DNA of 64,000 nt, taken from positions 24,764 to 88,763 of the forward strand of contig CACYHR010000025.1 of NCBI GenBank assembly GCA_902774265.1. The letters run 5' to 3'. The position numbers and the translations under genes are program-made. Positions 1 through 64,000 of the stretch are shown one piece after another. Below the pieces are notes generated by a model, which searched no databases, was not told the DNA's origin, and saw only the letters and a program-made list of their open reading frames with translations. This DNA comes from an uncultured Eubacteriales bacterium (GTDB lineage Bacteria > Bacillota > Clostridia > Peptostreptococcales > Anaerovoracaceae). Each line of letters starts with the position of its first letter. Position 1 is the stretch's first letter.

Positions 1-1799
1 CGATGCAAGATCACTTCATGGAGTATTACGGTAAGAAAGCCAGATACTTTGTTTATGATTCCAAGAATCTGTCAGAAATCGACAATTTCAGTCAAAGCTC
101 AGATATTAACGTAATGATTATCAATATCCAGGCTTTCAACACTACCTTTGATGAAAAGAAGAAAAATAGTGTATCGAAGATCATAAACTCCGTAAGAGAT
201 GACTTTGGAAGCAGAAGACCTATTGATGTCATTGCTGCAAATAGACCAATCGTGATAATGGATGAACCGCAGAAAATGGGTGGTTCGGCAACACAGGCTG
301 GCATCAAGCGATTTAATCCATTGTTTACATTGAATTATTCTGCTACTCACAAGCAGCACCATACTCTGGTATATGTGTTGGATGCACTTGATGCTTACAA
401 TAAAAGGCTTGTAAAACGGATTGAGGTCAAGGGCTTCGATATCAAGAACTATAGGGGAACCGATAAATATCTATTTCTTGAGAGTATTGTAATATCACCC
501 AATAAGCCACCGATGGCCAGAATTGAGTTTGAGATTGGATATAACAAATCGATAAACAGAGAAACTAGGCTGATTGCTGTGGATGATGACCTGTTTGCTC
601 TGTCAAAAAATATGGAGCAGTATCGTGGATATCACGTCAATGACATTGATCCTATAAAGGGAACGGTATCATTCACTAACGGCGAGGTCATTCGAGCAGG
701 TGAAGTGGTAGGTGATATTTCAGAAAAGGATCTTCGCCGTATTCAGATAAGAGAGACCATACGATCCCATTTTGAAAAAGAAAAACAGCTTTATGAAAAG
801 GGCATAAAAACATTATCCCTTTTCTTCATAGATGAGGTTGCAAAATACAGAAAGTATGATGAGGATGGGAACGAACTCAATTCTGAATATGGGGAAATCT
901 TTGAGCAGGAATATACAGATATTTTGAATGAATATCTTACAATCTTCAATACACCATACGAGCAGTATCTTCGCAAAATAGATGTCGAAAAAACTCATAC
1001 CGGCTATTTCAGTATAGATAAAAAAGGGAGAAAGATAGATAGCACGTTGAAACGTGGAAGTGACGAGAGTGACGATATCTCAGCATACGATCTGATACTC
1101 AAAGACAAAGAGAGGCTACTTTCATTTGACAACCCGGTGCGCTTTATTTTTTCTCATTCTGCACTTCGCGAGGGTTGGGATAACCCTAATGTTTTCCAAA
1201 TCTGCACACTGAAGCATGGTGGCAGTTCTCCTACACAGAAAAGGCAGGAAGTTGGAAGAGGGCTAAGATTGTGTGTTAATCAGTACGGAGACCGTATGGA
1301 TTCAGATATGCTCGGAACGCAGGTGCAGCAGATCAACCAGCTTACAGTAATAGCTTCTGATGGATATAAGGATTTTGTAGCAGATCTTCAAAAAGGTATC
1401 AGAGACGACCTGTATGAGAGGCCAACAAAAGCTACATTCGAGTATTTCTATGGCAAGACACTCGTCTTGGATGGGAAAGATGTCAAAATCGATGATAAGC
1501 AGGCAAGAGACATTTATCGTTATCTTGTCAGAAATGACTATATCGATGATGAGGATCAGGTAACCGATCAGTACAGAACTGACCTTGCTAATGATAATCT
1601 CGCGGTGCTGCCTGAAAGCTGCACCGAGATCACAGAAGGTGTGCATGCACTTATACAAAGTGTCTTTGATAAGCATGCGTTAGATAACATGATCACTGAT
1701 GGTCACGATACCAAGATTCAAGAAAATGCTCTTAATAACAATTTCTATAGGAAGGAGTTCCAGACTCTATGGAATTACATTAACCATAAGTATGCATAG
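1..1799 (+). CDS. Type III restriction enzyme, Res subunit, helicase part (5' end outside window; split by in-frame TAG)
   Basis: ATP-dependent translocase/helicase part of a type III restriction endonuclease, which with its Mod methylase partner cuts foreign DNA. The reading frame is open from the left edge, so the N-terminus and Walker A lie outside. Visible are the DEAD-box-like motif DEPQ (residues 87-90 counted from the Met at base 3), a motif V-like stretch SALREGWDNPN near residue 385 and motif VI QEVGRGLRLC near residue 415. The frame stops at a TAG at 1797-1799 after INHKYA. The next codons in the same frame read TVEFDSEELI, which is how this family normally continues, so this is one gene interrupted by a nonsense codon. 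No mod gene is in the window. Family call is firm; activity is doubtful. Confidence 0.88.
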   Translation, partial: MQDHFMEYYGKKARYFVYDSKNLSEIDNFSQSSDINVMIINIQAFNTTFDEKKKNSVSKIINSVRDDFGSRRPIDVIAANRPIVIMDEPQKMGGSATQAGIKRFNPLFTLNYSATHKQHHTLVYVLDALDAYNKRLVKRIEVKGFDIKNYRGTDKYLFLESIVISPNKPPMARIEFEIGYNKSINRETRLIAVDDDLFALSKNMEQYRGYHVNDIDPIKGTVSFTNGEVIRAGEVVGDISEKDLRRIQIRETIRSHFEKEKQLYEKGIKTLSLFFIDEVAKYRKYDEDGNELNSEYGEIFEQEYTDILNEYLTIFNTPYEQYLRKIDVEKTHTGYFSIDKKGRKIDSTLKRGSDESDDISAYDLILKDKERLLSFDNPVRFIFSHSALREGWDNPNVFQICTLKHGGSSPTQKRQEVGRGLRLCVNQYGDRMDSDMLGTQVQQINQLTVIASDGYKDFVADLQKGIRDDLYERPTKATFEYFYGKTLVLDGKDVKIDDKQARDIYRYLVRNDYIDDEDQVTDQYRTDLANDNLAVLPESCTEITEGVHALIQSVFDKHALDNMITDGHDTKIQENALNNNFYRKEFQTLWNYINHKYA

Positions 1800-1865
1800 A
1801 CAGTTGAATTCGACAGCGAAGAACTAATTGAAAAGTCAATAAAGCATATAAACAATAATCTGTTT

Positions 1866-2648
1866 GTGTCCAGATTGCAGTATACAATTACCATTGGAAC
1901 TCAGGAAAAGGACTGGTCTGCCGATCAGGTAAATAACAAAACTTCTTTTGTTGCAGAAAAGAGCAGGACGGAATTTCTGAACAGAGCCGAAAGCAGTCAG
2001 GTGCCGTATGATCTGATTGGCAAGATTGCAGAAGGGACTAAACTGACAAGAAAAACAACGGCACGGATACTTGTGGGATTGATGCCACATGTGTTCAGGA
2101 TGTTTCGCGACAATCCAGAGGAGTTTATATCAAAAGTAATCAGACTTATCAACGAGCAGAAGGCAACTGTAATCGTTGAGCATATCAGCTATAACCGCAC
2201 AGACGGAATATACGACAGCGAAATATTTACGGCAGAACGTAACACCGATTATTCCAAAGCCTACAAGGCAAAAAAGAATGTTCAAGACTATGTGTTTACA
2301 GATGGATATGCTAGAGATGGGCAGAGCATTGAGCGAAAATTTGCACAGGATATGGATCTCGCAGAGGAAGTATGCGTGTACGCAAAGTTGCCAAAGGGAT
2401 TCTTTATCCCGACACCGGTTGGGAACTACTCACCAGACTGGGCAATAGCCTTCAATAAAGGAACTGTAAAGCATATATTCTTCATTGCTGAAACAAAAGG
2501 TTCAATGGAGTCCATGAATCTCAAGCTGATTGAGCAAGCTAAAATTGACTGCGCCAAGAAGCTGTTCAATGAGCTATCTACAGAAGATATAGTCTATCAT
2601 GAAGTGAAGGATTATCAGACATTACTGAATATAATGGAAAGCCTTTAA
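1866..2648 (+). CDS. Type III restriction enzyme Res subunit, C-terminal nuclease part (downstream of in-frame TAG)
   Basis: This is the same frame as the upstream helicase piece, and coding similarity resumes directly at base 1800. The listed start is a GTG at 1866 with no convincing ribosome binding site, so separate translation is unlikely. The PD-(D/E)xK nuclease core is visible as SPDWAIAF followed by FIAETKGS (about bases 2425-2500), the catalytic centre of type III Res proteins. It is best read as the distal half of a disrupted gene. Alternatives are amber readthrough or a two-piece enzyme. TAG is used as an ordinary stop elsewhere in the window, for example for the nitroreductase ending at 3378. 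Confidence 0.8.
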   Translation: MSRLQYTITIGTQEKDWSADQVNNKTSFVAEKSRTEFLNRAESSQVPYDLIGKIAEGTKLTRKTTARILVGLMPHVFRMFRDNPEEFISKVIRLINEQKATVIVEHISYNRTDGIYDSEIFTAERNTDYSKAYKAKKNVQDYVFTDGYARDGQSIERKFAQDMDLAEEVCVYAKLPKGFFIPTPVGNYSPDWAIAFNKGTVKHIFFIAETKGSMESMNLKLIEQAKIDCAKKLFNELSTEDIVYHEVKDYQTLLNIMESL

Positions 2649-2725
2649 ACTTGAAGTGTATTGCTTATGTCAAAAATAGCCATCGAATTATTAGAGAACA
2701 AATTGAAAACATCAGAAAAGAATAG

Positions 2726-2860
2726 ATGCACATATGCAGGAGGTATGGCTTTGTCCAAAAACGGCAAAAGATTACTAATGTGGATCTTGGTATCGCAGCA
2801 TATCACTTTGAAGCAGCGACAGGAAAGGCAGTGGAAATAAAAGGAGGAACTGGGAGATGA
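2726..2860 (+). pseudogene. Remnant of a nitroreductase-like C-terminus
   Basis: A 44-codon open stretch beginning MHICRRYGFV. It contains NVDLGIAAYHFE, which resembles the closing motif of a subfamily of nitroreductases (TM1586-like, typically V/I-D-x-G-I-A-x-x-H-F-E). No upstream FMN-binding part exists, so it looks like a relic. Its TGA overlaps the ATG of the intact nitroreductase at 2857, and that gene's ribosome binding site lies inside it. The similarity call is from memory of the motif and is tentative. Confidence 0.4.
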
Positions 2861-3378
2861 AGAAGGAAGCGTTGGAAGTACTGAAGAACAGAAGAGCGAT
2901 CAGAAAATATAAAGCTGATCAGATAACAGAAGAGGAACTGAACGCAGTTCTTGAGGCAGGAACATTTGCACCAACCGGCGCAGGCACGCAGGGTGTGAAG
3001 ATTGTAGTTGTGCAGAGTCCGGAGTATGTAGCGAAGGTTGATGCGCTGAATGCAAAAGTGATCGGAAAGGACATCCATCCGTATTATGGCGCGCCTACTA
3101 TAATCTTGGTGTTCGAGACGGCTGAATGTTTCACACATGAACTTGATGGAGCAGCAGTATGCACAAATATGCTCAATGCAGCATATGCAGCCGGACTCGG
3201 ATCATGCTGGATCCACAGATGCAAGCAGATGTTTGAGCTGGAAGAAGGAAAGGCGCTCCTTAAGGAGTGGGGCCTGCCTGAGGACCTTGTCGGAGTTGCA
3301 TCAATGGCTCTCGGCTATGCAGACTGCGAACAACCTGTACCAAAGCCGCGTAAAGAAGATTACATAGTCAGAGTATAG
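2857..3378 (+). CDS. Nitroreductase family protein
   Basis: FMN-dependent NAD(P)H oxidoreductase of the nitroreductase family, 173 residues, cytosolic. The FMN-phosphate-binding signature NRRAIRKYK sits at residues 11-19. A mid-protein GAP(T)I...LVFE segment and the C-terminal MALGYAD..QPVPKPRK region are typical. The start is supported by AAAGGAGG a few bases upstream. It is followed 16 bases later by the Smr gene, likely one transcript. The physiological substrate cannot be told from sequence; such enzymes reduce quinones, nitro compounds or enones. Confidence 0.9.
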   Translation: MKKEALEVLKNRRAIRKYKADQITEEELNAVLEAGTFAPTGAGTQGVKIVVVQSPEYVAKVDALNAKVIGKDIHPYYGAPTIILVFETAECFTHELDGAAVCTNMLNAAYAAGLGSCWIHRCKQMFELEEGKALLKEWGLPEDLVGVASMALGYADCEQPVPKPRKEDYIVRV

Positions 3379-3394
3379 AGAGGAATATGCTGCA

Positions 3395-3640
3395 ATGGCT
3401 GCACCGATCATCAATGTGGATCTGCACGGGCTTTACCGGGATGAAGCGATCAAAGTGATCGATAAAGCCCTGAAAAATGCGGATGAGAGCACTTATCAGA
3501 TCAAACTCATTCACGGCTACAACCGCGGAACCAGCTTAAAGAATATGATCATCGAAGAATACAGGTATCATCCTAAGGTCAGGCGTATAGAGCCGGGCGA
3601 TAATCTCGGGACTACTATACTTGTTTTAAGGGAGTTGTAG
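3395..3640 (+). CDS. Small stand-alone Smr domain protein
   Basis: An 81-residue protein consisting only of an Smr (small MutS-related) domain, a fold that binds or nicks branched nucleic acids or RNA. Visible are the N-terminal VDLHGL motif (residues 8-13) and the loop IHGYNRGTS, equivalent to the conserved HGxGxG turn, followed by the C-terminal LGTTILVL strand. It lies directly behind the nitroreductase. Function beyond the domain is unknown. Confidence 0.85.
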   Translation: MAAPIINVDLHGLYRDEAIKVIDKALKNADESTYQIKLIHGYNRGTSLKNMIIEEYRYHPKVRRIEPGDNLGTTILVLREL

Positions 3641-3658
3641 GATAGAGAAGGGAGTTGC

Positions 3659-3940
3659 GTGGAAATGAAAAAAAGAGTGATAGCTGTTTTGCTGATAGCG
3701 CTGATATTCTCGGCTGCTTTTCCGCTTAGTTCGTTTGCAGCGAAGAACTGTCTGAATAAAACAAAAGTGAATATGACTGCGGGCAGCAGTATCCAGCTTA
3801 AGCTGAAATGCAAAACCGGAAAGGTCAAATGGAGCAGTTCAAAGAAATCGGTCGCTACTGTTTCAAAAAAAAGGAAAAGTAAAAGCGCATAAAAAGGGCA
3901 CGGCATACATAACGGCCAGGGTGCGCGGAAAAATGAAGTT
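3659..3940 (+). pseudogene. Broken secreted Ig-like (Big_2) domain protein
   Basis: Starts MKKRVIAVLLIALIFSAAF, a clear signal peptide, then a Big_2-type motif (VKWSSSKKSVATVSKK). The open frame from 3659 ends at 3892, but after an A8 run at about 3868-3875 the +1 frame reads KGKVKAHKKGTAYITARVRGK, exactly how such domains continue. A one-base indel in the homopolymer therefore shifted the frame. The restored frame itself runs into the truncated toxin gene at about 3935, so the gene has also lost its 3' part. A ribosome binding site (GGGAG) precedes the start. Confidence 0.7.
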
Positions 3941-4159
3941 GTTAGCCATCAATCTACGTATTCCCATTGTATGAAATGGCTCATCATCCACAACTTTGAT
4001 ACTTGGAGCAATATATTCAAGTTTTGCTATTTCGTTTCGGATTTCACGCACATATCTTAACGCAGTCTCAGGTGCAAGAAGCTCTTCTGTAATATAGTCA
4101 CGCAAATCAATAAGATCTGATTCGGCATCAGGTGTGATAATGATTTCATAAGAATCCAT
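3863..4159 (-). CDS. ParE/RelE-type toxin, 3'-truncated
   Basis: Ribosome-dependent RNase or gyrase-type toxin of the RelE/ParE fold. It starts MDSYEIIITPDAESDLIDL and reaches the family motif HTMGIRRLMANNFIF by about base 3930. Beyond that the frame only reads antisense to the broken Ig-like gene, ending at 3863, so the last strands normally found (an FY...VYAV..R type ending) are missing. The gene overlaps its antitoxin by one base (TAATG). Probably inactive; the antitoxin frame is complete. Confidence 0.7.
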   Translation of the reverse strand: MDSYEIIITPDAESDLIDLRDYITEELLAPETALRYVREIRNEIAKLEYIAPSIKVVDDEPFHTMGIRRLMANNFIFPRTLAVMYAVPFLCAFTFPFF

Positions 4160-4455
4160 TATTTCAGAATCCCTTCAATATCGTCAAAGACTTCGCTGAA
4201 AGGCCGGCCCTTTCCTTCAAGCGCCTGAGCATAACTGTGCTGCAGTCTGGCAATAAGTTCTTCATTGCTCATTGAATCAATAGTATTAGGGACTTCAGGG
4301 ATAGTTAGAGAAAATGGGATTCCATTTGTAAAAATGATTTGTCGATACAGAGAGTTTATAACTACAGAAACAGGTATCCCAAGTTTCTGTAATATATCTT
4401 CTGCCTGAGTCTTGATGTCATTCTCGACTCTTGCACTTACAGTAGAATCTTTCAT
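4159..4455 (-). CDS. RelB/DinJ family antitoxin
   Basis: A 98-residue ribbon-helix-helix antitoxin, starting MKDSTVSARVENDIK and followed by AEDILQKLGIPVSVVIN, the typical DinJ/RelB DNA-binding section. The C-terminal part would wrap the toxin. I chose the ATG at 4455 because GAGGTGAACGAA precedes it; the frame is open further upstream to 4497 but without a better start. It forms a TAATG stop/start overlap with the truncated toxin. Such antitoxins repress their own promoter. Confidence 0.82.
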   Translation of the reverse strand: MKDSTVSARVENDIKTQAEDILQKLGIPVSVVINSLYRQIIFTNGIPFSLTIPEVPNTIDSMSNEELIARLQHSYAQALEGKGRPFSEVFDDIEGILK

Positions 4456-4770
4456 TTCGTTCACCTCACTTTCAACAATAATGTAATACATTTGCAAGTA
4501 ATTAGCAAGACATAATTCAAATACAGATGAGCCGGAGCAGCGCTTTGAGGCGCCTGACGGTTCAGATCCGGTTTTTGATGTGGACTATTACGGCAATAAA
4601 CGGCCGGTTCCATGATGATAAACAGAGTATTTCGGAAATTACATAGTCCACCCAAAAATGCTAAAATAAATATGTGCCTGAGCTGTATATACTTAATGCA
4701 GATACTATTACGAGTATGAGGATTATGAAATCTGCAGGAATTGTCATGCGGAGCATTGTAACAGAGAGAA
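4456..4770. other. Gene-poor stretch with a small coding relic
   Basis: A 315-base gap between the antitoxin start and the glycosyltransferase. On the plus strand from about 4522 to 4617 an open stretch reads EAPDGSDPVFDVDYYGNK then stops at TGA, which looks like the C-terminal relic of a lost gene. The antitoxin promoter should lie at the left end. Nothing else is recognisable. Confidence 0.35.
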
Positions 4771-6177
4771 ATGTGCAAAAAAACTTTACTATCATTAATA
4801 ATTCCAACTTACAATTGTGCAGAGTATATAGAGGAAACCTTAGACTCTGTCCTGTCGCAGCTGCCCGCTGACTGTGAACTGATTCTGGTTGATGACGGAT
4901 CGACGGATCATACAGCTGAAATTCTCAGATCCTATGAATCCGGAAGAGTCAGGATAAAACTTGTCCTGTGCAAACATTGCGGTGTATCAGCAGCCAGAAA
5001 TACCGGGATAGACATGGCAGAGGGAGAATGGGTCGCCTTTATGGACTGCGATGACTGTCTGAAGGCGGGATTCTTCGAAAGATGCATGCCCCTTCCTGAA
5101 GATAATGCAGACCTGTATATATTCAGCTTCGAGCGTGTGGAATTTCTGCCGGAAACCCAATTCGTAACACCGATGATGCTTGATGACCGGGTATATGATA
5201 CCGCACATGATTTTGCAGACGACTATATACGTAAAAGGCATCTGCTTGTTTATTCGGCATGCAATAAATTCTACAGAAAGAGTATACTCGACGATTACGG
5301 GATAAGGTTCATCGAAGGCATGTCTTTCGGAGAGGACAGGATGTTTAACTATGAATATCTGATGCATGCAGGATGTATTATTACCTCGCGGATAGTGATG
5401 TTCCGATATATGCAGAGAAATCCTGACTCTGCATCCAGGCGGTCGTTCCCTGATTATTTTGAAACTATCATGAATCTTCACCGTGCCAAGATGAACTGCA
5501 TACTGAAGCTGTCACAAGGCACTGACTCAGAAGAGAAAAAAGCATTTATCAGAGCAGATATCTATAACGAAATTGAGCGAATGATAGATCGTTTCGAAGA
5601 ACATCCGGAAGAAGCAAAGGATAATCTGCCGAAAATAAATGAGCTTATATTCGGCCGTACTGATGATATAAGCGGAAGATTTGATGTCGTTATCGTGCTG
5701 GGCAGCACAAACTGCGGATACAGGCTGGACCGGGCTTATGAAGCGGCCGCAGGTGATCCTGATACCATATTCCTTGTGACGGGAGGTAATCGCCATATAG
5801 AAGGGATATATTCTGAGGCTGAGTTTATGGCGGATCGTCTGAAAAAATACGGGATACCTGAAAACAGGATCCTGAAGGAGACTGAGGCCGGAAACACATA
5901 CAGAAATCTTGAATTATCGGCTGAACTGATAGAAAAGAACATGGATACGGACGATTTGTGCATAGGTATAGTCACCGGAGCATTTCATATTCCGAGGACG
6001 AGGCAGATGACTGCTGCTATACCATGGTATGCGAATAAACAGATTGTTTTTATTCCTGCTTATGGTCCGAATACCGGACCGGATAACTGGTTTATGAATC
6101 AAACAGGAAGAGATATATGTCTGGGGGAAATAGCAAAATGTTTTGGCAATGACCCTGCACCGGATTCGGGGGAGTGA
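4771..6177 (+). CDS. Family 2 glycosyltransferase fused to a DUF218 (SanA/YdcF-like) domain
   Basis: Residues 1 to about 230 are a GT-A glycosyltransferase: SLIIPTYNCAEYIEETL at the start, DDGSTD (41-46) for nucleotide-sugar binding and DCDD (92-95) as the metal-binding motif. From about residue 303 (FDVVIVLGS) to the end is a DUF218 domain with VTGG, TEAGNTYRNLE and GAFHIPRT motifs, as in SanA, ElyC and YdcF, proteins linked to cell-envelope precursor metabolism. No membrane segment is evident. The gene is followed after 3 bases by an ATP-grasp gene, suggesting a shared role in decorating a cell-surface polymer. The start has a weak GAGAGA site. Confidence 0.85.
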   Translation: MCKKTLLSLIIPTYNCAEYIEETLDSVLSQLPADCELILVDDGSTDHTAEILRSYESGRVRIKLVLCKHCGVSAARNTGIDMAEGEWVAFMDCDDCLKAGFFERCMPLPEDNADLYIFSFERVEFLPETQFVTPMMLDDRVYDTAHDFADDYIRKRHLLVYSACNKFYRKSILDDYGIRFIEGMSFGEDRMFNYEYLMHAGCIITSRIVMFRYMQRNPDSASRRSFPDYFETIMNLHRAKMNCILKLSQGTDSEEKKAFIRADIYNEIERMIDRFEEHPEEAKDNLPKINELIFGRTDDISGRFDVVIVLGSTNCGYRLDRAYEAAAGDPDTIFLVTGGNRHIEGIYSEAEFMADRLKKYGIPENRILKETEAGNTYRNLELSAELIEKNMDTDDLCIGIVTGAFHIPRTRQMTAAIPWYANKQIVFIPAYGPNTGPDNWFMNQTGRDICLGEIAKCFGNDPAPDSGE

Positions 6178-6180
6178 AGG

Positions 6181-7341
6181 ATGTCATACGAAAAGGAATT
6201 TAAAGAATACAATGATGCTTTGAACAGAGCTGTAAACGCTAAGAAAAGATACCTTTCTGCGGCTCTCAGGGCAGAGACAGAGGAATACCTTTCGCAGATT
6301 GGAGGATTTACGGATCATGAAGCATACAGAGAAAAAGTGCTGCCGTACTGGGAACGGTTCGGATATAAGCCTGATGAGTTCTGGTTTGAGTTTTCGGGTT
6401 CACGGGATCAGGTGATGGATCCCGGATTCATGCCGCTGGATTTCCTGTATAATGAGATCGTTCCGTACCTAAACAACATGCAGTTCAGAACTGCGATCAC
6501 GGACAAGGCGTATTATGATGTTTGGTTTCCGGATGTGAAGCAGGCCGTGACTGTCTGCCGCAGAGTAGCGGGTATTTATTACGATGGCGGTATGGACATC
6601 ATCAGCGAAGCAGAAGCTGTGGAGCGGTGCCTTAACAGTTCATGTGTTTTGTTCATAAAGCCTGCGCTGTACACATGCGGCAGCAAAGGAATTATAGCGG
6701 TGGATCCCTGCGATCTGACTGCCGCGGATCTGAAGGGGATGTTTTATGATACAGGGATGAACTTTATTGTCCAGCAGGAAATAGAGCAGCATCCGGAACT
6801 TGCAGTATTGAATCCGGATTCGGTATGCACAGTGAGGATCAATACGCTGCTGATGGACGATAAAGTGCACATACTGACAGAGGTCATGAGGGTAGGAGGC
6901 CGCGGCGAAAAGGTACCGCTGCATGGAGAAGGAAACTATTTTGCACAGATACTTGATGACGGAAGGCTTCACGAAAAAGTACTCGTTAGAGATCCGGATG
7001 AGAGCAGCTTAATAACAGGCATCCATATAGCCTGGAGGAGTGCGAAGGAGTACGGCCTGTATGACGGATCATACAGAGTGCCCGGGATCGATGATCTTCG
7101 GGAACTCGCAAAAAAACTGCACATGAGGCTTGCGCACTTCAGATTCATAGGCTGGGATCTGACTCTGGATAAGGACGGGGATCCGGTGCTGATAGAATTC
7201 AATCTGTCTCCCGGAACAATTTGCGGACAACTGTCAGCATGCACACCGATATTCGGTGATATGACAGACAGGGTCCTTGAGGATTTCTTCTTTGAACGCA
7301 GCCTCGAAAACACTCAGAAGAGGGGTCTGCTTGTACAGTGA
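6181..7341 (+). CDS. Sugar-transfer-associated ATP-grasp protein
   Basis: A 386-residue protein of the ATP-grasp group found in polysaccharide clusters. Visible are the lysine-bearing LFIKPALYTCGSKG (about 157-170), an acidic segment DLTLDKDGDPVLIEFNLSPG (326-344) supplying the Mg-ATP ligands, and C-terminal GQLSACTPIFG. ATP-grasp enzymes join a carboxylate to an amine or other nucleophile through an acyl phosphate. The exact substrate is unknown. It is tightly linked to the preceding glycosyltransferase (3-base gap) and probably acts on the same glycan or teichoic-acid-like product. Confidence 0.82.
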   Translation: MSYEKEFKEYNDALNRAVNAKKRYLSAALRAETEEYLSQIGGFTDHEAYREKVLPYWERFGYKPDEFWFEFSGSRDQVMDPGFMPLDFLYNEIVPYLNNMQFRTAITDKAYYDVWFPDVKQAVTVCRRVAGIYYDGGMDIISEAEAVERCLNSSCVLFIKPALYTCGSKGIIAVDPCDLTAADLKGMFYDTGMNFIVQQEIEQHPELAVLNPDSVCTVRINTLLMDDKVHILTEVMRVGGRGEKVPLHGEGNYFAQILDDGRLHEKVLVRDPDESSLITGIHIAWRSAKEYGLYDGSYRVPGIDDLRELAKKLHMRLAHFRFIGWDLTLDKDGDPVLIEFNLSPGTICGQLSACTPIFGDMTDRVLEDFFFERSLENTQKRGLLVQ

Positions 7342-7376
7342 TCCTGAGTGTAAAGAATAAAAGGTAGGGAAACGAT

Positions 7377-9185
7377 ATGACAAATACAAACAATGAAGGG
7401 AAAATCAGATACAGTAAAGCTGTTTTGAATGACTACAGAAGAGACGGCAGTTTGCTGAAGAGGAAACTCATTGCTTATCTGCCTGCCATGATGATGACCA
7501 ACCTTTCCAATCTGCTGCTGGTTTCGGTTGACGGTGTCGTTGTAGGTAACTTTGTCGGCAGCGACGCTTTTGCTTCTGTAAATATTTTCGGACCGATCAA
7601 CCGTCTGATTGGTGCGATCTCGGTTCTGGCTGCAGTGGGAATATCGACAACTCTGTCTACAGCTATAGGCAGTAACCGGCAGGAGGAGATAAACAAAGCA
7701 AGAGGAGCAGCGTTTCAGTTTATGGTCATCATGGCTGTTCTGGTGTCGATAGTTCAGATCCCGCTGATACATCTTGTGATCGCTTCATATCGTCTGAGTC
7801 CGGAAATAAATGATTTAGTGTGGCAGTATGCTATCGGGATAATGATATGTTCACCGCTCGGTATGCTGTCAACTATAGGCGTCTATCAGATGCAGATAGT
7901 CGGAAAAATGAATATGCTCATGAAACTTTCTGTACTTGAGGGCGTATCGAATCTTGTATTTGACCTTCTGTTTGTGGGTGCTTTTGATATGGGTGTTGCC
8001 GGAGCCGGTTACGGGACGGCATGTGCCAATCTGATCAGAGCATCTACCACCGTATACTTTCTCTCAAAGTATACAGATATTTACAAAAGAGACGGATACA
8101 GGACGGATATCAGAGATTTCGTTAAAATAATACGAATAGGAGCTCCGGATGCCACATATGCTCTTATGACTGCGTTTCAGTCATATTTCGTGATGCAGAT
8201 CCTGCTCAGTAAATTCGGATCTGATGGAGCTTTGATCAACGGTATTTGCTCCTTCTGTTTTAACCTGACATGCGTACTGACAAACGGCCTGCAGGGAAGT
8301 ATGAGGCCTCTTGTGGGATTGCTTACGGGAGCTGATGACAGAAAAGGTCTGAGCACTCTTATGAACATCGGATTCAGTTTTAATCTCACATACGGTGGAA
8401 TATGTACGGCTGTGGTGATGCTGTTTCCTGAGATTTTTTTCAGCATGAACGGTGTAAAGACAATACCTGAAGGCGGAATAGAATCTCTTCGCATCTTTAG
8501 CCTTGTTTTCATAGTAAAGGGATTCAATGTCCTGCTCAGGCTGTATCTGGCTAACCGGAAGGATTCAAAATTTGCCATAAAGCTCAATCTCAGCGGTTCA
8601 GTAATAATGCCTTTAACAGCATATATCATATCAATGCTGGCATCTCCGCCGTGGATTTTTCTGGCATATACGATAACCGACACCCTGATCTTTGCTGTGC
8701 TGAGCAAACGCTATATCGCATGGAAAGAAAAAGATAAAAAAGAGGATTACATGGAAGGGCAGCAGGTCGTATTGTATATGACGGTTGCTCCGGACGTAGC
8801 TGTATCTGCTTCAAGAGATATCAGAAAAGTGGCTGATGAATATGATATCGATCCTAAGATAGCAAACCGTGTCTCTCTCAGCATGGAGGAGATGGTAGCT
8901 TATGCCGAAGAGGTCAGGGATGACGATACAGGAAAAGGGCACCGCAGAAAGAAGAAGAACGAAGAAGAGGACGTATTCAGTGTTCAGGTCATGATAAGGT
9001 TCAGGGGCGAAAATGCAGCCACAGTTGTTACATATGATGACGGCCACAAAATAAATCTTGATATGGATGAGGATAAACGTGAACTGGCTGTCAGCAATTA
9101 TGAGCTTCTAAGGAGACTTGCCAAATCGCTTGAATACCAGTATGTTCTTGATATGAATTATACTACCATCAGATTTGAGGTATAG
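7377..9185 (+). CDS. MATE family transporter fused to a C-terminal GHKL (anti-sigma-type) ATPase-like domain
   Basis: Residues about 30-450 form a 12-helix MATE exporter (LPAMMMTNLSNLLLVSVDGV at the start, then the second repeat with GAPDATYALMTAFQS). From about residue 459 a soluble tail follows: VVLYMTVAPDVAVSASRDIR, NRVSLSMEEMVAYAEE, then VVTYDDGHKINLD and LDMNYTTIRFEV. It resembles the HATPase_c_2 fold of RsbW/SpoIIAB kinases, with SMEEMV as the N-box equivalent (Asn absent) and YDDG as the G1-like loop. A basic linker (RRKKKNEEE) interrupts it. The fusion suggests a regulated transporter or a membrane-tethered partner-switch kinase. Substrate unknown. Confidence 0.8.
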   Translation: MTNTNNEGKIRYSKAVLNDYRRDGSLLKRKLIAYLPAMMMTNLSNLLLVSVDGVVVGNFVGSDAFASVNIFGPINRLIGAISVLAAVGISTTLSTAIGSNRQEEINKARGAAFQFMVIMAVLVSIVQIPLIHLVIASYRLSPEINDLVWQYAIGIMICSPLGMLSTIGVYQMQIVGKMNMLMKLSVLEGVSNLVFDLLFVGAFDMGVAGAGYGTACANLIRASTTVYFLSKYTDIYKRDGYRTDIRDFVKIIRIGAPDATYALMTAFQSYFVMQILLSKFGSDGALINGICSFCFNLTCVLTNGLQGSMRPLVGLLTGADDRKGLSTLMNIGFSFNLTYGGICTAVVMLFPEIFFSMNGVKTIPEGGIESLRIFSLVFIVKGFNVLLRLYLANRKDSKFAIKLNLSGSVIMPLTAYIISMLASPPWIFLAYTITDTLIFAVLSKRYIAWKEKDKKEDYMEGQQVVLYMTVAPDVAVSASRDIRKVADEYDIDPKIANRVSLSMEEMVAYAEEVRDDDTGKGHRRKKKNEEEDVFSVQVMIRFRGENAATVVTYDDGHKINLDMDEDKRELAVSNYELLRRLAKSLEYQYVLDMNYTTIRFEV

Positions 9186-9201
9186 TTGAAGAAATAGAAT
9201 A

Positions 9202-9312
9202 ACAGACACCGGATGTCCCCCGCCTCTTAGGCGGCGGGGTCCATTTCGACCATCAGTGGTGGGTAACAATCCCCCACTGATGCTCTCAGGAGCTGAAGCT
9301 CCCGGTGTCTGT
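9202..9312. repeat. Four-way-junction palindromic element between convergent genes
   Basis: An 11-bp outer stem (ACAGACACCGG with CCGGTGTCTGT) encloses three further hairpins: CCCCGCC/GGCGGGG, CATCAGTGG/CCACTGATG and GGAGC/GCTCC. The whole element would fold into a cloverleaf on either strand and lies between the MATE gene and dctP, which converge. It may act as a bidirectional terminator, or be a transposable palindromic unit or an IS200/IS605-type end. No second copy is in the window. There is no long T-run. Confidence 0.6.
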
Positions 9313-9320
9313 AAATGCTT

Positions 9321-10358
9321 CTATAATGCATCTATGCTTTTGATATAAGTGTCGTAGACCTTCGGATCCACCTTGCTCTGTATGCTGTCGCGTACCGCTT
9401 TGCTCGCATCGACTATGGCCTGATGTGTTTCTTCATCGACCTTCAGAATTTCGGTGCCGCTGTCTTCGATAGTCTTAATCCTGTCTGCTATCCTGTCATC
9501 CGAGGCCTGCCGCGCGTATTCGGTCGCAGCAGCTGCGGCTTCCTTCATGATATTCTGATCTTCCGCAGGCATATCCTTAAAGAACTCGTCATTCATGATC
9601 AGAGTGATAAGGTGCGGCAGATGATTGGTTTCCACCACGTAATCCTGCTGCTCGTAAAGCCTGTTCGACACGATGACTTCGTAAGGATTCTCCTGAGCAT
9701 CTATCGTATGCTGCTGCAGTCCTATATATACTTCGGCAAAGCTCATCGGCGTCGGATTGGCTCCTATGGATTTCCAGAATGCCAGATGATACGGGTTCTC
9801 CATTGTCCGGATTTTCTGTCCTTTGAAATCTCCTGCAGCCTTTACGGCTTTGTTCGTACTCATCACGCGGAATCCCTGGTCAGCTATGCCGAGCAGCTGA
9901 TAACCGCCGTTTTCATATACACTGCTTATGACAGAGCTGAAAGACGGATCATCCAGCACTTTTCTGCAGTCTTTCAGGTCTTCGAATGCGCACGGCACAT
10001 CAAAGATCGCAAGATCCGGCATAAATGTGACCTGCGGCGCTGTGTTCTGCACTACGAACGGGATATCCCCGTCTTTGCAGGATTCGAGCAGCTCCCGGTC
10101 ACCGCCGAGCGTAGAATTGGCGTAAACCTGTATTTTGATACGTCCGTCGCTGAGTCTGTCCACTTCTTCTGCAAATTTCTCTGCGTATATCTGCGTTACA
10201 GTATCTTCCGGACTGGCAGTCGCAAGGGGATAAGCATATCTCTGTTCTCCGTCATTGCTGCTGCACGAAGCCATGAAACCGGCTGCAAGCATCAAGCTGA
10301 TGCAGAGTACAGCGATCCTGAGCAGCGCGCGATATGATTTTGATTTCTTCATAACCAT
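9321..10358 (-). CDS. dctP: TRAP transporter solute-binding protein (DctP family), lipoprotein
   Basis: Extracytoplasmic receptor of a tripartite ATP-independent periplasmic transporter. The signal peptide ends in a lipobox (GFMASC, lipidated Cys32), so it is anchored to the membrane as expected in a Gram-positive. The body has family landmarks: DTVTQIYAEKFAEEV near the start, GQKIRTMENPYHLAFWKSIG (arginine that binds the substrate carboxylate), FAEVYIGLQQHTIDAQENP and the C-terminal DPKVYDTY. GGAGG sits just before the start. It is the third gene of dctQ-dctM-dctP. The neighbouring shikimate-pathway enzymes suggest quinate or shikimate as ligand (inference). Confidence 0.92.
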   Translation of the reverse strand: MVMKKSKSYRALLRIAVLCISLMLAAGFMASCSSNDGEQRYAYPLATASPEDTVTQIYAEKFAEEVDRLSDGRIKIQVYANSTLGGDRELLESCKDGDIPFVVQNTAPQVTFMPDLAIFDVPCAFEDLKDCRKVLDDPSFSSVISSVYENGGYQLLGIADQGFRVMSTNKAVKAAGDFKGQKIRTMENPYHLAFWKSIGANPTPMSFAEVYIGLQQHTIDAQENPYEVIVSNRLYEQQDYVVETNHLPHLITLIMNDEFFKDMPAEDQNIMKEAAAAATEYARQASDDRIADRIKTIEDSGTEILKVDEETHQAIVDASKAVRDSIQSKVDPKVYDTYIKSIDAL

Positions 10359-10377
10359 AACACCTCCATTGCACCAG

Positions 10378-11667
10378 TTACAGCAGCGCCAGCGAGAATG
10401 CCGGCACGAAAGTGAACAGCAACAGCGCGACGAGGAACAGACCTATCATCGGCATCGCTTTCTTTGCTATCTCCATGACCGGAACATCCGTAAGAGCGCT
10501 TGCAACGAACAGATTTACACCGATCGGAGGAGTCACGAACCCGATAGCCAGATTTACGACCATTATCACGCCGAACTGTACCGGATCCATACCGATCCCC
10601 TGCGCTATAGGCAGCAGTATCGGTGTCAGTATCAGTATCGCAGGCGTCGTATCCATTACCATGCCGACCAGCAGCAGGAATATGTTAATAACAAGCAATA
10701 TGACGACCTTGCTCGAGAAATTTCCGAGGATAAACGAGCTTACTGTCTGTGGGACCTGCATCAGAGTCAGCACTCTCGAGAAAGCAGTTGATGCCGCCAG
10801 TATGAACAGTATAGGCGTAAAGGTCTTTATCGCTTCAACCAGTATGCCCCATAGATCGCCAGGCTTTATCTCTCTGTATATAAAGAGGCTGACGATCAGC
10901 GCGTAAAACACCGAGATGACTGCGGCTTCCGTCGGCGAGGTGATCCCCGAGTAAATGCAGCCGAGAACTATGACCGGGCTCAGTATTGCCCAGAAGCTTT
11001 CCCTGAACACTTTTCCGAATCCTTTTTCATGGAGTTTTCCTATCTCCGCCTGTATCCTGACCCTGTCTTCACCGTTCTTTTTGCAGAAAAATACGGCGTA
11101 GCCCATCAGCAGTACAGCTATCACGAGGCCGGGTATTATGCCTGCGAGAAAAAGATCGCTTACCGATGCACCTGATGCCATTCCGTACATGATGAAAGGA
11201 ATGCTCGGAGGAATGATAACGCCGAGACCGCCGGCGACCGCTACGACAGACGTAGAGAAGGTCCTGTCGTAGCCCAGCCCGATCAGGATCGGGATGGTCA
11301 TGCTGCCTACGGCAGCAACGGTCGCCGGCGCAGAGCCGGAGATCGCGCCGTAGAACAGGCAGGTTACGATCACAGCACATGGCATTCCGGCAGTGAATCT
11401 GCCGAAAAAATAAGCAAATATATCAAATATCTTGCGCGATATCCCGCCTTTGGCCATGATGATTCCCGAAAGTACAAACATCGGGACCGCCAACAGCGGG
11501 AAGCTGTCAAGTCCGCCGAACATAGCCCTGATGAGATATTTGGCTCCCACCGTGAACGACGGATCGAATATATGAGGCAGTACAGCGGTTATTCCAAGTG
11601 TAATGCCTACAGGTATTGCTATTACAAGAAATATTACGAACAGTATGAATAATAATCCTACCGGCAT
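10378..11667 (-). CDS. dctM: TRAP transporter large permease (DctM family)
   Basis: A 12-helix integral membrane subunit that moves substrate with Na+ or H+. It begins MPVGLLFILFVIFLVIAIPVG and contains VPMFVLSGIIMAKGGISRKI, GAISGSAPATVAAVGSMTIP and the C-terminal GFVTPPIGVNLFVAS block, all diagnostic of DctM. I chose the ATG at 11667, which has AAGGAG five bases upstream; a GTG two codons earlier lies too close to that site. It starts two bases after the dctQ stop, so the pair is translationally linked. Confidence 0.93.
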   Translation of the reverse strand: MPVGLLFILFVIFLVIAIPVGITLGITAVLPHIFDPSFTVGAKYLIRAMFGGLDSFPLLAVPMFVLSGIIMAKGGISRKIFDIFAYFFGRFTAGMPCAVIVTCLFYGAISGSAPATVAAVGSMTIPILIGLGYDRTFSTSVVAVAGGLGVIIPPSIPFIMYGMASGASVSDLFLAGIIPGLVIAVLLMGYAVFFCKKNGEDRVRIQAEIGKLHEKGFGKVFRESFWAILSPVIVLGCIYSGITSPTEAAVISVFYALIVSLFIYREIKPGDLWGILVEAIKTFTPILFILAASTAFSRVLTLMQVPQTVSSFILGNFSSKVVILLVINIFLLLVGMVMDTTPAILILTPILLPIAQGIGMDPVQFGVIMVVNLAIGFVTPPIGVNLFVASALTDVPVMEIAKKAMPMIGLFLVALLLFTFVPAFSLALL

Positions 11668-11669
11668 GA

Positions 11670-12242
11670 TCACTCCTTCCCGGCATCGGCCGATGCTGCC
11701 GTGCCTGCTTCAATAAATGATTCAGGAGTATTGCGTTCAGGGTGCGCCGGGTCATAAACATTCTGTCCGAGCGAGATCCTGAATTCTATGATCCACCTCT
11801 GTATGATCCTGAAAGCTACCAGGATAAATGACACAAATGGAGCCGCCTGTATATAGTACATCGGTATCCCCAGGGCAGGACTCACCTGCCCGCTCTCCAC
11901 CGCAGACATCATATACATGAAAGCAAACGGTATCATGTATAAAAAGAATGCCAGCTCTATTGTATGATTTATGACTTTGATGAACGCCTTTTTGCGCCTT
12001 GAGAATCTTGCCACGAACTGTTCTATCTTGATCGAGATACATCTCTTGGTGCAATAGCTGACGCTGAGAAAACCCGACCAGATAAAGAGATATCTTGTCA
12101 GTTCCTCTGTCCACGACAACGACGCTCTGAGTGCGAAGCGCGAGAAAACCTGTATTCCCATTATGACTGCCATAGCCAGCAACAGCAGGGTCAGCAGGAA
12201 TTCCTCCAGATTGTGATCAAGCCATTTTATTGTTTTTGTCAT
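11670..12242 (-). CDS. dctQ: TRAP transporter small permease (DctQ family)
   Basis: A four-helix small membrane subunit that pairs with DctM. The start MTKTIKWLDHNLEEFLLTLL, the ALRASLSWTEELTRYLFIWS segment and the following CTKRCISIKIEQF are typical of the family. The ATG at 12242 follows an AGAAAGGG site; the open frame upstream to 12290 overlaps the terminator of aroD and is not coding. The gene is separated from aroD by that terminator, so the transporter probably has its own promoter or relies on readthrough. Confidence 0.9.
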   Translation of the reverse strand: MTKTIKWLDHNLEEFLLTLLLLAMAVIMGIQVFSRFALRASLSWTEELTRYLFIWSGFLSVSYCTKRCISIKIEQFVARFSRRKKAFIKVINHTIELAFFLYMIPFAFMYMMSAVESGQVSPALGIPMYYIQAAPFVSFILVAFRIIQRWIIEFRISLGQNVYDPAHPERNTPESFIEAGTAASADAGKE

Positions 12243-12261
12243 GGCTCTATACCCTTTCTTT

Positions 12262-12310
12262 AAAAAGCGCTCCGTCCCGGAAGAACACATGTCATCGGGA
12301 ACGGAGCGTT
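12262..12310 (-). terminator. Intrinsic terminator downstream of aroD
   Basis: On the minus strand GCTCCGT-CCCG pairs with CGGG-ACGGAGC (one bulged A), followed by CGCTTTTTA. It is placed just after the aroD stop and before dctQ, so it would end or attenuate the aroE-MFS-aroD transcript. Confidence 0.65.
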
Positions 12311-12322
12311 AACGAGCATTAT

Positions 12323-13084
12323 TTAGAGAGCTCCGTGCAGCAGTGTGAGAACCTGTTTCAGATCCTCTACTCCCATCTGTCCCGGAGCCGATGCCTTTGC
12401 AGCTGCTCCGAATGTAAGTGCCGAACCGAACACCTCGCCTGCGAGACGGCTTATAACGCCTGTCCCCGCCATAGACATGGTGATTATAGGACGATCAGCG
12501 TGTTCTCCTGCCATTTCCTCTGTTGCAGCGAGAAGTGTAAGAACGTCCTTCTTGTTCTGAGGCATTACAGCGATCTTAGGTATGTCTGCGCCAAGCTCCT
12601 GCATCTTGCAGAGACGGCCGACTATATCATCTTTGTCCGGAGTCTTGTGGAAATCGTGGTTGGAAGCTACGACCTTGACGCCGGCAGCATGCGCGCCATC
12701 GATGATCTTTCTGACTACCTCATCGCCTGTGAATACTTCGACATCCACCATATCTATATAGCCTGTCTGAGCAGCTCTGATATTGATGTCAGCATAAACA
12801 TCATCTTCGACAGCCTTCTCTCCGCCTTCTTTTGAAGTACGGAAAGTCATGAGTATAGGCAGATCGCCGAGAACCTCCCGGAGTTCCTTCATCACATCCT
12901 CGAGTGCATCGAAGTCGAACACGTTTTCAAACCAGTCTATGCGCCATTCTACTACATCTGCAGGCAGTTTGGTGATAGCACGGGCTTCCTCCAGGATGGC
13001 TTCTTTTGTTATTCCTACGATAGGCACGCAGATCTTCGGCATACCTTCGCCAATCACGGTATTTCTTACTTTTACAGTGTTCAT
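12323..13084 (-). CDS. aroD: Type I 3-dehydroquinate dehydratase
   Basis: Converts 3-dehydroquinate to 3-dehydroshikimate through a Schiff base. At 253 residues it matches the class I enzyme closely. The catalytic pair sits at His143 (SNHDFHKTP) and Lys170 (DIPKIAVMPQ), the same numbering as the E. coli enzyme. Other conserved blocks are EWRIDWFE (47-54), FRTSKEGGE (81-89) and MSMAGTGVISRLAGEVFGS. AAAGGA precedes the start. The setting among transporters, a shikimate/quinate dehydrogenase and a LysR regulator points to catabolism of imported cyclohexane carboxylates rather than aromatic amino acid synthesis. Confidence 0.96.
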   Translation of the reverse strand: MNTVKVRNTVIGEGMPKICVPIVGITKEAILEEARAITKLPADVVEWRIDWFENVFDFDALEDVMKELREVLGDLPILMTFRTSKEGGEKAVEDDVYADINIRAAQTGYIDMVDVEVFTGDEVVRKIIDGAHAAGVKVVASNHDFHKTPDKDDIVGRLCKMQELGADIPKIAVMPQNKKDVLTLLAATEEMAGEHADRPIITMSMAGTGVISRLAGEVFGSALTFGAAAKASAPGQMGVEDLKQVLTLLHGAL

Positions 13085-13137
13085 CTCACTTTCCTTTCTG
13101 TTAGTCAGGTCTGTTATGCTGCATCTATTCAGATCTT

Positions 13138-14349
13138 TTATGCTTCCTCAGCATTTGCGAGCATCTTGCTGTAGTTCATGTTTACGAATACTCCGAGCAG
13201 TACTCCGATTCCTGTCAGAACGATGTTCATGATCATTACTCCGCTCGGAGTCATTGATGCAGCAGCTGTCAGGATAGTGTAGTTGCAAAGTGATGAAGCG
13301 ATCATTACGAGTGCTGTAACTGTTCCCTTGATCTTAGGGAAGAGCATGTTGCATACGGAAGTTGCGATCTGCAGCAGTCCGCCTGCTCCGAACCATCCGA
13401 GAACGAATGCGCCGACTTTGAGTACGCCCTGTGAAGGTGCCATAAGAACGATTACCATCATTGCGAGGCAGACAGCCGGATAGATCATTACGAATCTTAC
13501 ATCCTTGATCTTGCTTGTCAGAAGAGCTGTAACGACGAGGCCTATCATTGTTCCGATAGCATAGAACGACTGCATGATCTGAGGTTCAGCCCAACCTGCA
13601 ACATCCTTGGCATAGTTCTGTGCGCAGTTCAGCCAGAGCTGGAATGTACCTGTGCAGGTGAATCCGATGAGGATCATAGCGATCGATCCTGCGGAGAAGT
13701 GCGCATTCTTGATGCTCTGCAGCAGTCCCTCTTTTTTCTCGGCCTTGCTGTCTGAATCAGGCAGAGGCAGGAAGAGAATGAGAGCCATCAGTACGAGATA
13801 AGCAGCACCTACGATGTAGAACAGCATGTTGTATGTAACCAGTCCGCCTGCAGTTGTTCCAACGGTAACGCCGAGGAAGAACGGCAGCAGGAACTGCGAA
13901 CCCGAGATAGCGAATTTTATTCCCATTGTAGCAACGCCAGGCGCCTTGTTGATGATTTCCGCAACAGCAGGATATATTCCGGTGTCGAGGAAAGAGTTAG
14001 CGATTCCGCCTACGATAGCGCATACATATGCGATCTTGTAGCCGCTGCCGCCGCCTGCGTTGAATGCCAGAGCGAGTCCGATCAGATAAACGGCATATGA
14101 GAATCCGCCGATAGCTGTCGATATCCTGCGTCCGAGTTTGTCGGAAAGAGGACCTGCGAAAGGAAGAGCGATCAGTCTTCCGAGTCCGAGAGCAGCTGCG
14201 ATAGCTGTGATCGACATTGCTTCAACTCCCCAGCTTGCTGAGAGAGCATCCTTGATTACGGCCTGTCCGAGGACGGAGCATCCGATGCCGTGCAGGAAAT
14301 AGTTCAGATAGAGAACTATCACACTTGGTAAGTATTTTTTATCAGTCAT
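13138..14349 (-). CDS. Major facilitator superfamily transporter
   Basis: A 403-residue carrier with about 12 hydrophobic helices and the MFS signature between helices 2 and 3 (GRLIALPFAGPLSDKLGRR, about residues 56-74). Charged residues are few in the membrane. AAGGGG precedes the ATG. It lies between aroE and aroD on the same strand, so a quinate/shikimate importer or product exporter is the natural guess, though the sequence does not identify the ligand. It would be a second transport route besides the TRAP system. Confidence 0.88.
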   Translation of the reverse strand: MTDKKYLPSVIVLYLNYFLHGIGCSVLGQAVIKDALSASWGVEAMSITAIAAALGLGRLIALPFAGPLSDKLGRRISTAIGGFSYAVYLIGLALAFNAGGGSGYKIAYVCAIVGGIANSFLDTGIYPAVAEIINKAPGVATMGIKFAISGSQFLLPFFLGVTVGTTAGGLVTYNMLFYIVGAAYLVLMALILFLPLPDSDSKAEKKEGLLQSIKNAHFSAGSIAMILIGFTCTGTFQLWLNCAQNYAKDVAGWAEPQIMQSFYAIGTMIGLVVTALLTSKIKDVRFVMIYPAVCLAMMVIVLMAPSQGVLKVGAFVLGWFGAGGLLQIATSVCNMLFPKIKGTVTALVMIASSLCNYTILTAAASMTPSGVMIMNIVLTGIGVLLGVFVNMNYSKMLANAEEA

Positions 14350-14456
14350 GGTTTTTCCCCTTATTATTTATTTAATGATTGCGATCTTCATTCAGCCGGC
14401 TCACATCTGTCTGTGCCGGCAGGTGTATCTGCGGACAAATATCCTTTCAAGCCTTA

Positions 14457-15335
14457 TCAGTCATCGTAGCTGATGCCGAGGACTTCCTTCATATGCTCGA
14501 TTGGCATCGGCTTTCCTGTCCAGAGCTCGAATCCTGCTGCTCCCTGGAAGAGCATCATCCCGAGTCCGTTCATGGTCTTGCAGCCGACTTCTTTAGCCAT
14601 TTTGCGCATCTTTGTGAGCAGTGTTCCGTAAGGTACATCTACAACGATGAGTTCCGGACGGAAGAAGCTCTTGTCAGGAACAACGGAAACATCCTCGAGA
14701 GGCTTCATGCCTGCGCCTGTAGCATTTACGAAGAGGTAGCTGTCTGCCATCTCCTCGCGGAGTTTCTCTGTGTCAGCGAGGTCATACATAGCGGCCTTGC
14801 AGTTTGTGTTCTCGTTGATTTTTCTTACGGTATCTTCGCCTACTTCGTAGAATTTATCTTTGATGTTGAAGATGGAAATCTCAGCAACTCCGTCCAGAGC
14901 AGCCTGGATCTCGATAGCTGTAGCAGCGCCGCCGGCTCCAACGATAGTCATTTTTTTGCCGATCGGGTCGATGCCGTTATCCTTGATAGCTGCCATAAAA
15001 CCGATACCGTCTGTGATATATCCCTTAAGATGGCCGTTATCATTTACGATAGTGTTAACTGCTCCGCAGAGCTCAGCAGCAGGATCCAGCTCATCGAGGT
15101 ACTGACCTACCAGAGTCTTGTTAGGCATTGATACATTGGAGCCTCTCATCTTGAGTGTACGTATAGCCTTGACTGCATCCTCGATCTCATCAGCGCCGAC
15201 TTCGAATGCGAGGTAAGCATAATCAGCTCCTACTTCTGCGAAAGCTTCATTCTGCATTGCAGGTGAGCTGGAATGACGGATAGGGTAAGCCATAAGCCCT
15301 ATGAGTTCTGTATGTCCTGTGATTCTTTCTGCCAT
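14457..15335 (-). CDS. aroE: Shikimate/quinate dehydrogenase, YdiB-like
   Basis: NAD(P)-dependent oxidoreductase interconverting shikimate/3-dehydroshikimate or quinate/3-dehydroquinate. Substrate residues are Ser22-Ser24 (HSSSP), catalytic Lys73 (NVSMPNK) and Asp109 (YITDG). The Rossmann loop is GAGGAAT (133-139). After the second strand the sequence is FNIKD, with Asp160 where E. coli YdiB has NRRD, which favours use of NAD as well as NADP; biosynthetic AroE has NRT there. The ending GMMLFQGAAGFELWTGK is family-typical. AAGGAG precedes the start. It is the first gene of the minus-strand operon, divergent from the LysR gene. Confidence 0.93.
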   Translation of the reverse strand: MAERITGHTELIGLMAYPIRHSSSPAMQNEAFAEVGADYAYLAFEVGADEIEDAVKAIRTLKMRGSNVSMPNKTLVGQYLDELDPAAELCGAVNTIVNDNGHLKGYITDGIGFMAAIKDNGIDPIGKKMTIVGAGGAATAIEIQAALDGVAEISIFNIKDKFYEVGEDTVRKINENTNCKAAMYDLADTEKLREEMADSYLFVNATGAGMKPLEDVSVVPDKSFFRPELIVVDVPYGTLLTKMRKMAKEVGCKTMNGLGMMLFQGAAGFELWTGKPMPIEHMKEVLGISYDD

Positions 15336-15493
15336 TGTTCTTTCTCCTTATAAATGATCGTTCTTTTAAATGATTGTCCTGTACGACGGTCTGCAGCTGA
15401 CGTTTCCTGCAAAAACCTCTGATTCACCACAAGTCAGAAGACAACTTTGTTAAAACTATAACTATTTGTTGTGTATATTGTAGCTCTCACATA

Positions 15494-15514
15494 TGATACC
15501 GTCAAATGCTATTA
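15494..15514. promoter_or_regulatory. Degenerate LysR-type operator copy
   Basis: TGATACC-N7-GCTATTA, a degenerate version of the palindromes at 15526 and 16559. It lies in the divergent aroE/lysR intergenic region, about 12 bases from the better copy, as expected for paired LysR recognition and activation sites. Confidence 0.5.
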
Positions 15515-15525
15515 TTTGTAATTAA

Positions 15526-15544
15526 TGATAGCTTCAGGCTATCA
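15526..15544. promoter_or_regulatory. LysR-type operator palindrome in the aroE-lysR intergenic region
   Basis: Perfect inverted repeat TGATAGC-TTCAG-GCTATCA, 69 bases before the LysR start. A near-identical copy stands before the flavin reductase gene at 16559. The size and symmetry fit a LysR-family binding site controlling the divergent aroE operon and the regulator. Confidence 0.7.
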
Positions 15545-15612
15545 AATGCATCCGCAATGTGATATATTGATTATGGATTAATTGAAACTGCATCGCAACG
15601 GAGGAAAAATCA

Positions 15613-16521
15613 ATGACCCTGAATCAGCTGAGATACTTTCAGGCGGTAGCCAGGCTGCAGAACTTTCGCGCTGCAGCGGAGGAACTGTATATCTCGCAGC
15701 CGTCTCTCTCCCGTTCGATAGATTCACTTGAACAGGAGCTCGGCGTAGTATTTTTCGAGCGCTCGGGAAGAGGCATTGCTCTTACCGGAAGCGGCAGACT
15801 CTTCCTCGAATATACAAACCGCATTCTGGAGGAGTGCGATATTGCTGTATATAAGATGAAGGAAATGTCATCGTCCGGCGGCCGTATCGACATCGGATAT
15901 GTATTTCCGCTTGCCAACTACTATATTCCGCATAAGGTACGTTCCTTCCTCGATACACCCGGCAACGAACACGTTACATTCGGTTTCACCCAGAACAGAA
16001 CTTCCTCTATAATCAGGGATATCAAGAACGGAAAGCTCGATGTGGGATTCTGTGCATACTCGGAGAATGAGGAGGAACTTGAATTCGTACCTCTTCTTAA
16101 ACAGGAGATGGTTATCATCACCTCCAATGAGCATCCACTGGCCGAAAAAGATGATCTTTCCATAATGGAGCTGACAAAGTATCCGGTGATAGGCTATGAC
16201 AGGATCTCCGGTCTCGGAGGCTATACGAAAAGGTTGTACAGAAATCTCGGTATCAACCCGGATATACTCTGCGAGTGTTCCGATGAGAATTCCATACAGG
16301 CGCTGGTAAGAGAGCAGTTCGGAATTGCTCTTGTTGCAAAGGTCGATATTCTCAATGATAAGTATCTTAAGATACACAGCGTATCTGATGCGGAGCTCAT
16401 CCATTATGTTAATATTGTCTGGCTCAAAAACCACTATCTCATGCCGGCAACAAAGAGATTTATTGATTTTATGATACAGGGATCCGATCTCGATTCTGAT
16501 ATATTGAAAACGACTATTTGA
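15613..16521 (+). CDS. LysR family transcriptional regulator
   Basis: A 302-residue regulator with an N-terminal winged helix (MTLNQLRYFQAVARLQNFRA, then LYISQPSLSRSIDSLEQELG, residues 1-60) and a C-terminal effector-binding domain. A GGAGG site supports the start. It is divergent from aroE and upstream of the flavin reductase, with matching palindromes in both promoter regions, so it probably controls the island in response to quinate, shikimate or a dehydro intermediate (inference). Confidence 0.93.
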   Translation: MTLNQLRYFQAVARLQNFRAAAEELYISQPSLSRSIDSLEQELGVVFFERSGRGIALTGSGRLFLEYTNRILEECDIAVYKMKEMSSSGGRIDIGYVFPLANYYIPHKVRSFLDTPGNEHVTFGFTQNRTSSIIRDIKNGKLDVGFCAYSENEEELEFVPLLKQEMVIITSNEHPLAEKDDLSIMELTKYPVIGYDRISGLGGYTKRLYRNLGINPDILCECSDENSIQALVREQFGIALVAKVDILNDKYLKIHSVSDAELIHYVNIVWLKNHYLMPATKRFIDFMIQGSDLDSDILKTTI

Positions 16522-16558
16522 ACAGCATATATTATTGACTGTATCGATTTCTACTAAT

Positions 16559-16577
16559 TGATACCTTCAGGCTATCA
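16559..16577. promoter_or_regulatory. LysR-type operator upstream of the flavin reductase
   Basis: TGATACC-TTCAG-GCTATCA, identical to the site at 15526 except for one base. It lies between the LysR gene and the reductase, linking the reductase to the same regulon. Confidence 0.7.
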
Positions 16578-16671
16578 AAAATAGGCATTAAAGATAATTT
16601 TCTTTTGCCTGTTTTTTATTTATCATTTAATTACCACAAGACAGTAAGATAACCGCCTGGAGGAATACGAG

Positions 16672-18675
16672 ATGAAAAAGGATTATCCAAACATTTTTGA
16701 GCCTATCACCGTCAAGCGTACTACATTCAAGAACAGAGTAGTCATGACTCCTATGGGAACCAATTACGGCGAGCCGGACGGTCAGATGAGCTATCAGCAC
16801 ATCAATTACTACAGATTAAGAGCAAGAGGCGGCGTCGGCCTCATCATCGTTGAGAATGCAAACGTTGATTATCCTACAGGATCGAACGGCACAAGCCAGA
16901 TCAGGATCGACCACGACAGCTATATGCCGAGATTCTATAAGCTTACGGAAGTGCTCCACGATGAGGGCGCCATGGTAGCTATACAGATCAACCACGCAGG
17001 AGCATCTGCTTCTTCCGCACGTACCGGAGTACAGCCTGTTTCCTCATCAAACATCCCTTCAAAAGATGGCGGCGAGACACCTCGTCCGCTCGAAAAGGAT
17101 GAGATCGAAGCTATCGTAAAGAAATACGGTGAAGCTGCAAAAAGAGCTATGACAGCCGGTTTTGACGCTGTAGAGGTCCACTGCGGTCACTCCTACCTCA
17201 TCAGCCAGTTCCTCTCACCTATATACAACAAGAGAACTGACGAGTTCGGCGGCAGCGCTGAGAACCGCGCACGTTTCGCAAAGATGGTCATCGAAGAGGT
17301 CCGCAATCAGGTAGGTCCTTTCTTCCCTATCATCTGCAGGATAAGCGCTGATGAAATGCTCGAGGGCGGCAACACTCTCGAAGACTGCCTCGAATATCTG
17401 CAGTATTTCGAAAAAGAAGTTGATATATTCAATGTTTCCGCAGGTCTCAATCAGTCCCTGCAGTATCAGATCGACAGCAACTGCTACGCTGACGGCTGGA
17501 GATCATACATGGCTAAGGCAGTTAAGGAAAAATACGGCAAGCCGGTCATTACAATGGGCAATATCCGCAGTCCTAAGGTCGCTAACGACATACTCGACAA
17601 AGGAGATGCTGATTTCATCGGTATCGGCCGCGGTCTTATCGCTGATCCTGATTGGGTCAACAAGGCTGAATTCGGCTGCGAGGATGATATCCGCAAATGC
17701 ATTTCCTGCAACATCGGATGCGCAGGAAACCGTATCGGCAACAATCGTCCTATCAGATGCACAGTCAATCCGGCTGTTCTCGTAGGCGATGAATATAAGA
17801 AGCTCAAGGTAAATAAGGACTGCAATGTCGTAGTTATCGGCGGCGGAACAACAGGTATGGAAGCTGCATGCACAGCTGCAGAAGTCGGCTGCACGACATT
17901 CCTGGTCGAAAAGGCTGATCACCTCGGCGGACTCGCTGTAGAGATTTCCAAGTTCCCGGATAAGAACAGACTCAGAGATTTCCCTGACTATCTGCAGAGA
18001 CGTATGGCCAAGCTCCACAACCTCCATACATTCCTCAGCACAGAGCCGACTGCGGAATTTATAAAGAGCCTCAATCCTGATATCATCGTCAATTCGACAG
18101 GTTCGCTTCCGCTGATCCTCCCTATTCCGGGGCTCAAGGAGAACGTAAATGCAGAGGGCGGCAAGATCCACACAGTACTCGGTATCATCAACAATCTGCC
18201 GAACTATCCTGAGGATATGACAGGCAAGAAGGCCGTAGTTATAGGCGGCGGCGCTGTAGGACTCGATGTAGTGGAATATTTCGCTCCAAAGGGCGCAGAC
18301 ACAACAGTTATCGAAATGATGCCGTTCATCGGAGCAGGACTCGATCCTATCACAAAGGTAAGCATCGCAGATCTGATGAAAAAATACAATGTTCACCAGA
18401 GACCGTCTACAGCTCTGCAGGAGGTAAGACCTGACTGCTTCGTAGTCAAGAATCCTGACGGAAGCATCGAAGAAGTCGACTTTGACTACGGATGCATCTG
18501 TATGGGTCTCAAGTCCAACAATCCTGTACTCGATATGCTCAATGAAGAGTTCGGAGACGGAAGCGTTGAGATAATGAACATAGGCGACTCAAAGCGTCAG
18601 AGAAGGATCATTGACGGCACACTCGAAGGCCGCAACATCATAAAAGTCCTCGAAAAGAGAGGATTTATCGGCTAA
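16672..18675 (+). CDS. NADH:flavin oxidoreductase, old-yellow-enzyme/2,4-dienoyl-CoA reductase type (FMN, 4Fe-4S, FAD)
   Basis: A 667-residue ene-reductase. Residues 1-330 form the FMN TIM barrel (FKNRVVMTPMGTNYG; VHCGHSYLISQFLSP; NKRTDEFGGSAENRARF). A 4Fe-4S site follows (Cys343, Cys346, Cys350 in CISCNIGC, then the Cys in RCTVNP). Two dinucleotide domains have GGGTTGMEAA near 388 and GGGAVGLDVVE near 525. The layout matches FadH, BaiCD and enoate reductases, which saturate a C=C next to a carbonyl. Within this locus 3-dehydroshikimate, an enone, is a plausible substrate (inference). GGAGG lies before the start. Confidence 0.9.
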   Translation: MKKDYPNIFEPITVKRTTFKNRVVMTPMGTNYGEPDGQMSYQHINYYRLRARGGVGLIIVENANVDYPTGSNGTSQIRIDHDSYMPRFYKLTEVLHDEGAMVAIQINHAGASASSARTGVQPVSSSNIPSKDGGETPRPLEKDEIEAIVKKYGEAAKRAMTAGFDAVEVHCGHSYLISQFLSPIYNKRTDEFGGSAENRARFAKMVIEEVRNQVGPFFPIICRISADEMLEGGNTLEDCLEYLQYFEKEVDIFNVSAGLNQSLQYQIDSNCYADGWRSYMAKAVKEKYGKPVITMGNIRSPKVANDILDKGDADFIGIGRGLIADPDWVNKAEFGCEDDIRKCISCNIGCAGNRIGNNRPIRCTVNPAVLVGDEYKKLKVNKDCNVVVIGGGTTGMEAACTAAEVGCTTFLVEKADHLGGLAVEISKFPDKNRLRDFPDYLQRRMAKLHNLHTFLSTEPTAEFIKSLNPDIIVNSTGSLPLILPIPGLKENVNAEGGKIHTVLGIINNLPNYPEDMTGKKAVVIGGGAVGLDVVEYFAPKGADTTVIEMMPFIGAGLDPITKVSIADLMKKYNVHQRPSTALQEVRPDCFVVKNPDGSIEEVDFDYGCICMGLKSNNPVLDMLNEEFGDGSVEIMNIGDSKRQRRIIDGTLEGRNIIKVLEKRGFIG

Positions 18676-18751
18676 CGAACAGAAGCTGACTTTTACAAAT
18701 GCATATATTGAAACTGCCGTTTCAATAGACATAATCGAATCTCCCAAAAAT

Positions 18752-18788
18752 AGGTCTGCAGGCATGGAATCTGCAGGCCTGTTTTATT
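18752..18788 (+). terminator. Intrinsic terminator after the flavin reductase
   Basis: AGGTCTGCAG pairs with CTGCAGGCCT (one wobble) around a 9-base loop, followed by GTTTTATTT. Confidence 0.8.
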
Positions 18789-18840
18789 TGTGAAAAACGA
18801 AGGAAACATAAGCATTGGAATGCCGATATCAGCAGCAGGC

Positions 18841-18874
18841 TACCGCTTAATCCCGTATTTCTACCGCTTAGTCC
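18841..18874 (+). promoter_or_regulatory. LytTR-type tandem binding site upstream of the surface protein
   Basis: Direct repeats TACCGCTTAATCC and TACCGCTTAGTCC (12 of 13 identical) start 21 bases apart, two helical turns, as expected for a LytTR dimer. About 20 bases downstream lies a possible promoter (TTCATT near 18894, TATAAG at 18918-18923). The rest of the 319-base gap 18676-18994 holds only the terminator at 18752. Confidence 0.6.
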
Positions 18875-18994
18875 GCCGGAGAGGTATAGCATTTTCATTT
18901 TTAGTAAAATAAATTCGTATAAGTATATCCGGGCTCACCTGCAGGGTATCATCAGGATTGTACTCAGTTGGACATGAGGGGGGAAGTGAAGGAT

Positions 18995-21352
18995 ATGGAC
19001 AGAAACAGTAAAAAAAGAGGAAAGATAAGCAGGTTTGCGGTCATGCTTTTGGCAATTGCGATGAGCATAGCGATGATGCCTTTCGCTGTCTTCGCTGATG
19101 CGGGAGTGTCGAATGAAGCAACAGAAACTGAGCGATGGGCGGATGCTGTTTACGTGCTTGGAATACAGATAAATGAGAGTAACTGCAACAATGTGCTCGG
19201 AGACGGCACGGTCAGCTATGACAGAGACAGCAGGACGCTCACTCTTAACAACGCGTCACTGGATCTGTCTGATTACGACGACAGCGCGTTTACCGAAAAC
19301 AATTATGTTTGCGGGATAAGCGCATCGATGGGTGAGGTGAATCTGATCCTCAAAGGCAGAAATACGATCACATCCTCTGCGGCATCCTTTGAAAATGATA
19401 AAGAATATGTATACGGGATCAGTGCGGATGATGTGCTCAATATAAGCGGTAACGGAACTCTGGATATCAGCATCAATACAGAGGCGCAGGATATCAAGTT
19501 TTACGGTATATACAGCAGCAGACAGCTGAATGTGGATGGGAGCAGCCTGAGCATAAACATGAGCGGATCCGGTGACAGCAACGGTATCTTTACAGGCTGG
19601 AAAGGCTTTGCATTAATGAACAGAGCTGACATAAGCGTTTATTCGACAGGCGGAAACAGCTGGGCTGTATACGATGTTTCATATAGAAAATCAGGTGTAG
19701 AGTACGGATCAAGCTTTGAAATGATATCGGATCATCCCGCATTTCAGGCAATGAGTCTGTCGGATTCCTTAAAAGAGGGAAGCATTAAAGTAAATGAGAA
19801 TGCGACTGCACTCGGCGCGTCCGAATGGGACAAGGAAACAGCGCTGAGCTCATTCAGATATGTCAAGCTGCTTGGCAACAGCGGCGGCGGATCGCGTCCT
19901 TCAGGAGATCTGTATATTCTGGGCAGAAGTATAACAGAAAAAGGTATAGTATCCTCCGGTACTGTACCTCACAGCGGAAAGATCGAGTATGATCCTGCAT
20001 CAAATACGCTGACGCTGACGAATGCAAGTATAGATCTCGACAATTTCATAACCCCGCCTCCCGGGAATCTCTGTGCGGGCATTTATGCGATGTCTGATCT
20101 TAACATAATCCTATCGGGCAGCAATACTATAACAGCATCGGCGGATAATTACGCTGATGGTACAGAGTATGTGTCGGGTATAGAGTGCTGGGGCAGACTT
20201 GTGATCACCGGAAGTGCCGATGATTCTCTTTCTATAAGTCTTGCAGGCAATAACGCTAGCGGAAACAGCAAAGTGCAGTTTGTCGGAATAAGCAGTGATG
20301 AATCGCTGATCGTAAACAAAGCGCACCTGTCTGTGAACATGGGAAGCTATGGCAAGTGTACGGGAATATACGGATGGGAACCGATCATCGTCAATAACGG
20401 CGCGATAGTAAAAGTCGATGCCGTCGGAAGCGGCGCTATGGCTGTGAATGGTGTCAACAGTATCGGTAATACAGAGATAAACGATAATTCCGAGTTCGAA
20501 ATGTCTGCGGGCGGAGTCGCTTTCAATTGCTGGGTGCCGGGTGCCTCGCTCAAAGCAGCAAAAGCAGAGGTAAGCGTCAATCAGGATGGATCGGAACTCA
20601 AAGACTGGGATAAATCATCGAGACTTACCGGATATAAATATGTTAAATTCACAGGCAGAACAGGTGAAGCCTATGATGAAGACAGCGGAGAACGCTTTGG
20701 AGACGATATTCTCGTTCTCGGAAAGCTGGTGGACGAAGACAACTGCGATGATATACTCGGTGACGGATCGGTCAGCTATGATTTCGATACGAAGACCCTG
20801 ACTCTAAACAATGCTGATCTGGATCTGAAGAAATTCCATCACAGATATGATGATTCGGAGGATCCGGATTCAGGCTGCAACTTCGCAGCGGGTATAGATG
20901 CTGACGACAATATCACTATTAAGCTTGTCGGCAGGAACAGGATTTATTCAACAGCCGAGGATTATTCCAAGCCTAAGCGGGAATATATTTACGGCTTAAA
21001 TTCAGGAACGATGAACAGCATTACCATTACGGGAGCGGGTTCTCTGGATATATCTTTGGATAAGGATATAGAGGGCCCTTCATATACCGGTATAAGCATG
21101 GGAAAGGACTTTATCCTGGACGGTGTGGCTGTGAATGTCAGTCTGTCAGGCGTTCAGAAGGGTACCGGCATCGATGATGGTATAGGGGATCTGAAGATAA
21201 TAAATAATGCATCGCTGAGAGTGAGCGCATTGGGCGGATCGAGCACGGCGTGCTACTATACTTTTGCGGATGGGCTGACTATCGGAGACGGTTCGGTGTT
21301 CGAAATGAAAGCGGATGGAAAGGCATTCACTATAACCATGTACACGAACTGA
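18995..21352 (+). CDS. Secreted surface protein with three large repeats (first part of a frameshifted gene)
   Basis: The signal peptide (KISRFAVMLLAIAMSIAMM ... VFA) indicates export. The mature part holds three homologous units of roughly 260 residues, each opening with a V/I-L-G strand and LGDGTVSYD-like motif (about bases 19140, 19905 and 20705) and rich in parallel-beta strings such as TLTLNNASLDLS. Such units occur in adhesin-like proteins annotated as carbohydrate-binding. I use the ATG at 18995 with an upstream G-rich ribosome site. The third unit is cut short: the frame ends at a TGA at 21350 and the following domain continues in another frame. No LPxTG anchor is seen. Confidence 0.75.
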   Translation: MDRNSKKRGKISRFAVMLLAIAMSIAMMPFAVFADAGVSNEATETERWADAVYVLGIQINESNCNNVLGDGTVSYDRDSRTLTLNNASLDLSDYDDSAFTENNYVCGISASMGEVNLILKGRNTITSSAASFENDKEYVYGISADDVLNISGNGTLDISINTEAQDIKFYGIYSSRQLNVDGSSLSINMSGSGDSNGIFTGWKGFALMNRADISVYSTGGNSWAVYDVSYRKSGVEYGSSFEMISDHPAFQAMSLSDSLKEGSIKVNENATALGASEWDKETALSSFRYVKLLGNSGGGSRPSGDLYILGRSITEKGIVSSGTVPHSGKIEYDPASNTLTLTNASIDLDNFITPPPGNLCAGIYAMSDLNIILSGSNTITASADNYADGTEYVSGIECWGRLVITGSADDSLSISLAGNNASGNSKVQFVGISSDESLIVNKAHLSVNMGSYGKCTGIYGWEPIIVNNGAIVKVDAVGSGAMAVNGVNSIGNTEINDNSEFEMSAGGVAFNCWVPGASLKAAKAEVSVNQDGSELKDWDKSSRLTGYKYVKFTGRTGEAYDEDSGERFGDDILVLGKLVDEDNCDDILGDGSVSYDFDTKTLTLNNADLDLKKFHHRYDDSEDPDSGCNFAAGIDADDNITIKLVGRNRIYSTAEDYSKPKREYIYGLNSGTMNSITITGAGSLDISLDKDIEGPSYTGISMGKDFILDGVAVNVSLSGVQKGTGIDDGIGDLKIINNASLRVSALGGSSTACYYTFADGLTIGDGSVFEMKADGKAFTITMYTN

Positions 21353-22560
21353 TGCACTTTGAGGCAAAGAGCGCAAGCTGCATCGCGCCGGGCAATACGG
21401 AATACTGGGTATGCTGGCACTGCGGCAGCTATTTCTCGGATAACGGGAATACAGAGACAGATCCTGATGAGATATTCCTTCCTAAAACGGGGCACAAATA
21501 CCTTGAATGGAAGAGCATCAGCGATACGCAGCACGAGAGAGTCTGCGAATATGACACAAGTCATAAGGTGACGGCCGATCATACATTTGACGACGGCAAA
21601 ATCACCAAAACAGCAACTTTGCTGAGAAAGGGTGAAAAAACATATACATGTACCACTTGTCACGGAACGAAAACCGTTGAGATATCGCTGAGGGAAGAAG
21701 TAAAAGAAACCACTCAGAAGGTCGCAAGAAGGATCATAGAATGGATCCGTAATATCTTCAGCAGAAACGATGCGGGTGCTCCGGGCGCGATATTGAGAGT
21801 TACTCTCTCTCAGCCTGCATTCACATATAACGGAAATGTGCAGATGCCTGCGGTAGAATCCGTCAGAGCCGGTGACATGATACTTGACCGGGATGAGTAC
21901 ACTGTCTCCTATTCCGATGATAATTCAAGAAATGCCGGCAAATATACAGTAACTGTAACCGCGGGTGAAGGAAAGCAGATTGTATCCGGAACTGCGGGAT
22001 ACACTATAGAAGAGGCCGACATCACAGCTGTTGATGCCGGAACACTGTCTTTCGCATATGACGGCAGGATACACAAACCGACTGTCAGATCAGTTAAAGC
22101 CGGTCTTCTCAAACTCAGATCATCTGACTACAATGTGGTGTATCTTAACAGAAACTCAGCAAAAGCAGGAAAATACTTTGCAAAGATCAAAGGAAAAGGC
22201 AATTTCTGCGGAGCGGTGTTAGTTGCTTACACTATCGGAAAGGCAGTCAATACACTTGCCGTACATGGTAAAACTGCAGCCGTAAGTCACAGCAGGCTAA
22301 TGAAAAAGGCGCAGGTAATCAAAGCTTCGGAGATAATGAAGATCCGCGGTGCAAAAGGAAAGCTGATGTTCGCACTTGCAGGAGTATCTGCTGCAGCATA
22401 TAAGAACTATTTCAAAGTTGATCCGCTGACAGGCAATCTGACCATTGGCAGAAATATCAAAAAGGGAACATATACGCTGAGAATCAGAGCCAAAGCAGCA
22501 GGAACAGTCAATTACAAAGCTGCAGCAAAAACTGTAAAATGTATCATCAGGATCAGATGA
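21352..22560 (+). CDS. Surface protein, C-terminal part with cysteine motif, two MBG-like domains and a basic wall-binding-type end
   Basis: Continues the preceding surface protein in the +1 frame. Similarity already begins upstream of the ATG at 21352 (HVHELMHFEAKSASC), indicating a frameshift near 21325-21350, although TGATG also allows re-initiation. It has a cysteine repeat domain (PGNTEYWVCWHCGSYFS; YTCTTCHGTKTVE), two bacterial Ig/MBG-like domains (FTYNGNVQMPAVESV; FAYDGRIHKPTVRSV) and a lysine-rich terminal domain (KKGTYTLRIRAKAAGTVNYK) common at the ends of clostridial surface proteins. Probably one protein of about 1190 residues if the shift is an error. Confidence 0.7.
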   Translation: MHFEAKSASCIAPGNTEYWVCWHCGSYFSDNGNTETDPDEIFLPKTGHKYLEWKSISDTQHERVCEYDTSHKVTADHTFDDGKITKTATLLRKGEKTYTCTTCHGTKTVEISLREEVKETTQKVARRIIEWIRNIFSRNDAGAPGAILRVTLSQPAFTYNGNVQMPAVESVRAGDMILDRDEYTVSYSDDNSRNAGKYTVTVTAGEGKQIVSGTAGYTIEEADITAVDAGTLSFAYDGRIHKPTVRSVKAGLLKLRSSDYNVVYLNRNSAKAGKYFAKIKGKGNFCGAVLVAYTIGKAVNTLAVHGKTAAVSHSRLMKKAQVIKASEIMKIRGAKGKLMFALAGVSAAAYKNYFKVDPLTGNLTIGRNIKKGTYTLRIRAKAAGTVNYKAAAKTVKCIIRIR

Positions 22561-22659
22561 TCGCTGCGATAATCAGGAATCATCATCGCGGCAGAATAGA
22601 ATAACATAATTTCAATGGCTGAGGCGCCTGACCACGGGTTTGAACCGGGAGGAAGTAAT

Positions 22660-22905
22660 ATGAATAACAAAAGAAATAAAAGCTACAAACAGTGGACGCC
22701 GGCAGTAAGTATAGCTGCGGTAATCGTATTCTTCATATGGGGATTTATAGAAGGATCTTTCAAACACAGCTGGTTGATATTCATTGTGTCCGGTCTTGTT
22801 ATAGTCGTTTTTGGCATTCTGGACAAGAATAACGGCGGGGATAACAGTGAAGACATAAGCGTGGACATAAGCGTGGACAAAGACGAGGACATAAACGATC
22901 AGTGA
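22660..22905 (+). CDS. Small membrane protein with two helices, unknown function
   Basis: An 81-residue protein with hydrophobic segments AVSIAAVIVFFIWGFI and WLIFIVSGLVIVVFGI, and an acidic tail that includes a 12-base tandem DNA repeat (encoding DISVDISVD). The ATG at 22660 follows GGGAGG; the open frame upstream is not needed. It is first in an operon with the LytTR and DUF3021 genes, so it may take part in that regulatory unit. Confidence 0.65.
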   Translation: MNNKRNKSYKQWTPAVSIAAVIVFFIWGFIEGSFKHSWLIFIVSGLVIVVFGILDKNNGGDNSEDISVDISVDKDEDINDQ

Positions 22906-22911
22906 CGCGAA

Positions 22912-23364
22912 ATGATAAAAACGCAATTTAAAGAAAAAGACGGTATTCAGGATATTGAGGTTGTGATCACCGCATCAGAACAAAGTGATGCGGTGAAATC
23001 TCTGATGAAAAGGATTGAGGATCCGCTGGCGGGAACTCTGCTGGTTTCTGATGCCGAAGGAATCACGACCGTCCTTGATGAAGAGAGCATAATCAGTATA
23101 TCGAGCGGCAGCAAAAAACTGATTATCCGTGCAGATGACGGCTTATATGAGCTTCGCATGTCTATGCAGGATGTCGAAAAGCAGTTGAATCCTTTAGCCT
23201 TTATCCGGATATCCAGATACGAGATCATAAATCTGGGTAAGGTCAGGAGATTTGATTTTTCGGTAACAGGAACTCTGCGCATAGAAATGAAAGACGGAAC
23301 TGAAACATGGGCCTCAAGACGTCTTATTGCTGTGATCAAAAAAAGACTGCAGGGAGGGCTGTGA
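22912..23364 (+). CDS. LytTR DNA-binding domain protein
   Basis: A 150-residue regulator. Residues about 50-150 are a LytTR domain (IISISSGSKKLIIRADDG, FIRISRYEIINLGKVRRFD, WASRRLIAVIKKRL). There is no response-regulator receiver domain, as usual for the LytTR plus DUF3021 pairs of Firmicutes, where the membrane partner holds the regulator inactive. It overlaps tightly with the next gene (one base between them). The tandem repeat at 18841 is a candidate target. Confidence 0.88.
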   Translation: MIKTQFKEKDGIQDIEVVITASEQSDAVKSLMKRIEDPLAGTLLVSDAEGITTVLDEESIISISSGSKKLIIRADDGLYELRMSMQDVEKQLNPLAFIRISRYEIINLGKVRRFDFSVTGTLRIEMKDGTETWASRRLIAVIKKRLQGGL

Positions 23365-23365
23365 T

Positions 23366-23842
23366 ATGAAGCGGAAAATACTCATACTTGCAGTTATTGG
23401 CTTTGCAGCCGGACTGGTTATGGGAAATCTTATTGCATTTTTTACTAAAAACAGCGAAGCGCCTATCGTAACTCAGGTGCTCATTGAAAGAACCGGCGGC
23501 CTGACAGCTGCAATGATCGTTCAGACCGTGCTGTCAGGTGTATATGGAGCTGCTGCGATGTCCGGAGTCATCTTTTATGATATCGAGGAATGGAGTCTTC
23601 TCAGGGCGGTACTTTCGCACTATTCACTTATAATGCTTGGGTTCATACCGTTCGGTCTGGTGCTTGGATGGATAAGACCGGAACACTTCCTAACAGACTA
23701 CGGCGCAGTATTTATCGGACAGACCATCGCCTTCCTGATAATATTCTTCATAATGTGCGCCCGCTGCAGAGCCGAAGTGAAGGAACTCAACCGATTGATA
23801 GAGAAAAAAGACAAAGAGAACAATTCCGGTAAATCCTGTTGA
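23366..23842 (+). CDS. DUF3021 family membrane protein, partner of the LytTR regulator
   Basis: A 158-residue protein with four hydrophobic helices (ILAVIGFAAGLVMGNLIAF; LSGVYGAAAMSGVIFY; SLIMLGFIPFGLVLGWI; VFIGQTIAFLIIFFIM) and a charged C-terminal tail, matching DUF3021. In known pairs this protein controls the LytTR transcription factor at the membrane. It lies immediately downstream of the LytTR gene. Confidence 0.85.
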   Translation: MKRKILILAVIGFAAGLVMGNLIAFFTKNSEAPIVTQVLIERTGGLTAAMIVQTVLSGVYGAAAMSGVIFYDIEEWSLLRAVLSHYSLIMLGFIPFGLVLGWIRPEHFLTDYGAVFIGQTIAFLIIFFIMCARCRAEVKELNRLIEKKDKENNSGKSC

Positions 23843-23849
23843 AAGATGC

Positions 23850-23905
23850 GCAGATGTATTTCGCGTTTAGATGCTTAACGCTCCGGCTGAGTGCTGAATT
23901 GCAAC
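23850..23905 (+). repeat. Intergenic conserved element, copy A
   Basis: GCAGATGTATTTCGC at the left end and TGAATTGCA at the right end are identical in copy B at 32156-32204, with a similar middle (TTTAGATGCTTAACG against TTTACATGGTTACGG). The element ends 62 bases before the -10 of the methyltransferase promoter; copy B ends 63 bases before the putative -10 of the exporter operon. Probably a shared regulatory site. Confidence 0.5.
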
Positions 23906-23943
23906 GTAGCAAAAACCTGCAGCACCGGAATTGCCATGTCAGA

Positions 23944-23972
23944 TTGAAGCAAAGACTCATATGTGCTAATAT
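23944..23972 (+). promoter_or_regulatory. Promoter of the methyltransferase gene
   Basis: TTGAAG, a 17-base spacer and TAATAT. Transcription would start near 23979, just before a structured leader. Confidence 0.65.
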
Positions 23973-23986
23973 AGCAATAAACTAAG

Positions 23987-24045
23987 GGCGGTCTCCCGGC
24001 GGTTTGCAGCCGGGTGTACGGATAAACGTAGGACCTGCCTTTTTT
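23987..24045 (+). terminator. Hairpin with T6 tail in the methyltransferase leader (possible attenuator)
   Basis: GGCGGTC pairs with GACCTGCC (one bulged T), with an inner CCCGGC/GCCGGG hairpin, and is followed by six T residues. It begins about 8 bases after the expected transcription start and ends 43 bases before the coding start. Its position makes conditional termination likely, but the RNA class is not one I recognise. Confidence 0.5.
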
Positions 24046-24088
24046 CATTAGGTGAAAGAGTAAACGGGAGGAAAATATAGGATACAGC

Positions 24089-25003
24089 ATGGAAGGAAAA
24101 TGGTCGGTATATTTTCAGAATCCGGAGTTCATTGAGCAGACAAGAATGAGTATGGCTCTTCCGGAGTACAAGCCCCTTATACGGAAATGGTGCGGTATCA
24201 GGGATGGAGCCGAAGTGCTTGATGTCGGCTGCGGTACAGGTTATTTCGCGCGTCTGCTCGCGGGCGGTGATGAGGATGTTACTGTTACCGGTATAGACCG
24301 TGATGACATATTTATCGATTATGCAAAGAGAAAGGCTTCGGAAGAAAGTCTGGATATAGATTTTGTCCTGGGAGATGCCCTGCATCTGCCTTTTGAGGAT
24401 AATAGCTTTGATGTGGTCGGAAGCCATACGTTTCTTACTAGCATGCCCGACCCGAAAGGAGCTTTTGACGAGATGAAGAGGGTAGTCAGGCCGGGCGGAA
24501 TCATAGCATCAGTAACGTCTATGAGTTTCTACCCTCCCGGGATCTCGCTTGGAATATATCCTGAGGAATGCGATGTATGGAAAAAGGAAATGGATACCCT
24601 TCTGATCAGGCTCACAAGGGCATACATGAAGATCGATCCGATCTCCGAGCGCGCTTCAGGCGTGGCTCCTGCGGCTGTACCGCACTTCTTTGCCGAACAG
24701 GGCATGGAACGTGTTTCTGCATATCCTGTAGGTCACATGGTTTCTGTTTCGAATGCTGCGATGCCGGTCGAAGACAAGGTCCGCTGGATAGAGCTGTACA
24801 GAGAATCAGAGATCAAAAAGCTGGACGCGTTTATGGAGCTCCCTGAGATGTCTGAGATGTTCAGCCCTGAAGAAGCGGTCAGATACAGGGAACTGCTGGA
24901 TCGGAAGTGCGACTTCCTTCTCTCAGACCTGACGGAAAACCGCATATGGGACTGGAGAGGCAATGCGAATCTGCTGGTTACGGGAATAAAACCCGTAGAA
25001 TAA
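24089..25003 (+). CDS. Class I SAM-dependent methyltransferase
   Basis: A 304-residue enzyme with the SAM-binding motif VLDVGCGTGYFARLL (about residues 45-59), the acidic loop GIDRDD, motif IV-like DNSFDVVGSHTFLTSMPD and RVVRPGGIIA. The C-terminal 130 residues are not typical of a named subfamily, so the substrate is unknown. The upstream leader with a terminator hairpin resembles the arrangement of inducible resistance genes, but that is only a position argument. The start has a weak site. Confidence 0.85.
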   Translation: MEGKWSVYFQNPEFIEQTRMSMALPEYKPLIRKWCGIRDGAEVLDVGCGTGYFARLLAGGDEDVTVTGIDRDDIFIDYAKRKASEESLDIDFVLGDALHLPFEDNSFDVVGSHTFLTSMPDPKGAFDEMKRVVRPGGIIASVTSMSFYPPGISLGIYPEECDVWKKEMDTLLIRLTRAYMKIDPISERASGVAPAAVPHFFAEQGMERVSAYPVGHMVSVSNAAMPVEDKVRWIELYRESEIKKLDAFMELPEMSEMFSPEEAVRYRELLDRKCDFLLSDLTENRIWDWRGNANLLVTGIKPVE

Positions 25004-25010
25004 ATATAAT

Positions 25011-25042
25011 ACCCTGCTCATTCGGGCAGGGTGTTTTTTTTT
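25011..25042 (+). terminator. Intrinsic terminator after the methyltransferase
   Basis: ACCCTGC pairs with GCAGGGT around an eight-base loop, followed by G and nine T residues. Confidence 0.92.
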
Positions 25043-25181
25043 AGAAAAAATGTGGATTTTTCGGGCATTATTCTTTATACAAATTACAATTGCTGTGTTA
25101 AAAATGTTAAACTTTACAGCAAAGTAAGGGGAATATCTGAGAGGATAACAGCCGTTAATAAGAGAATCTAAGGAGAAGCGT

Positions 25182-27959
25182 ATGAAGAGTAATAGGATAT
25201 TTAGCATGATGCTCAGCCTTATGCTGTTACTGGGGATGATGCCGGGACTGAGTCCGGCAGCATATGCCGATGACGGCACAACATGGAGCGAGAACCGGAT
25301 CTTTAATGACGATGTAAGTTTTAATAATGGTGTCAGGATCAGTAACGATATCACAGTGACGATTGCTGCAGGCAGGAAGGTGTCTGTTAATGGCGGAATC
25401 GATGCGGAAAACAAGACTCTTACTGTCAATGGCCACGGTATGTTGATTGTCAACGGCAGTAACGCCTACGACAGCAGCGGTGACGCCGACGATGGCAGTA
25501 CCGGCTTTGCAGGAAACATCGTTGTTGAGGGTGCTTCAATCATTGTGACGGGCGGCCGCGGTGGCGATGGCGGCGACAACAATTATGGCGGCCACGGTGG
25601 TGACGGCGGCCGTGGCGTGAGCGGCGATGTTACAGTCAACAGCGGTTCTGTAAATGTGACCGGCGGCAACGGCGGCAACGGCGGTAATGGAAAAAGCTGG
25701 AGCAACGGCGGCAACGGCGGCGAAGGAGGCATGGGAGTAAGCGGAGAAGTTACAGTAAACGGCGGCTCTTTAAGTGTTACAGGCGGCAATGGCGGCAATG
25801 GCGGTAATGCAGAGAGCGGCGGCTACGGCGGCCAGGGTGGTGACGGCATGTTTGACACTGTTACAGTTAATGGCGGTTCAATCATTGTGTCAGGCGGTGA
25901 TGGCGGCAGCGCCGGCAGCGGCAAGGATAGCACCGAGGATGGCGTTGATGGCATCGGCGGCTTCGGCATATACGATGACATTATCCTCAACGGAGGAATT
26001 GCAGCTGTGACCGGCGGCAATGACAGACAGGCGATCACAGGTAAAATCGGCGGACCATACACTGAGATCAGGGAAAGCGATGATGGTGAAAACTGGTCTC
26101 TCGTTTCCGGCACATCTTCAGAAAAGAAGTATGTTAAGGCGGAAGCTAAATATCCTCTGTGGATCGGCGGCACTCAGGTGACGATAGCGAACAGGAATAA
26201 CGTGCTGGGTGACGGCAAAGTGAGCTTCACCCCGGCATCAGGCAGTGTTCCTGCCACCCTGACGCTGAAAGGTGTTGATCTCAACGGAGATTCTGACGGA
26301 TGGACAGACGACGGTGGTTCCGGATACAGTACGATAAGAACTGAACTGAAAGACCTGACTATCATGGTGGAGACTGACAGTACGGTTACCGGTCCGAGCA
26401 GCGGGGAAAAAACTTACAGCTATGGCATATTATCAAACGATAATCTGACTATCAGAGGCAGGGGTACGCTGAATGTCAGTGGAGGAAACCATGGATATAA
26501 CTTTGGAATCAGCGCTGATAATATCATTATCGATGGTAAATTATCCGCCAATGGAGTCATGCCGACAGTGCATACTGATGCAGACAACAGCGGCGTTTAT
26601 GTCCATACCGGAATTACCATCAACGAGGGAGCGGAATTGACGGCTACAGGCGTCGGCAGCAACGGAATGGCAATCGTCGATGCTGATGATGCAAAACTGG
26701 TAAATGCTGTCGACGGCACGGGGTGGACAGACACAGCAGGTACAAAAGAAAAGACGGAAATTGTCAAAGGCAATCATAAGCTTGAAGAACTGCAGAATTA
26801 TAAGAAGGTGCAGTTCCCCGGAGTGCCTGAGCCGGCAAAAAAATATACTGTTACATTCACAGACGGACAGGGGAATACTCTGGATGTCCAGTCTGTTGAG
26901 GAAGGAAAAGCAGCGACAGCTCCTGCAGACCCTGCAAGAGAAGGATATAGCTTCAACGGATGGGATACTGATTTCAGCAAAGTCAGATCGGATCTGACCG
27001 TAACAGCTAAGTGGAAGCAGATCATCGTGACCCACAAGGTGACTTTTGAAGACGGAATGGGGAAGGTGCTGGATACACAGGATGTTGTCGATGGAAGACC
27101 TGCGACAGCTCCGGCAGCTCCGACAAGAGCCGGATATATTTTCGCGGGCTGGGATACAGACTTCAGCAGTGTCACGACAGACCTGACAGTTAAGGCACGC
27201 TGGGAGAAAGAGTCTGCGAAAACCGACTCATATAAAGTCGTATTTGTGCTCGGGTTCGGATACGATCCGGTCTCTGTGGAGGTCGGCAAAGGAGGATCGG
27301 CAGCAGCTCCTGCGGTTCCGAAGGTAGACGGATTCACATTTATCGGATGGGATAAAGAATTCAGCAACGTCACAGAGAATATGACGGTAACGGCTAAATG
27401 GGAGAAGGATACACTTGGAAAAGTGCATACAGTTGTATTCGTGGATGGTTACAATGTAGTGCCTATACGTATACAGCGCGTAAAAGACGGCACAGCCGCC
27501 GTTCCGCCGGCAGATCCTGTAAGAGAAGGCTATACTTTTGACGGATGGGACACGGATTTCAGCTATGTCACATCAGATCTGACTGTCATTGCACAGTGGA
27601 CACAGAACGCAGCGACGGTAAAAACCATCACGGTCAATTCCAAAACGGTAAGCGCAAGTGTCCTGGATGCAGCAGTTAAAAAAGCCGGATGCAGGAGAAA
27701 TACAATTACAACGATCACTCTCGGCAAAAAGGTAAAGAAGATCAGCAAGGGAGCGTTCAAAAATTACAGAAATGCAAAGACCTTGATCGTAAAGACAAAG
27801 AAGCTGACGAAGAAATCCGTAAAGGGTTCTCTCAAAGGCTCTAAGGTCAGGACGGTAAAGATCAAAGTCGGAAAGAAGAAGACCAATAAAAAGTATGTTA
27901 AGAAGTATAAGAAGATCTTTACAAAGAAGAATGCCGGCAGGAAAGTCCGCGTAAGATGA
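25182..27959 (+). CDS. Secreted Gly/Asn-rich repeat surface protein with Listeria-Bacteroides repeats
   Basis: A 925-residue protein with signal peptide (SMMLSLMLLLGMMPGLSPAAYA). Residues about 110-290 hold five units of a beta strand plus glycine-rich run (VTVNGGSLSVTGGNGGNGGN type), encoded by GGC-rich repeats that could slip. A central beta region follows. Four InlB-type (Flg_new) repeats then occur, each ending GYxFxGWDxxFSxVxxxxTVxAxW (bases about 26840-27600). The C-terminus is a BspA-like leucine-rich segment (TLGKKVKKISKGAFKN) and a very basic tail likely to bind wall polymers. A 7-bp inverted repeat (TTGCTGT/ACAGCAA, 25090-25122) and AAGGAG lie upstream. Probable adhesin. Confidence 0.8.
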   Translation: MKSNRIFSMMLSLMLLLGMMPGLSPAAYADDGTTWSENRIFNDDVSFNNGVRISNDITVTIAAGRKVSVNGGIDAENKTLTVNGHGMLIVNGSNAYDSSGDADDGSTGFAGNIVVEGASIIVTGGRGGDGGDNNYGGHGGDGGRGVSGDVTVNSGSVNVTGGNGGNGGNGKSWSNGGNGGEGGMGVSGEVTVNGGSLSVTGGNGGNGGNAESGGYGGQGGDGMFDTVTVNGGSIIVSGGDGGSAGSGKDSTEDGVDGIGGFGIYDDIILNGGIAAVTGGNDRQAITGKIGGPYTEIRESDDGENWSLVSGTSSEKKYVKAEAKYPLWIGGTQVTIANRNNVLGDGKVSFTPASGSVPATLTLKGVDLNGDSDGWTDDGGSGYSTIRTELKDLTIMVETDSTVTGPSSGEKTYSYGILSNDNLTIRGRGTLNVSGGNHGYNFGISADNIIIDGKLSANGVMPTVHTDADNSGVYVHTGITINEGAELTATGVGSNGMAIVDADDAKLVNAVDGTGWTDTAGTKEKTEIVKGNHKLEELQNYKKVQFPGVPEPAKKYTVTFTDGQGNTLDVQSVEEGKAATAPADPAREGYSFNGWDTDFSKVRSDLTVTAKWKQIIVTHKVTFEDGMGKVLDTQDVVDGRPATAPAAPTRAGYIFAGWDTDFSSVTTDLTVKARWEKESAKTDSYKVVFVLGFGYDPVSVEVGKGGSAAAPAVPKVDGFTFIGWDKEFSNVTENMTVTAKWEKDTLGKVHTVVFVDGYNVVPIRIQRVKDGTAAVPPADPVREGYTFDGWDTDFSYVTSDLTVIAQWTQNAATVKTITVNSKTVSASVLDAAVKKAGCRRNTITTITLGKKVKKISKGAFKNYRNAKTLIVKTKKLTKKSVKGSLKGSKVRTVKIKVGKKKTNKKYVKKYKKIFTKKNAGRKVRVR

Positions 27960-27975
27960 TAAAGAGGAAAATTAA

Positions 27976-28731
27976 GTGAGCAGACATAATTTCAGAAAAA
28001 CAATCTTAATCGTAGTGGAGATAGCTCTGTTGCTATTGCTTTCTTTTTTTCTGTGTCTGCATTTTCAAAAGCCCGGCAGGGAAAACAATGCTGTAGCAGT
28101 AAGCAGAATTATTACAGATTCCATGGATGAAATAGTGCCTGATTTCCCACTGGTTCCCGAAACAGTAGATATAGAGATTACTAAGGATTTCAGAGAAGAA
28201 TTCATCCATGGTGACAAGGATCGAAAGTACCAGAAGTATATCGTGTTACACGACACGGAAGTTGACAGCTCTGCACAGTCCATTATCGATATGTGGGACA
28301 AGAACGAGAACAAGGTTGCGACTCATTACATCGTTAATAAGGACGGAAGTATCTACCAGTGCGTGCCATTAAGCAAGATCGCTCATCACGTTGGCTACGG
28401 GAATACCGGTAACAATGAGAAGTACGGTGTGCAGGATGAGAGCAGGGACGACAAAATCGGAACCGGAGAGCCGAATGAAGGAGTAACTGACTATGGAATG
28501 AACTCATATTCCATAGGAATTGAGATGGTGCATGTCGGTGGTGAAGGAGATTATCCTGAGCCGCAATTGGAAGCATTGGACAAGTTAATAGAATACATAG
28601 ATGAGTATTATGGCTTTGAAAGTGAAATAATAGATCATAAAGCCTGGAGACGCGGTAATTCTGATACATCGCCTGAATTTGAAAAATATTTTAACAACTA
28701 CAAAAAATACAGAAGGCACAGTAATAATTAG
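27976..28731 (+). CDS. Membrane-anchored N-acetylmuramoyl-L-alanine amidase (Amidase_2)
   Basis: A 251-residue protein with an N-terminal anchor helix (ILIVVEIALLLLLSFFLCL) and an Amidase_2 domain: YIVLHDTEVDSSAQSI carries the first zinc His, THYIVNKDGSIYQCVP is the conserved core, and the segment DHKAWRRGNSDTSPEF carries the second His and catalytic region. It would cleave the amide bond between MurNAc and L-Ala outside the membrane. The GTG start follows AGAGG. It lies 16 bases after the surface protein gene, likely co-transcribed. Confidence 0.87.
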   Translation: MSRHNFRKTILIVVEIALLLLLSFFLCLHFQKPGRENNAVAVSRIITDSMDEIVPDFPLVPETVDIEITKDFREEFIHGDKDRKYQKYIVLHDTEVDSSAQSIIDMWDKNENKVATHYIVNKDGSIYQCVPLSKIAHHVGYGNTGNNEKYGVQDESRDDKIGTGEPNEGVTDYGMNSYSIGIEMVHVGGEGDYPEPQLEALDKLIEYIDEYYGFESEIIDHKAWRRGNSDTSPEFEKYFNNYKKYRRHSNN

Positions 28732-28772
28732 CACAATTATACCATCGAGAGGATAATACAAGGGGGACTGAA

Positions 28773-29483
28773 ATGAGAAGCAAAAATGCATGCCTTGTGT
28801 GCGGCAGACCGCTGAAATACTTTACAAGTCCAAAACAGATGGAGTGCTGTTTTTGTCATAAGAAATTTCTGAGTTATGCATGCTGTGAAGAAGGGCACTT
28901 CGTTTGCGATGAATGCCATTCTGAAAAAGGCATAGAAGCTATAATCAGCTTTTGTCAGAATACTGACTCATCAGATCCGATAAAAATCGTACAGACCATT
29001 ATGAAAGATCCGTACATATACATGCATGGTCCGGAGCATCACACGATGGTAGGAGCGGCACTTTTGACAGCATACAGGAATGCAGGCGGGGATATCGATC
29101 TGCCTTCAGCACTGGCTGAAATGCATGAGCGTGGCAGGCAGTATCCCGGTGGTTCCTGCGGATTCTGGGGTTGCTGCGGCGCTGCAGTAAGTACAGGAAT
29201 GTTTATGAGCATAATAACAGATACGACTCCTCTGTCGACCGGGACATGGGGTTATTCCAATGAGATAACTTCACGTGCTCTGGCTGAGATTGCTACATAT
29301 GGAGGACCGAGGTGCTGTAAGCGCAATTCCTTTACTGCGATCCTGGCTGCAGCGGAATATACAGCAGAGAAAACAGGCGTAGAGATGGAAATTCCGGACA
29401 ATGTTATTTGCACCTTTTCAAGCGAAAATCACGAATGCTTAGGAAAGAAATGTCCATATCATAAAAGCAGTAATATGATCTGA
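28773..29483 (+). CDS. DUF5714 domain protein, cysteine-rich
   Basis: A 236-residue protein of unknown function. The N-terminus has CLVCG and CCFCHKKF plus ACCEEGHFVCDECHSEKG, two to three zinc-ribbon-like CxxC pairs, then a helical DUF5714 region with MHGPEHHTMVGAALL, CGFWGCCGAAVSTG and RCCKRNSF. The C-terminus ends in CLGKKCPYHKS. The abundance of conserved Cys and His suggests metal or cluster binding. It is directly upstream of the YcaO gene and could be its partner, which is inference. The ATG is preceded by AAGGGGG. Confidence 0.7.
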   Translation: MRSKNACLVCGRPLKYFTSPKQMECCFCHKKFLSYACCEEGHFVCDECHSEKGIEAIISFCQNTDSSDPIKIVQTIMKDPYIYMHGPEHHTMVGAALLTAYRNAGGDIDLPSALAEMHERGRQYPGGSCGFWGCCGAAVSTGMFMSIITDTTPLSTGTWGYSNEITSRALAEIATYGGPRCCKRNSFTAILAAAEYTAEKTGVEMEIPDNVICTFSSENHECLGKKCPYHKSSNMI

Positions 29484-29523
29484 ATAGAGCGCGGAGCAGC
29501 GGACTGCAGCTCTGTGGAGGAAT

Positions 29524-31350
29524 ATGTTGATAAATAGAAAGGCAAAAACAATGGGATGTAAATATAACAAGTATAAGGACAAAGAACCTGAGGATACCAT
29601 ATTCAGGATACAGGAGATACTCAACAGGGCGGGCCTGTTCACCGTTATGGATTGGATGGAAACCGGAAGTGACGGTGCTTTCTGCAATCGCGTTACTTTG
29701 TATCCATCGGCACTCGGAACTAACGGTAAGGGCACGGACAGGCTCTATGCGAGCGCCAGCGGATATGCGGAACTGATGGAGAGGATACAGAATGTCATGC
29801 TCAGTATATCAGCAGTACGCCCGAGAGTGAAGGGACACGGAGACTTTGCCGTATTTCCTGACGAAAAGGATGTCCCGGTTAAGGAACTCGCGGAACAGGG
29901 CGACGCGTTTCTTGAGTATATGTTTGAAAAGCTCGGATGCAGTGATCCTTTCTCGAAACAGGTGACCCTTAAGAGTTACGCGGGCATTCTCGAGAAGAGA
30001 AATGACGGAAAAATAAGAGTCGTGCCGTATGCTGACATAAGCGAGGGCAAAGTCGTATATCTTCCGGATACTGTAGTGACCTCTGTGTGCGGATCAAACG
30101 GAATGGCAGCGGGCAATACCATAGAAGAAGCGATAGTGCAGGGTATGTGCGAGGTGTATGAGCGTTATGTCAACAAAATGCTCCTTACCGGAAAAGCCGT
30201 GCCGCCTGAGATACCCGAAGGCGAACTGAAGAAGTACAGCATATGGGATCTTATAAAAGAGATCGAAGGCGACGGAAGGTATCATGTATCCGTGAGGGAC
30301 TGCTCTCTGGGAAAAGGCTATCCTGTCGTAGCTTCGATAATAACAGACCGTCATAACGGCAGCTTCGGAGTCAAGCTTGGCTCCCATCCGTCGATGGCGG
30401 TGGCTGTTGAGAGGACTCTGACAGAAGCCCTCCAGGGCAGGAGCGTAGAGAGGATAAGCTCTGTCAATTCTTACGGAAGCAAAGAGCAGGCCGAATCCTA
30501 TCACAATATCCCTAATATCATGAAGGTAAATGTCGGAGTCTACCCGGCAGCGCTTCTGAGCAGCAAAGCTGATTGGGAATACAGACCTTGGACTGAGTGG
30601 GAAGGCGGGAGCAACCGGGGGTTTGTTGCCCGTATGATCAGCATGGCTGAACGTGACGGCTGGCATATGTATATCAGGGACAACTCGCACATGGGCTTTC
30701 CGGCAGTCCAGATAGTGGTGCCGGGGTATACCGATATGTACACGATCGACCGCACATATTTCAGATCACTCAGGACCACCTGCAGTGCGTATGATGCCTT
30801 CTCGCACTTCCCGGATATTACATTATCTGAAGAGAAGAGCATACTCAGTATAATACGCTTCAAGGAAAACTCGTTCATCGAGAACACGCCTGCTCTCATT
30901 ATCGGACGGCCTGTCACCGACATCAGAATGCGTACCGACAGGATTGGTGCATTTATCGCATTCAGGCAGGGGAACTATGCGGTCGCAGAGCATTTATTTG
31001 CCAGACTTGTGTCCTATTATCCGGAGGATGATTGTATATATTACAAGGCTCTGATAAACTGGTGCAGGGCATTCGGTCTCGGACTGGATAAAGAAGGAGC
31101 CTTCGGGCTTGTTTATTCACTGTTTGGAGAAGAGATCGCTTCGCGCGTCAGAGCTGAGGCGGAGGATCCGGACGGAATACTGAAACGCAATTTCCCGAAG
31201 ATGAACTGTTTCGACTGTGAAAATTGTGAACTGAACGGAAAAGGTTGTAATAATATGATCGAGGAAGAGATTTATATCCGGATCAAGGATGCTATGAAGG
31301 GAAGCGGAGTTTCGCAGCAGGAGCTGCTTGACAGACTGAGTTCATTGTAA
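29524..31350 (+). CDS. YcaO-domain protein of the Escherichia coli YcaO type
   Basis: ATP-dependent enzyme family that activates peptide amide bonds. Motifs are SNGMAAGNTIEEAIVQGM then CEVYERYV (about residues 189-215), and GSHPSMAVAVERTLTEALQG (about 285-304), the ATP-binding glutamates and arginines. The wording is close to E. coli YcaO (SNGMSAGNT.., FERYV, YPV) and the C-terminus has a TPR-like helical part plus a four-Cys motif (CFDCENC..GKGC), not the proline tail of azoline-forming YcaO. No E1-like or TfuA partner is nearby. The setting before a Nif11-leader peptide suggests peptide modification; an S12-modification-type role is the alternative. Confidence 0.82.
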   Translation: MLINRKAKTMGCKYNKYKDKEPEDTIFRIQEILNRAGLFTVMDWMETGSDGAFCNRVTLYPSALGTNGKGTDRLYASASGYAELMERIQNVMLSISAVRPRVKGHGDFAVFPDEKDVPVKELAEQGDAFLEYMFEKLGCSDPFSKQVTLKSYAGILEKRNDGKIRVVPYADISEGKVVYLPDTVVTSVCGSNGMAAGNTIEEAIVQGMCEVYERYVNKMLLTGKAVPPEIPEGELKKYSIWDLIKEIEGDGRYHVSVRDCSLGKGYPVVASIITDRHNGSFGVKLGSHPSMAVAVERTLTEALQGRSVERISSVNSYGSKEQAESYHNIPNIMKVNVGVYPAALLSSKADWEYRPWTEWEGGSNRGFVARMISMAERDGWHMYIRDNSHMGFPAVQIVVPGYTDMYTIDRTYFRSLRTTCSAYDAFSHFPDITLSEEKSILSIIRFKENSFIENTPALIIGRPVTDIRMRTDRIGAFIAFRQGNYAVAEHLFARLVSYYPEDDCIYYKALINWCRAFGLGLDKEGAFGLVYSLFGEEIASRVRAEAEDPDGILKRNFPKMNCFDCENCELNGKGCNNMIEEEIYIRIKDAMKGSGVSQQELLDRLSSL

Positions 31351-31424
31351 ACAATGCAGCGATTAAAGAATAAGAATCGGATTTTTTCAGAAGCAAGGCA
31401 ATATAGTTTTTGGCCTCAAAAGTA

Positions 31425-31433
31425 TGTTATAAT
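31425..31433 (+). promoter_or_regulatory. Extended -10 promoter of the precursor peptide genes
   Basis: TGTTATAAT is an extended -10 (TGn plus TATAAT) with only a T-rich -35 region. It overlaps a small inverted repeat (GTTAT/ATAAC). It lies 42 bases before the precursor ATG, and a weak five-pair hairpin with T6 (31359-31386) precedes it, so the peptides likely have their own transcript. Confidence 0.5.
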
Positions 31434-31474
31434 TACATAACAATCGGTGATTGAATACGGAAGGAGACCCAAAG

Positions 31475-31813
31475 ATGAACGAGAATATAAAAAAATTTGT
31501 TGAAAAAGCTATCAATGACAAGGCGCTGCAGGATAAGATGGCAGCATGCAAAACTCCTGAGGAGGCTTATGCAATCGCAAGTTCCGTACAGGATGGATTT
31601 ACCATGGAGGAATTCACAGAGGCCATGCAGCAGTTGTTTGATCTGACACATGAGAACGAGCTTACTGATGAGGATCTTGCAAAAGCTGCGGGAGGCACAT
31701 CTGAAGAGGATGACTTTACTATCTTTCTCACCATGAGCGGGATCGCCGTATCAGCGTCGGCTGCCTTGTCTGTTGTGGAAGCGGCATCTGCAGCAGCAGG
31801 ATGCGCTGTATGA
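31475..31813 (+). CDS. Nif11-type leader natural-product precursor peptide
   Basis: A 112-residue peptide. The leader starts MNENIKKFVEKAINDKALQD, with KTPEEAYAIASS, a Nif11-like helical domain, and ends ELTDEDLAKAAGG, the double-glycine cleavage site recognised by C39 peptidases. The core would be the last 38 residues (beginning TSEEDDFTIF, ending AASAAAGCAV): acidic then Ala/Ser/Val-rich, with a single Cys four residues from the end counting from the Val. GGAAGGAG supports the ATG at 31475. YcaO lies upstream, and a C39 exporter lies downstream. The mature structure is unknown. Confidence 0.88.
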   Translation: MNENIKKFVEKAINDKALQDKMAACKTPEEAYAIASSVQDGFTMEEFTEAMQQLFDLTHENELTDEDLAKAAGGTSEEDDFTIFLTMSGIAVSASAALSVVEAASAAAGCAV

Positions 31814-31834
31814 CAGAAAATAAGAGGTGAGGGT

Positions 31835-32077
31835 ATGAAAGAAGGCTTGATTATGGATAAGATAGGAATAGACGAGCTTAATAACGTGACAGGCGGATGT
31901 TATGGCGGAGATCTTGATTTCGGGGATGATAATGATAATAATAATCCTCCGGAAAACTTCGGTAATGAGGGCCTGGATTTCTGGAAGACTGAGACACAGC
32001 AGAAGATCGAAGATGCGACAACTAATCCGCATTCAAAGAAATACAAAAACAAGGCGAAAAATACTCTGAAATACTAA
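31835..32077 (+). CDS. Second double-glycine leader peptide, putative precursor
   Basis: An 80-residue peptide with a short bacteriocin-type leader: MDKIGIDELNNVTGG, fitting the ELxxVxGG rule. The remainder is polar, with a Gly/Asp/Asn-rich section (CYGGDLDFGDD, one Cys) and a lysine-rich end. A GAGGTGAGGG site favours the ATG at 31835; an inner ATG at 31853 has GAAGG before it. It lies 22 bases behind the Nif11 precursor and before a strong terminator, so the pair forms one unit. It has no family match that I recognise beyond the leader. Confidence 0.7.
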   Translation: MKEGLIMDKIGIDELNNVTGGCYGGDLDFGDDNDNNNPPENFGNEGLDFWKTETQQKIEDATTNPHSKKYKNKAKNTLKY

Positions 32078-32117
32078 GAGGGCTTACGATGCTCCGCATG
32101 AGGAACACATTGCAGGA

Positions 32118-32149
32118 AACAGTTTGTCTAAGAGATGGACTGTTTTTTT
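32118..32149 (+). terminator. Intrinsic terminator between precursor peptides and exporter operon
   Basis: AACAGTTTGTCT folds onto AGATGGACTGTT (twelve pairs, three wobble; three-base loop), followed by T7. Confidence 0.8.
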
Positions 32150-32155
32150 GTTCTT

Positions 32156-32204
32156 GCAGATGTATTTCGCTTTACATGGTTACGGATGTTCGTTGAATTG
32201 CAGC
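32156..32204 (+). repeat. Intergenic conserved element, copy B
   Basis: Matches copy A (23850-23905): the first 15 bases and TGAATTGCA near the end are identical. A possible extended -10 (TAGAAT at 32267-32272, preceded by ATGTGA) follows at the same distance as in copy A, upstream of the HlyD-type gene. Confidence 0.5.
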
Positions 32205-32316
32205 CATCCCGCTGCAATAAATACCGACTGTAGGCAAATAGGCAACATAAACCGGCTGAAATGTGATAGAATCAGTCTGGTTATTTATATTCGTTACAAC
32301 ACAAGGGAATCAGTAT

Positions 32317-33882
32317 ATGTCAAATCCATTCAGAAAATCAGTAATAGACAAGCTGTCATCTCCGGAGAAGCTTGACCAGTCAATCATAATAATAGCTCCG
32401 TCATTCTGGGTCGCCGCTTTGGGCGGGCTGCTTGTTATAGCAGTCGCTCTTGTATGGTCGATAATCGGAAGGCTTCCTGTCAATGTCAGCGCCGGCGGCA
32501 TGTACATGGGCGCAGGAGGTCTGCAGTCTGTTGTGGCGGAAGCCGATGGAGTGGTAGATACCGTGTATGTGAACGAAGGAGATGAAGTTAATAAAGGCCA
32601 GAAGATAGCTCAGCTCGACTCAGCTGTTTTTGATGAGCAGATATCTGCTCTGCAGACACGGAAGACAGATGTGGAGAGCGTCACATTCTGGTCATCAGAC
32701 GATCCCGAAACTGCGGATACCAAGCCTCTTTTAGAAATAAAGGCACAGGCCGGTCTGGCCGATACAAACCTTACCGCAGATCAGATAGCACTCAGAGAAA
32801 GATCGAAGGCCCTTTCAAAGCAGAGAAAAACAACTTCGGAAGCCAAAGCAAAGAAAAATTCAGCTAAAAATACTTATCGTAAAAAGCAGGCCGCTTATGC
32901 CAAAGCACAGAATGCATACGAGAAAGCAAGTGAGGCATACAAAACTGCAGCAGCTGAATTGCAGGAAGCAATCAACGAAGGCAAAACCGGAGATGAACTG
33001 ATTCCGTATCAGACAGCTGTCGAAGAGACGGAAAAGGCTCTCAAATCTGCTGAAGGCAGAGTGAAATCTCGTGAACTGGCATTGAAAAATGCTGAATCGG
33101 CATACAGCATGGCAGTACAGACATATAACACTGAGAAAGCGACTAAGAAGCAGCTTGCGGATACTGTATCCCAGATGGAGGCGAAAGTAAAAGCCGATAA
33201 ATCCGGAACGGGCAAGCAGGTAACGGCGCTCGAGAAGCAGTTCAACGCGGCAAAGGGCGGATTGCTTGACCAGATAAATCAGGAACTCAAAAAGCAGCAG
33301 AGTGCAGCAGACAAGCTGACGCTCAGATCGAGATTCGACGGCAGGGTCACCGGCGTCAGTATAGCTGAGGGTAATGCAGTGCAGGCCGGAATGTCGATAT
33401 GTACGATCAACTATGACGCCGAGGGAGAAGAGACAGTCCTTTTTTTACCTGTATCCGAAGGAAAGAAGATAAAAAAGGACATGCCCGTTATAGTTTATCC
33501 ATCAACAGTGAACCGCCAGGAGGCCGGTCACATGGAGGGAAAGGTTACAGGAGTCTCAGATACAGTCGTATCTGCTCAGGAGATGATCAATCAGCTTGGC
33601 GATCAGTCACTGGCACAGGCATTCCAGCAGAGCGGACCTGTGATCAGAGTCAGCTGCAGTCTTGAAAAAGACGAAAACACAGCAAGCGGCTATAAATGGT
33701 CGAGCAAAAAGGGGTCTGAGATCGAGCTTGATGAAGGCACTATAGTACAGGCGGATATCGTGATCGAAGAAAAGGCTCCTATAACGATGCTTATTCCTCT
33801 TCTCAAGGAGAAACTCTCAGTAAACAGAGAGCAGAACGGGCAGAATAACGGACAGGCATCGCAGTCAGCTGAAGGAAATTAG
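32317..33882 (+). CDS. NHLM-type bacteriocin secretion protein, HlyD family (long form)
   Basis: Membrane-fusion/adaptor component of the NHLM peptide exporter. A single N-terminal helix (SFWVAALGGLLVIAVALVWS) follows the family motif KLSSPEKLDQ. Next comes a biotinyl-like half (SVVAEADGVVDTVYVNEGDE), a long Lys/Ala/Glu coiled coil (about residues 160-310), then the second half (RSRFDGRVTGVSIAEGNAV) and a beta barrel. AAGGGA precedes the ATG at 32317. It leads the operon with two ABC transporter genes. Confidence 0.9.
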   Translation: MSNPFRKSVIDKLSSPEKLDQSIIIIAPSFWVAALGGLLVIAVALVWSIIGRLPVNVSAGGMYMGAGGLQSVVAEADGVVDTVYVNEGDEVNKGQKIAQLDSAVFDEQISALQTRKTDVESVTFWSSDDPETADTKPLLEIKAQAGLADTNLTADQIALRERSKALSKQRKTTSEAKAKKNSAKNTYRKKQAAYAKAQNAYEKASEAYKTAAAELQEAINEGKTGDELIPYQTAVEETEKALKSAEGRVKSRELALKNAESAYSMAVQTYNTEKATKKQLADTVSQMEAKVKADKSGTGKQVTALEKQFNAAKGGLLDQINQELKKQQSAADKLTLRSRFDGRVTGVSIAEGNAVQAGMSICTINYDAEGEETVLFLPVSEGKKIKKDMPVIVYPSTVNRQEAGHMEGKVTGVSDTVVSAQEMINQLGDQSLAQAFQQSGPVIRVSCSLEKDENTASGYKWSSKKGSEIELDEGTIVQADIVIEEKAPITMLIPLLKEKLSVNREQNGQNNGQASQSAEGN

Positions 33883-33893
33883 GAGGCAGGCAT

Positions 33894-35990
33894 ATGAAAA
33901 AAAATTACGCCAAAACGCCTACTGTCTATCAGATGGAATCGACTGAATGCGGAGCCGCTTCTCTTGCTATGGTGCTGGGGTATTACGGCAAATTCGTTCC
34001 TCTCGAAAAGCTGCGTATAGAAACGGGCGTCTCGAGGGACGGATGCAATATGGTGAATATAAAGATAGCTGCGCAGAAGTTCGGCCTTGAGGTGCGTGGT
34101 TACCGCAAATCACCCCAAACCCTGCTCGATCTTCCTGTGCCCTGCATCATACACTGGAATTTCAATCACTTTGTTGTCTGGGAGGGTCACAAGGGCGACG
34201 CCTGCTATATAAACGATCCGGCAATGGGCCGGCGCAAACTGACAATTCAGGATATAGACGACTGTTTCACAGGCCTGGTGCTCACCTTTAAGCCGACAGA
34301 AAAATTCGAGAAATCGAATGAAAAAGAGAGTCTGTTAACATTTGTAAGGGAAAGGCTCAGAGGCCAGAAGGGCGCGATCGCAGGGCTTATACTGCTTGGC
34401 TTTTTCCTCCTTATACCGGGTATAGTAGTGCCGATATTCTCGAGAGTGTTCATAGACGATATACTGCTTGGAGGTAACGACGACTGGGTCACTGCGCTTC
34501 TTGTGATCATGCTCTTCACCGCATTATTTCAGTCGTTACTCACATATTACAGAGCGCAGACCCTGCAAAAGCTGCAGGACAAAATGATAATGATCAGTGC
34601 CTATAATTTCCAGTCTCATATGCTGAGACTGCCTATAGGATTCTTCACACAGAGATATGCGGGTGATCTCTCAAACCGTATAGAGAATAACAATAATATC
34701 AGTGTGTTTCTGACAAGCCAGCTGGCCGAAGCAGTACTCAACTGCATAATGGCTCCGCTTTATCTGATTCTGCTGCTGTTTTACAGCCCTCTTCTGACGC
34801 TTATCGGAGTCGTAATTACTGCTGTCAATCTGATAGTGATGCAGCGCAGTTCAAAAGTGCTGGGAGATATGTCTATGAAAGCCCAGCAGGATCAGAGCAG
34901 GATGATAGGGTCGCTCTTCTCAGGCATAAAAATGAGCAGTACTCTGAAGTCATCGGGTACAGAAAGTGAATATGCCGGCCGTATACAGGGCAATTACGCA
35001 AAAAGCATACGTATGGAGCAATCAATGGGTCTGACACAGGAAGCTCTGAATGCGATACCTGAAGTATCGCAGAACATACTGACGGTTCTCACTCTGGTGA
35101 TAGGCGGGGTGCAGGTTATACACGGAGATATGACCGCAGGCATGCTTGTAGCATATACCGCTCTGCTGAACTCTTTCACGGCGCCGGTCAATTCGCTTGC
35201 AGGCTTTATTATGAATATACAGACCACCAGAGCCGATATGGCCAGAGTCAACGACATAATGAAATACGAACTCGACGACAAATATGCCGAGGAAGAATAT
35301 GCAAAATTGAGTGATAAACTGCTCGGAAAGGTCGAACTCGACAATGTATCGTTCGGCTACAACGTACTGGATCCGCCGCTTGTGGGAGCATCCGGCAGCG
35401 GCAAATCTACTGTCGCAAAGCTCTGCTCCGGTCTGTACAGACCGTGGGGCGGTGAGATCAGGTTCGACGGATGCCCCGCAGTGAAGGTGCCGCCTGAGGT
35501 GATGTCGGCAAGTCTGTCGACAGTGAGTCAGAACATCTCGCTTTTCTCCGGCACCATAAGGGATAATCTCACCATGTGGGACAGGTTTGTCACCGATGAA
35601 GATATAATCCGGGCAGCAAAGGATGCATGCATCCACGACTTTATCACCACCAAGCCGGGTGCATACGAATATGAGCTGACAGAAGGCGGAGGAAACCTCT
35701 CCGGCGGACAGAGGCAGAGAATGGAAATAGCAAGAGCTCTTGTGAGCGGCCCGAGCGTGCTGCTCATGGATGAAGCCACCAGCGCGCTTGATCCTATAGT
35801 TGAAAAAGAGATAATCGACAATATCAAGATGCGCGGATGCAGCTGTATCATAGTAGCTCACAGACTGTCGGCCATAAGAGACTGTGACGAGATAATCGTT
35901 CTCGATCACGGCAAGATAGTACAGAGAGGCACACACGAAGAACTGTCGAAAGTGCCGGGCCATTACCAGAGACTTACGGAAACGATGTAA
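33894..35990 (+). CDS. NHLM bacteriocin-system ABC transporter, C39 peptidase/permease/ATPase (with internal 16-residue deletion)
   Basis: It should cleave leaders after Gly-Gly and export the peptide. The C39 peptidase triad is Cys19 (STECGAAS), His92 (NFNHFVVW) and Asp108 (INDPAMG). Six helices and an ATPase follow, with Walker A GASGSGKST, signature LSGGQRQRM and Walker B VLLMDEATSALD. Compared with its paralogue at 50073, 16 residues are missing in frame between DPPL and VGASGSG (junction near 35381): the strand-turn-strand before Walker A that normally contacts the nucleotide. This may impair ATP hydrolysis while the peptidase stays intact. It starts 11 bases after the HlyD gene. Confidence 0.9.
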   Translation: MKKNYAKTPTVYQMESTECGAASLAMVLGYYGKFVPLEKLRIETGVSRDGCNMVNIKIAAQKFGLEVRGYRKSPQTLLDLPVPCIIHWNFNHFVVWEGHKGDACYINDPAMGRRKLTIQDIDDCFTGLVLTFKPTEKFEKSNEKESLLTFVRERLRGQKGAIAGLILLGFFLLIPGIVVPIFSRVFIDDILLGGNDDWVTALLVIMLFTALFQSLLTYYRAQTLQKLQDKMIMISAYNFQSHMLRLPIGFFTQRYAGDLSNRIENNNNISVFLTSQLAEAVLNCIMAPLYLILLLFYSPLLTLIGVVITAVNLIVMQRSSKVLGDMSMKAQQDQSRMIGSLFSGIKMSSTLKSSGTESEYAGRIQGNYAKSIRMEQSMGLTQEALNAIPEVSQNILTVLTLVIGGVQVIHGDMTAGMLVAYTALLNSFTAPVNSLAGFIMNIQTTRADMARVNDIMKYELDDKYAEEEYAKLSDKLLGKVELDNVSFGYNVLDPPLVGASGSGKSTVAKLCSGLYRPWGGEIRFDGCPAVKVPPEVMSASLSTVSQNISLFSGTIRDNLTMWDRFVTDEDIIRAAKDACIHDFITTKPGAYEYELTEGGGNLSGGQRQRMEIARALVSGPSVLLMDEATSALDPIVEKEIIDNIKMRGCSCIIVAHRLSAIRDCDEIIVLDHGKIVQRGTHEELSKVPGHYQRLTETM

Positions 35991-38549
35991 ATGAAGCAGA
36001 TTGTTCTCAAGGGTGGGGATATCCACTACACAAATAAAGACCGCGCCGTATACAGTATTGTTAAGGGACCTGTCCTTGTTTATCTTATACCGTTCAGAGA
36101 CGGAGTCGAGGGCAGGAGGTTTTTGCTAGGCAGATTTGAAGATAACGAGTCGATACCGGGCTTCCACCATAAGTCCGATCTTTTCGGTGAATGGAAATTC
36201 GGATTTGTTGCGATGGATCTCGCGGGGCTGATTCTGGAAGACAGTGAGGCTGATGATGGGCTTCTCATGGACTTTTCTGAAAGCATCGGCATGAAACTGC
36301 CGAGGGCAGGGGCTTTTGATGAGCAGATCATAGAACGATATGAACGCATAGCGGTAAAGGAAAAGGGATATATATACGCCGCAAAGAGGGAGCGTGCCCG
36401 CACAAAGCGCAAGACGCTCGGGATGATATCCGACTACTTTGACAAGCAGCGGTCTAAAGAAAAGGCAGCAGGCTTTACGGAGACCGGTAAACCGCTCTAC
36501 GATGCAGCTGCATATATCTGTGCTCGTGAGAAGATAAGCATCGCGCCGATTGAGCGCATCAATGAAGCATGCGGCCGCAGATATGATATAAACGATATCG
36601 CCAGAGTCTCGCATTTCGTTATCAGAGAGGTAGTGCTCGAAGAGGAATGGCAGCGAAAGGACTCAGGATCGGTGCTGGCTTTCCGCAAAGAAGACAACAG
36701 CCCTGTCGCCTGTGTGCCGAAGGGACCGAAAAAACACAGAATGTACGATCCCGGGGCAGGAATAACAAAGCTGATGAACAGCGATGACGTATCAGAGCTT
36801 GAGGGAAAGGCGTACATGTTTTACAGGCCTTTTCCTGAGAAAGCCATTACAAAGATGGATCTGTTCCGATTCGGCATGCAAAAAGTATATCCGGGCGATC
36901 TGGTGAGACTCTTCGGTCTGGCGCTGCTCGGCACACTGGTCGGGCTTCTGATCCCTTACATGAATGAACAGGCATATGACAAATTCATACCTATGGGCAA
37001 TTCCTCCGGTCTGATGCAGATCGGTGCAGTTCTGCTTGCGTGCTCACTCGGTAATATATCGTTCACGGTCGTAAAAAATCTGGCATCATTCCGGTCGATG
37101 AATACGATGGAATATGCGGTGCAGTCAGCGGTGATAGACAGACTGTTCAATCTGCCTGAGAGCTTTTTCAGAAAATATGACGCCGCGAATCTCGGACAGC
37201 GGGTTATGGGCATAGCGCAGATATACAATGTGCTGGCGCAGAGCCTCGTCACGACACTTTTATCCGCAGTATTCTCGCTGCTGTATCTCTGGCGGATGTT
37301 CAAATATTCCCGTGCGATGTCTGTCTGGGCAATAGTAATGCTGGCTGTAGTGATGGCATTTGTCCTTTATATGGGCTTCAATCAAATTAAATATGAAAAG
37401 CTGAAGCGTGATGCGGATGTGAAGATACAGTCGATCTCATTCCAGAACATCCTCGGTATCAATAAGATAAGAGATGCCTGGGCGGAAGACCGTGCTATAA
37501 TGCGTTATTTTGAGCCTTTCATAGAATCACGCCGAATCAACAGAACCAAAGAAAATTATACAAGAGTAGTAAATGCAGTAACATCGTCAGCATCGATCAT
37601 ATTCTCGATAGTCTTTTTCTATCTGATGATCCGTAAAAGCATAGGTCTTACTATCGGTGAGTTCACTGCATTCACGTCGGCTTTCGGTTCTTTCTCGGCA
37701 TCCATGCTCACGATAGTGCAGAACTTCCTTGTGGTGAATCAGGTAAAGCCTCTGTACGAATTCGCACAGCCTGTGCTGGAGAGTATTCCTGAACTGTCCG
37801 AAGAAACCAGACTGCCCGGCAGACTTGAAGGAGAAATAGAAATAAACAACGTCACATTCTCATACGATCCCGGTGAGCCGCCTGTGATCGACGGCCTCAG
37901 CCTGCATATCAAGCCGGGTGAATACATAGGAGTCGTGGGTTCTTCCGGCTGCGGCAAATCGACCTTGCTGAAGCTGCTGCTGGGATTTGAAACTCCTCAG
38001 CTGGGAAAGATATATTATGATCAGGCAGATATAGATGAGCTTGATAAAAGAGAGCTCAGAAAGAAATTCGGAGTAGTGCTGCAGGATGGCGGCCTTATAT
38101 CCGGAAGCATATCCGATAACATAACAATAACAGCGCCGAATACGGGCAAGGCCCGCGTAGAGGAGGTAATAAAAGAAGTCGGCCTCGAAGAAGATATAAA
38201 GAATATGCCTATGGGACTGCATACCATGGTAGCCGAAGGAGCCGCCACCATATCCGGCGGGCAGGCACAGCGCATACTAATAGCTCGTGCCATAGTTAAT
38301 AAACCAAAAATTATATTCCTCGATGAAGCAACAAGCGCACTCGACAATGTGACACAGAATCAGGTGGTGGAGACACTCGAGAGCATAAATGCCACAAAGC
38401 TTGTAATAGCCCACAGGCTGTCCACGGTGCGCAACTGCGATCGTATAATCGTGATGGATAAAGGGCAAATAGTCGAACAGGGCACATATGATGAACTTAT
38501 GGCAATGAAGGGACTCTTCCACAGCCTTGCGGTCAGGCAGATATCTTAA
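35991..38549 (+). CDS. NHLM bacteriocin-system ABC transporter, ATP-binding/permease
   Basis: The second ABC half of the NHLM system, 852 residues. The N-terminal 300 residues are a family-specific cytoplasmic region (cyclic-nucleotide-binding-like start, then VLAFRKEDNSPVACVPKGP), followed by six helices and a complete ATPase: Walker A GSSGCGKST (about residue 650), ISGGQAQRIL, and Walker B IIFLDEATSALDN. It has no C39 domain. It abuts the peptidase-transporter stop codon directly, so the two probably heterodimerise. Confidence 0.9.
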   Translation: MKQIVLKGGDIHYTNKDRAVYSIVKGPVLVYLIPFRDGVEGRRFLLGRFEDNESIPGFHHKSDLFGEWKFGFVAMDLAGLILEDSEADDGLLMDFSESIGMKLPRAGAFDEQIIERYERIAVKEKGYIYAAKRERARTKRKTLGMISDYFDKQRSKEKAAGFTETGKPLYDAAAYICAREKISIAPIERINEACGRRYDINDIARVSHFVIREVVLEEEWQRKDSGSVLAFRKEDNSPVACVPKGPKKHRMYDPGAGITKLMNSDDVSELEGKAYMFYRPFPEKAITKMDLFRFGMQKVYPGDLVRLFGLALLGTLVGLLIPYMNEQAYDKFIPMGNSSGLMQIGAVLLACSLGNISFTVVKNLASFRSMNTMEYAVQSAVIDRLFNLPESFFRKYDAANLGQRVMGIAQIYNVLAQSLVTTLLSAVFSLLYLWRMFKYSRAMSVWAIVMLAVVMAFVLYMGFNQIKYEKLKRDADVKIQSISFQNILGINKIRDAWAEDRAIMRYFEPFIESRRINRTKENYTRVVNAVTSSASIIFSIVFFYLMIRKSIGLTIGEFTAFTSAFGSFSASMLTIVQNFLVVNQVKPLYEFAQPVLESIPELSEETRLPGRLEGEIEINNVTFSYDPGEPPVIDGLSLHIKPGEYIGVVGSSGCGKSTLLKLLLGFETPQLGKIYYDQADIDELDKRELRKKFGVVLQDGGLISGSISDNITITAPNTGKARVEEVIKEVGLEEDIKNMPMGLHTMVAEGAATISGGQAQRILIARAIVNKPKIIFLDEATSALDNVTQNQVVETLESINATKLVIAHRLSTVRNCDRIIVMDKGQIVEQGTYDELMAMKGLFHSLAVRQIS

Positions 38550-38602
38550 AGGTTACAATAGCATTGTAGTTATGCCGGAAAAAGAGCAGATCGGGATAAG
38601 TA

Positions 38603-40291
38603 ATGGACAGGGCTTCAAAAAAACACAGATCGCTTAAAACCAAAACCATAATAGTTATTCTGCTGGTATCACTGCTGATGATTCTTGTCGGCAGTGCCGG
38701 CGGTCTTGTTCTGTACAGCTATTCCACTCTTAAAAGCTACAAAAATGAGGCCAGAGATCTTATCTCCTATACGATGTCGATGCAGGACGGCGAATATATC
38801 GAAAAAATATTCAGAGAGACCCACAGGGTATATGAGAGCATGCCCGAAGAAGTCCGCAGTGATCCGACTTCAGATGAGTTCATTGAAGCTGTCATACCGC
38901 TTATCGATGATGATTACTATGCGGCGCGGAATATCCTTGTAAAGTGCAGGGAGGAGACTGTGAACCGCAATATGGCTCTTGTGTTCACCGATCCTGAGTC
39001 TTCGGCCCTGGTATATGTTATAGACGGAGATGTCAGAGAATGGGCGTACCTGCCGTGTCAATGGCAGGTGGAAGACCTTGCGCAGCTTGAGTCTGAACAG
39101 AGATCCTCATGGAGACTTATTATGACCTATGAGAAGGAGTACGGCTGGATCGGAACCGACTGTGACAAGATATACGATACAAACGGAAATGTGATCGGAT
39201 ATGCTGTAATGGATCTGGACATCAATGATTTTCTGAACAGCGTATTCCGTTTCCTGATCGTGCTGCTGCCTGCATCTCTGCTGATAGTTGCAGCTCTGGC
39301 ATTTCTTTCGGAAAATCTGCTGAAAAAGCACATAATATCTCATCTGACATCCATGGCTGATGCTGCCAGGGAATATACAGCGATGGACAAGGTGGATCTG
39401 GATGAGCAGACTCGGTCGGTGTTCGAGCCGCTGGGAATCAATACCGCAGATGAGCTTGAGGATCTGTGGCGCAGCATGAGCGCGATGGAGAGCGATGTCA
39501 AAGACAGCATCATCAGACTGCGTAAGATAACTGCCGAGCAAGAGAGGACCGAAGCCGAGCTTGCCATAGCGACAAAGATACAGATGGGCGTGCTGCCTGA
39601 CAAATTCCCTGACAGAAGTGAGTTTGAACTGCATGCTTCCATGAACCCGGCAAAAGAAGTCGGAGGCGATTTTTACGATTTCTTTATGATCGATGACGAA
39701 CATCTCGCTATAGTCATTGCTGACGTATCTGATAAAGGGATATCGGCTGCGCTCTTTATGGTCATTGCCAAGACACTTATCAAGAATGAGACGGAGCACG
39801 GAAACGGAGATCCGGCCGAAATATTTTCGAATGTCAATGCCAGGCTTATGGAAGTCAACAAGGCGTACATGTTCGTTACTGCATGGCTGGGTATACTCGA
39901 TATATCCACCGGCGTTGTGAAATACGTGAATGCAGGTCACGAATGTCCGGCGATATGCAGAGCCGGAAGTAAGTTCGAAGTCATGAAGGATGCACACGAT
40001 GCTCCGCTTGCTGCGCGCAGAAAAACAAAATTCAAATCGAAGATATTTACACTTGATACGAATGATACATTATATGTGTATACTGATGGCGTGACAGATG
40101 CAAGAAGCCCGGAGAACGAAATGTTCGGGCGTGATCGTATGCTTCATGCGCTTAACAGAGAACATGATGCGCATCCTGAAACTATAGACAGGAATATACA
40201 GGAGAGCATATCGGATTTCGTTAACGGCGCTGATCAGTTCGACGATACTACAATGCTGTGTCTGAAGTATCTGGGAGCAGACAGGGATTAG
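38603..40291 (+). CDS. Membrane SpoIIE/RsbU-type PP2C serine phosphatase
   Basis: A 562-residue protein. It has two membrane helices (ILLVSLLMILVGSAGGLVLY; FLIVLLPASLLIVAALAFL) flanking an extracellular sensor, a HAMP-like linker, a coiled coil (AEQERTEAELAIATKIQMGVLP) and a PP2C_SIG catalytic domain with metal aspartates (EVGGDFYDFF, IADVSDKG, VYTDGVTDA, DDTTMLCL). Such enzymes dephosphorylate anti-anti-sigma factors; the STAS gene is 24 bases downstream. It follows the NHLM operon with a short gap, so export could be tied to an external signal. Confidence 0.9.
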   Translation: MDRASKKHRSLKTKTIIVILLVSLLMILVGSAGGLVLYSYSTLKSYKNEARDLISYTMSMQDGEYIEKIFRETHRVYESMPEEVRSDPTSDEFIEAVIPLIDDDYYAARNILVKCREETVNRNMALVFTDPESSALVYVIDGDVREWAYLPCQWQVEDLAQLESEQRSSWRLIMTYEKEYGWIGTDCDKIYDTNGNVIGYAVMDLDINDFLNSVFRFLIVLLPASLLIVAALAFLSENLLKKHIISHLTSMADAAREYTAMDKVDLDEQTRSVFEPLGINTADELEDLWRSMSAMESDVKDSIIRLRKITAEQERTEAELAIATKIQMGVLPDKFPDRSEFELHASMNPAKEVGGDFYDFFMIDDEHLAIVIADVSDKGISAALFMVIAKTLIKNETEHGNGDPAEIFSNVNARLMEVNKAYMFVTAWLGILDISTGVVKYVNAGHECPAICRAGSKFEVMKDAHDAPLAARRKTKFKSKIFTLDTNDTLYVYTDGVTDARSPENEMFGRDRMLHALNREHDAHPETIDRNIQESISDFVNGADQFDDTTMLCLKYLGADRD

Positions 40292-40315
40292 AAAAAAAAG
40301 AGGAGGTAATGATCG

Positions 40316-40624
40316 TTGAAATTAGAAAAGATAACAGACGGTAAAAAACTGGTCATAAAGATAGAAGGTGAGATAACTGCGGTCAATGCGCCTGAACTGA
40401 ACGAACTGGTCGACAGTGTGATCGACGATACAGATAATCTTATATTTGATGTCTCGGATATGGATTACACCTCTTCGGCCGGACTGCGGGTTTTTCTTAA
40501 AGCACTGCAGATTATGGACGAAAAAGACGGATATACGGAAGTCGTCGGGGCAAATGATGTAGTGATGGAGATATTCGAGGAAACAGGTTTTGTAAACTTC
40601 CTGAATATTGCGGTCGGTGATTGA
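40316..40624 (+). CDS. STAS-domain anti-sigma factor antagonist
   Basis: A 102-residue anti-anti-sigma protein (SpoIIAA/RsbV type). The phosphorylatable serine lies in DVSDMDYTSSAGLRVFLKA (about residues 43-61). AGGAGGT supports the TTG start; an ATG seven bases upstream is out of frame. It should be substrate of the phosphatase just upstream. The matching anti-sigma kinase and sigma factor are not adjacent; the only kinase-like domain in the window is fused to the MATE protein. Confidence 0.9.
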   Translation: MKLEKITDGKKLVIKIEGEITAVNAPELNELVDSVIDDTDNLIFDVSDMDYTSSAGLRVFLKALQIMDEKDGYTEVVGANDVVMEIFEETGFVNFLNIAVGD

Positions 40625-40815
40625 TGCTGCGGATAAAAATACCGGAAAGCAAACCTCCCGAAAAGGAGTTTTTTTTGCATGAAGAGATATTCAGTATCTT
40701 TGAAAACGAATATAAACCGCGTCGCGGAGTGTGCACCGGGTTTTTACCCGAGGAGAGTGAGTCTGTTTTGTGTCGGGACCGGTATCATCTGATTGCCATT
40801 AAATTTACGATTTAG
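40624..40815 (+). CDS. Hypothetical small protein overlapping the STAS stop codon
   Basis: 63 residues, MLRIKIPESKPPEKEFFLHE at the start. The ATG shares bases with the STAS TGA (TGATG), which would couple translation. I do not recognise it; it could be a truncated gene start. After it, 40816-40949 shows only a 24-codon stretch (from 40819) and no recognisable gene. Confidence 0.35.
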   Translation: MLRIKIPESKPPEKEFFLHEEIFSIFENEYKPRRGVCTGFLPEESESVLCRDRYHLIAIKFTI

Positions 40816-40949
40816 TACAATGAGAGAAAATGACAACAGGAAAGGGGAACTGAGTGGCCTGACTCCGGAGAAAATCCATCGTGAGTATGCTTAGGGCTCT
40901 GGATAAGGCCGCCATGTTTGAATGATAGTTATTCAGGGGTATACAGGAT

Positions 40950-41873
40950 ATGGAATATGAAGGTCAGATATGCAGGGCTCCGATGGAGCGTGCCGCTTAT
41001 AAACTTCCTGTAATGGTCGGCTGCTGTTATAATAAGTGCAGATTCTGCGATCTTTTCAAGCACCTGAAATTCAGAGTGATCCCGATCGGGGAAGTTGAAG
41101 CGGATATCAAACGTGTATATGATGCGGGAGGAAAGCCGCGAAAGATTTTCCTTGGTGACGGAAGTGCTTTTGCACTGCAGACGGATCATCTCCTGGAGGT
41201 GCTGGATATTATACACAGGTATTTCCCGGAATGCGGAGAAATCAATATGAATGCTACAGTATCGTGCATACTGTTAAAGAGTGATGATGAACTGCAGAAG
41301 CTTGCGGCAAACGGAGTTAAACATCTGTACATAGGATTGGAAAGCGGACTTGAAGACGTTCTCGAATTCATGAATAAAGGAAATACAGTAGATCAGCTCA
41401 AAGAAGCAGTTAAGCGGATCCGGCAATTCGGGATGTGCTTTGATGCTCATATAATGACGGGGTCTGCAGGTCACGGACGGAGCACGGAGAATGCGCAGGC
41501 TACAGCAGCTGTATTGGCAGAACTGGAAGCTTCAAGTGCAACAAATTTCTCTATGTTTATACATCATGAGACGCCTTTGTATAATGATATGCTGGAAGGA
41601 AGATTCGATGCAGCCTCAGAGTATGAGAATCTGCTCGAGGAGCGGGAACTTATCAGTGTCATAAGCGACAGACTTATCAAAAACGGTAAGCACAGCATGA
41701 AATATGAAGGCTTTCATGATTTCATATCATTCCATGTCTGGGGCGTTTTACCTCGGGACAGGGAAAAAATGCAGATCAAACTGGATAAGATCATAAGCGA
41801 ATACAGCGCAAAAAAGGATGTGAGATCGATCATAGGCCCGGACAGTAAATTTGAGATCAAAAGCGCTTACTGA
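40950..41873 (+). CDS. Radical SAM protein
   Basis: A 307-residue enzyme with the 4Fe-4S/SAM motif Cys26-x3-Cys30-x2-Cys33 (CCYNKCRFCDLF). Further blocks are FLGDGSAFALQ, INMNATVSCILL and HLYIGLESGLEDVLEFMNKG, the pattern of Elp3/MiaB-like (HemN-related) radical SAM proteins of unknown substrate. No auxiliary cluster domain is seen. It stands near the peptide locus but is separated by a gap, so a role there is only possible. Confidence 0.85.
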   Translation: MEYEGQICRAPMERAAYKLPVMVGCCYNKCRFCDLFKHLKFRVIPIGEVEADIKRVYDAGGKPRKIFLGDGSAFALQTDHLLEVLDIIHRYFPECGEINMNATVSCILLKSDDELQKLAANGVKHLYIGLESGLEDVLEFMNKGNTVDQLKEAVKRIRQFGMCFDAHIMTGSAGHGRSTENAQATAAVLAELEASSATNFSMFIHHETPLYNDMLEGRFDAASEYENLLEERELISVISDRLIKNGKHSMKYEGFHDFISFHVWGVLPRDREKMQIKLDKIISEYSAKKDVRSIIGPDSKFEIKSAY

Positions 41874-41885
41874 TTTTTCCGGCGC

Positions 41886-41999
41886 ATGCCGGCGGCGGGT
41901 AAGCTCGCAGACTTTGTGGTTCTGAACGATGATTTCAGCCTTGGATTCGTTTACATAGGCGGCATCAGAATATCAGGATCGACAGATCAGGGATGGTGA
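41886..41999 (+). pseudogene. Relic of an amidohydrolase (NagA-like) C-terminus
   Basis: Open stretch of 37 codons reading AGKLADFVVLNDDFSLGFV then YIGG, matching the usual end of N-acetylglucosamine-6-phosphate deacetylases (GK.ADfvvld.d). No upstream part remains. Its end overlaps the first possible start of the dipeptidase gene. Confidence 0.5.
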
Positions 42000-42004
42000 C
42001 GATA

Positions 42005-42763
42005 ATGATCGATTACAACAGACCGGTTCCGATTACAGAATTCTTATCCGGCAAAATTCCGGTCACTCATCCGTCGGACGAGCCTCTTGTATGTATGAAT
42101 GACAGATTTATCTGCGATTCGAAGTACTACAGATGGGCTGAGACAGGCGGAAAAGCTCTGCCGGGTTCCGGTCCTTATATCATGTGCCGCAGGACTGTGT
42201 TCGAAATGCTCGAAAATGCTGAAGCTCTGCTGCCCGAAGGCTATAGATTCATAATATTCGATGCATACAGACCTGTTGCTGTACAGCAGGCATTATGGGA
42301 TTATTACAGAGGAAGATTCAGAGAGCAGAATCCCGAAAAGACGGAGGAAGAGATAGATGAGATGACTTTATTCTGCGTATCACTACCGTCTTATGATATT
42401 CTGCTTCCGTCGCTTCACAACACCGGAGGCGCCGTCGACCTCAGTATAATCGGACCGGATGGAAAGGAACTCGATATGGGCTGCGAATTCGATGAATTCA
42501 CTGATGCAGCCTGGACGGCATACTTTGAGGACGGACAGACCGGTGACGGTGCCAATATCAGGGCGAGAGATAATCGCAGGATGCTCTACAGCGTTATGAC
42601 CGGGGCCGGCTTCACCAATCTGCCTTCGGAATGGTGGCATTTCGATTACGGCGACGAGAAATGGGGACTTTATACAAACAATGATCCTGTATATGCCGGT
42701 ATACCCGATGCTGATGCTGCGGAGATGATCCCGCAAGGCAGTTTTATAACAAAAACAGAATGA
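42005..42763 (+). CDS. D-alanyl-D-alanine dipeptidase, VanX/DdpX family
   Basis: A zinc M15D peptidase of about 252 residues that hydrolyses D-Ala-D-Ala. Zinc ligands sit in LHNTGGAVDLS (His, Asp) and EWWHFDYG (His, with Glu as catalytic base). The stabilising arginine is in IFDAYRP. I prefer the ATG at 42005 (GGTGA upstream) over 41993. No VanH/VanA genes are nearby, so a role in peptidoglycan turnover or nutrient dipeptide use is likelier than glycopeptide resistance. Confidence 0.9.
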   Translation: MIDYNRPVPITEFLSGKIPVTHPSDEPLVCMNDRFICDSKYYRWAETGGKALPGSGPYIMCRRTVFEMLENAEALLPEGYRFIIFDAYRPVAVQQALWDYYRGRFREQNPEKTEEEIDEMTLFCVSLPSYDILLPSLHNTGGAVDLSIIGPDGKELDMGCEFDEFTDAAWTAYFEDGQTGDGANIRARDNRRMLYSVMTGAGFTNLPSEWWHFDYGDEKWGLYTNNDPVYAGIPDADAAEMIPQGSFITKTE

Positions 42764-42832
42764 TACCGGGCAGTGTCATATACAACAAAGAAAGAAAAAA
42801 ACCAAAAAACAGGAAGGAAGCTTTCGATTACA

Positions 42833-43312
42833 ATGATACAGTTGCTTATAGATAATGAATCCGATCTGTATAATCCCTATGATCCCTCACAGAAGAGGAT
42901 CAATGAGGGAGTTTACCGATATCTGAAATCATATTGTTCGCCTCTTGAATCCGCGAAACACGAACATGACACGCTTCAGATAATTACGGACAATCCTATA
43001 GATGTGGACAGATTCCGGAATGTTCTGCAGGATGCTGTTAAAAGAGATATTGCGGAATTTGACAGACAGATCGATTTGAACAGAAGGAGAGCTATATGGG
43101 AGAGCATCTTCGGGATCTTATTCTGTGCCCTCGGAATAATGCTCTCGGTCTATCTGGATGAACTGCTTCTGACGATCATTTCGCTTCTCGGTACGATGGG
43201 CGTCAGAGATGCTATACAGATTGTTACTACGATCAATCACGATCTCAAAAATCTGAAAAAACTGATGCATCCGATCAGTGATATAAAACTGGAAGTGGTT
43301 CAGCGCTCATAA
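42833..43312 (+). CDS. Membrane protein of unknown function
   Basis: About 159 residues, MIQLLIDNESDLYNPYDPSQ at the start, then a charged helical part, two hydrophobic helices (IFGILFCALGIMLSVYL; LLLTIISLLGTMGVRDAI) and a soluble tail. The ATG at 42833 has AGGAAGG upstream; the frame is open to a GTG at 42773, whose extra residues are lysine-rich and have no ribosome site. I do not recognise a family. Confidence 0.6.
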   Translation: MIQLLIDNESDLYNPYDPSQKRINEGVYRYLKSYCSPLESAKHEHDTLQIITDNPIDVDRFRNVLQDAVKRDIAEFDRQIDLNRRRAIWESIFGILFCALGIMLSVYLDELLLTIISLLGTMGVRDAIQIVTTINHDLKNLKKLMHPISDIKLEVVQRS

Positions 43313-43384
43313 TACTTTGTGCACTGAATGCAGTCGTGCTGATAAGCGGTTGAATTAAACGCAGAAAGGAAACGGTAAAACAAT

Positions 43385-43687
43385 ATGAACAAGAGATCAA
43401 ATGCAGCAGCAGTAATATCATATATAACATGGCTGGGATTTCTCATAGCGATACTCGCAGGCGACAGGACCGACAGATTCACTATGCATCATATCAACCA
43501 GGCGCTCGTGCTCAATCTGGCAGGACTCCTGGGCGGTCTGCTTGCGGTCATACCGGTGCTTGGATGGATGGCAGCGGGAATCATATCTGTATCAGTCTTC
43601 GTTCTGGAATGTATGGGAGTATACAGAGCAGCGACCTGGAATGATGAACCTCTGCCTCTGGCAGGAGAATTTCATCTGATCGGATAG
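43385..43687 (+). CDS. Small DUF4870-like membrane protein
   Basis: A 100-residue protein with three hydrophobic segments (AAVISYITWLGFLIAILAG; LVLNLAGLLGGLLAVIPVLG; GIISVSVFVLECMGVYRA) and the short motif TMHHINQAL between them, as in DUF4870 proteins (F..H..QAL). AAAGGA lies upstream. Function unknown. Confidence 0.7.
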   Translation: MNKRSNAAAVISYITWLGFLIAILAGDRTDRFTMHHINQALVLNLAGLLGGLLAVIPVLGWMAAGIISVSVFVLECMGVYRAATWNDEPLPLAGEFHLIG

Positions 43688-43756
43688 TTGCTGTTCTGCC
43701 GGGACAGGATCATCAGCGAAGCTGCGGGCTATGTCTGCAGCTTTTTGGATATTAAA

Positions 43757-43794
43757 TTGCGCTGATATGCAAATTAGGATATAATTTGCATATC
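43757..43794 (+). promoter_or_regulatory. Toxin-antitoxin promoter with palindromic operator
   Basis: TTGCGC, a 17-base spacer and TATAAT (43780-43785). A perfect 12-bp inverted repeat, GATATGCAAATT / AATTTGCATATC, spans the spacer and the -10 (43764-43775 and 43783-43794). It is a classic layout for autorepression by the antitoxin. Confidence 0.8.
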
Positions 43795-43841
43795 TAACAA
43801 AGATCTAATGAACATATGTGGATAAAGCACGGAGGACGAGT

Positions 43842-44120
43842 ATGCACCCGGTAAGAGAAAGTATAAGACCATCAGCTGATCTGAGAAATCATTACAGTGA
43901 TATTTCCCGTCAGTGTCGTGAGGAAAGAGAAGCGGTCATAATCACAGTTAACGGGAGGGGCGATACGGTGTCTTTGAATTATGATGAGTACAGACGCCTT
44001 ATTGCCAGACTGGAGCTGCTGGAACTGCTGGCTGAGGCCGAGGAAGATGTTATGAAAGACAGAACAGCACCAATGCAGTCAACATATGACAACATACGGG
44101 CAATGCTCAAGGGAGAGTAG
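43842..44120 (+). CDS. Phd/YefM-type antitoxin
   Basis: 92 residues from MHPVRESIRPSADLRNHYSD, the Phd/YefM DNA-binding start, through VIITVNGRGDTVSLNYDEY to an acidic helical tail that binds toxin. GGAGG six bases before the ATG fixes the start. Three bases separate it from the toxin gene. The palindrome at 43764 is its likely operator. Confidence 0.88.
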   Translation: MHPVRESIRPSADLRNHYSDISRQCREEREAVIITVNGRGDTVSLNYDEYRRLIARLELLELLAEAEEDVMKDRTAPMQSTYDNIRAMLKGE

Positions 44121-44123
44121 CAG

Positions 44124-44438
44124 ATGTATACAATAATACGAACGGACACTGCTGATGCCTGTCTCACGAGCATAATCCTTTATATTGCTGAAAAATTCGG
44201 CAATAATACCGCTCTTGAAAAACTGGATGAGATCGAAAAGAGCATAAATACTCTTGCAGATGATCCGTATATCGGCATGGATCCTAAGTATATGATATTT
44301 AAGAGACAGGGATTCAAGGTCCTGGTATTGGAGAAAGACCTTGTTTTTTACAAAATCAATGAAAAAGAAAAAAACGTCATTGTATACGCGGTTACGGACC
44401 ATAGACAGGACTATATGAAGATACTTAACGGTATGTAA
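44124..44438 (+). CDS. RelE/ParE family toxin
   Basis: A complete 104-residue toxin: MYTIIRTDTADACLTSIILY, then a helical hairpin, GFKVLVLEKDLVFYKINE and the C-terminal strand VIVYAVTDHRQDYM with the basic residues of the active face. It pairs with the upstream antitoxin. In contrast with the toxin at 3863 it is intact. Confidence 0.87.
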   Translation: MYTIIRTDTADACLTSIILYIAEKFGNNTALEKLDEIEKSINTLADDPYIGMDPKYMIFKRQGFKVLVLEKDLVFYKINEKEKNVIVYAVTDHRQDYMKILNGM

Positions 44439-44567
44439 TTGTTCAATACTGTGCGGGATGGAACAATACACTAAAAGTCCGGAATGCTGTATAATGTAAC
44501 TAATTACCGGCGAACTCAGCTATGAATATGGCACTGAAAGGAAAGACGCGAGAGGAAGGTGGATCGT

Positions 44568-46043
44568 ATGTCAAAAGAAGATAAAAAGGACAAGCAGGAG
44601 GAAAAACAGGCCCGTAAAGCGGAACTCAAGGCTCTGCGTGAAAAGCTGATGTCACAGCAGCAGGAGATACGGGATAAGAAGCTGCCGGTCATCGTGCTGG
44701 TAGAGGGATGGGCTACTGCCGGCAAAGGAAATCTGATCAATGAGATCATAAGCGAGCTCGACCCGAGATTTTACAATGTAACCACGAACAGGATCGAGCC
44801 GGAAGCTAAATCGCGATATCCTTTCCTCTATCCTTACTTCAAAAGCATCCCGGAAAACGGCAAGATCATGATATATGACTCCGGATGGATGGAGGACTGT
44901 GTGCAAAAGCTGATGGGCCGTGAGATCACTAAGGGTGAGTACAAAAACCGTATCCGCACTGTCAATGAATTCGAGAGGCAGCTGCGTGACGGAGGTTATC
45001 TTATACTGAAACTCTTCCTTGATATCGATGAGGAGGAACAGGAAAAGCGCATACGTGCAATACGAGATAATATCGAGACGGAGTGGCGTGTATCCGGTGA
45101 GGATTTGCGGCAGCATCGGGAGTATGAGCTTTTCCGCAAGACATACGAGTCCTTTATGGAAAAGACCGGAAAGCAGCTGCCATGGCATGTGCTGGATGGA
45201 AAAAAGAAGAACGCCGCTGCGCGTGAGGCCCTGAAACTCCTTACGGATATGGTGGATAAAGCGCTTTCAAAGGGCCGCTATACCGGTAAGCCGTTCGAAG
45301 AAGAATTTCCGCTGCTGAAAATGCCTAAGCTGGCCGATGTGGATCTTTCTGTGGCGCTGACAGACGAGGAATACCGCGAGCAGCTCAAGCCGCTTCAGAA
45401 GCGCCTTGCAAAGCTGCATAATGTCATTTACCGCAAGAAAATCCCTGTCATTCTCTGCTATGAGGGCTGGGATGCCGCGGGCAAGGGCGGAAATATACGC
45501 CGTGTAGCACGGCCGCTGGATCCCCGCGGTTTCGATGTGATGCCGATCGCATCACCTGAACCGCATGAGCTGGCAAGACAGTATCTCTGGCGTTTCTGGA
45601 CGAGACTGCCGCGGACAGGCCATGTCTGTATCTTTGACCGCACCTGGTACGGCCGTGTAATGGTTGAACGCATAGAGGGTTTCTGCACTGAGGATGACTG
45701 GAAGCGCGCATACAACGAGATCAACGAATTCGAGCGCCAGCTCACCGAATGGGGTGCTGTCATATTGAAATTCTGGATCCATATAGATCAGGACACACAG
45801 CTCGAGCGTTTCAATGCCCGTCAGAACAACCCGGAAAAGCAGTGGAAACTGACTGAGGAGGACTGGCGCAACCGCGAGAAATGGCCTGTCTATGAGGAGG
45901 CCATAGATGAGATGCTGCAAAAGACCAGCACAGAAAACGCTCCATGGGTAATTATCGAGTCCAATGACAAGAAGTATGCCCGTATCAAAGCTCTTAAGAT
46001 AGTTATCGATGCGCTTGAAAAAGCCATCGAGTCCAGACTGTAG
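44568..46043 (+). CDS. Polyphosphate:AMP phosphotransferase, two-domain class II PPK2
   Basis: Uses polyphosphate to phosphorylate AMP to ADP. Two tandem P-loop kinase domains are seen: EGWATAGKGN with YDSGWMED in the first, and EGWDAAGKGG, RPLDPRGFDV and FDRTWYGRVMVERIEGF in the second, which carries the better conserved catalytic residues. The tandem form is typical of class II PPK2. The ATG at 44568 follows AGGAAGG. A TATAAT (44492-44497) and an inverted repeat (ATTGTTC/GAACAAT, 44438-44467) lie upstream. It forms a module with the PPK1 gene 26 bases downstream. Confidence 0.92.
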   Translation: MSKEDKKDKQEEKQARKAELKALREKLMSQQQEIRDKKLPVIVLVEGWATAGKGNLINEIISELDPRFYNVTTNRIEPEAKSRYPFLYPYFKSIPENGKIMIYDSGWMEDCVQKLMGREITKGEYKNRIRTVNEFERQLRDGGYLILKLFLDIDEEEQEKRIRAIRDNIETEWRVSGEDLRQHREYELFRKTYESFMEKTGKQLPWHVLDGKKKNAAAREALKLLTDMVDKALSKGRYTGKPFEEEFPLLKMPKLADVDLSVALTDEEYREQLKPLQKRLAKLHNVIYRKKIPVILCYEGWDAAGKGGNIRRVARPLDPRGFDVMPIASPEPHELARQYLWRFWTRLPRTGHVCIFDRTWYGRVMVERIEGFCTEDDWKRAYNEINEFERQLTEWGAVILKFWIHIDQDTQLERFNARQNNPEKQWKLTEEDWRNREKWPVYEEAIDEMLQKTSTENAPWVIIESNDKKYARIKALKIVIDALEKAIESRL

Positions 46044-46069
46044 TAAAAAAGGACTGCTGAGGCAGGAAT

Positions 46070-48274
46070 ATGGCAGGCAAAGATATGGCAGGCAAAGAGA
46101 AAAAAAGCAAGAGCAATAGCAAAAACGATAATCGCAGCGAGTCTGAGAATATATACATCAACCGTGAACTGAGCTGGATGGCGTTCAATCTGCGGGTGCT
46201 TCAGGAAGCAGCCGACACGTCAGTTCCGCTTTTGGAGCGTTTGAAATTCCTTATGATATACCAGTCTAATCTGGAGGAATTCTACCGCGTGCGCATCGGG
46301 ATACTGACCCACAGGGCCATGCTGACTCCGGATAAGAGGGATACTGTCTCAGGCATGCTCCCGGAGACAGAGATCGATGAGATCCTGCGTGTCACGCGCG
46401 AGCAGCAGATCATGATGGAAAGCGTCTGGAAGGCAATCCGGGAAGAACTTCATGCCAATAAGGTGGACGTGCTGGATTTCAGAAAGATCAGCAAGGTGGA
46501 CGAGCTGATGAGCAAGAAGCTCTTCGGCGATATTCGCAGACTGCTTGACCCGAGAATTATCAGCATCGATCAGTCGCTGCCGTTTTTGTGGGACGGTGAG
46601 TCCTGCATTATCGCATTTCTACGCCGCGGCTCGGAGCAGATGCTGTGCGTTATACCGCTTCACCGCATACCTGCTTATATGAGCTTTGAGATAGACGGCT
46701 GCCAGAAGATCGTGCTGACCGCACAGCTGGTGCGCCATTTTCTGCCGCAGCTTCTGAAAAAAGAGAATATCACTATCGTACAATCGGCCGTAGTTGAAGT
46801 AACGAGAAACGCGGATGTGTTTCTGGCTGATGCAGTCAACCGCTCTGATGAAAACCTGCGCGAAAAGGTTTCGGCCATGCTCAGCAAACGCCGCAGGGAA
46901 ATGCCTGTGCGAGTGCGTCTCTACGGCAAACTGAATGATTCCGCACGTGCCGTGCTGGTCAGGAAACTGCGGATTCCCGATAACAGGATCTTTGTGCAGA
47001 ATGTGCCGTTCGATCTGTCATTCCGTTCCTGCATAGGCGGGCCGGCCGATTTCCGCTATGAGGAACGCCGTCCTGCAAGAGATATCGGTCTCAAAAAAGG
47101 AGAGTATTTTTCATATATAGAGAAGACTGACCTTTTGCTGAGCACACCTTTCCAGAGCATGCTGCCGTTTGTCGACATAATTTATGAGGCGGCGGACGAT
47201 CCGGAAGTGCTCTCAATCAAGATCACGCTTTACCGCATGTCCGGCAGCAGCAAAATCGCTGCTGCTCTGGCCTATGCTGCCGACAGGGGCAAGGATGTCC
47301 TCTGTCTTCTCGAGCTGCGCGCCCGCTTTGATGAGCAGAATAATATTGACTATTCCGAGATGCTTGAGGATGCGGGCTGCCGCGTGATATACGGATTGCC
47401 GGATTTCAAGGTCCACAGCAAACTCTGCGTCATTACACGTCAGCACAACGGTAATATATGCTATATAACTCAGGTCGGTACAGGGAACTACAACGAGGTA
47501 ACCGGCGAACAGTACACCGATCTCTCGCTTATAACGGCGAGAGAGGATGCCGGCATTGATGGAGAAGCAGCTTTCGCTGCGCTGCTGAACGGAGAGATCC
47601 CGCCCGAAGCAAAAAGTCTCTGGATCGCACCTCTCAGCTTCAAGAGCCGCGTTATAGAGATGCTGGACCGTGAGATCGCAAAGGGAGAAGAAGGACATGT
47701 TGCCATAAAGGTAAACTCCCTGAATAACATAGATATCATGGAAAAGCTGATCGAATGCTCTCAGGCCGGTGTAAAGGTAGAACTCTTTATACGCGGAATC
47801 TGTTGCCTGCGTCCGGGCGTGCCCGGCAAGACCGATAACATCACGGTCAGGAGCGTAGTCGGCCGATGGCTTGAACATTCGAGGATATACTGCTTCGGAG
47901 AGGGAAGCGAGCAGAGGATATTCATCGGTTCAGGCGATCTGCTTAACCGTAATCTGGAACGCCGCGTGGAGGTATTCATCGAAGCGGTCACGCCGGATAC
48001 CCGAAAGCAGCTGTGCCGTGTGCTCGATGCACTGCGCGAGGATCGTGAGAAATCACGCAGAATGCTTCCCGACGGCAGCTATGTGCGCGATCCCGATGGA
48101 AAAGGTACATCCTCCCAGGAGGCGCTCTACCGGTATTTCAGTACACTGAAGGTATCAGCGGATGATAAGGGATCAGCGGACGATAAGAAATCTGCTGACA
48201 CAGAAGCAGCTGATGCAGCAGCTTCGAACAAAAAAGGCTTATTTAACTGGCTGAAAAAACCGTTTCTCAAATGA
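46070..48274 (+). CDS. ppk1: Polyphosphate kinase 1
   Basis: Reversible ATP-dependent polyphosphate synthesis, 734 residues. The N-terminal domain has INRELSWMAFNLRVL and SNLEEFYRVRIG. The catalytic PLD-like domains carry the autophosphorylated His in FKVHSKLCVI (near 47414) and the second His in WLEHSRIYCF (near 47875), plus GSGDLLNRNLERRVE. A 15-base tandem duplication covers the start (MAGKDMAGKE), and an Asp/Lys/Ala repeat (SADDKGSADDKKSAD) precedes the C-terminus. With PPK2 the cell can both store and spend polyphosphate. Confidence 0.96.
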   Translation: MAGKDMAGKEKKSKSNSKNDNRSESENIYINRELSWMAFNLRVLQEAADTSVPLLERLKFLMIYQSNLEEFYRVRIGILTHRAMLTPDKRDTVSGMLPETEIDEILRVTREQQIMMESVWKAIREELHANKVDVLDFRKISKVDELMSKKLFGDIRRLLDPRIISIDQSLPFLWDGESCIIAFLRRGSEQMLCVIPLHRIPAYMSFEIDGCQKIVLTAQLVRHFLPQLLKKENITIVQSAVVEVTRNADVFLADAVNRSDENLREKVSAMLSKRRREMPVRVRLYGKLNDSARAVLVRKLRIPDNRIFVQNVPFDLSFRSCIGGPADFRYEERRPARDIGLKKGEYFSYIEKTDLLLSTPFQSMLPFVDIIYEAADDPEVLSIKITLYRMSGSSKIAAALAYAADRGKDVLCLLELRARFDEQNNIDYSEMLEDAGCRVIYGLPDFKVHSKLCVITRQHNGNICYITQVGTGNYNEVTGEQYTDLSLITAREDAGIDGEAAFAALLNGEIPPEAKSLWIAPLSFKSRVIEMLDREIAKGEEGHVAIKVNSLNNIDIMEKLIECSQAGVKVELFIRGICCLRPGVPGKTDNITVRSVVGRWLEHSRIYCFGEGSEQRIFIGSGDLLNRNLERRVEVFIEAVTPDTRKQLCRVLDALREDREKSRRMLPDGSYVRDPDGKGTSSQEALYRYFSTLKVSADDKGSADDKKSADTEAADAAASNKKGLFNWLKKPFLK

Positions 48275-48298
48275 TCAGCAATACAAGGAGGATCCGAT

Positions 48299-48772
48299 AT
48301 GAAAATCGCAATGGCAAACGATCATGCAGGTACACGCATGAAGAATGAAATCAGGAAGCAGCTGGAAGCTATGGGTCATGAGGTCGTTGATTTTGGGACA
48401 TATGATGAAAATGCAGCTGACCTCCCGGATTATGTCTATCCTGCCGCTATTGCTGTCGCAAAGGGCGAATGTGACAGGGGTATTTTTGTCGATGGCGTAG
48501 GTTACGGAAGCGCTATGATAGCTAATAAGATAAACGGCATATATGCGGCAGTATGTCAGGATCCGCTGTGTGCCGCCCTCTCAAGACAGCACAATGATAC
48601 GAATGTGCTCTGCCTGGGGGCAAAAATCATAGGAACGCTTATCTCGGCGGAAATAGTCAATGTCTGGATGAATACAGATGCTTTCACGGCAGAAAAATAC
48701 GTAAATCGTGTAAACAAGGTCAAAGCAATCAATGACCGGCACTGCGTTCCGCTCGAAGAAATCGCGGAGTGA
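48299..48772 (+). CDS. RpiB/LacA/LacB family protein with altered active-site cysteine
   Basis: 157 residues with the ribose-5-phosphate isomerase B fold: IAMANDHAG at the start, IANKINGIYAAV and SRQHNDTNVLCLGAKIIG. Where RpiB has the catalytic Cys in ICGTGIG, this protein reads VDGVGYG (Asp65), so the usual proton-shuttling thiol is absent. It may act on another sugar phosphate or have a different base. AGGAGG precedes the ATG. It sits between PPK1 and acetolactate decarboxylase. Confidence 0.8.
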   Translation: MKIAMANDHAGTRMKNEIRKQLEAMGHEVVDFGTYDENAADLPDYVYPAAIAVAKGECDRGIFVDGVGYGSAMIANKINGIYAAVCQDPLCAALSRQHNDTNVLCLGAKIIGTLISAEIVNVWMNTDAFTAEKYVNRVNKVKAINDRHCVPLEEIAE

Positions 48773-48834
48773 TCACACAGCGTCACTCGCTGGTTACGGT
48801 ATTGCAGTATGAGTCTGCGCAGGGCTCGGAGATT

Positions 48835-49587
48835 ATGTCAATGTGGACGAGGAAATATAAAATGGCAGAACAGTTAATGTATCAGGTATCGACGCTGCAG
48901 GCGCTTGCTATGGGATATTCCAGAAGTGTTATAACTGTGGAGGATCTTCTCAGGCACGGAGATATCGGACTGGGAACATTTGAAGATGTAAACGGAGAGA
49001 TGATAATGCTGGACGGAGGTTGCTTCCGTGCAACAGAAGACGGCACTGTTGTCATGGCTGAGCCGGACAGGGGCGTGCCTTTCTGCGCGGTTACATTCTA
49101 TTCAGACGGTTCTGCTGATCCGATAGGAGAAATAAGTGATATTGATCAGCTTAAACAGCTGCTGGACATACGCATAGATGAAGATTTCAGCCTTAACAGC
49201 ATGCATGTAGCGCGCATTGACGGTTTTTTCAGAAAGGTAAGCGCAAGATCGGAATCGGCTTACAGATCGCAGCATGTAACACTGAAGGATATTCTGGGAA
49301 ATACACAAACCGAGTTTTACTTCAGTGATATCAGGGGAACGCTGGTATGCGTTCACTTCCCTGATTATATGGACGGGATAAACGCGCCCGGCTGGCACCT
49401 GCACTTTGTTTCAGAAGACAGGAAGTACGGCGGCCATGTATTTGATCTGGATATGGAAAAAGGAACAGTGAATATCAATAAGATAAGTCAGATACATATT
49501 CAGCTGCCGAATGCGCTTGACTTCGATACATATTCGCTTAAGGAAGCATCACAGGACGAGATCAAAGAAGTAGAGCAGGGAAAGTAG
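48835..49587 (+). CDS. Alpha-acetolactate decarboxylase
   Basis: Decarboxylates acetolactate to acetoin and steers excess pyruvate away from acid formation. The zinc-binding His cluster is in GWHLHFVSEDRKYGGHVFD, together with GIGTFED-like GLGTFEDVNGEMIMLDG and the C-terminal IQLP. The frame is open from 48769, overlapping the preceding gene; I start at the ATG at 48835 (GGAG upstream), with another at 48859. No acetolactate synthase is in the window. Confidence 0.9.
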   Translation: MSMWTRKYKMAEQLMYQVSTLQALAMGYSRSVITVEDLLRHGDIGLGTFEDVNGEMIMLDGGCFRATEDGTVVMAEPDRGVPFCAVTFYSDGSADPIGEISDIDQLKQLLDIRIDEDFSLNSMHVARIDGFFRKVSARSESAYRSQHVTLKDILGNTQTEFYFSDIRGTLVCVHFPDYMDGINAPGWHLHFVSEDRKYGGHVFDLDMEKGTVNINKISQIHIQLPNALDFDTYSLKEASQDEIKEVEQGK

Positions 49588-49648
49588 ATACTGCAAAAAA
49601 TTAAAGAAGCTTATTTTCGTTATGCAAATCTGATATCATATCTTTATT

Positions 49649-50068
49649 ATGGAAGAACAAAACTCAGTATTCAGAAAGAAAACGCTTGAGCGCATCTCAT
49701 CTCCGGAGCAGCTCACTGACTATCTGCATGTAACCGGACCGGGCATATGGATCATGCTGATAATAATAATGCTCCTGCTCGGAAGTCTTTTTACGTGGGC
49801 TGCGATCGGTACTCTTGAAACAAAGGCGGATGTCAGTGTGGATGTAAAGCAGCACAATGCGGTAGTCATCGCACCGGGCGGAGAAAAGCTCGCAGAGGGC
49901 ATGCCTCTTCGCGTATCCGGGCAGGATACAACGATCGCTTCTGCAACGGCAGATGAATATGGCAGAACGGTAGGAGTTGCAGAGGTCGCACTTCCGGACG
50001 GAAAATATGAAGGCGCGGTCGTAACAGAGACTGTGCATGCCATAGATTTTCTGATCGAAAGCAGGTGA
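49649..50068 (+). CDS. NHLM-type secretion protein, minimal HlyD-like form
   Basis: 139 residues: family motif RISSPEQLTDYLHVTGPGIW, one membrane helix (IMLIIIMLLLGSLFTWAAI) and a short extracellular part with IAPGGEKLAEGMPLRVSG. It lacks the coiled coil and second half of the long paralogue at 32317. It starts the second exporter operon, five bases before the peptidase-transporter gene. No complete ribosome site is obvious. Confidence 0.8.
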   Translation: MEEQNSVFRKKTLERISSPEQLTDYLHVTGPGIWIMLIIIMLLLGSLFTWAAIGTLETKADVSVDVKQHNAVVIAPGGEKLAEGMPLRVSGQDTTIASATADEYGRTVGVAEVALPDGKYEGAVVTETVHAIDFLIESR

Positions 50069-50072
50069 GATC

Positions 50073-52250
50073 TTGTCAAAAAAAAGTATCAGACCTACTA
50101 TAAGAAAAGGTGTGGCCAAGGTTCCTGTGGTGATGCAGCTGGAAGCGCTTGAATGCGGAGCTGCATCTCTTGCCATGGTCATGGCTTATTACGGTAAATG
50201 GGTTCCGCTGGAGCAGGTCAGGCTGGACTGCGGGGTCTCGCGTGACGGCTCCAAGGCAAAAAATATATATATGGCGGCTGAGAACTACGGATTCAATGTC
50301 GAAGCTTATCGTATGAGTCCGGAGGCGCTGCAGCACGAAGGACTTTTTCCGTGCATAATTCACTGGAATATGGACCATTTTGTTGTGCTGAACGGCTTCA
50401 AAGGCAAATGGGTCTATATCAATGATCCGGCAAGAGGTTCTGTCAAAGTCAGCTTTGAGGAATTCGATAAATCTTTCACCGGTGTTGTTATAATTCCGGT
50501 TCCTTCTGAGAACTTTGAGCCCGGAGGAAAGCGCAGGAGTACTTTTTCATTTGCACGCAAAAGACTCAAAGGTGCAGGCGCAGCCGCTGTTTTTGTGATG
50601 CTTACTACTGCAATCACATATCTGTTCGGTATTGCGAATTCCGTAACTGCCCGTATATTCATGGATCGGCTTCTCACCGGTATTAACAGCGAGTGGCTGT
50701 ATCCGTTTTTGTCTGTTATGATATTGCTGGCGGTGATACAGATAGTCGTTGCATGGGCTCAGGCAATCTACTCACTCAAGATCAACGGCAAAATGTCAGT
50801 GATCGGCAATACCACATATATGTGGAAAGTGCTGCACCTGCCTATGGAATTTTTTTCACAGCGGCTGGCCGGAGACATCCAGAGCCGTGCGCTCATGAAT
50901 GCATCGATAGCCGGAACTCTTGTGAATACCTTTGCGCCGCTTCTTCTGAACAGCGTCATGATGATCTTTTATCTGTTCATCATGCTGAGGCAGAGTCCTT
51001 TGCTTACTATGATAGGCATCTCCGCAATGCTGCTCAATATCATTGTTGCCCGGATCATCTCTTCGAGGAGAGTCAACATCACGAGGGTCCAGATGAGGGA
51101 TGCCGGAAAGCTTGAATCAGCTACTGTTACAGGGATCAGTATGATTGAAACTATCAAGGCCAGCGGAGCGGAGGGCGGTTTCTTTCGCAAATGGGCCGGC
51201 TATCAGGCGTCTGTAAACACACAGACCGTCAAGCTGATAAAGAATAATCAGTATCTCGGGATGCTTCCGGAGTTTTTCGCTTCGGTTGCGAATTATTCCG
51301 TTCTTGTAGCAGGCGTATACCTGGTTATGAAAGGCTCTTTTTCTCTGGGTGCTGTGATGATGTTCCAGGGCTTCCTGACATCCTTTATGTCACCTGCCAT
51401 GATGCTTGTTACGGCAGGACAGACGATTCAGGAGATGCGCACTCAGATGGAAAGGGTAGAGGATGTCATGGAGTATCCGGATGATTCTGCTGTTCTGAAC
51501 CATGAGACAGACTCGCAGAATCTCAGCAAACTGAGCGGAAATATAGAGCTCAGGAACATAAGCTTCGGCTATTCCAGACTTGAAAAACCGCTGATCAGAG
51601 ATTTTTCACTGAGCATGAAGACCGGCGACAGGATAGCCCTTGTCGGCAAATCGGGCTGCGGCAAATCTACCATATCCAAGCTTGTATCCGGAATATGTCA
51701 GCCGTGGAGCGGCGAGATACTCTTTGACGGTAAACCGAGAGAAGCCTACCCGCGCGAGGTTATGGTAGGATCACTTGCTGTAGTTGATCAGGACATAATA
51801 CTTTTTGAAGATACGATCTCAAATAATATAAAGATGTGGGATGAAAGTATCAAGGACTTTGAAATGATACTTGCGGCAAGAGATGCTAAGCTGCATGATG
51901 ATATAAGCGCGCTGAACGGAGGCTATAATCACAGGCTTGTCAACGGCGGAAAGAATATGTCAGGCGGACAGCGCCAGCGCATGGAGATCGCGAGAGTCCT
52001 GGCCCAGGATCCTACAATAATTATTCTTGATGAGGCCACATCCGCGCTGGATGCGCGCACGGAGTATGAAGTAGTCAATGCTATCCATGACCGCGGCATC
52101 ACATGCATAGTAATTGCGCACAGGCTGTCAACAGTGCGGGACTGCGATGAGATCATAGTGCTGGACGGCGGTCTGGTGGCTGAACGCGGCACACATGACG
52201 AGCTGATGGCAAACGGCGGCATATACGCCGATCTTGTGGCAAATGAGTAA
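50073..52250 (+). CDS. NHLM bacteriocin-system ABC transporter, C39 peptidase/permease/ATPase (complete copy)
   Basis: A 725-residue paralogue of the gene at 33894. The C39 triad is Cys28 (LECGAAS), a His in NMDHFVVL and an Asp in INDPARG. The ATPase is complete: SLSMKTGDRIALVGKSGCG before and at Walker A, NMSGGQRQRM and IIILDEATSALD. No double-glycine peptide is seen next to it, so it may serve the peptides at 31475 and 31835 or others elsewhere. Confidence 0.93.
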   Translation: MSKKSIRPTIRKGVAKVPVVMQLEALECGAASLAMVMAYYGKWVPLEQVRLDCGVSRDGSKAKNIYMAAENYGFNVEAYRMSPEALQHEGLFPCIIHWNMDHFVVLNGFKGKWVYINDPARGSVKVSFEEFDKSFTGVVIIPVPSENFEPGGKRRSTFSFARKRLKGAGAAAVFVMLTTAITYLFGIANSVTARIFMDRLLTGINSEWLYPFLSVMILLAVIQIVVAWAQAIYSLKINGKMSVIGNTTYMWKVLHLPMEFFSQRLAGDIQSRALMNASIAGTLVNTFAPLLLNSVMMIFYLFIMLRQSPLLTMIGISAMLLNIIVARIISSRRVNITRVQMRDAGKLESATVTGISMIETIKASGAEGGFFRKWAGYQASVNTQTVKLIKNNQYLGMLPEFFASVANYSVLVAGVYLVMKGSFSLGAVMMFQGFLTSFMSPAMMLVTAGQTIQEMRTQMERVEDVMEYPDDSAVLNHETDSQNLSKLSGNIELRNISFGYSRLEKPLIRDFSLSMKTGDRIALVGKSGCGKSTISKLVSGICQPWSGEILFDGKPREAYPREVMVGSLAVVDQDIILFEDTISNNIKMWDESIKDFEMILAARDAKLHDDISALNGGYNHRLVNGGKNMSGGQRQRMEIARVLAQDPTIIILDEATSALDARTEYEVVNAIHDRGITCIVIAHRLSTVRDCDEIIVLDGGLVAERGTHDELMANGGIYADLVANE

Positions 52251-52261
52251 GGAGCGAAGTA

Positions 52262-54454
52262 ATGGGATGGTTTGAAAATCAGATCGAAGAACGCAGAGCA
52301 TCCGATCAGCAGCTTCTCGAGGACTCATTTGACAAAGTTGCCGGGGTCATTCTCGGTGAGCGTAATGCAGAGAGACTGCGTGATGAACGTATCATAACAA
52401 AGGATGCGATCGAAGAAATACTTAAATACTATCACTGCAAACCGGTAGAGATACCGGATGGCCTGAATCCCAAGGAACAGCTGGATTACTGCATGAGACC
52501 GTACGGGCTTATGCGCCGTGATGTAGAGCTGACGGATGGCTGGTTCAATGATGCGTTCGGACCTATGATTGCTTTCACAAAGGAAGGCGGCCTGCCGGTT
52601 GCGATGCTGCCCGGAAAGGTCAGAGGATATACATTTACCGATCCTGCGACGGTAAAAAGGCAAAAAGTCAAGCCGCGGAATTCGCAGCTGTTTGAAAGAG
52701 AAGCGATATGTTTTTATCATCCGCTTCCGCAGAAAAGCCTCAAAATACATGATCTGCTGAAATATATGAGGAAGTGCACAGGTGCCGGTGATGTCGCGCG
52801 CATCGTATGCGCAACACTGATGCTGACACTCGTCGGTCTTGTCATGCCCCGCATGGTAAAGCTGCTTACAGGTCCCGTGGCTATGAGCGGCAGTCAGAGA
52901 GCTCTAGTCGGGATAGCTGTCTGCATGATAGGTTTTACGCTGACAAATCAGCTCATTACCAGTGTCAGAAATCTGCTCATGTACAGGCTGAATATAAAGA
53001 TATCTATAGGGGTTGAAGCGTCGATGATGATGAGGCTCCTTAGCCTGCCGGCAAACTTTTTCAGAGAATACAGTCCCGGAGAACTGAAGAGCAGGTCGTC
53101 ATCGGTCTCGCAGTTGAGTGCTGCTTTTACGAATATTTTCATGACTGCAGGTCTGTCATCTCTTACTTCGCTGCTGTATGTCACACAGATCTTCAGCTTT
53201 ACTCCGGCTCTTGTGATACCATCGATAGTTATAGTGCTGATTACGGTAATTTTTTCGGTTATTTCCACTCTTGTACAGGTTAATATCAGCCGGAAACTGA
53301 TGGAAGTGAATGCAAAGGAATCAGGACTGAGTTACGGACTGATTACAGGTGTACAGAAACTCAAGCTGTCTGGAGCGGAGAAACGCAGCTTTGCCAAATG
53401 GCTTGATATTTATTCCGAAGCTGCGGAACTGCAGTACAACCCGCCGATGTTTATCAAGATCAACAGTGTAATAAGCACTGCGATCGGTCTTATCTCGACG
53501 ATAGTTCTTTATTATTTTGCTATCATAAGCGGTGTCAGTCAGTCGGATTACTTCGCTTTTACATCGGCCTACGGAATGCTGATGGCAGCATTTATGATGG
53601 CATCGGAAATTGCGCTTACAGCCGCGCAGATCGGGCCGATTCTCGAAATGGCCAGGCCTTTCCTCGAAACAGAGCCGGAGACAGCTTCGGGCAAAGAAAT
53701 CATCACAGAGATATCGGGGCGCGTGGAACTCGAGCATGTGTTTTTCCGCTATGATGAACAATCCCCGTATGTGCTGAATGATATGTCACTCCGGATAAGA
53801 CCGGGAGAATACATAGCTGTTGTAGGCAAGACAGGCTGCGGTAAATCCACCCTGGTGAGGCTGCTGCTCGGTTTTGAGAAACCGGAAAAAGGCTCTGTAT
53901 ATTATGACAGTAAAAATATAGACAGTCTCGACCTTCCTTCTCTCAGAGGCAAGATAGGAACGGTCATGCAGGATGCCGGACTGTTCCAGGGAAATATTTA
54001 TTCCAACATAGTAATAACGAATCCGGAGCTTACCCTCAATGATGCGTGGGAAGCTGCGGAAAAAGCCGGTATTGCGGATGATATACGCGCCATGCCTATG
54101 GGTATGCACACTGTTGTATCGGAGGGCCAGGGAGGGATCTCGGGCGGACAGCGGCAGAGGCTGATGATAGCCCGTGCGATCGCTCCTAAACCTAATCTCC
54201 TTATATTTGACGAGGCTACATCTGCGCTTGACAACAGAACTCAGAAGCAGGTTTCAGAAGCGCTGGATGGCATGGGCTGTACACGTATTGTCATAGCACA
54301 CAGGCTTTCGACCATACGCCACTGCGACCGCATCCTGGTCCTGGACGGCGGATCGATCATAGAAGACGGCACATATGACGAGCTGATTGAAAAGGGCGGC
54401 TTTTTTGCCGAACTCGTCGAACGGCAGAGACTGGACGTTTCGGCTTCGCGGTAA
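52262..54454 (+). CDS. NHLM bacteriocin-system ABC transporter, ATP-binding/permease (second copy)
   Basis: 730 residues, partner of the preceding gene (11-base gap with AAGGAG). A cytoplasmic N-terminal region (GGLPVAMLPGKVRGYTFTDP) is followed by six helices and an ATPase with GKTGCGKST, ISGGQRQRLM and LLIFDEATSALDN. It is shorter than the paralogue at 35991 because it lacks that protein's N-terminal sensor-like part. Confidence 0.92.
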   Translation: MGWFENQIEERRASDQQLLEDSFDKVAGVILGERNAERLRDERIITKDAIEEILKYYHCKPVEIPDGLNPKEQLDYCMRPYGLMRRDVELTDGWFNDAFGPMIAFTKEGGLPVAMLPGKVRGYTFTDPATVKRQKVKPRNSQLFEREAICFYHPLPQKSLKIHDLLKYMRKCTGAGDVARIVCATLMLTLVGLVMPRMVKLLTGPVAMSGSQRALVGIAVCMIGFTLTNQLITSVRNLLMYRLNIKISIGVEASMMMRLLSLPANFFREYSPGELKSRSSSVSQLSAAFTNIFMTAGLSSLTSLLYVTQIFSFTPALVIPSIVIVLITVIFSVISTLVQVNISRKLMEVNAKESGLSYGLITGVQKLKLSGAEKRSFAKWLDIYSEAAELQYNPPMFIKINSVISTAIGLISTIVLYYFAIISGVSQSDYFAFTSAYGMLMAAFMMASEIALTAAQIGPILEMARPFLETEPETASGKEIITEISGRVELEHVFFRYDEQSPYVLNDMSLRIRPGEYIAVVGKTGCGKSTLVRLLLGFEKPEKGSVYYDSKNIDSLDLPSLRGKIGTVMQDAGLFQGNIYSNIVITNPELTLNDAWEAAEKAGIADDIRAMPMGMHTVVSEGQGGISGGQRQRLMIARAIAPKPNLLIFDEATSALDNRTQKQVSEALDGMGCTRIVIAHRLSTIRHCDRILVLDGGSIIEDGTYDELIEKGGFFAELVERQRLDVSASR

Positions 54455-54490
54455 ATGGCTGAAATGCAGCATAAATAAGACACAAAAATC

Positions 54491-54527
54491 GGCGGCAAAT
54501 CCGGATCATGGAAAGCCGCCGCTTTTT
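54491..54527 (+). terminator. Intrinsic terminator after the second NHLM operon
   Basis: GGCGGC pairs with GCCGCC, followed by GCTTTTT. It may serve the convergent WYL gene too. Confidence 0.75.
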
Positions 54528-54568
54528 ATTAATGTTCAATCAGTGCCGTTTAGTGCTGCTTAGTGCTG

Positions 54569-55531
54569 CTACCTCTGCTTTGCAAGCATGTCGGCATATC
54601 CTTTTACGACATTGTCCGATCCGATGATGCGTACATCTCCTCCGAAGCGGAACACCCAGGCGTAGAAAGCCGGGCTGATATCCGTATAGACCTTTGCGAT
54701 AAACTGATCATCGGATATCCTTGTTATGTCGAATTCCATACCGAAAGTATCGATAATATCATTTATCGTATTATTCCTGCAGCAGAGTTCAGCATTGGAC
54801 ACATTTTCTGCAGTCGGATCGAATACCTTGACTGCATATTCATCCACATTGAATTCGGCAGGTAAGCTTGTGTCCGCAGCATCTTTAAGAGAAAGATCTG
54901 TGATCCTGCTGATTCTGAACAGCTCGATATCAGTTTCGCCCTCGGTCTTTCCGGCAATATAGTAATGATTGGCAGTCCATATCAGACGGTATGGTGTCAT
55001 CTCGATGAATTCATCGCTGCTGAGAACTTCTTTTTTGTTAAGATCGTATTCACACAGGCGGAATCCGATTTTTCGGCCGGTCTTGATAGCGATGGTCAGC
55101 AGATTGAGCTTTTCACGGCAATGCGATCTGTGCTGCCTGCAGCGGTCGCTGTTGATAACTTCACGGTCGAGCAGGGATGCCATATGGACACTTGTGAGAT
55201 CTTTGAGCTTTGCGATAAGCTGACTGCTGGTTTTTGAATCGATGAAACCGGATGTTTCAATAGCGTCGGCTATCGTTTCCAGTTCATCGAGCTCGAACAT
55301 TCTGTCGACCCATCTGTATTTATTGGGTTTGCCTTTTTCCTTTTCAATTCCGTATCCGAGATCTTCGGATATGAATCTGATATTGGAATCGATCGTCTTG
55401 CGGTCGGGGCGGCTGTGGCCCATCTGCTCAAGCGCGTCGATTATCTGATATGTATTCATGCAGTGATCTCGATCGGTGTTCTCGTACAAAAGCTTGAGAA
55501 TATCGGTCACTTTACGTCGGTTATCATTCAT
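54569..55531 (-). CDS. WYL-domain transcriptional regulator
   Basis: About 320 residues: an N-terminal winged helix (RRKVTDILKLLYENTDR; DRKTIDSNIRFISEDLGYGI) and a WYL ligand-binding domain (MTPYRLIWTANHYYIAGKTE) with a C-terminal extension (WVFRFGGDVRIIG). The ATG at 55531 has GGAGG eleven bases upstream. It is divergent from the sulfoxide reductase operon; the shared 185-base gap holds AT-rich half-sites (ACAACTGG, ACAGTTGAT) that could be its operator. Confidence 0.88.
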   Translation of the reverse strand: MNDNRRKVTDILKLLYENTDRDHCMNTYQIIDALEQMGHSRPDRKTIDSNIRFISEDLGYGIEKEKGKPNKYRWVDRMFELDELETIADAIETSGFIDSKTSSQLIAKLKDLTSVHMASLLDREVINSDRCRQHRSHCREKLNLLTIAIKTGRKIGFRLCEYDLNKKEVLSSDEFIEMTPYRLIWTANHYYIAGKTEGETDIELFRISRITDLSLKDAADTSLPAEFNVDEYAVKVFDPTAENVSNAELCCRNNTINDIIDTFGMEFDITRISDDQFIAKVYTDISPAFYAWVFRFGGDVRIIGSDNVVKGYADMLAKQR

Positions 55532-55716
55532 TTTATCAGGGGACCTCCATGAAATTGCATTTTGGTTATGATTAGTATAACACAACTGGTTAAAAAGGAT
55601 TGTCAAAATAAACGGACAGTTGATGATAACGGTTGTATTTTTCTGATTATTTGGTTAGAATGTCGTTGCGCTGTAAAAAATGATCGTAAGCAGGGTGATC
55701 GGAAAGGAGAGTGTTC

Positions 55717-56205
55717 ATGACTGATTACGAATTAATGATAAAGCAGGCGGAGGCGCTGACAGCGGATACAGAATGGGAGATCTCATCGCTTGCAAATATT
55801 GCCGCGCTGATCTGGGAGTCTCTTGAAGATATCAACTGGGCGGGCTTTTATATTATGAGAAACGGCAGGCTGCATCTCGGGCCGTTTGAAGGCAGGGTCG
55901 CATGCACTGTTATAGATGTCGGCTCAGGTGTCTGCGGTACAGCAGCAGCGCAGAATGAGACGCAGCTCGTATATGATGTGCATGAATTTCCGGGACACAT
56001 AGCCTGTGATTCTGCAAGCAATTCGGAGATAGTCATACCCCTTCATCGTAAGGGAAGCATATACGGCGTACTTGATATAGACAGTCCCCTGACAGGCCGC
56101 TTTACTGACGGCGACAGAGCAGGGCTTGAAAAGCTGGCGAAGGTCATAGAGAATATGCTTGATGATGTGACATGCCGTAACGGAGAAGAAAAACAGGATG
56201 CTTAA
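55717..56205 (+). CDS. Free methionine-(R)-sulfoxide reductase (GAF domain)
   Basis: Reduces free Met-R-sulfoxide. The family cysteines are at VACTVIDVG, GVCGTAA and HIACDSASNSEIV, within a GAF fold; the middle one is catalytic. AAAGGAG supports the ATG at 55717. Its stop overlaps the next gene by eight bases, so the two are co-translated. Confidence 0.92.
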   Translation: MTDYELMIKQAEALTADTEWEISSLANIAALIWESLEDINWAGFYIMRNGRLHLGPFEGRVACTVIDVGSGVCGTAAAQNETQLVYDVHEFPGHIACDSASNSEIVIPLHRKGSIYGVLDIDSPLTGRFTDGDRAGLEKLAKVIENMLDDVTCRNGEEKQDA

Positions 56206-56668
56206 CAGTAATTATCTGATAATCAACAGAAAACCTCAGAAATTTGAAAAACTCAGGATTGCCGGACGGGCGGCGGTGTTCATCGATGATGCGGGAAAGG
56301 TGCTCGACAACGGAGTGCTGGCTCTTGACGATTCTGTTTATGCAGCTCTGTACTGCGATGAAGTGCGTAATATCACTATAGTTACAGACAGGGGCGGAAG
56401 ACGTGATGTTTTTACCATACTCTGGTTCAGCGAAGAAGGCTATCGCAATGATTCGGAATCGCTGCGTAAAGCATACAGCGGCAGGTTCAGCAGACAGAAT
56501 CTCAAACTCAACCGTTATGCAGAGTCGATAGCGGAGAAGCTTGACAACGGCGTACGTCTCAGAGTCACTGATGCTGTCGATGAATCCGGAATGAAAGTGT
56601 GTCCGGAATGCGGAATGATGAATCCTGTCGAAAGCGGGTATTGCCTTGAATGCGGAGCAGAGATATAA
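56198..56668 (+). CDS. Hypothetical protein with C-terminal zinc ribbon
   Basis: 156 residues. The N-terminal part is mostly beta strands (FEKLRIAGRAAVFIDDAGKV) with a short basic helix region. The C-terminus is a CxxC...CxxC ribbon (CPECGMMNPVESGYCLECG). No enzyme motif is recognised. It overlaps the sulfoxide reductase gene, suggesting a joint transcript. Confidence 0.7.
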   Translation: MLNSNYLIINRKPQKFEKLRIAGRAAVFIDDAGKVLDNGVLALDDSVYAALYCDEVRNITIVTDRGGRRDVFTILWFSEEGYRNDSESLRKAYSGRFSRQNLKLNRYAESIAEKLDNGVRLRVTDAVDESGMKVCPECGMMNPVESGYCLECGAEI

Positions 56669-56740
56669 TATACGGGCGCATGCATAAGAATCAGTGACTG
56701 AAAAGTCAAAATATAAGTTAATTGCAAAGGATAAAAGATA

Positions 56741-57532
56741 ATGGAAGACAATAAGGATATCAGGGAAAACACAGAAGTTACAGAAACAAAAGCAGCAGAA
56801 GCTGCTGAAACAAAGGCCGCAGAAACTGCAGAAACAGCAGAACAGGCTCAGCAGAAAGCCAGCACGGCAGCCAAGAGGGCAAAAAAGGCGGAAAGACGTG
56901 AGGCAAAGGCTTCGCGTAAGGCAGCTAATATAGTTGAGGAAAAAAGGAACAGACCGAACAATCTGCTGCTTGCGATACTTATATTCGGCGTTCTGATCGG
57001 AATGTTCGCATTTGTCAAGGGATACAATTATTACAAGCTGGAGCCGTCCATCCAGTCGTATATCAAGAATAACGGCGGCAAGGACACTTATGGCAGCATG
57101 ATGGTCGATGAACATACAACAGCTGCAGTCACAGCTAAAAAGAACAACATGAAAATAGTTCTTACATGCGAGCCGGATAAAGGTGAAGAAAAAGAATATA
57201 CAGATTTCTATAAAGGCGAAGACGGCATGGATCAGATCAAATACATCGGCGCTTATATGCTGACTACCATGAAACCGGAATGCCGCGGATTCTCTGCAAA
57301 TGTTAATGTCACAGCCAATGTTGCAGGAAAAGAAGTAAACAAGGTCAGCATGACATATAACGAAGCAAAGAAGTATCTCGAAGAGCAGGAAAAGAAAGCT
57401 CAGGAGGAACAGGAAAAGGCTAAGGAGGAGTCAAAATCTGCTGACAATCAGGCAGACGCTGAGGATACAGAAGCAGATGCCAATGCCGATGCAAATGCAT
57501 CCGGTGCGGAAACAGATAAAGCTGACGAGTAA
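56741..57532 (+). CDS. Single-pass membrane protein with low-complexity ends, unknown function
   Basis: 263 residues: an Ala/Glu/Thr-rich cytoplasmic start (TKAAEAAETKAAETAETAEQ), a basic stretch, one helix (LLLAILIFGVLIGMFAFV), an external domain of about 110 residues (DTYGSMMVDEHTTAAVT ... RGFSANVNVTANVAG, DUF4854-like in layout) and an acidic tail rich in Asp, Ala and Glu. An intrinsic terminator follows at once. Confidence 0.7.
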   Translation: MEDNKDIRENTEVTETKAAEAAETKAAETAETAEQAQQKASTAAKRAKKAERREAKASRKAANIVEEKRNRPNNLLLAILIFGVLIGMFAFVKGYNYYKLEPSIQSYIKNNGGKDTYGSMMVDEHTTAAVTAKKNNMKIVLTCEPDKGEEKEYTDFYKGEDGMDQIKYIGAYMLTTMKPECRGFSANVNVTANVAGKEVNKVSMTYNEAKKYLEEQEKKAQEEQEKAKEESKSADNQADAEDTEADANADANASGAETDKADE

Positions 57533-57547
57533 AAAAATTCATCAGAA

Positions 57548-57575
57548 AAGCGGAGAGATCGTCTCCGCTTTTTTG
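57548..57575 (+). terminator. Intrinsic terminator, probably bidirectional
   Basis: AAAGCGGAGA pairs with TCTCCGCTTT around a five-base loop, followed by TTTT. It stands between the membrane protein gene and the convergent response regulator. Confidence 0.85.
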
Positions 57576-57598
57576 ATGAATTATTCTGTTTAAACAGG

Positions 57599-58282
57599 TT
57601 ATATAGTGAATCTGTAACCGAGGCCTCTGACTGTGATCAGATATTTAGGATTGGAGGGATCGTCTTCGATCTTTTGCCTCAGCCTGTTTACGTAAACCAT
57701 GATAGCGTTTTCATCGATAATAGTCTCTCCCCAGATGACGCTGTAGAGCATATCCTTTGAAAATATGTGGTCGACATTGTCGATAAACAGCTTGATCATG
57801 GAATTTTCTTTTGCTGAAAGAGGTATCTCTACATCGTTCTTATAGAACCTCAGAGTGGATGTGTTATAAGTGAAAGGTCCGGCTGTGATGATATTGCTGC
57901 TGCCCGGCATAGTGCTGCGGCTACGGCGTATAAGAGCTTTTGCCTTTGCGACGAGTGTTACCGGATTAAAAGGTTTGATTATGTAGTCGTCTGCGCCGAT
58001 CTCAAGACCGTATAGAGCATCCTTGTCCTCCTTGCGTCCGCTGACCACCATGACCGGAGTGGACAGACCTCTTCCGCGTATCTGCCGGATCACTTCAAAA
58101 CCGTCGATTCCCCTCATATTTATATCGAGCAGTATCAGATCGTATTTATTTTTGCTGAGCTGCTCCAGGGCAGCTTCGCCGCTGATAGAAAGATCAGCCT
58201 CGATACCGTTGCTCTTGAGCGCTTTGAAAAGCATTGTCAGTATCGCTTTGTCGTCATCTACGACCAGAACCTTGTCCGCCAT
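57599..58282 (-). CDS. OmpR-family response regulator
   Basis: 227 residues. The receiver domain has the acidic pair VVDDD near the start, the phosphorylated Asp in LILLDINMRGIDG and Lys in YIIKPFNP. The C-terminal winged helix is LSAKENSMIKLFIDN ... VYVNRLRQKIEDDPSNPKYL ... VRGLGYRF. It is divergent from the sensor kinase gene at 58408 and is its likely partner. Confidence 0.93.
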   Translation of the reverse strand: MADKVLVVDDDKAILTMLFKALKSNGIEADLSISGEAALEQLSKNKYDLILLDINMRGIDGFEVIRQIRGRGLSTPVMVVSGRKEDKDALYGLEIGADDYIIKPFNPVTLVAKAKALIRRSRSTMPGSSNIITAGPFTYNTSTLRFYKNDVEIPLSAKENSMIKLFIDNVDHIFSKDMLYSVIWGETIIDENAIMVYVNRLRQKIEDDPSNPKYLITVRGLGYRFTI

Positions 58283-58407
58283 ATAATTACCCCCCTGCCG
58301 GGCTGTCGCCCGTATTGTAAAAATCCGGTTCCTATTTTAACACAACAATACGCTTTTGTGGTAGAGCTATAATGTGGTAGAATCTGCCAGTACGGAGGTA
58401 AAATAAA

Positions 58408-60183
58408 TTGAAAAGATCCAACTCCAGAACTGTACTCTTCACACTTGCCTTTGCTTTTGCGATGGTATGCATAGTCGGCGGCATATACGGCTGCTGGTCG
58501 GCGTTCGTGCGTTTTGACGAATCCATATTGCAGGAAAAGGACAGCCAGTTCTACAGCATACTGAATACCAGCGATGTAAACATCGATAATTCGCTGGATG
58601 CATTCTGCAGGGAGGCTGAGACGATATTCAAGAGAAGGGCGCTGGACGAGGCTATCGCCGGGTGGAGAAATACCGGCGACAAAAGTCAGCTGAAAGAATT
58701 CTTTAAAAACAATTCCCTCAAGGCCAACCCTATATATGCCGGAATAGTCATGTATCGCAGAGATGATGCCGTTGTTTCGGAAACAGTCTCCAAAAAGATC
58801 GATTATCTGGAGAAAAAAGACGGCCAGGGTATCAGGATTTGTAAAGATGATAACGGCAAATACCTGATCGCATATGAATACAGCAGAAATAAGAATATCA
58901 GTTTTGACGCTCTGATAGATCCGCAGCAGCTGTATATGAGCGCGCTTGGGCCGGACTCCGACGAAGGGCTGATACTGCTGGATAAATCCTCGCATGTAAC
59001 ACTGATAAAACCGGGGACTGAGGTTATCGTCTCAGGTACTGATGAAAATGCGGATCCTTCATCCCGTAAATGCATAGATAATATTATCCGCTGCCAGAAG
59101 GCGCACAAATCTGGAGGCGTCTCTCTTGAACTGACCGATGAAAAAGGCAAGGAATATACAGCGAGAATGGTCGTCATTACTGCAGATGATACATCGAACG
59201 GAGAATTTGCGCTTGGCATCACGGCAAATTACGACCGTGCGGCAGCTCCTTCGAGAGCAGCGGCAAGGACTATACTGCTGTTCGGCGCGGTAGCGGTATT
59301 CGGCATAATGATCATGCTGATACTTCTGCTTCTCCTTCACAGAACCAATACCGCCAACCGGCAGGAGCTTGAGACTATAAAGAAAAAGAATGAAACTCTT
59401 GCAGAGATCAATCAGCAGATGCAGGTTCTTTCACATCATCAGAGACTGGAGACCATAGGTACTATGACAGCCAGCATAGCTCATGATTTCAACAATCTGC
59501 TGACTCCGATCATGGGATACAGCATCATGACAATGGAAATGCTGCCGTCTGATGCCGTTGACATACAGGAAAACCTGATGGAAGTATACAACGCTTCGGT
59601 CAAGGCGAAGGACATGGTTCAGAGACTCTCGGATCTGTCCAAAAAAAGCAGAGTAGAGGATTATACCGAGCTCAATCCGGATGAAGTGGTCAGGAATGCT
59701 CTCAAGGTTACTCTTCCGGCAAAGCCCGAGAACGTAGATGTCAAGGTCCGCTTCAAATCCGGACGAAACAGGGTAAAAGGAGATAATACCCAGATTTCAC
59801 AGCTTGTCATGAATATAGTCCTGAATGCATACGACGCAATGAGGGAAAAAGGCGGCACCATACTCATCTCAACCCGTGCGACAGGAGGCAACATAGAACT
59901 GAGATTCAAGGATTCCGGTGAAGGAATGAGCCCGGAAACTGTTTCGCGAATATTCGATCCTTTCTATACAACAAAGGAATCAGGCAAGGGAACCGGCCTT
60001 GGACTTGCCATAGTAGCTCAGATCGTCGAAACACACGGGGGCAGGATATATGTCGACTCACAGCTCGGAGAAGGAACTGAATTCAGGATACTCCTTCCTG
60101 TATCCATCAGCACTGATACCACGGAACTCGCCCGGACAAGAGTTATCCGTCAGAAGGATATAGACGACGCACTGCATTCATAA
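58408..60183 (+). CDS. Membrane sensor histidine kinase
   Basis: 591 residues. Helices at residues 9-31 and about 288-313 flank an extracellular sensor. The phospho-acceptor His is in SIAHDFNNLLTPIMGYS, the hybrid-type motif shared with PAS-linked kinases. The ATPase has QLVMNIVLNAYDAM (N box), DSGEGMS (G1) and FYTTKESGKGTGLGLAIV (F and G2). GGAGG lies nine bases before the TTG start. It probably phosphorylates the divergent OmpR-type regulator; the signal is unknown. Confidence 0.92.
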   Translation: MKRSNSRTVLFTLAFAFAMVCIVGGIYGCWSAFVRFDESILQEKDSQFYSILNTSDVNIDNSLDAFCREAETIFKRRALDEAIAGWRNTGDKSQLKEFFKNNSLKANPIYAGIVMYRRDDAVVSETVSKKIDYLEKKDGQGIRICKDDNGKYLIAYEYSRNKNISFDALIDPQQLYMSALGPDSDEGLILLDKSSHVTLIKPGTEVIVSGTDENADPSSRKCIDNIIRCQKAHKSGGVSLELTDEKGKEYTARMVVITADDTSNGEFALGITANYDRAAAPSRAAARTILLFGAVAVFGIMIMLILLLLLHRTNTANRQELETIKKKNETLAEINQQMQVLSHHQRLETIGTMTASIAHDFNNLLTPIMGYSIMTMEMLPSDAVDIQENLMEVYNASVKAKDMVQRLSDLSKKSRVEDYTELNPDEVVRNALKVTLPAKPENVDVKVRFKSGRNRVKGDNTQISQLVMNIVLNAYDAMREKGGTILISTRATGGNIELRFKDSGEGMSPETVSRIFDPFYTTKESGKGTGLGLAIVAQIVETHGGRIYVDSQLGEGTEFRILLPVSISTDTTELARTRVIRQKDIDDALHS

Positions 60184-60323
60184 AGCTCAGAAATGTGCTC
60201 ATAAATTTGTATACGCAAAACATTATAATATGAGGAATTTAATCATATCTTGTGATATAATTACCGAAGGCTTAAAGATAGCTGTTTATTACTGATAATG
60301 AAAAACGAAAGGAAAAGAGAAAC

Positions 60324-61520
60324 ATGATAATTCTGGTAGTCAACACAGGCAGTTCATCCCTCAAATACCAGCTCTTCAACATGGACGATCAAAAAGTCCT
60401 TGCAAAGGGGCTCTGCGAGAGAATAGGCGAAGACGGACACATGAACTACAAGACAGATGCAGGCACTGTATTTGACAAGGACATTGCTCTGCCGGATCAC
60501 GGAGTAGCTATGCAGCTCGTTATAGATGCTCTTACAGACAAGGAACACGGCGTAATCTCCGATATGAACGAGATCGGTGCAGTAGGACACAGAATAGTAC
60601 AGGGCGGATATCTTTTCGACAAGTCAGAGATTATCACTGATGAGGTGGAGGCAGGTATCGAAGAACTCTGCGTTATCGGACCTCTCCACAATCCGCCTGC
60701 TCTTGTAGGTATCAGAGCATGCAAAAAGGTTCTTCCGAACACACCGGGAGTAGTTGTTTTCGATACAACATTCCACCGCACAATGCCTGATGAATGCAAA
60801 TACTACGCAATCCCTTGGGAATATGCTGAAAAATATCATGTACAGAGATACGGTGCTCACGGAACGAGCCACCGCTATGTTTCCGAGAGATGCGCTGAGC
60901 TGATGGGAAAAGACCCTTCAGAACTCAACATAATTACATGCCACCTCGGTAATGGTTCGTCCATTTCAGCTGTAAAGGGCGGTAAGTGCTACGACACATC
61001 CATGGGACTTACCCCGCTTGAAGGACTTGTAATGGGTACACGCTGCGGCTCCATTGACCCGACAGTTGTCAGCTTTATCTATGAGCAGACAGGAATGCCG
61101 GTCAAGGAGATCACAGACATGATGACCAAAAAGTCCGGACTCCTCGCTGTTTCCGAGATTTCCGGAGACTGCAGAGACATCGTCAAGGCTGAGGCTGAGG
61201 GAAACCACAAGGCTCACGTTGCAAGAGAGATGCTGCTCAGATCGGTAAAGAGATTTATCGGTGCTTACGCTGCTGAACTCGGTCACGTTGATGCTATGGT
61301 ATTCACAGCAGGTATCGGAGAGAACGATATCGAGCTCAGAGAAAAAGTCTGCGACAACCTCGGATTTATGGGCGTTAAGATCGACAAGGAAAAGAACAAC
61401 TGCAGAGGTGAAGAAGTAGAGATCACCGCTGAAGGAGCTTCGATCCGCACATTCATCATCCCTACTAACGAAGAGCTGATGATTGCAAAGGATACTCAGG
61501 CGCTTGTCGAGGCTATGTAA
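60324..61520 (+). CDS. ackA: Acetate kinase
   Basis: Forms ATP and acetate from acetyl phosphate. 398 residues: VVNTGSSSLKYQLF at the N-terminus, VVFDTTFHRTMP, RYGAHGTSHRYV (catalytic region), CHLGNGSSI, GLVMGTRCGSIDP and FTAGIGEND. All are family signatures. The gene directly precedes pyruvate:ferredoxin oxidoreductase, pairing ferredoxin reduction with substrate-level phosphorylation. No phosphotransacetylase gene is adjacent. Confidence 0.98.
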   Translation: MIILVVNTGSSSLKYQLFNMDDQKVLAKGLCERIGEDGHMNYKTDAGTVFDKDIALPDHGVAMQLVIDALTDKEHGVISDMNEIGAVGHRIVQGGYLFDKSEIITDEVEAGIEELCVIGPLHNPPALVGIRACKKVLPNTPGVVVFDTTFHRTMPDECKYYAIPWEYAEKYHVQRYGAHGTSHRYVSERCAELMGKDPSELNIITCHLGNGSSISAVKGGKCYDTSMGLTPLEGLVMGTRCGSIDPTVVSFIYEQTGMPVKEITDMMTKKSGLLAVSEISGDCRDIVKAEAEGNHKAHVAREMLLRSVKRFIGAYAAELGHVDAMVFTAGIGENDIELREKVCDNLGFMGVKIDKEKNNCRGEEVEITAEGASIRTFIIPTNEELMIAKDTQALVEAM

Positions 61521-61634
61521 TTATCATATTCATATTGCGGGAATAATTGTTATATATATAATTATTCGTTAAAACTTATCACTTTTGCTTTTCAAATCAT
61601 TTTTCAAAATTATTAACTAAGAGGAGATGAAAAA

Positions 61635-64000
61635 ATGAAGAGACAATTCAAGACTATGGATGGTAACACCGCTGCCGCTCATGTCTCCTATGCGTTCACA
61701 GAGGTATCGGGCATTTATCCGATCACTCCGTCTTCGCCTATGGCTGACTATGTAGACCAGTGGTCTGCTGCCGGACGCAAGAACATCTTCGGTTCGACTG
61801 TACAGGTCGTTGAGATGGAGTCTGAAGCAGGTGCTGCAGGTGCAGTTCACGGTTCCCTCGGAGCCGGCGCTCTCACCACGACTTACACAGCTTCACAGGG
61901 ACTTCTTCTGATGATTCCTAATATGTACAAGATCGCCGGCGAGCTGCTTCCTGCAGTATTCCACGTTTCGGCACGTACTGTTTCCACACATGCACTGAAC
62001 ATCTTCGGCGACCACTCCGACGTTTACGCTTGCCGTCAGACAGGATTCGCAATGCTCGCAGAGAGCAATGTTCAGGAAGTTATGGATCTCGGTCCTGTAG
62101 CTCACCTTGCTGCAATCGAAGGCAGAGTTCCTTTCCTGAACTTCTTCGACGGATTCAGAACATCCCACGAGATCCAGAAGGTAGCTGTATGGGATTACGA
62201 GGACCTCAAGGAAATGTGCAACATGGATGCTGTTAAGGCGTTCCGCGATGCATGCCTCAACCCTGATCACCCTCATCTGAGAGGATCTCACGAGAACGGC
62301 GATGTATTCTTCCAGCACAGAGAAGCATGCAACAAGTTCTATGATGCAGTTCCTGATGTTGTTGAAAAATACATGGGCAAGATCAACGAGAAACTCGGAA
62401 CCGACTATCAGCTGTTCAACTACTATGGTGCTCCGGACGCTGACAGAGTTATCATCGCTATGGGTTCCATCTGCGACGTAGCAGAGGAAGTTATCGACTA
62501 CCTCAACGCTAACGGCCAGAAGGTCGGTCTCATCAAGGTAAGACTCTACAGACCTTTCAGAGCTGACAAGCTGATCGCTGCTCTTCCAAAGACAGCTAAG
62601 AAGGTTGCAGTACTCGACAGAACTAAAGAGCCTGGTTCACTGGGCGAGCCTCTCTACCTCGACGTTATGACAGCATTCGCTGAGGCAGGCATGAACGATG
62701 TAAAGGTCATCGGCGGACGTTACGGACTCGGTTCAAAGGATACTCCTCCTGCATCCGTATTCGCAGTTTACGATGAACTCTGCAAGGACGAGCCAAAGAG
62801 AAAATTCACTATCGGTATCGTTGATGACGTTACTAATCTCTCACTCGAGGAAAAACCTGCACCTATCACAGCTCCTGAAGGAACTATCGAGTGCAAGTTC
62901 TGGGGTCTCGGCGGCGACGGAACAGTCGGAGCCAACAAGAACTCCATCAAGATCATCGGCGACCACACAGACAAATATGTACAGGCTTACTTCCAGTATG
63001 ACTCCAAGAAGACAGGCGGCGTAACTATTTCCCACCTGAGATTCGGTGACAAGCCGATCAAGAGCTCATACTACATCAACAAGGCTGATTTCGTAGCTTG
63101 CCACAACCCTTCATACATTGATAAGGGATTCAAGATCGTTCAGGACGTTAAGCCGGGCGGAGTATTCCTGATCAACTGCCAGTGGAAGCCTGAAGAAGTA
63201 GGCAACCACCTCGATGCAGCTTCGAAGAAGTACATCGCTGAGAACAACATCCAGCTGTACATCATCGACGCTATCGACCTCTGCGCTAAGATCGGAATGG
63301 GCAAGAGAACAAATACAACTCTCCAGTCTGCATTCTTCTCACTCGCAGAAGTACTGCCAAAGGCAGACGCTGTTCAGTACATGAAGGACGCTGCTACAAA
63401 GTCCTACCTCAAGAAGGGCCAGGATATCGTAGACATGAACCACAAGGCTATCGATGCCGGTGCTGACGCACTCGTTAAGATCGATGTACCTGCTGAATGG
63501 GCTAACCCTGCTGCAGATCCTGCAAAGGCTCCTCTCGAAGGACCTGAGGCTCTGGTTACACAGGTCAAGAACATCCTGCTGCCTATCGACAACATGGATG
63601 GAGACAGCCTGCCTGTATCCGCATTCCTGCCTCACGTTGACGGTGAGTGGGAACTCGGTGCTTCCGCATACGAGAAGAGAGGCGTTGCAGTTATGGTTCC
63701 TGAATGGGATCCGACAAAGTGCATACAGTGCAACAGCTGCGCATTCGTATGTCCGCACGCTACAATCAGACCTTACATGCTTGACGAGGCAGAGGCTGCT
63801 AAGGCTCCTGCAGGATTCAAGATGGCTGATGTCAAGGCCGGCGCAGGCAAGGGCGTTTACAAGTTCGCAATGGCAGTATCCCCGCTCGATTGTATGGGAT
63901 GCGGCGTCTGCGTAACAGTATGTCCGGACAAGGTACAGGCTCTCACAATGAAGCCTCTCGAAGAGCAGCTTCCTGAGCAGGAGAACTTCAACTATGCAGT
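61635..64000 (+). CDS. nifJ: Pyruvate:ferredoxin (flavodoxin) oxidoreductase, runs off the right edge
   Basis: Oxidises pyruvate to acetyl-CoA and CO2, reducing ferredoxin. The open frame runs from the ATG at 61635 (AGAGGAGATG upstream) to the end of the window, about 788 residues, roughly two thirds of the usual 1170. Present are the N-terminal domain (YPITPSSPMADYVDQWS, EMESEAGAAGAVHG), domain II (RVIIAMGSICD), the gamma-type domain (GLGGDGTVGANKNSIKI) and two 4Fe-4S motifs (CIQCNSCAFVCPHA near 63720 and CMGCGVCVTVCPDK near 63895). The thiamine-diphosphate domain lies beyond the window. Confidence 0.97.
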   Translation, partial: MKRQFKTMDGNTAAAHVSYAFTEVSGIYPITPSSPMADYVDQWSAAGRKNIFGSTVQVVEMESEAGAAGAVHGSLGAGALTTTYTASQGLLLMIPNMYKIAGELLPAVFHVSARTVSTHALNIFGDHSDVYACRQTGFAMLAESNVQEVMDLGPVAHLAAIEGRVPFLNFFDGFRTSHEIQKVAVWDYEDLKEMCNMDAVKAFRDACLNPDHPHLRGSHENGDVFFQHREACNKFYDAVPDVVEKYMGKINEKLGTDYQLFNYYGAPDADRVIIAMGSICDVAEEVIDYLNANGQKVGLIKVRLYRPFRADKLIAALPKTAKKVAVLDRTKEPGSLGEPLYLDVMTAFAEAGMNDVKVIGGRYGLGSKDTPPASVFAVYDELCKDEPKRKFTIGIVDDVTNLSLEEKPAPITAPEGTIECKFWGLGGDGTVGANKNSIKIIGDHTDKYVQAYFQYDSKKTGGVTISHLRFGDKPIKSSYYINKADFVACHNPSYIDKGFKIVQDVKPGGVFLINCQWKPEEVGNHLDAASKKYIAENNIQLYIIDAIDLCAKIGMGKRTNTTLQSAFFSLAEVLPKADAVQYMKDAATKSYLKKGQDIVDMNHKAIDAGADALVKIDVPAEWANPAADPAKAPLEGPEALVTQVKNILLPIDNMDGDSLPVSAFLPHVDGEWELGASAYEKRGVAVMVPEWDPTKCIQCNSCAFVCPHATIRPYMLDEAEAAKAPAGFKMADVKAGAGKGVYKFAMAVSPLDCMGCGVCVTVCPDKVQALTMKPLEEQLPEQENFNYA

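Follow-up and report, generated by a model that had tools for sequence, protein, structure and literature searches.

In the 64-kb window, that is, the whole stretch of DNA analysed, we found a run of + strand genes that encode a DUF5714 protein (28773 to 29483; PF18978, 4e-72), a YcaO protein of E. coli-type architecture that belongs to the lah clade defined below (29524 to 31350; PF02624, 7e-46), a Nif11-type double-Gly precursor of 112 aa (31475 to 31813; PF07862 and TIGR03798, above cut-off), and a second short double-Gly-leader peptide called from sequence only (31835 to 32077). These are followed on the same strand by an NHLM HlyD-type adaptor (32317 to 33882; TIGR03794), the NHLM C39 peptidase/ABC exporter ABC1 (33894 to 35990; TIGR03796, 932 bits), NHLM ABC2 (35991 to 38549; TIGR03797, 819 bits), a SpoIIE-type PP2C phosphatase (38603 to 40291; PF07228), and a STAS anti-anti-sigma protein with a TTG start (40316 to 40624; PF01740 and TIGR00377, above cut-off). 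An open frame at 40621 to 40815 contains no domain recognised by eye. Frames and Pfam/NCBIfam profiles confirmed the strand and order that an earlier note on this DNA had given for the parts it named, but its list omitted a methyltransferase gene at 24089 to 25003, the small peptide at 31835 to 32077, and a second NHLM exporter at 49649 to 54454 (+ strand).

The precursor scores 41.2 bits against TIGR03798 (cut-off, 32.3), and its preferred start is the ATG at 31475, behind GGAGA. Its leader ends in AAGG and is followed by a core of 38 residues, as the earlier note had described, and the core ends in AAAGCAV. The leader matches Nif11, and no nitrile-hydratase leader family is listed for this precursor in Pfam or NCBIfam. 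We found three homologous precursors on another contig of the source genome (C53), which together with the window gene make up all four Nif11 genes of that genome. Among 54 related cores, 45 end in I, V, L, or M, and Ala accounts for 33% of the last 12 residues; the window precursor has the hydrophobic C-terminus on a Nif11 double-Gly precursor by which a lah-type locus is recognised. Cys occurs in 7 of the 54 cores, the window core with its single Cys among them, so that the proposal that this residue is the modification target is unlikely to hold as a rule. The small peptide that starts 21 bp after the Nif11 gene has the leader ELNNVTGG and no family match in Pfam/NCBIfam searches, and it is possibly another C39 substrate.

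The product of the gene at 24089 to 25003 (+ strand; Pfam methyltransferase) matches LahSB (PDB 6uak) over residues 4 to 300 with an E value of 3.7e-109 by phmmer. By this likeness it is a LahSB ortholog, a SAM-dependent methyltransferase predicted to O-methylate C-terminal carboxylates. LahSB is reported to O-methylate the C-termini (Met, Ile, Val) of 4 of 7 LahA peptides (PMC11285071). Across 391 genomes of the class, the source genome alone contains a LahSB homolog at E≤1e-30, and five, the source genome counted, contain a YcaO at E≤1e-50, showing that the lah-type system is rare and scattered within the class.

As the earlier note had stated, the YcaO protein is of the E. coli type: Foldseek alignments to 4q84, 4q85, and 4q86 span 577 to 603 columns with query TM scores of 0.68 to 0.74, corresponding to the full-length E. 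coli YcaO fold. The function of E. coli YcaO was given as unknown in a 2011 review, and a chaperone role for RimO has been suggested (PMC3347575). A housekeeping role of the window protein as a helper of RimO in S12 methylthiolation would fit this fold, the fact that its best NCBIfam match is YcaO_for_S12 (NF040716), and the presence of RimO in the source genome. However, the score to that family, 207 bits, is far below its equivalog cut-off (700), YcaO is found in 0 of 18 same-genus genomes listed, the three YcaO paralogs of the source genome each lie near small double-Gly peptides, and the clade of this YcaO is tied to RiPP genes. We consider the housekeeping role most improbable and rejected it on score and distribution.

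That clade comprises 36 rows in 34 loci, including both YcaOs of Lachnospiraceae bacterium C6A11, and has an SH-aLRT value of 95 in a quick tree built without bootstrap. To describe its gene neighbourhoods we used a single contig scan of the best 80 of 412 matches (77 loci). Among the loci compared, Nif11 precursors are found at 22 of the 34 clade loci and at 2 of 47 other YcaO loci, while LahSB-like methyltransferases (17 of 34, the window included), LanM-like proteins (17 of 34), and FMN reductases (13 of 34) are found at none of the 47 others. A LahSB-like gene immediately precedes a YcaO in loci L062, L064, L065, L066, L068, and L107, and the two form one fused gene in L046/L078, L081, and L101. 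The searches used here found no Nif11, LahSB, LanM, or FMN reductase at 11 of the 34 clade loci, 8 of which are from ruminant-gut Actinomycetota; on inspection, two of these eight (L073 and L112) contain short Nif11-like peptides, which Pfam confirms for L073 only. The tie to the NHLM exporter genes is not clear, with ABC1 at 8 clade loci versus 4 others (Fisher p 0.11), ABC2 at 7 versus 2 (p 0.03), and HlyD at 3 versus 0 (p 0.07) on the same 34 and 47 loci. E. coli-type YcaOs had been described as not normal in peptide clusters, yet members of this clade largely lie beside Nif11, LanM, and LahSB genes, and the published lah cluster already contains both YcaO and LanM.

The DUF5714 gene lies 40 bp upstream of the YcaO gene on the same strand, which makes co-transcription plausible, and the earlier note had taken its product to be the YcaO's companion. 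A dedicated modifying pair in which DUF5714 provides metal or sulfur would be consistent with this spacing, with the Cys-rich DUF5714 sequence, and with the single NCBIfam hit obtained for it at E≤0.001, to the first half of the MbdU "metal-binding double selenoprotein" family (148 versus 600 bits, below cut-off). In contrast, the co-occurrence mining that had been proposed as a check found DUF5714 at 0 of 81 other YcaO loci, and none was found within the 19 kb read around the sister YcaO of the same genome, which is 78% identical. The source genome encodes one DUF5714 and three YcaOs. Within the family of the source organism, DUF5714 is present in 84 of 296 genomes and YcaO in 8 of 292; four further genomes have both listed, in each case on different contigs. 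In addition, DUF5714 occurs at eight same-genus loci, some on short contigs, with none of 11 other window proteins searched, and the six relatives with a LahSB-like gene directly before YcaO have no room for it. This distribution led us to reject DUF5714 as a YcaO partner: a pair of this kind is very unlikely, and DUF5714 is probably a bystander outside the pathway.

We recognised no LanM in the 64-kb window. The only LanM-like protein found in the source genome is encoded on C53, where its neighbours are the three sister precursors, the 78% identical YcaO, an FMN reductase, and a second SpoIIE, while the 19 kb read there contain no LahSB and no NHLM exporter. Since the sole LanM-like gene found is on another contig with sister precursors, a YcaO, and a SpoIIE, the lah pathway looks to be divided between two or more sites in the genome. 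A crude regular expression for the zinc cyclase motif finds no match in the C53 LanM, in both C6A11 LanMs, or in 15 of 18 distinct LanM-like rows overall; it matches rows of L076, L079, and L080. With this motif mostly absent and few Cys in the cores, a canonical (class II) lanthipeptide is an improbable product.

Our preferred reading, to which we assign a probability of about 0.78, is that the locus is a newly seen example of the known lah-type RiPP pathway, split in the genome, with LanM acting in trans and DUF5714 outside. The earlier note's ribosomal-peptide locus is upheld by the Nif11 precursor, the LahSB ortholog, the lah-clade YcaO, and the NHLM exporter, but its new DUF5714/YcaO system gives way to a lah-type RiPP locus as in C6A11. 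The window could instead hold a decayed remnant whose active copy is on C53, its local exporter broken and its LanM lost. This is an unlikely explanation to which the absence of LanM from the window and the location of LanM, FMN reductase, and three precursors on C53 lend some weight, as does an alignment in which ABC1 (33894 to 35990) lacks about 16 residues just before Walker A compared to its relatives. ABC1 may be damaged, but this gap may also be an assembly error. The YcaO, LahSB, precursor, HlyD, ABC2, SpoIIE, and STAS genes are uninterrupted open frames, and C53 has neither LahSB nor an NHLM exporter in the 19 kb read. The HlyD frame opens at a GTG at 32263, and this longer frame scores 247 bits to TIGR03794 (cut-off, 156); the ATG at 32317 is the preferred start. 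Also against decay, the second NHLM exporter downstream contains an ABC1 with a complete Walker A region (50073 to 52250) and an ABC2 (52262 to 54454), preceded by an HlyD-like stub (49649 to 50068) that resembles the start of the first HlyD by eye and has no Pfam match, all on the + strand.

For the lah-type pathway we infer that the likely product is a peptide rich in Ala, Val, Ser, and Thr that undergoes dehydration in trans, YcaO modification, C-terminal methyl esterification, cleavage, and export. The Nif11 leader would recruit the tailoring enzymes, and the C53 LanM-like protein would dehydrate Ser/Thr of the core, mostly without forming lanthionine. YcaO would activate a backbone amide in the core at the expense of ATP and modify it, and the LahSB ortholog would methylate the C-terminal carboxylate. 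Finally, the C39 domain of an NHLM exporter would cut after Gly-Gly and the peptide would exit the cell; the C39 domain of LahT is reported to cut LahA peptides at Gly-Gly (PMC6363468). The earlier note had SpoIIE/STAS gating export. Both the phosphatase and the STAS component of a partner switch are present, the window SpoIIE is 51% identical to that on C53, and a SpoIIE gene recurs at 4 of 34 clade loci, but the layout of one relative, Robinsoniella peoriensis (L068), points to control of transcription and not to gating of export; it includes HATPase anti-sigma and sigma-70 genes. SpoIIE/STAS may be part of a partner switch that controls transcription; in the frames that follow STAS in the window, no HATPase anti-sigma kinase or sigma factor was apparent by eye.

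The YcaO has a C-terminal four-cysteine motif, CFDCENCELNGKGC (residues 562 to 575), that E. coli YcaO lacks. The four-Cys patterns were set only after inspection of the tails; for a stricter first version, the hits were 23 among 42 rows of the clade loci versus 18 among 53 other rows, and for a looser one, with 4 short rows dropped, they were 29 among 36 clade rows (0.49 expected from shuffles) versus 35 among 55 others (0.28 expected). Since the looser pattern is also common outside the clade, the motif is characteristic of a broader set of YcaOs and not of the lah clade alone; seven clade rows (six distinct) are without it. No PF07812 match was found in the source genome, an assembly that is 90.8% complete, and we rejected TfuA-dependent thioamidation because no TfuA was found. 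As a speculative and rather doubtful proposal, lah-clade YcaOs might act without any TfuA or E1-like partner: the four-Cys tail would bind a metal or iron-sulfur cluster, or carry persulfide, and supply sulfur with which the enzyme thioamidates the Ala-rich C-terminal backbone. If true, these proteins would reveal chemistry possible for the E. coli-type YcaO fold.

The locus resembles the C6A11 lah cluster (LahA, LahM1/M2, LahSB, LahT; L064) in its Nif11 double-Gly precursors, LahSB, same-clade YcaO, C39 exporter (PMC6363468), and nearby SpoIIE and STAS. It differs in having its LanM-like protein, its FMN reductase, and three of its four precursors encoded on a separate contig, in that the window has one precursor and two NHLM exporters, and in the 4.5-kb interval between LahSB and YcaO, which holds a surface protein, an amidase, and DUF5714. 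The R. peoriensis locus likewise has Nif11 precursors, a LahSB-like methyltransferase, YcaO, NHLM ABC1/ABC2, SpoIIE, and STAS, but in addition to its anti-sigma and sigma genes it has two YcaOs and a radical SAM protein, and we found no LanM in the part of it that was read. Dehydrazoles (carnazolamide, cca cluster) also combine YcaO with a LanM without zinc ligands in a single pathway, but they have nitrile-hydratase-like leaders, Ser/Thr/Cys-rich cores, and a dehydrogenase that leads to azoles, in contrast to the Cys-poor, Ala-rich cores and Nif11 leaders of the lah type. Thioamitides undergo dehydration and methylation, steps also predicted for the lah-type product. Their YcaO-TfuA pathways share with this locus a YcaO and an Ala-rich hydrophobic core, as in thioviridamide (PMC10676384), but no TfuA was found in the source genome, and the leader and the E. 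coli architecture of the YcaO are different. E. coli YcaO itself, the namesake of the superfamily, shares the full-length fold and family; the window protein differs in falling far under the equivalog cut-off, in its four-Cys tail, and in the adjacent precursor peptides. Since a clade of the same fold, with members from gut, rumen, and other bacteria, is tied to short, leader-bearing, expressible peptides, YcaO action on a peptide bond is directly testable. The arrangement further suggests that lah genes need not all lie together in a genome, in which case cluster-by-cluster mining would misread both halves of the pathway.

We rejected a plasmid origin of the YcaO, as tblastn against plasmids returned 30 records, every one below 60% identity; among the best 10 of the 30, four were annotated ycaO and six had no listed feature. 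As a marker of the island borders, the radical SAM gene in the right flank yielded no readable empty site: its matches, found in 4 of the 24 other genomes of the genus, are of 34 to 35%. A promoter scan of the window was not informative (9 sites versus 8.4 expected), and a terminator scan found 8 versus 2.7 expected, with one terminator at 32114 to 32148, between the small-peptide genes and HlyD.

All of the genes named in the earlier note were found in the window, on the + strand and in the order it gave, with intergenic gaps of 41 bp between the amidase and DUF5714 (28773-29483) genes, 40 bp from there to the YcaO gene (29524-31350), 124 bp to the Nif11 precursor gene (31475-31813), 21 bp to the gene for a second small peptide (31835-32077), and 239 bp to the HlyD gene (32317-33882), which is followed by the ABC1 (33894-35990), ABC2 (35991-38549), SpoIIE (38603-40291), and STAS (40316-40624) genes. 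A terminator-like hairpin (32114-32148) lies between the small peptides and HlyD. The 112-aa precursor has a leader ending in AAGG and a 38-residue core, TSEEDDFTIFLTMSGIAVSASAALSVVEAASAAAGCAV. Overlooked in that list of parts was a methyltransferase (24089-25003) that matches LahSB (PDB 6uak; E 3.7e-109, residues 4-300; next match, 7.4e-16). LahSB is encoded in the lah cluster of Lachnospiraceae bacterium C6A11; according to PMC11285071, it adds a methyl group to the C-terminal carboxylate in four of the seven LahA peptides (Met, Ile, Val) without needing the leader. PMC6363468 describes LahT150, the C39 domain of this cluster, as cleaving Nif11-leader LahA peptides at Gly-Gly. The window locus, previously proposed as new, is real and biologically coherent and is a member of an already described kind of pathway. 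A YcaO in a lah cluster is already published, since network 36 of PMC10676384 includes an earlier-reported cluster with YcaO and LanM, cited there as reference 24, which is the Lachnospiraceae LahM/LahSB paper.

Scanning genome contigs with a four-YcaO alignment gave 561 pattern matches and 412 relatives, the best 80 of which, from 77 loci, were compared; C6A11 was recovered among them (L064). The quick tree had 96 rows (94 different), comprising E. coli YcaO and 95 YcaOs from the 77 loci, the window, L042, L043, L044, and L046. In this tree, the window YcaO, the paralogs from its own genome, and the two YcaOs of C6A11 belong to one clade of 36 rows (SH-aLRT 95), and E. coli YcaO falls outside it on a long branch whose placement is unsure. 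Within 10 kb of YcaO, on contigs that often stop inside this flank, and with L046 and L078 being the same contig, the 34 clade loci (window included) differed from the 47 others among these best 80 of 412 relatives in Nif11 (22 versus 2), LahSB-like methyltransferase (17 versus 0), LanM (17 versus 0), FMN reductase (13 versus 0), SpoIIE and STAS (4 versus 0 each), and ABC2 (7 versus 2), while the differences for ABC1 (8 versus 4) and HlyD (3 versus 0) were not significant. In the same set and flank, 11 of the 34 clade loci had no match to Nif11, the methyltransferase, LanM, or FMN reductase: L042, L067, L094, and eight ruminant-gut Actinomycetota loci. L042 and L067 each carry two short double-Gly peptides, and inspection found short Nif11-like peptides in L073 and L112, of which Pfam confirms only the former. 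L042 (9633-11928) holds the own genome's third YcaO with its two peptides in tandem (leaders SERLDGVSGG and SEKLDGVSGG); a very similar set lies at L067 527-2869 on a Methanosphaera MAG contig that is probably a misbinned bacterial one. L127, from a Candidatus Gastranaerophilales genome, has four adjoining YcaO genes.

Among the best 80 of 412 relatives, a LahSB-like gene lies directly 5' of a YcaO in L062, L064, L065, L066, L068, and L107; in the window, a surface protein (25182-27959), the amidase, and DUF5714 come between them. The two domains form one protein in L046 (7838-10627, the same as L078), L081 (7251-9962), and L101 (11078-13324). A radical SAM/SPASM protein, possibly a further tailoring enzyme, occurs at L062 9603-10625 (Pfam on this copy), L063, and L068. 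Large presumed surface proteins adjoin all three own-genome YcaO loci (also L042 12052-13530 and L043 186-3701); those of the window and L042 have a common C-terminal stretch (39% over 85 aa), and those of L042 and L043 a common N-terminal part.

DUF5714 had been proposed as the partner of YcaO, with DUF5714-YcaO-Nif11 co-occurrence to be sought by genome mining. A profile built from family sequences, searched over the DNA available per locus, found it only in the window and in none of the 81 other YcaO loci (those of the best 80 of 412 relatives plus L042, L043, L044, and L046), with one stray match in L097 (E 0.03); the proposed pairing is not supported. In the family sample, 84 of 296 genomes carry DUF5714 and 8 of 292 carry YcaO (own genome counted); both are listed in four (G090, G165, G239, and G274), on different contigs every time, and the G274 YcaO scores under the cut-off. 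Of the 11 remaining window proteins used as references, none had a homolog in eight DUF5714 loci from the same genus, some of them on short contigs. We interpret DUF5714 as resident at this site, with the lah genes next to it, although its 40-bp gap to YcaO runs counter to this.

What makes the locus interesting is its YcaO, for which a likely peptide substrate lies close by; our literature search, with subscription papers mostly beyond reach, found no publication testing the action of the lah YcaO. Its AlphaFold2 model (mean pLDDT 92) was matched by Foldseek to E. coli YcaO along its entire length (TM 0.68 to 0.74 on the query, 577 to 603 columns), compared to TM 0.35 to 0.44 for other YcaO proteins, so the label "E. 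coli type" is true of its architecture; it scores 207 bits against the S12 equivalog, far below the 700-bit cut-off. At its C-terminus it carries a four-Cys motif, CFDCENCELNGKGC (residues 562-575), in a region modeled at pLDDT 89 to 91. The motif's consensus, C-x2-4-C-x2-3-C-x3-8-C, defined post hoc once tails had been viewed, is widespread in YcaO tails of L062-L138; it was matched by 29 of the 36 clade rows and by 35 of the 55 remaining rows (best 80 of 412), where shuffled tails would give 0.5 and 0.3. It is absent from E. coli YcaO and is not confined to the lah clade. In the boldest reading of these tails, they could form a candidate metal or iron-sulfur site in place of a sulfur partner. 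The own genome (assembly 90.8% complete) has three YcaOs and RimO, and no TfuA was found in it.

Candidate precursors (61 from 26 loci, excluding the duplicate L046 and including L107) gave 54 cores by rule, with 7 dropped. Among these, from the best 80 of 412 relatives, the last residue is I, V, L, or M in 45, Ala makes up 33% of the final 12 residues, and 7 contain Cys; these values agree with the known substrates of LahSB and speak against lanthipeptides with rings. A crude search for the zinc motif matched L076, L079, and L080 and found nothing in the other 15 of the 18 distinct LanM-like rows (best 80 of 412), including those of C6A11 and of C53, another contig of the own genome, in agreement with the zinc-less LanMs described in PMC10676384. 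With so few Cys-containing cores and zinc motifs, a canonical lanthipeptide is an unlikely product.

Three of the four own-genome Nif11 genes and its sole LanM-like protein found are on C53, together with FMN reductase, a YcaO 78% identical to that of the window, a SpoIIE (51% identical), and IS110 and IS200-like transposases; the 19 kb examined had no LahSB or NHLM exporter. The pathway appears to be split between the two sites. The C53 precursors are 53 to 58% identical to that of the window over 89 to 103 residues, and because the leaders are alike, the C53 LanM may act in trans on the window precursor.

SpoIIE/STAS had been thought to gate export. In the Robinsoniella peoriensis locus (L068), SpoIIE is followed by HATPase anti-sigma and sigma-70 genes, and STAS lies 3' of the exporter, which suggests that transcription, not export, is controlled; in the window, the phosphatase and STAS are the only partner-switch parts recognized. 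A second NHLM exporter (49649-54454) consists of a short HlyD-like stub, a C39 ABC1 (50073-52250), and ABC2, with no precursor recognized beside it. Compared to this second ABC1 and 11 relatives covering the region, the ABC1 at 33894-35990 has a gap of about 16 residues immediately ahead of Walker A, reflecting either an impaired local exporter or an assembly error, and the second exporter could substitute for the local one.
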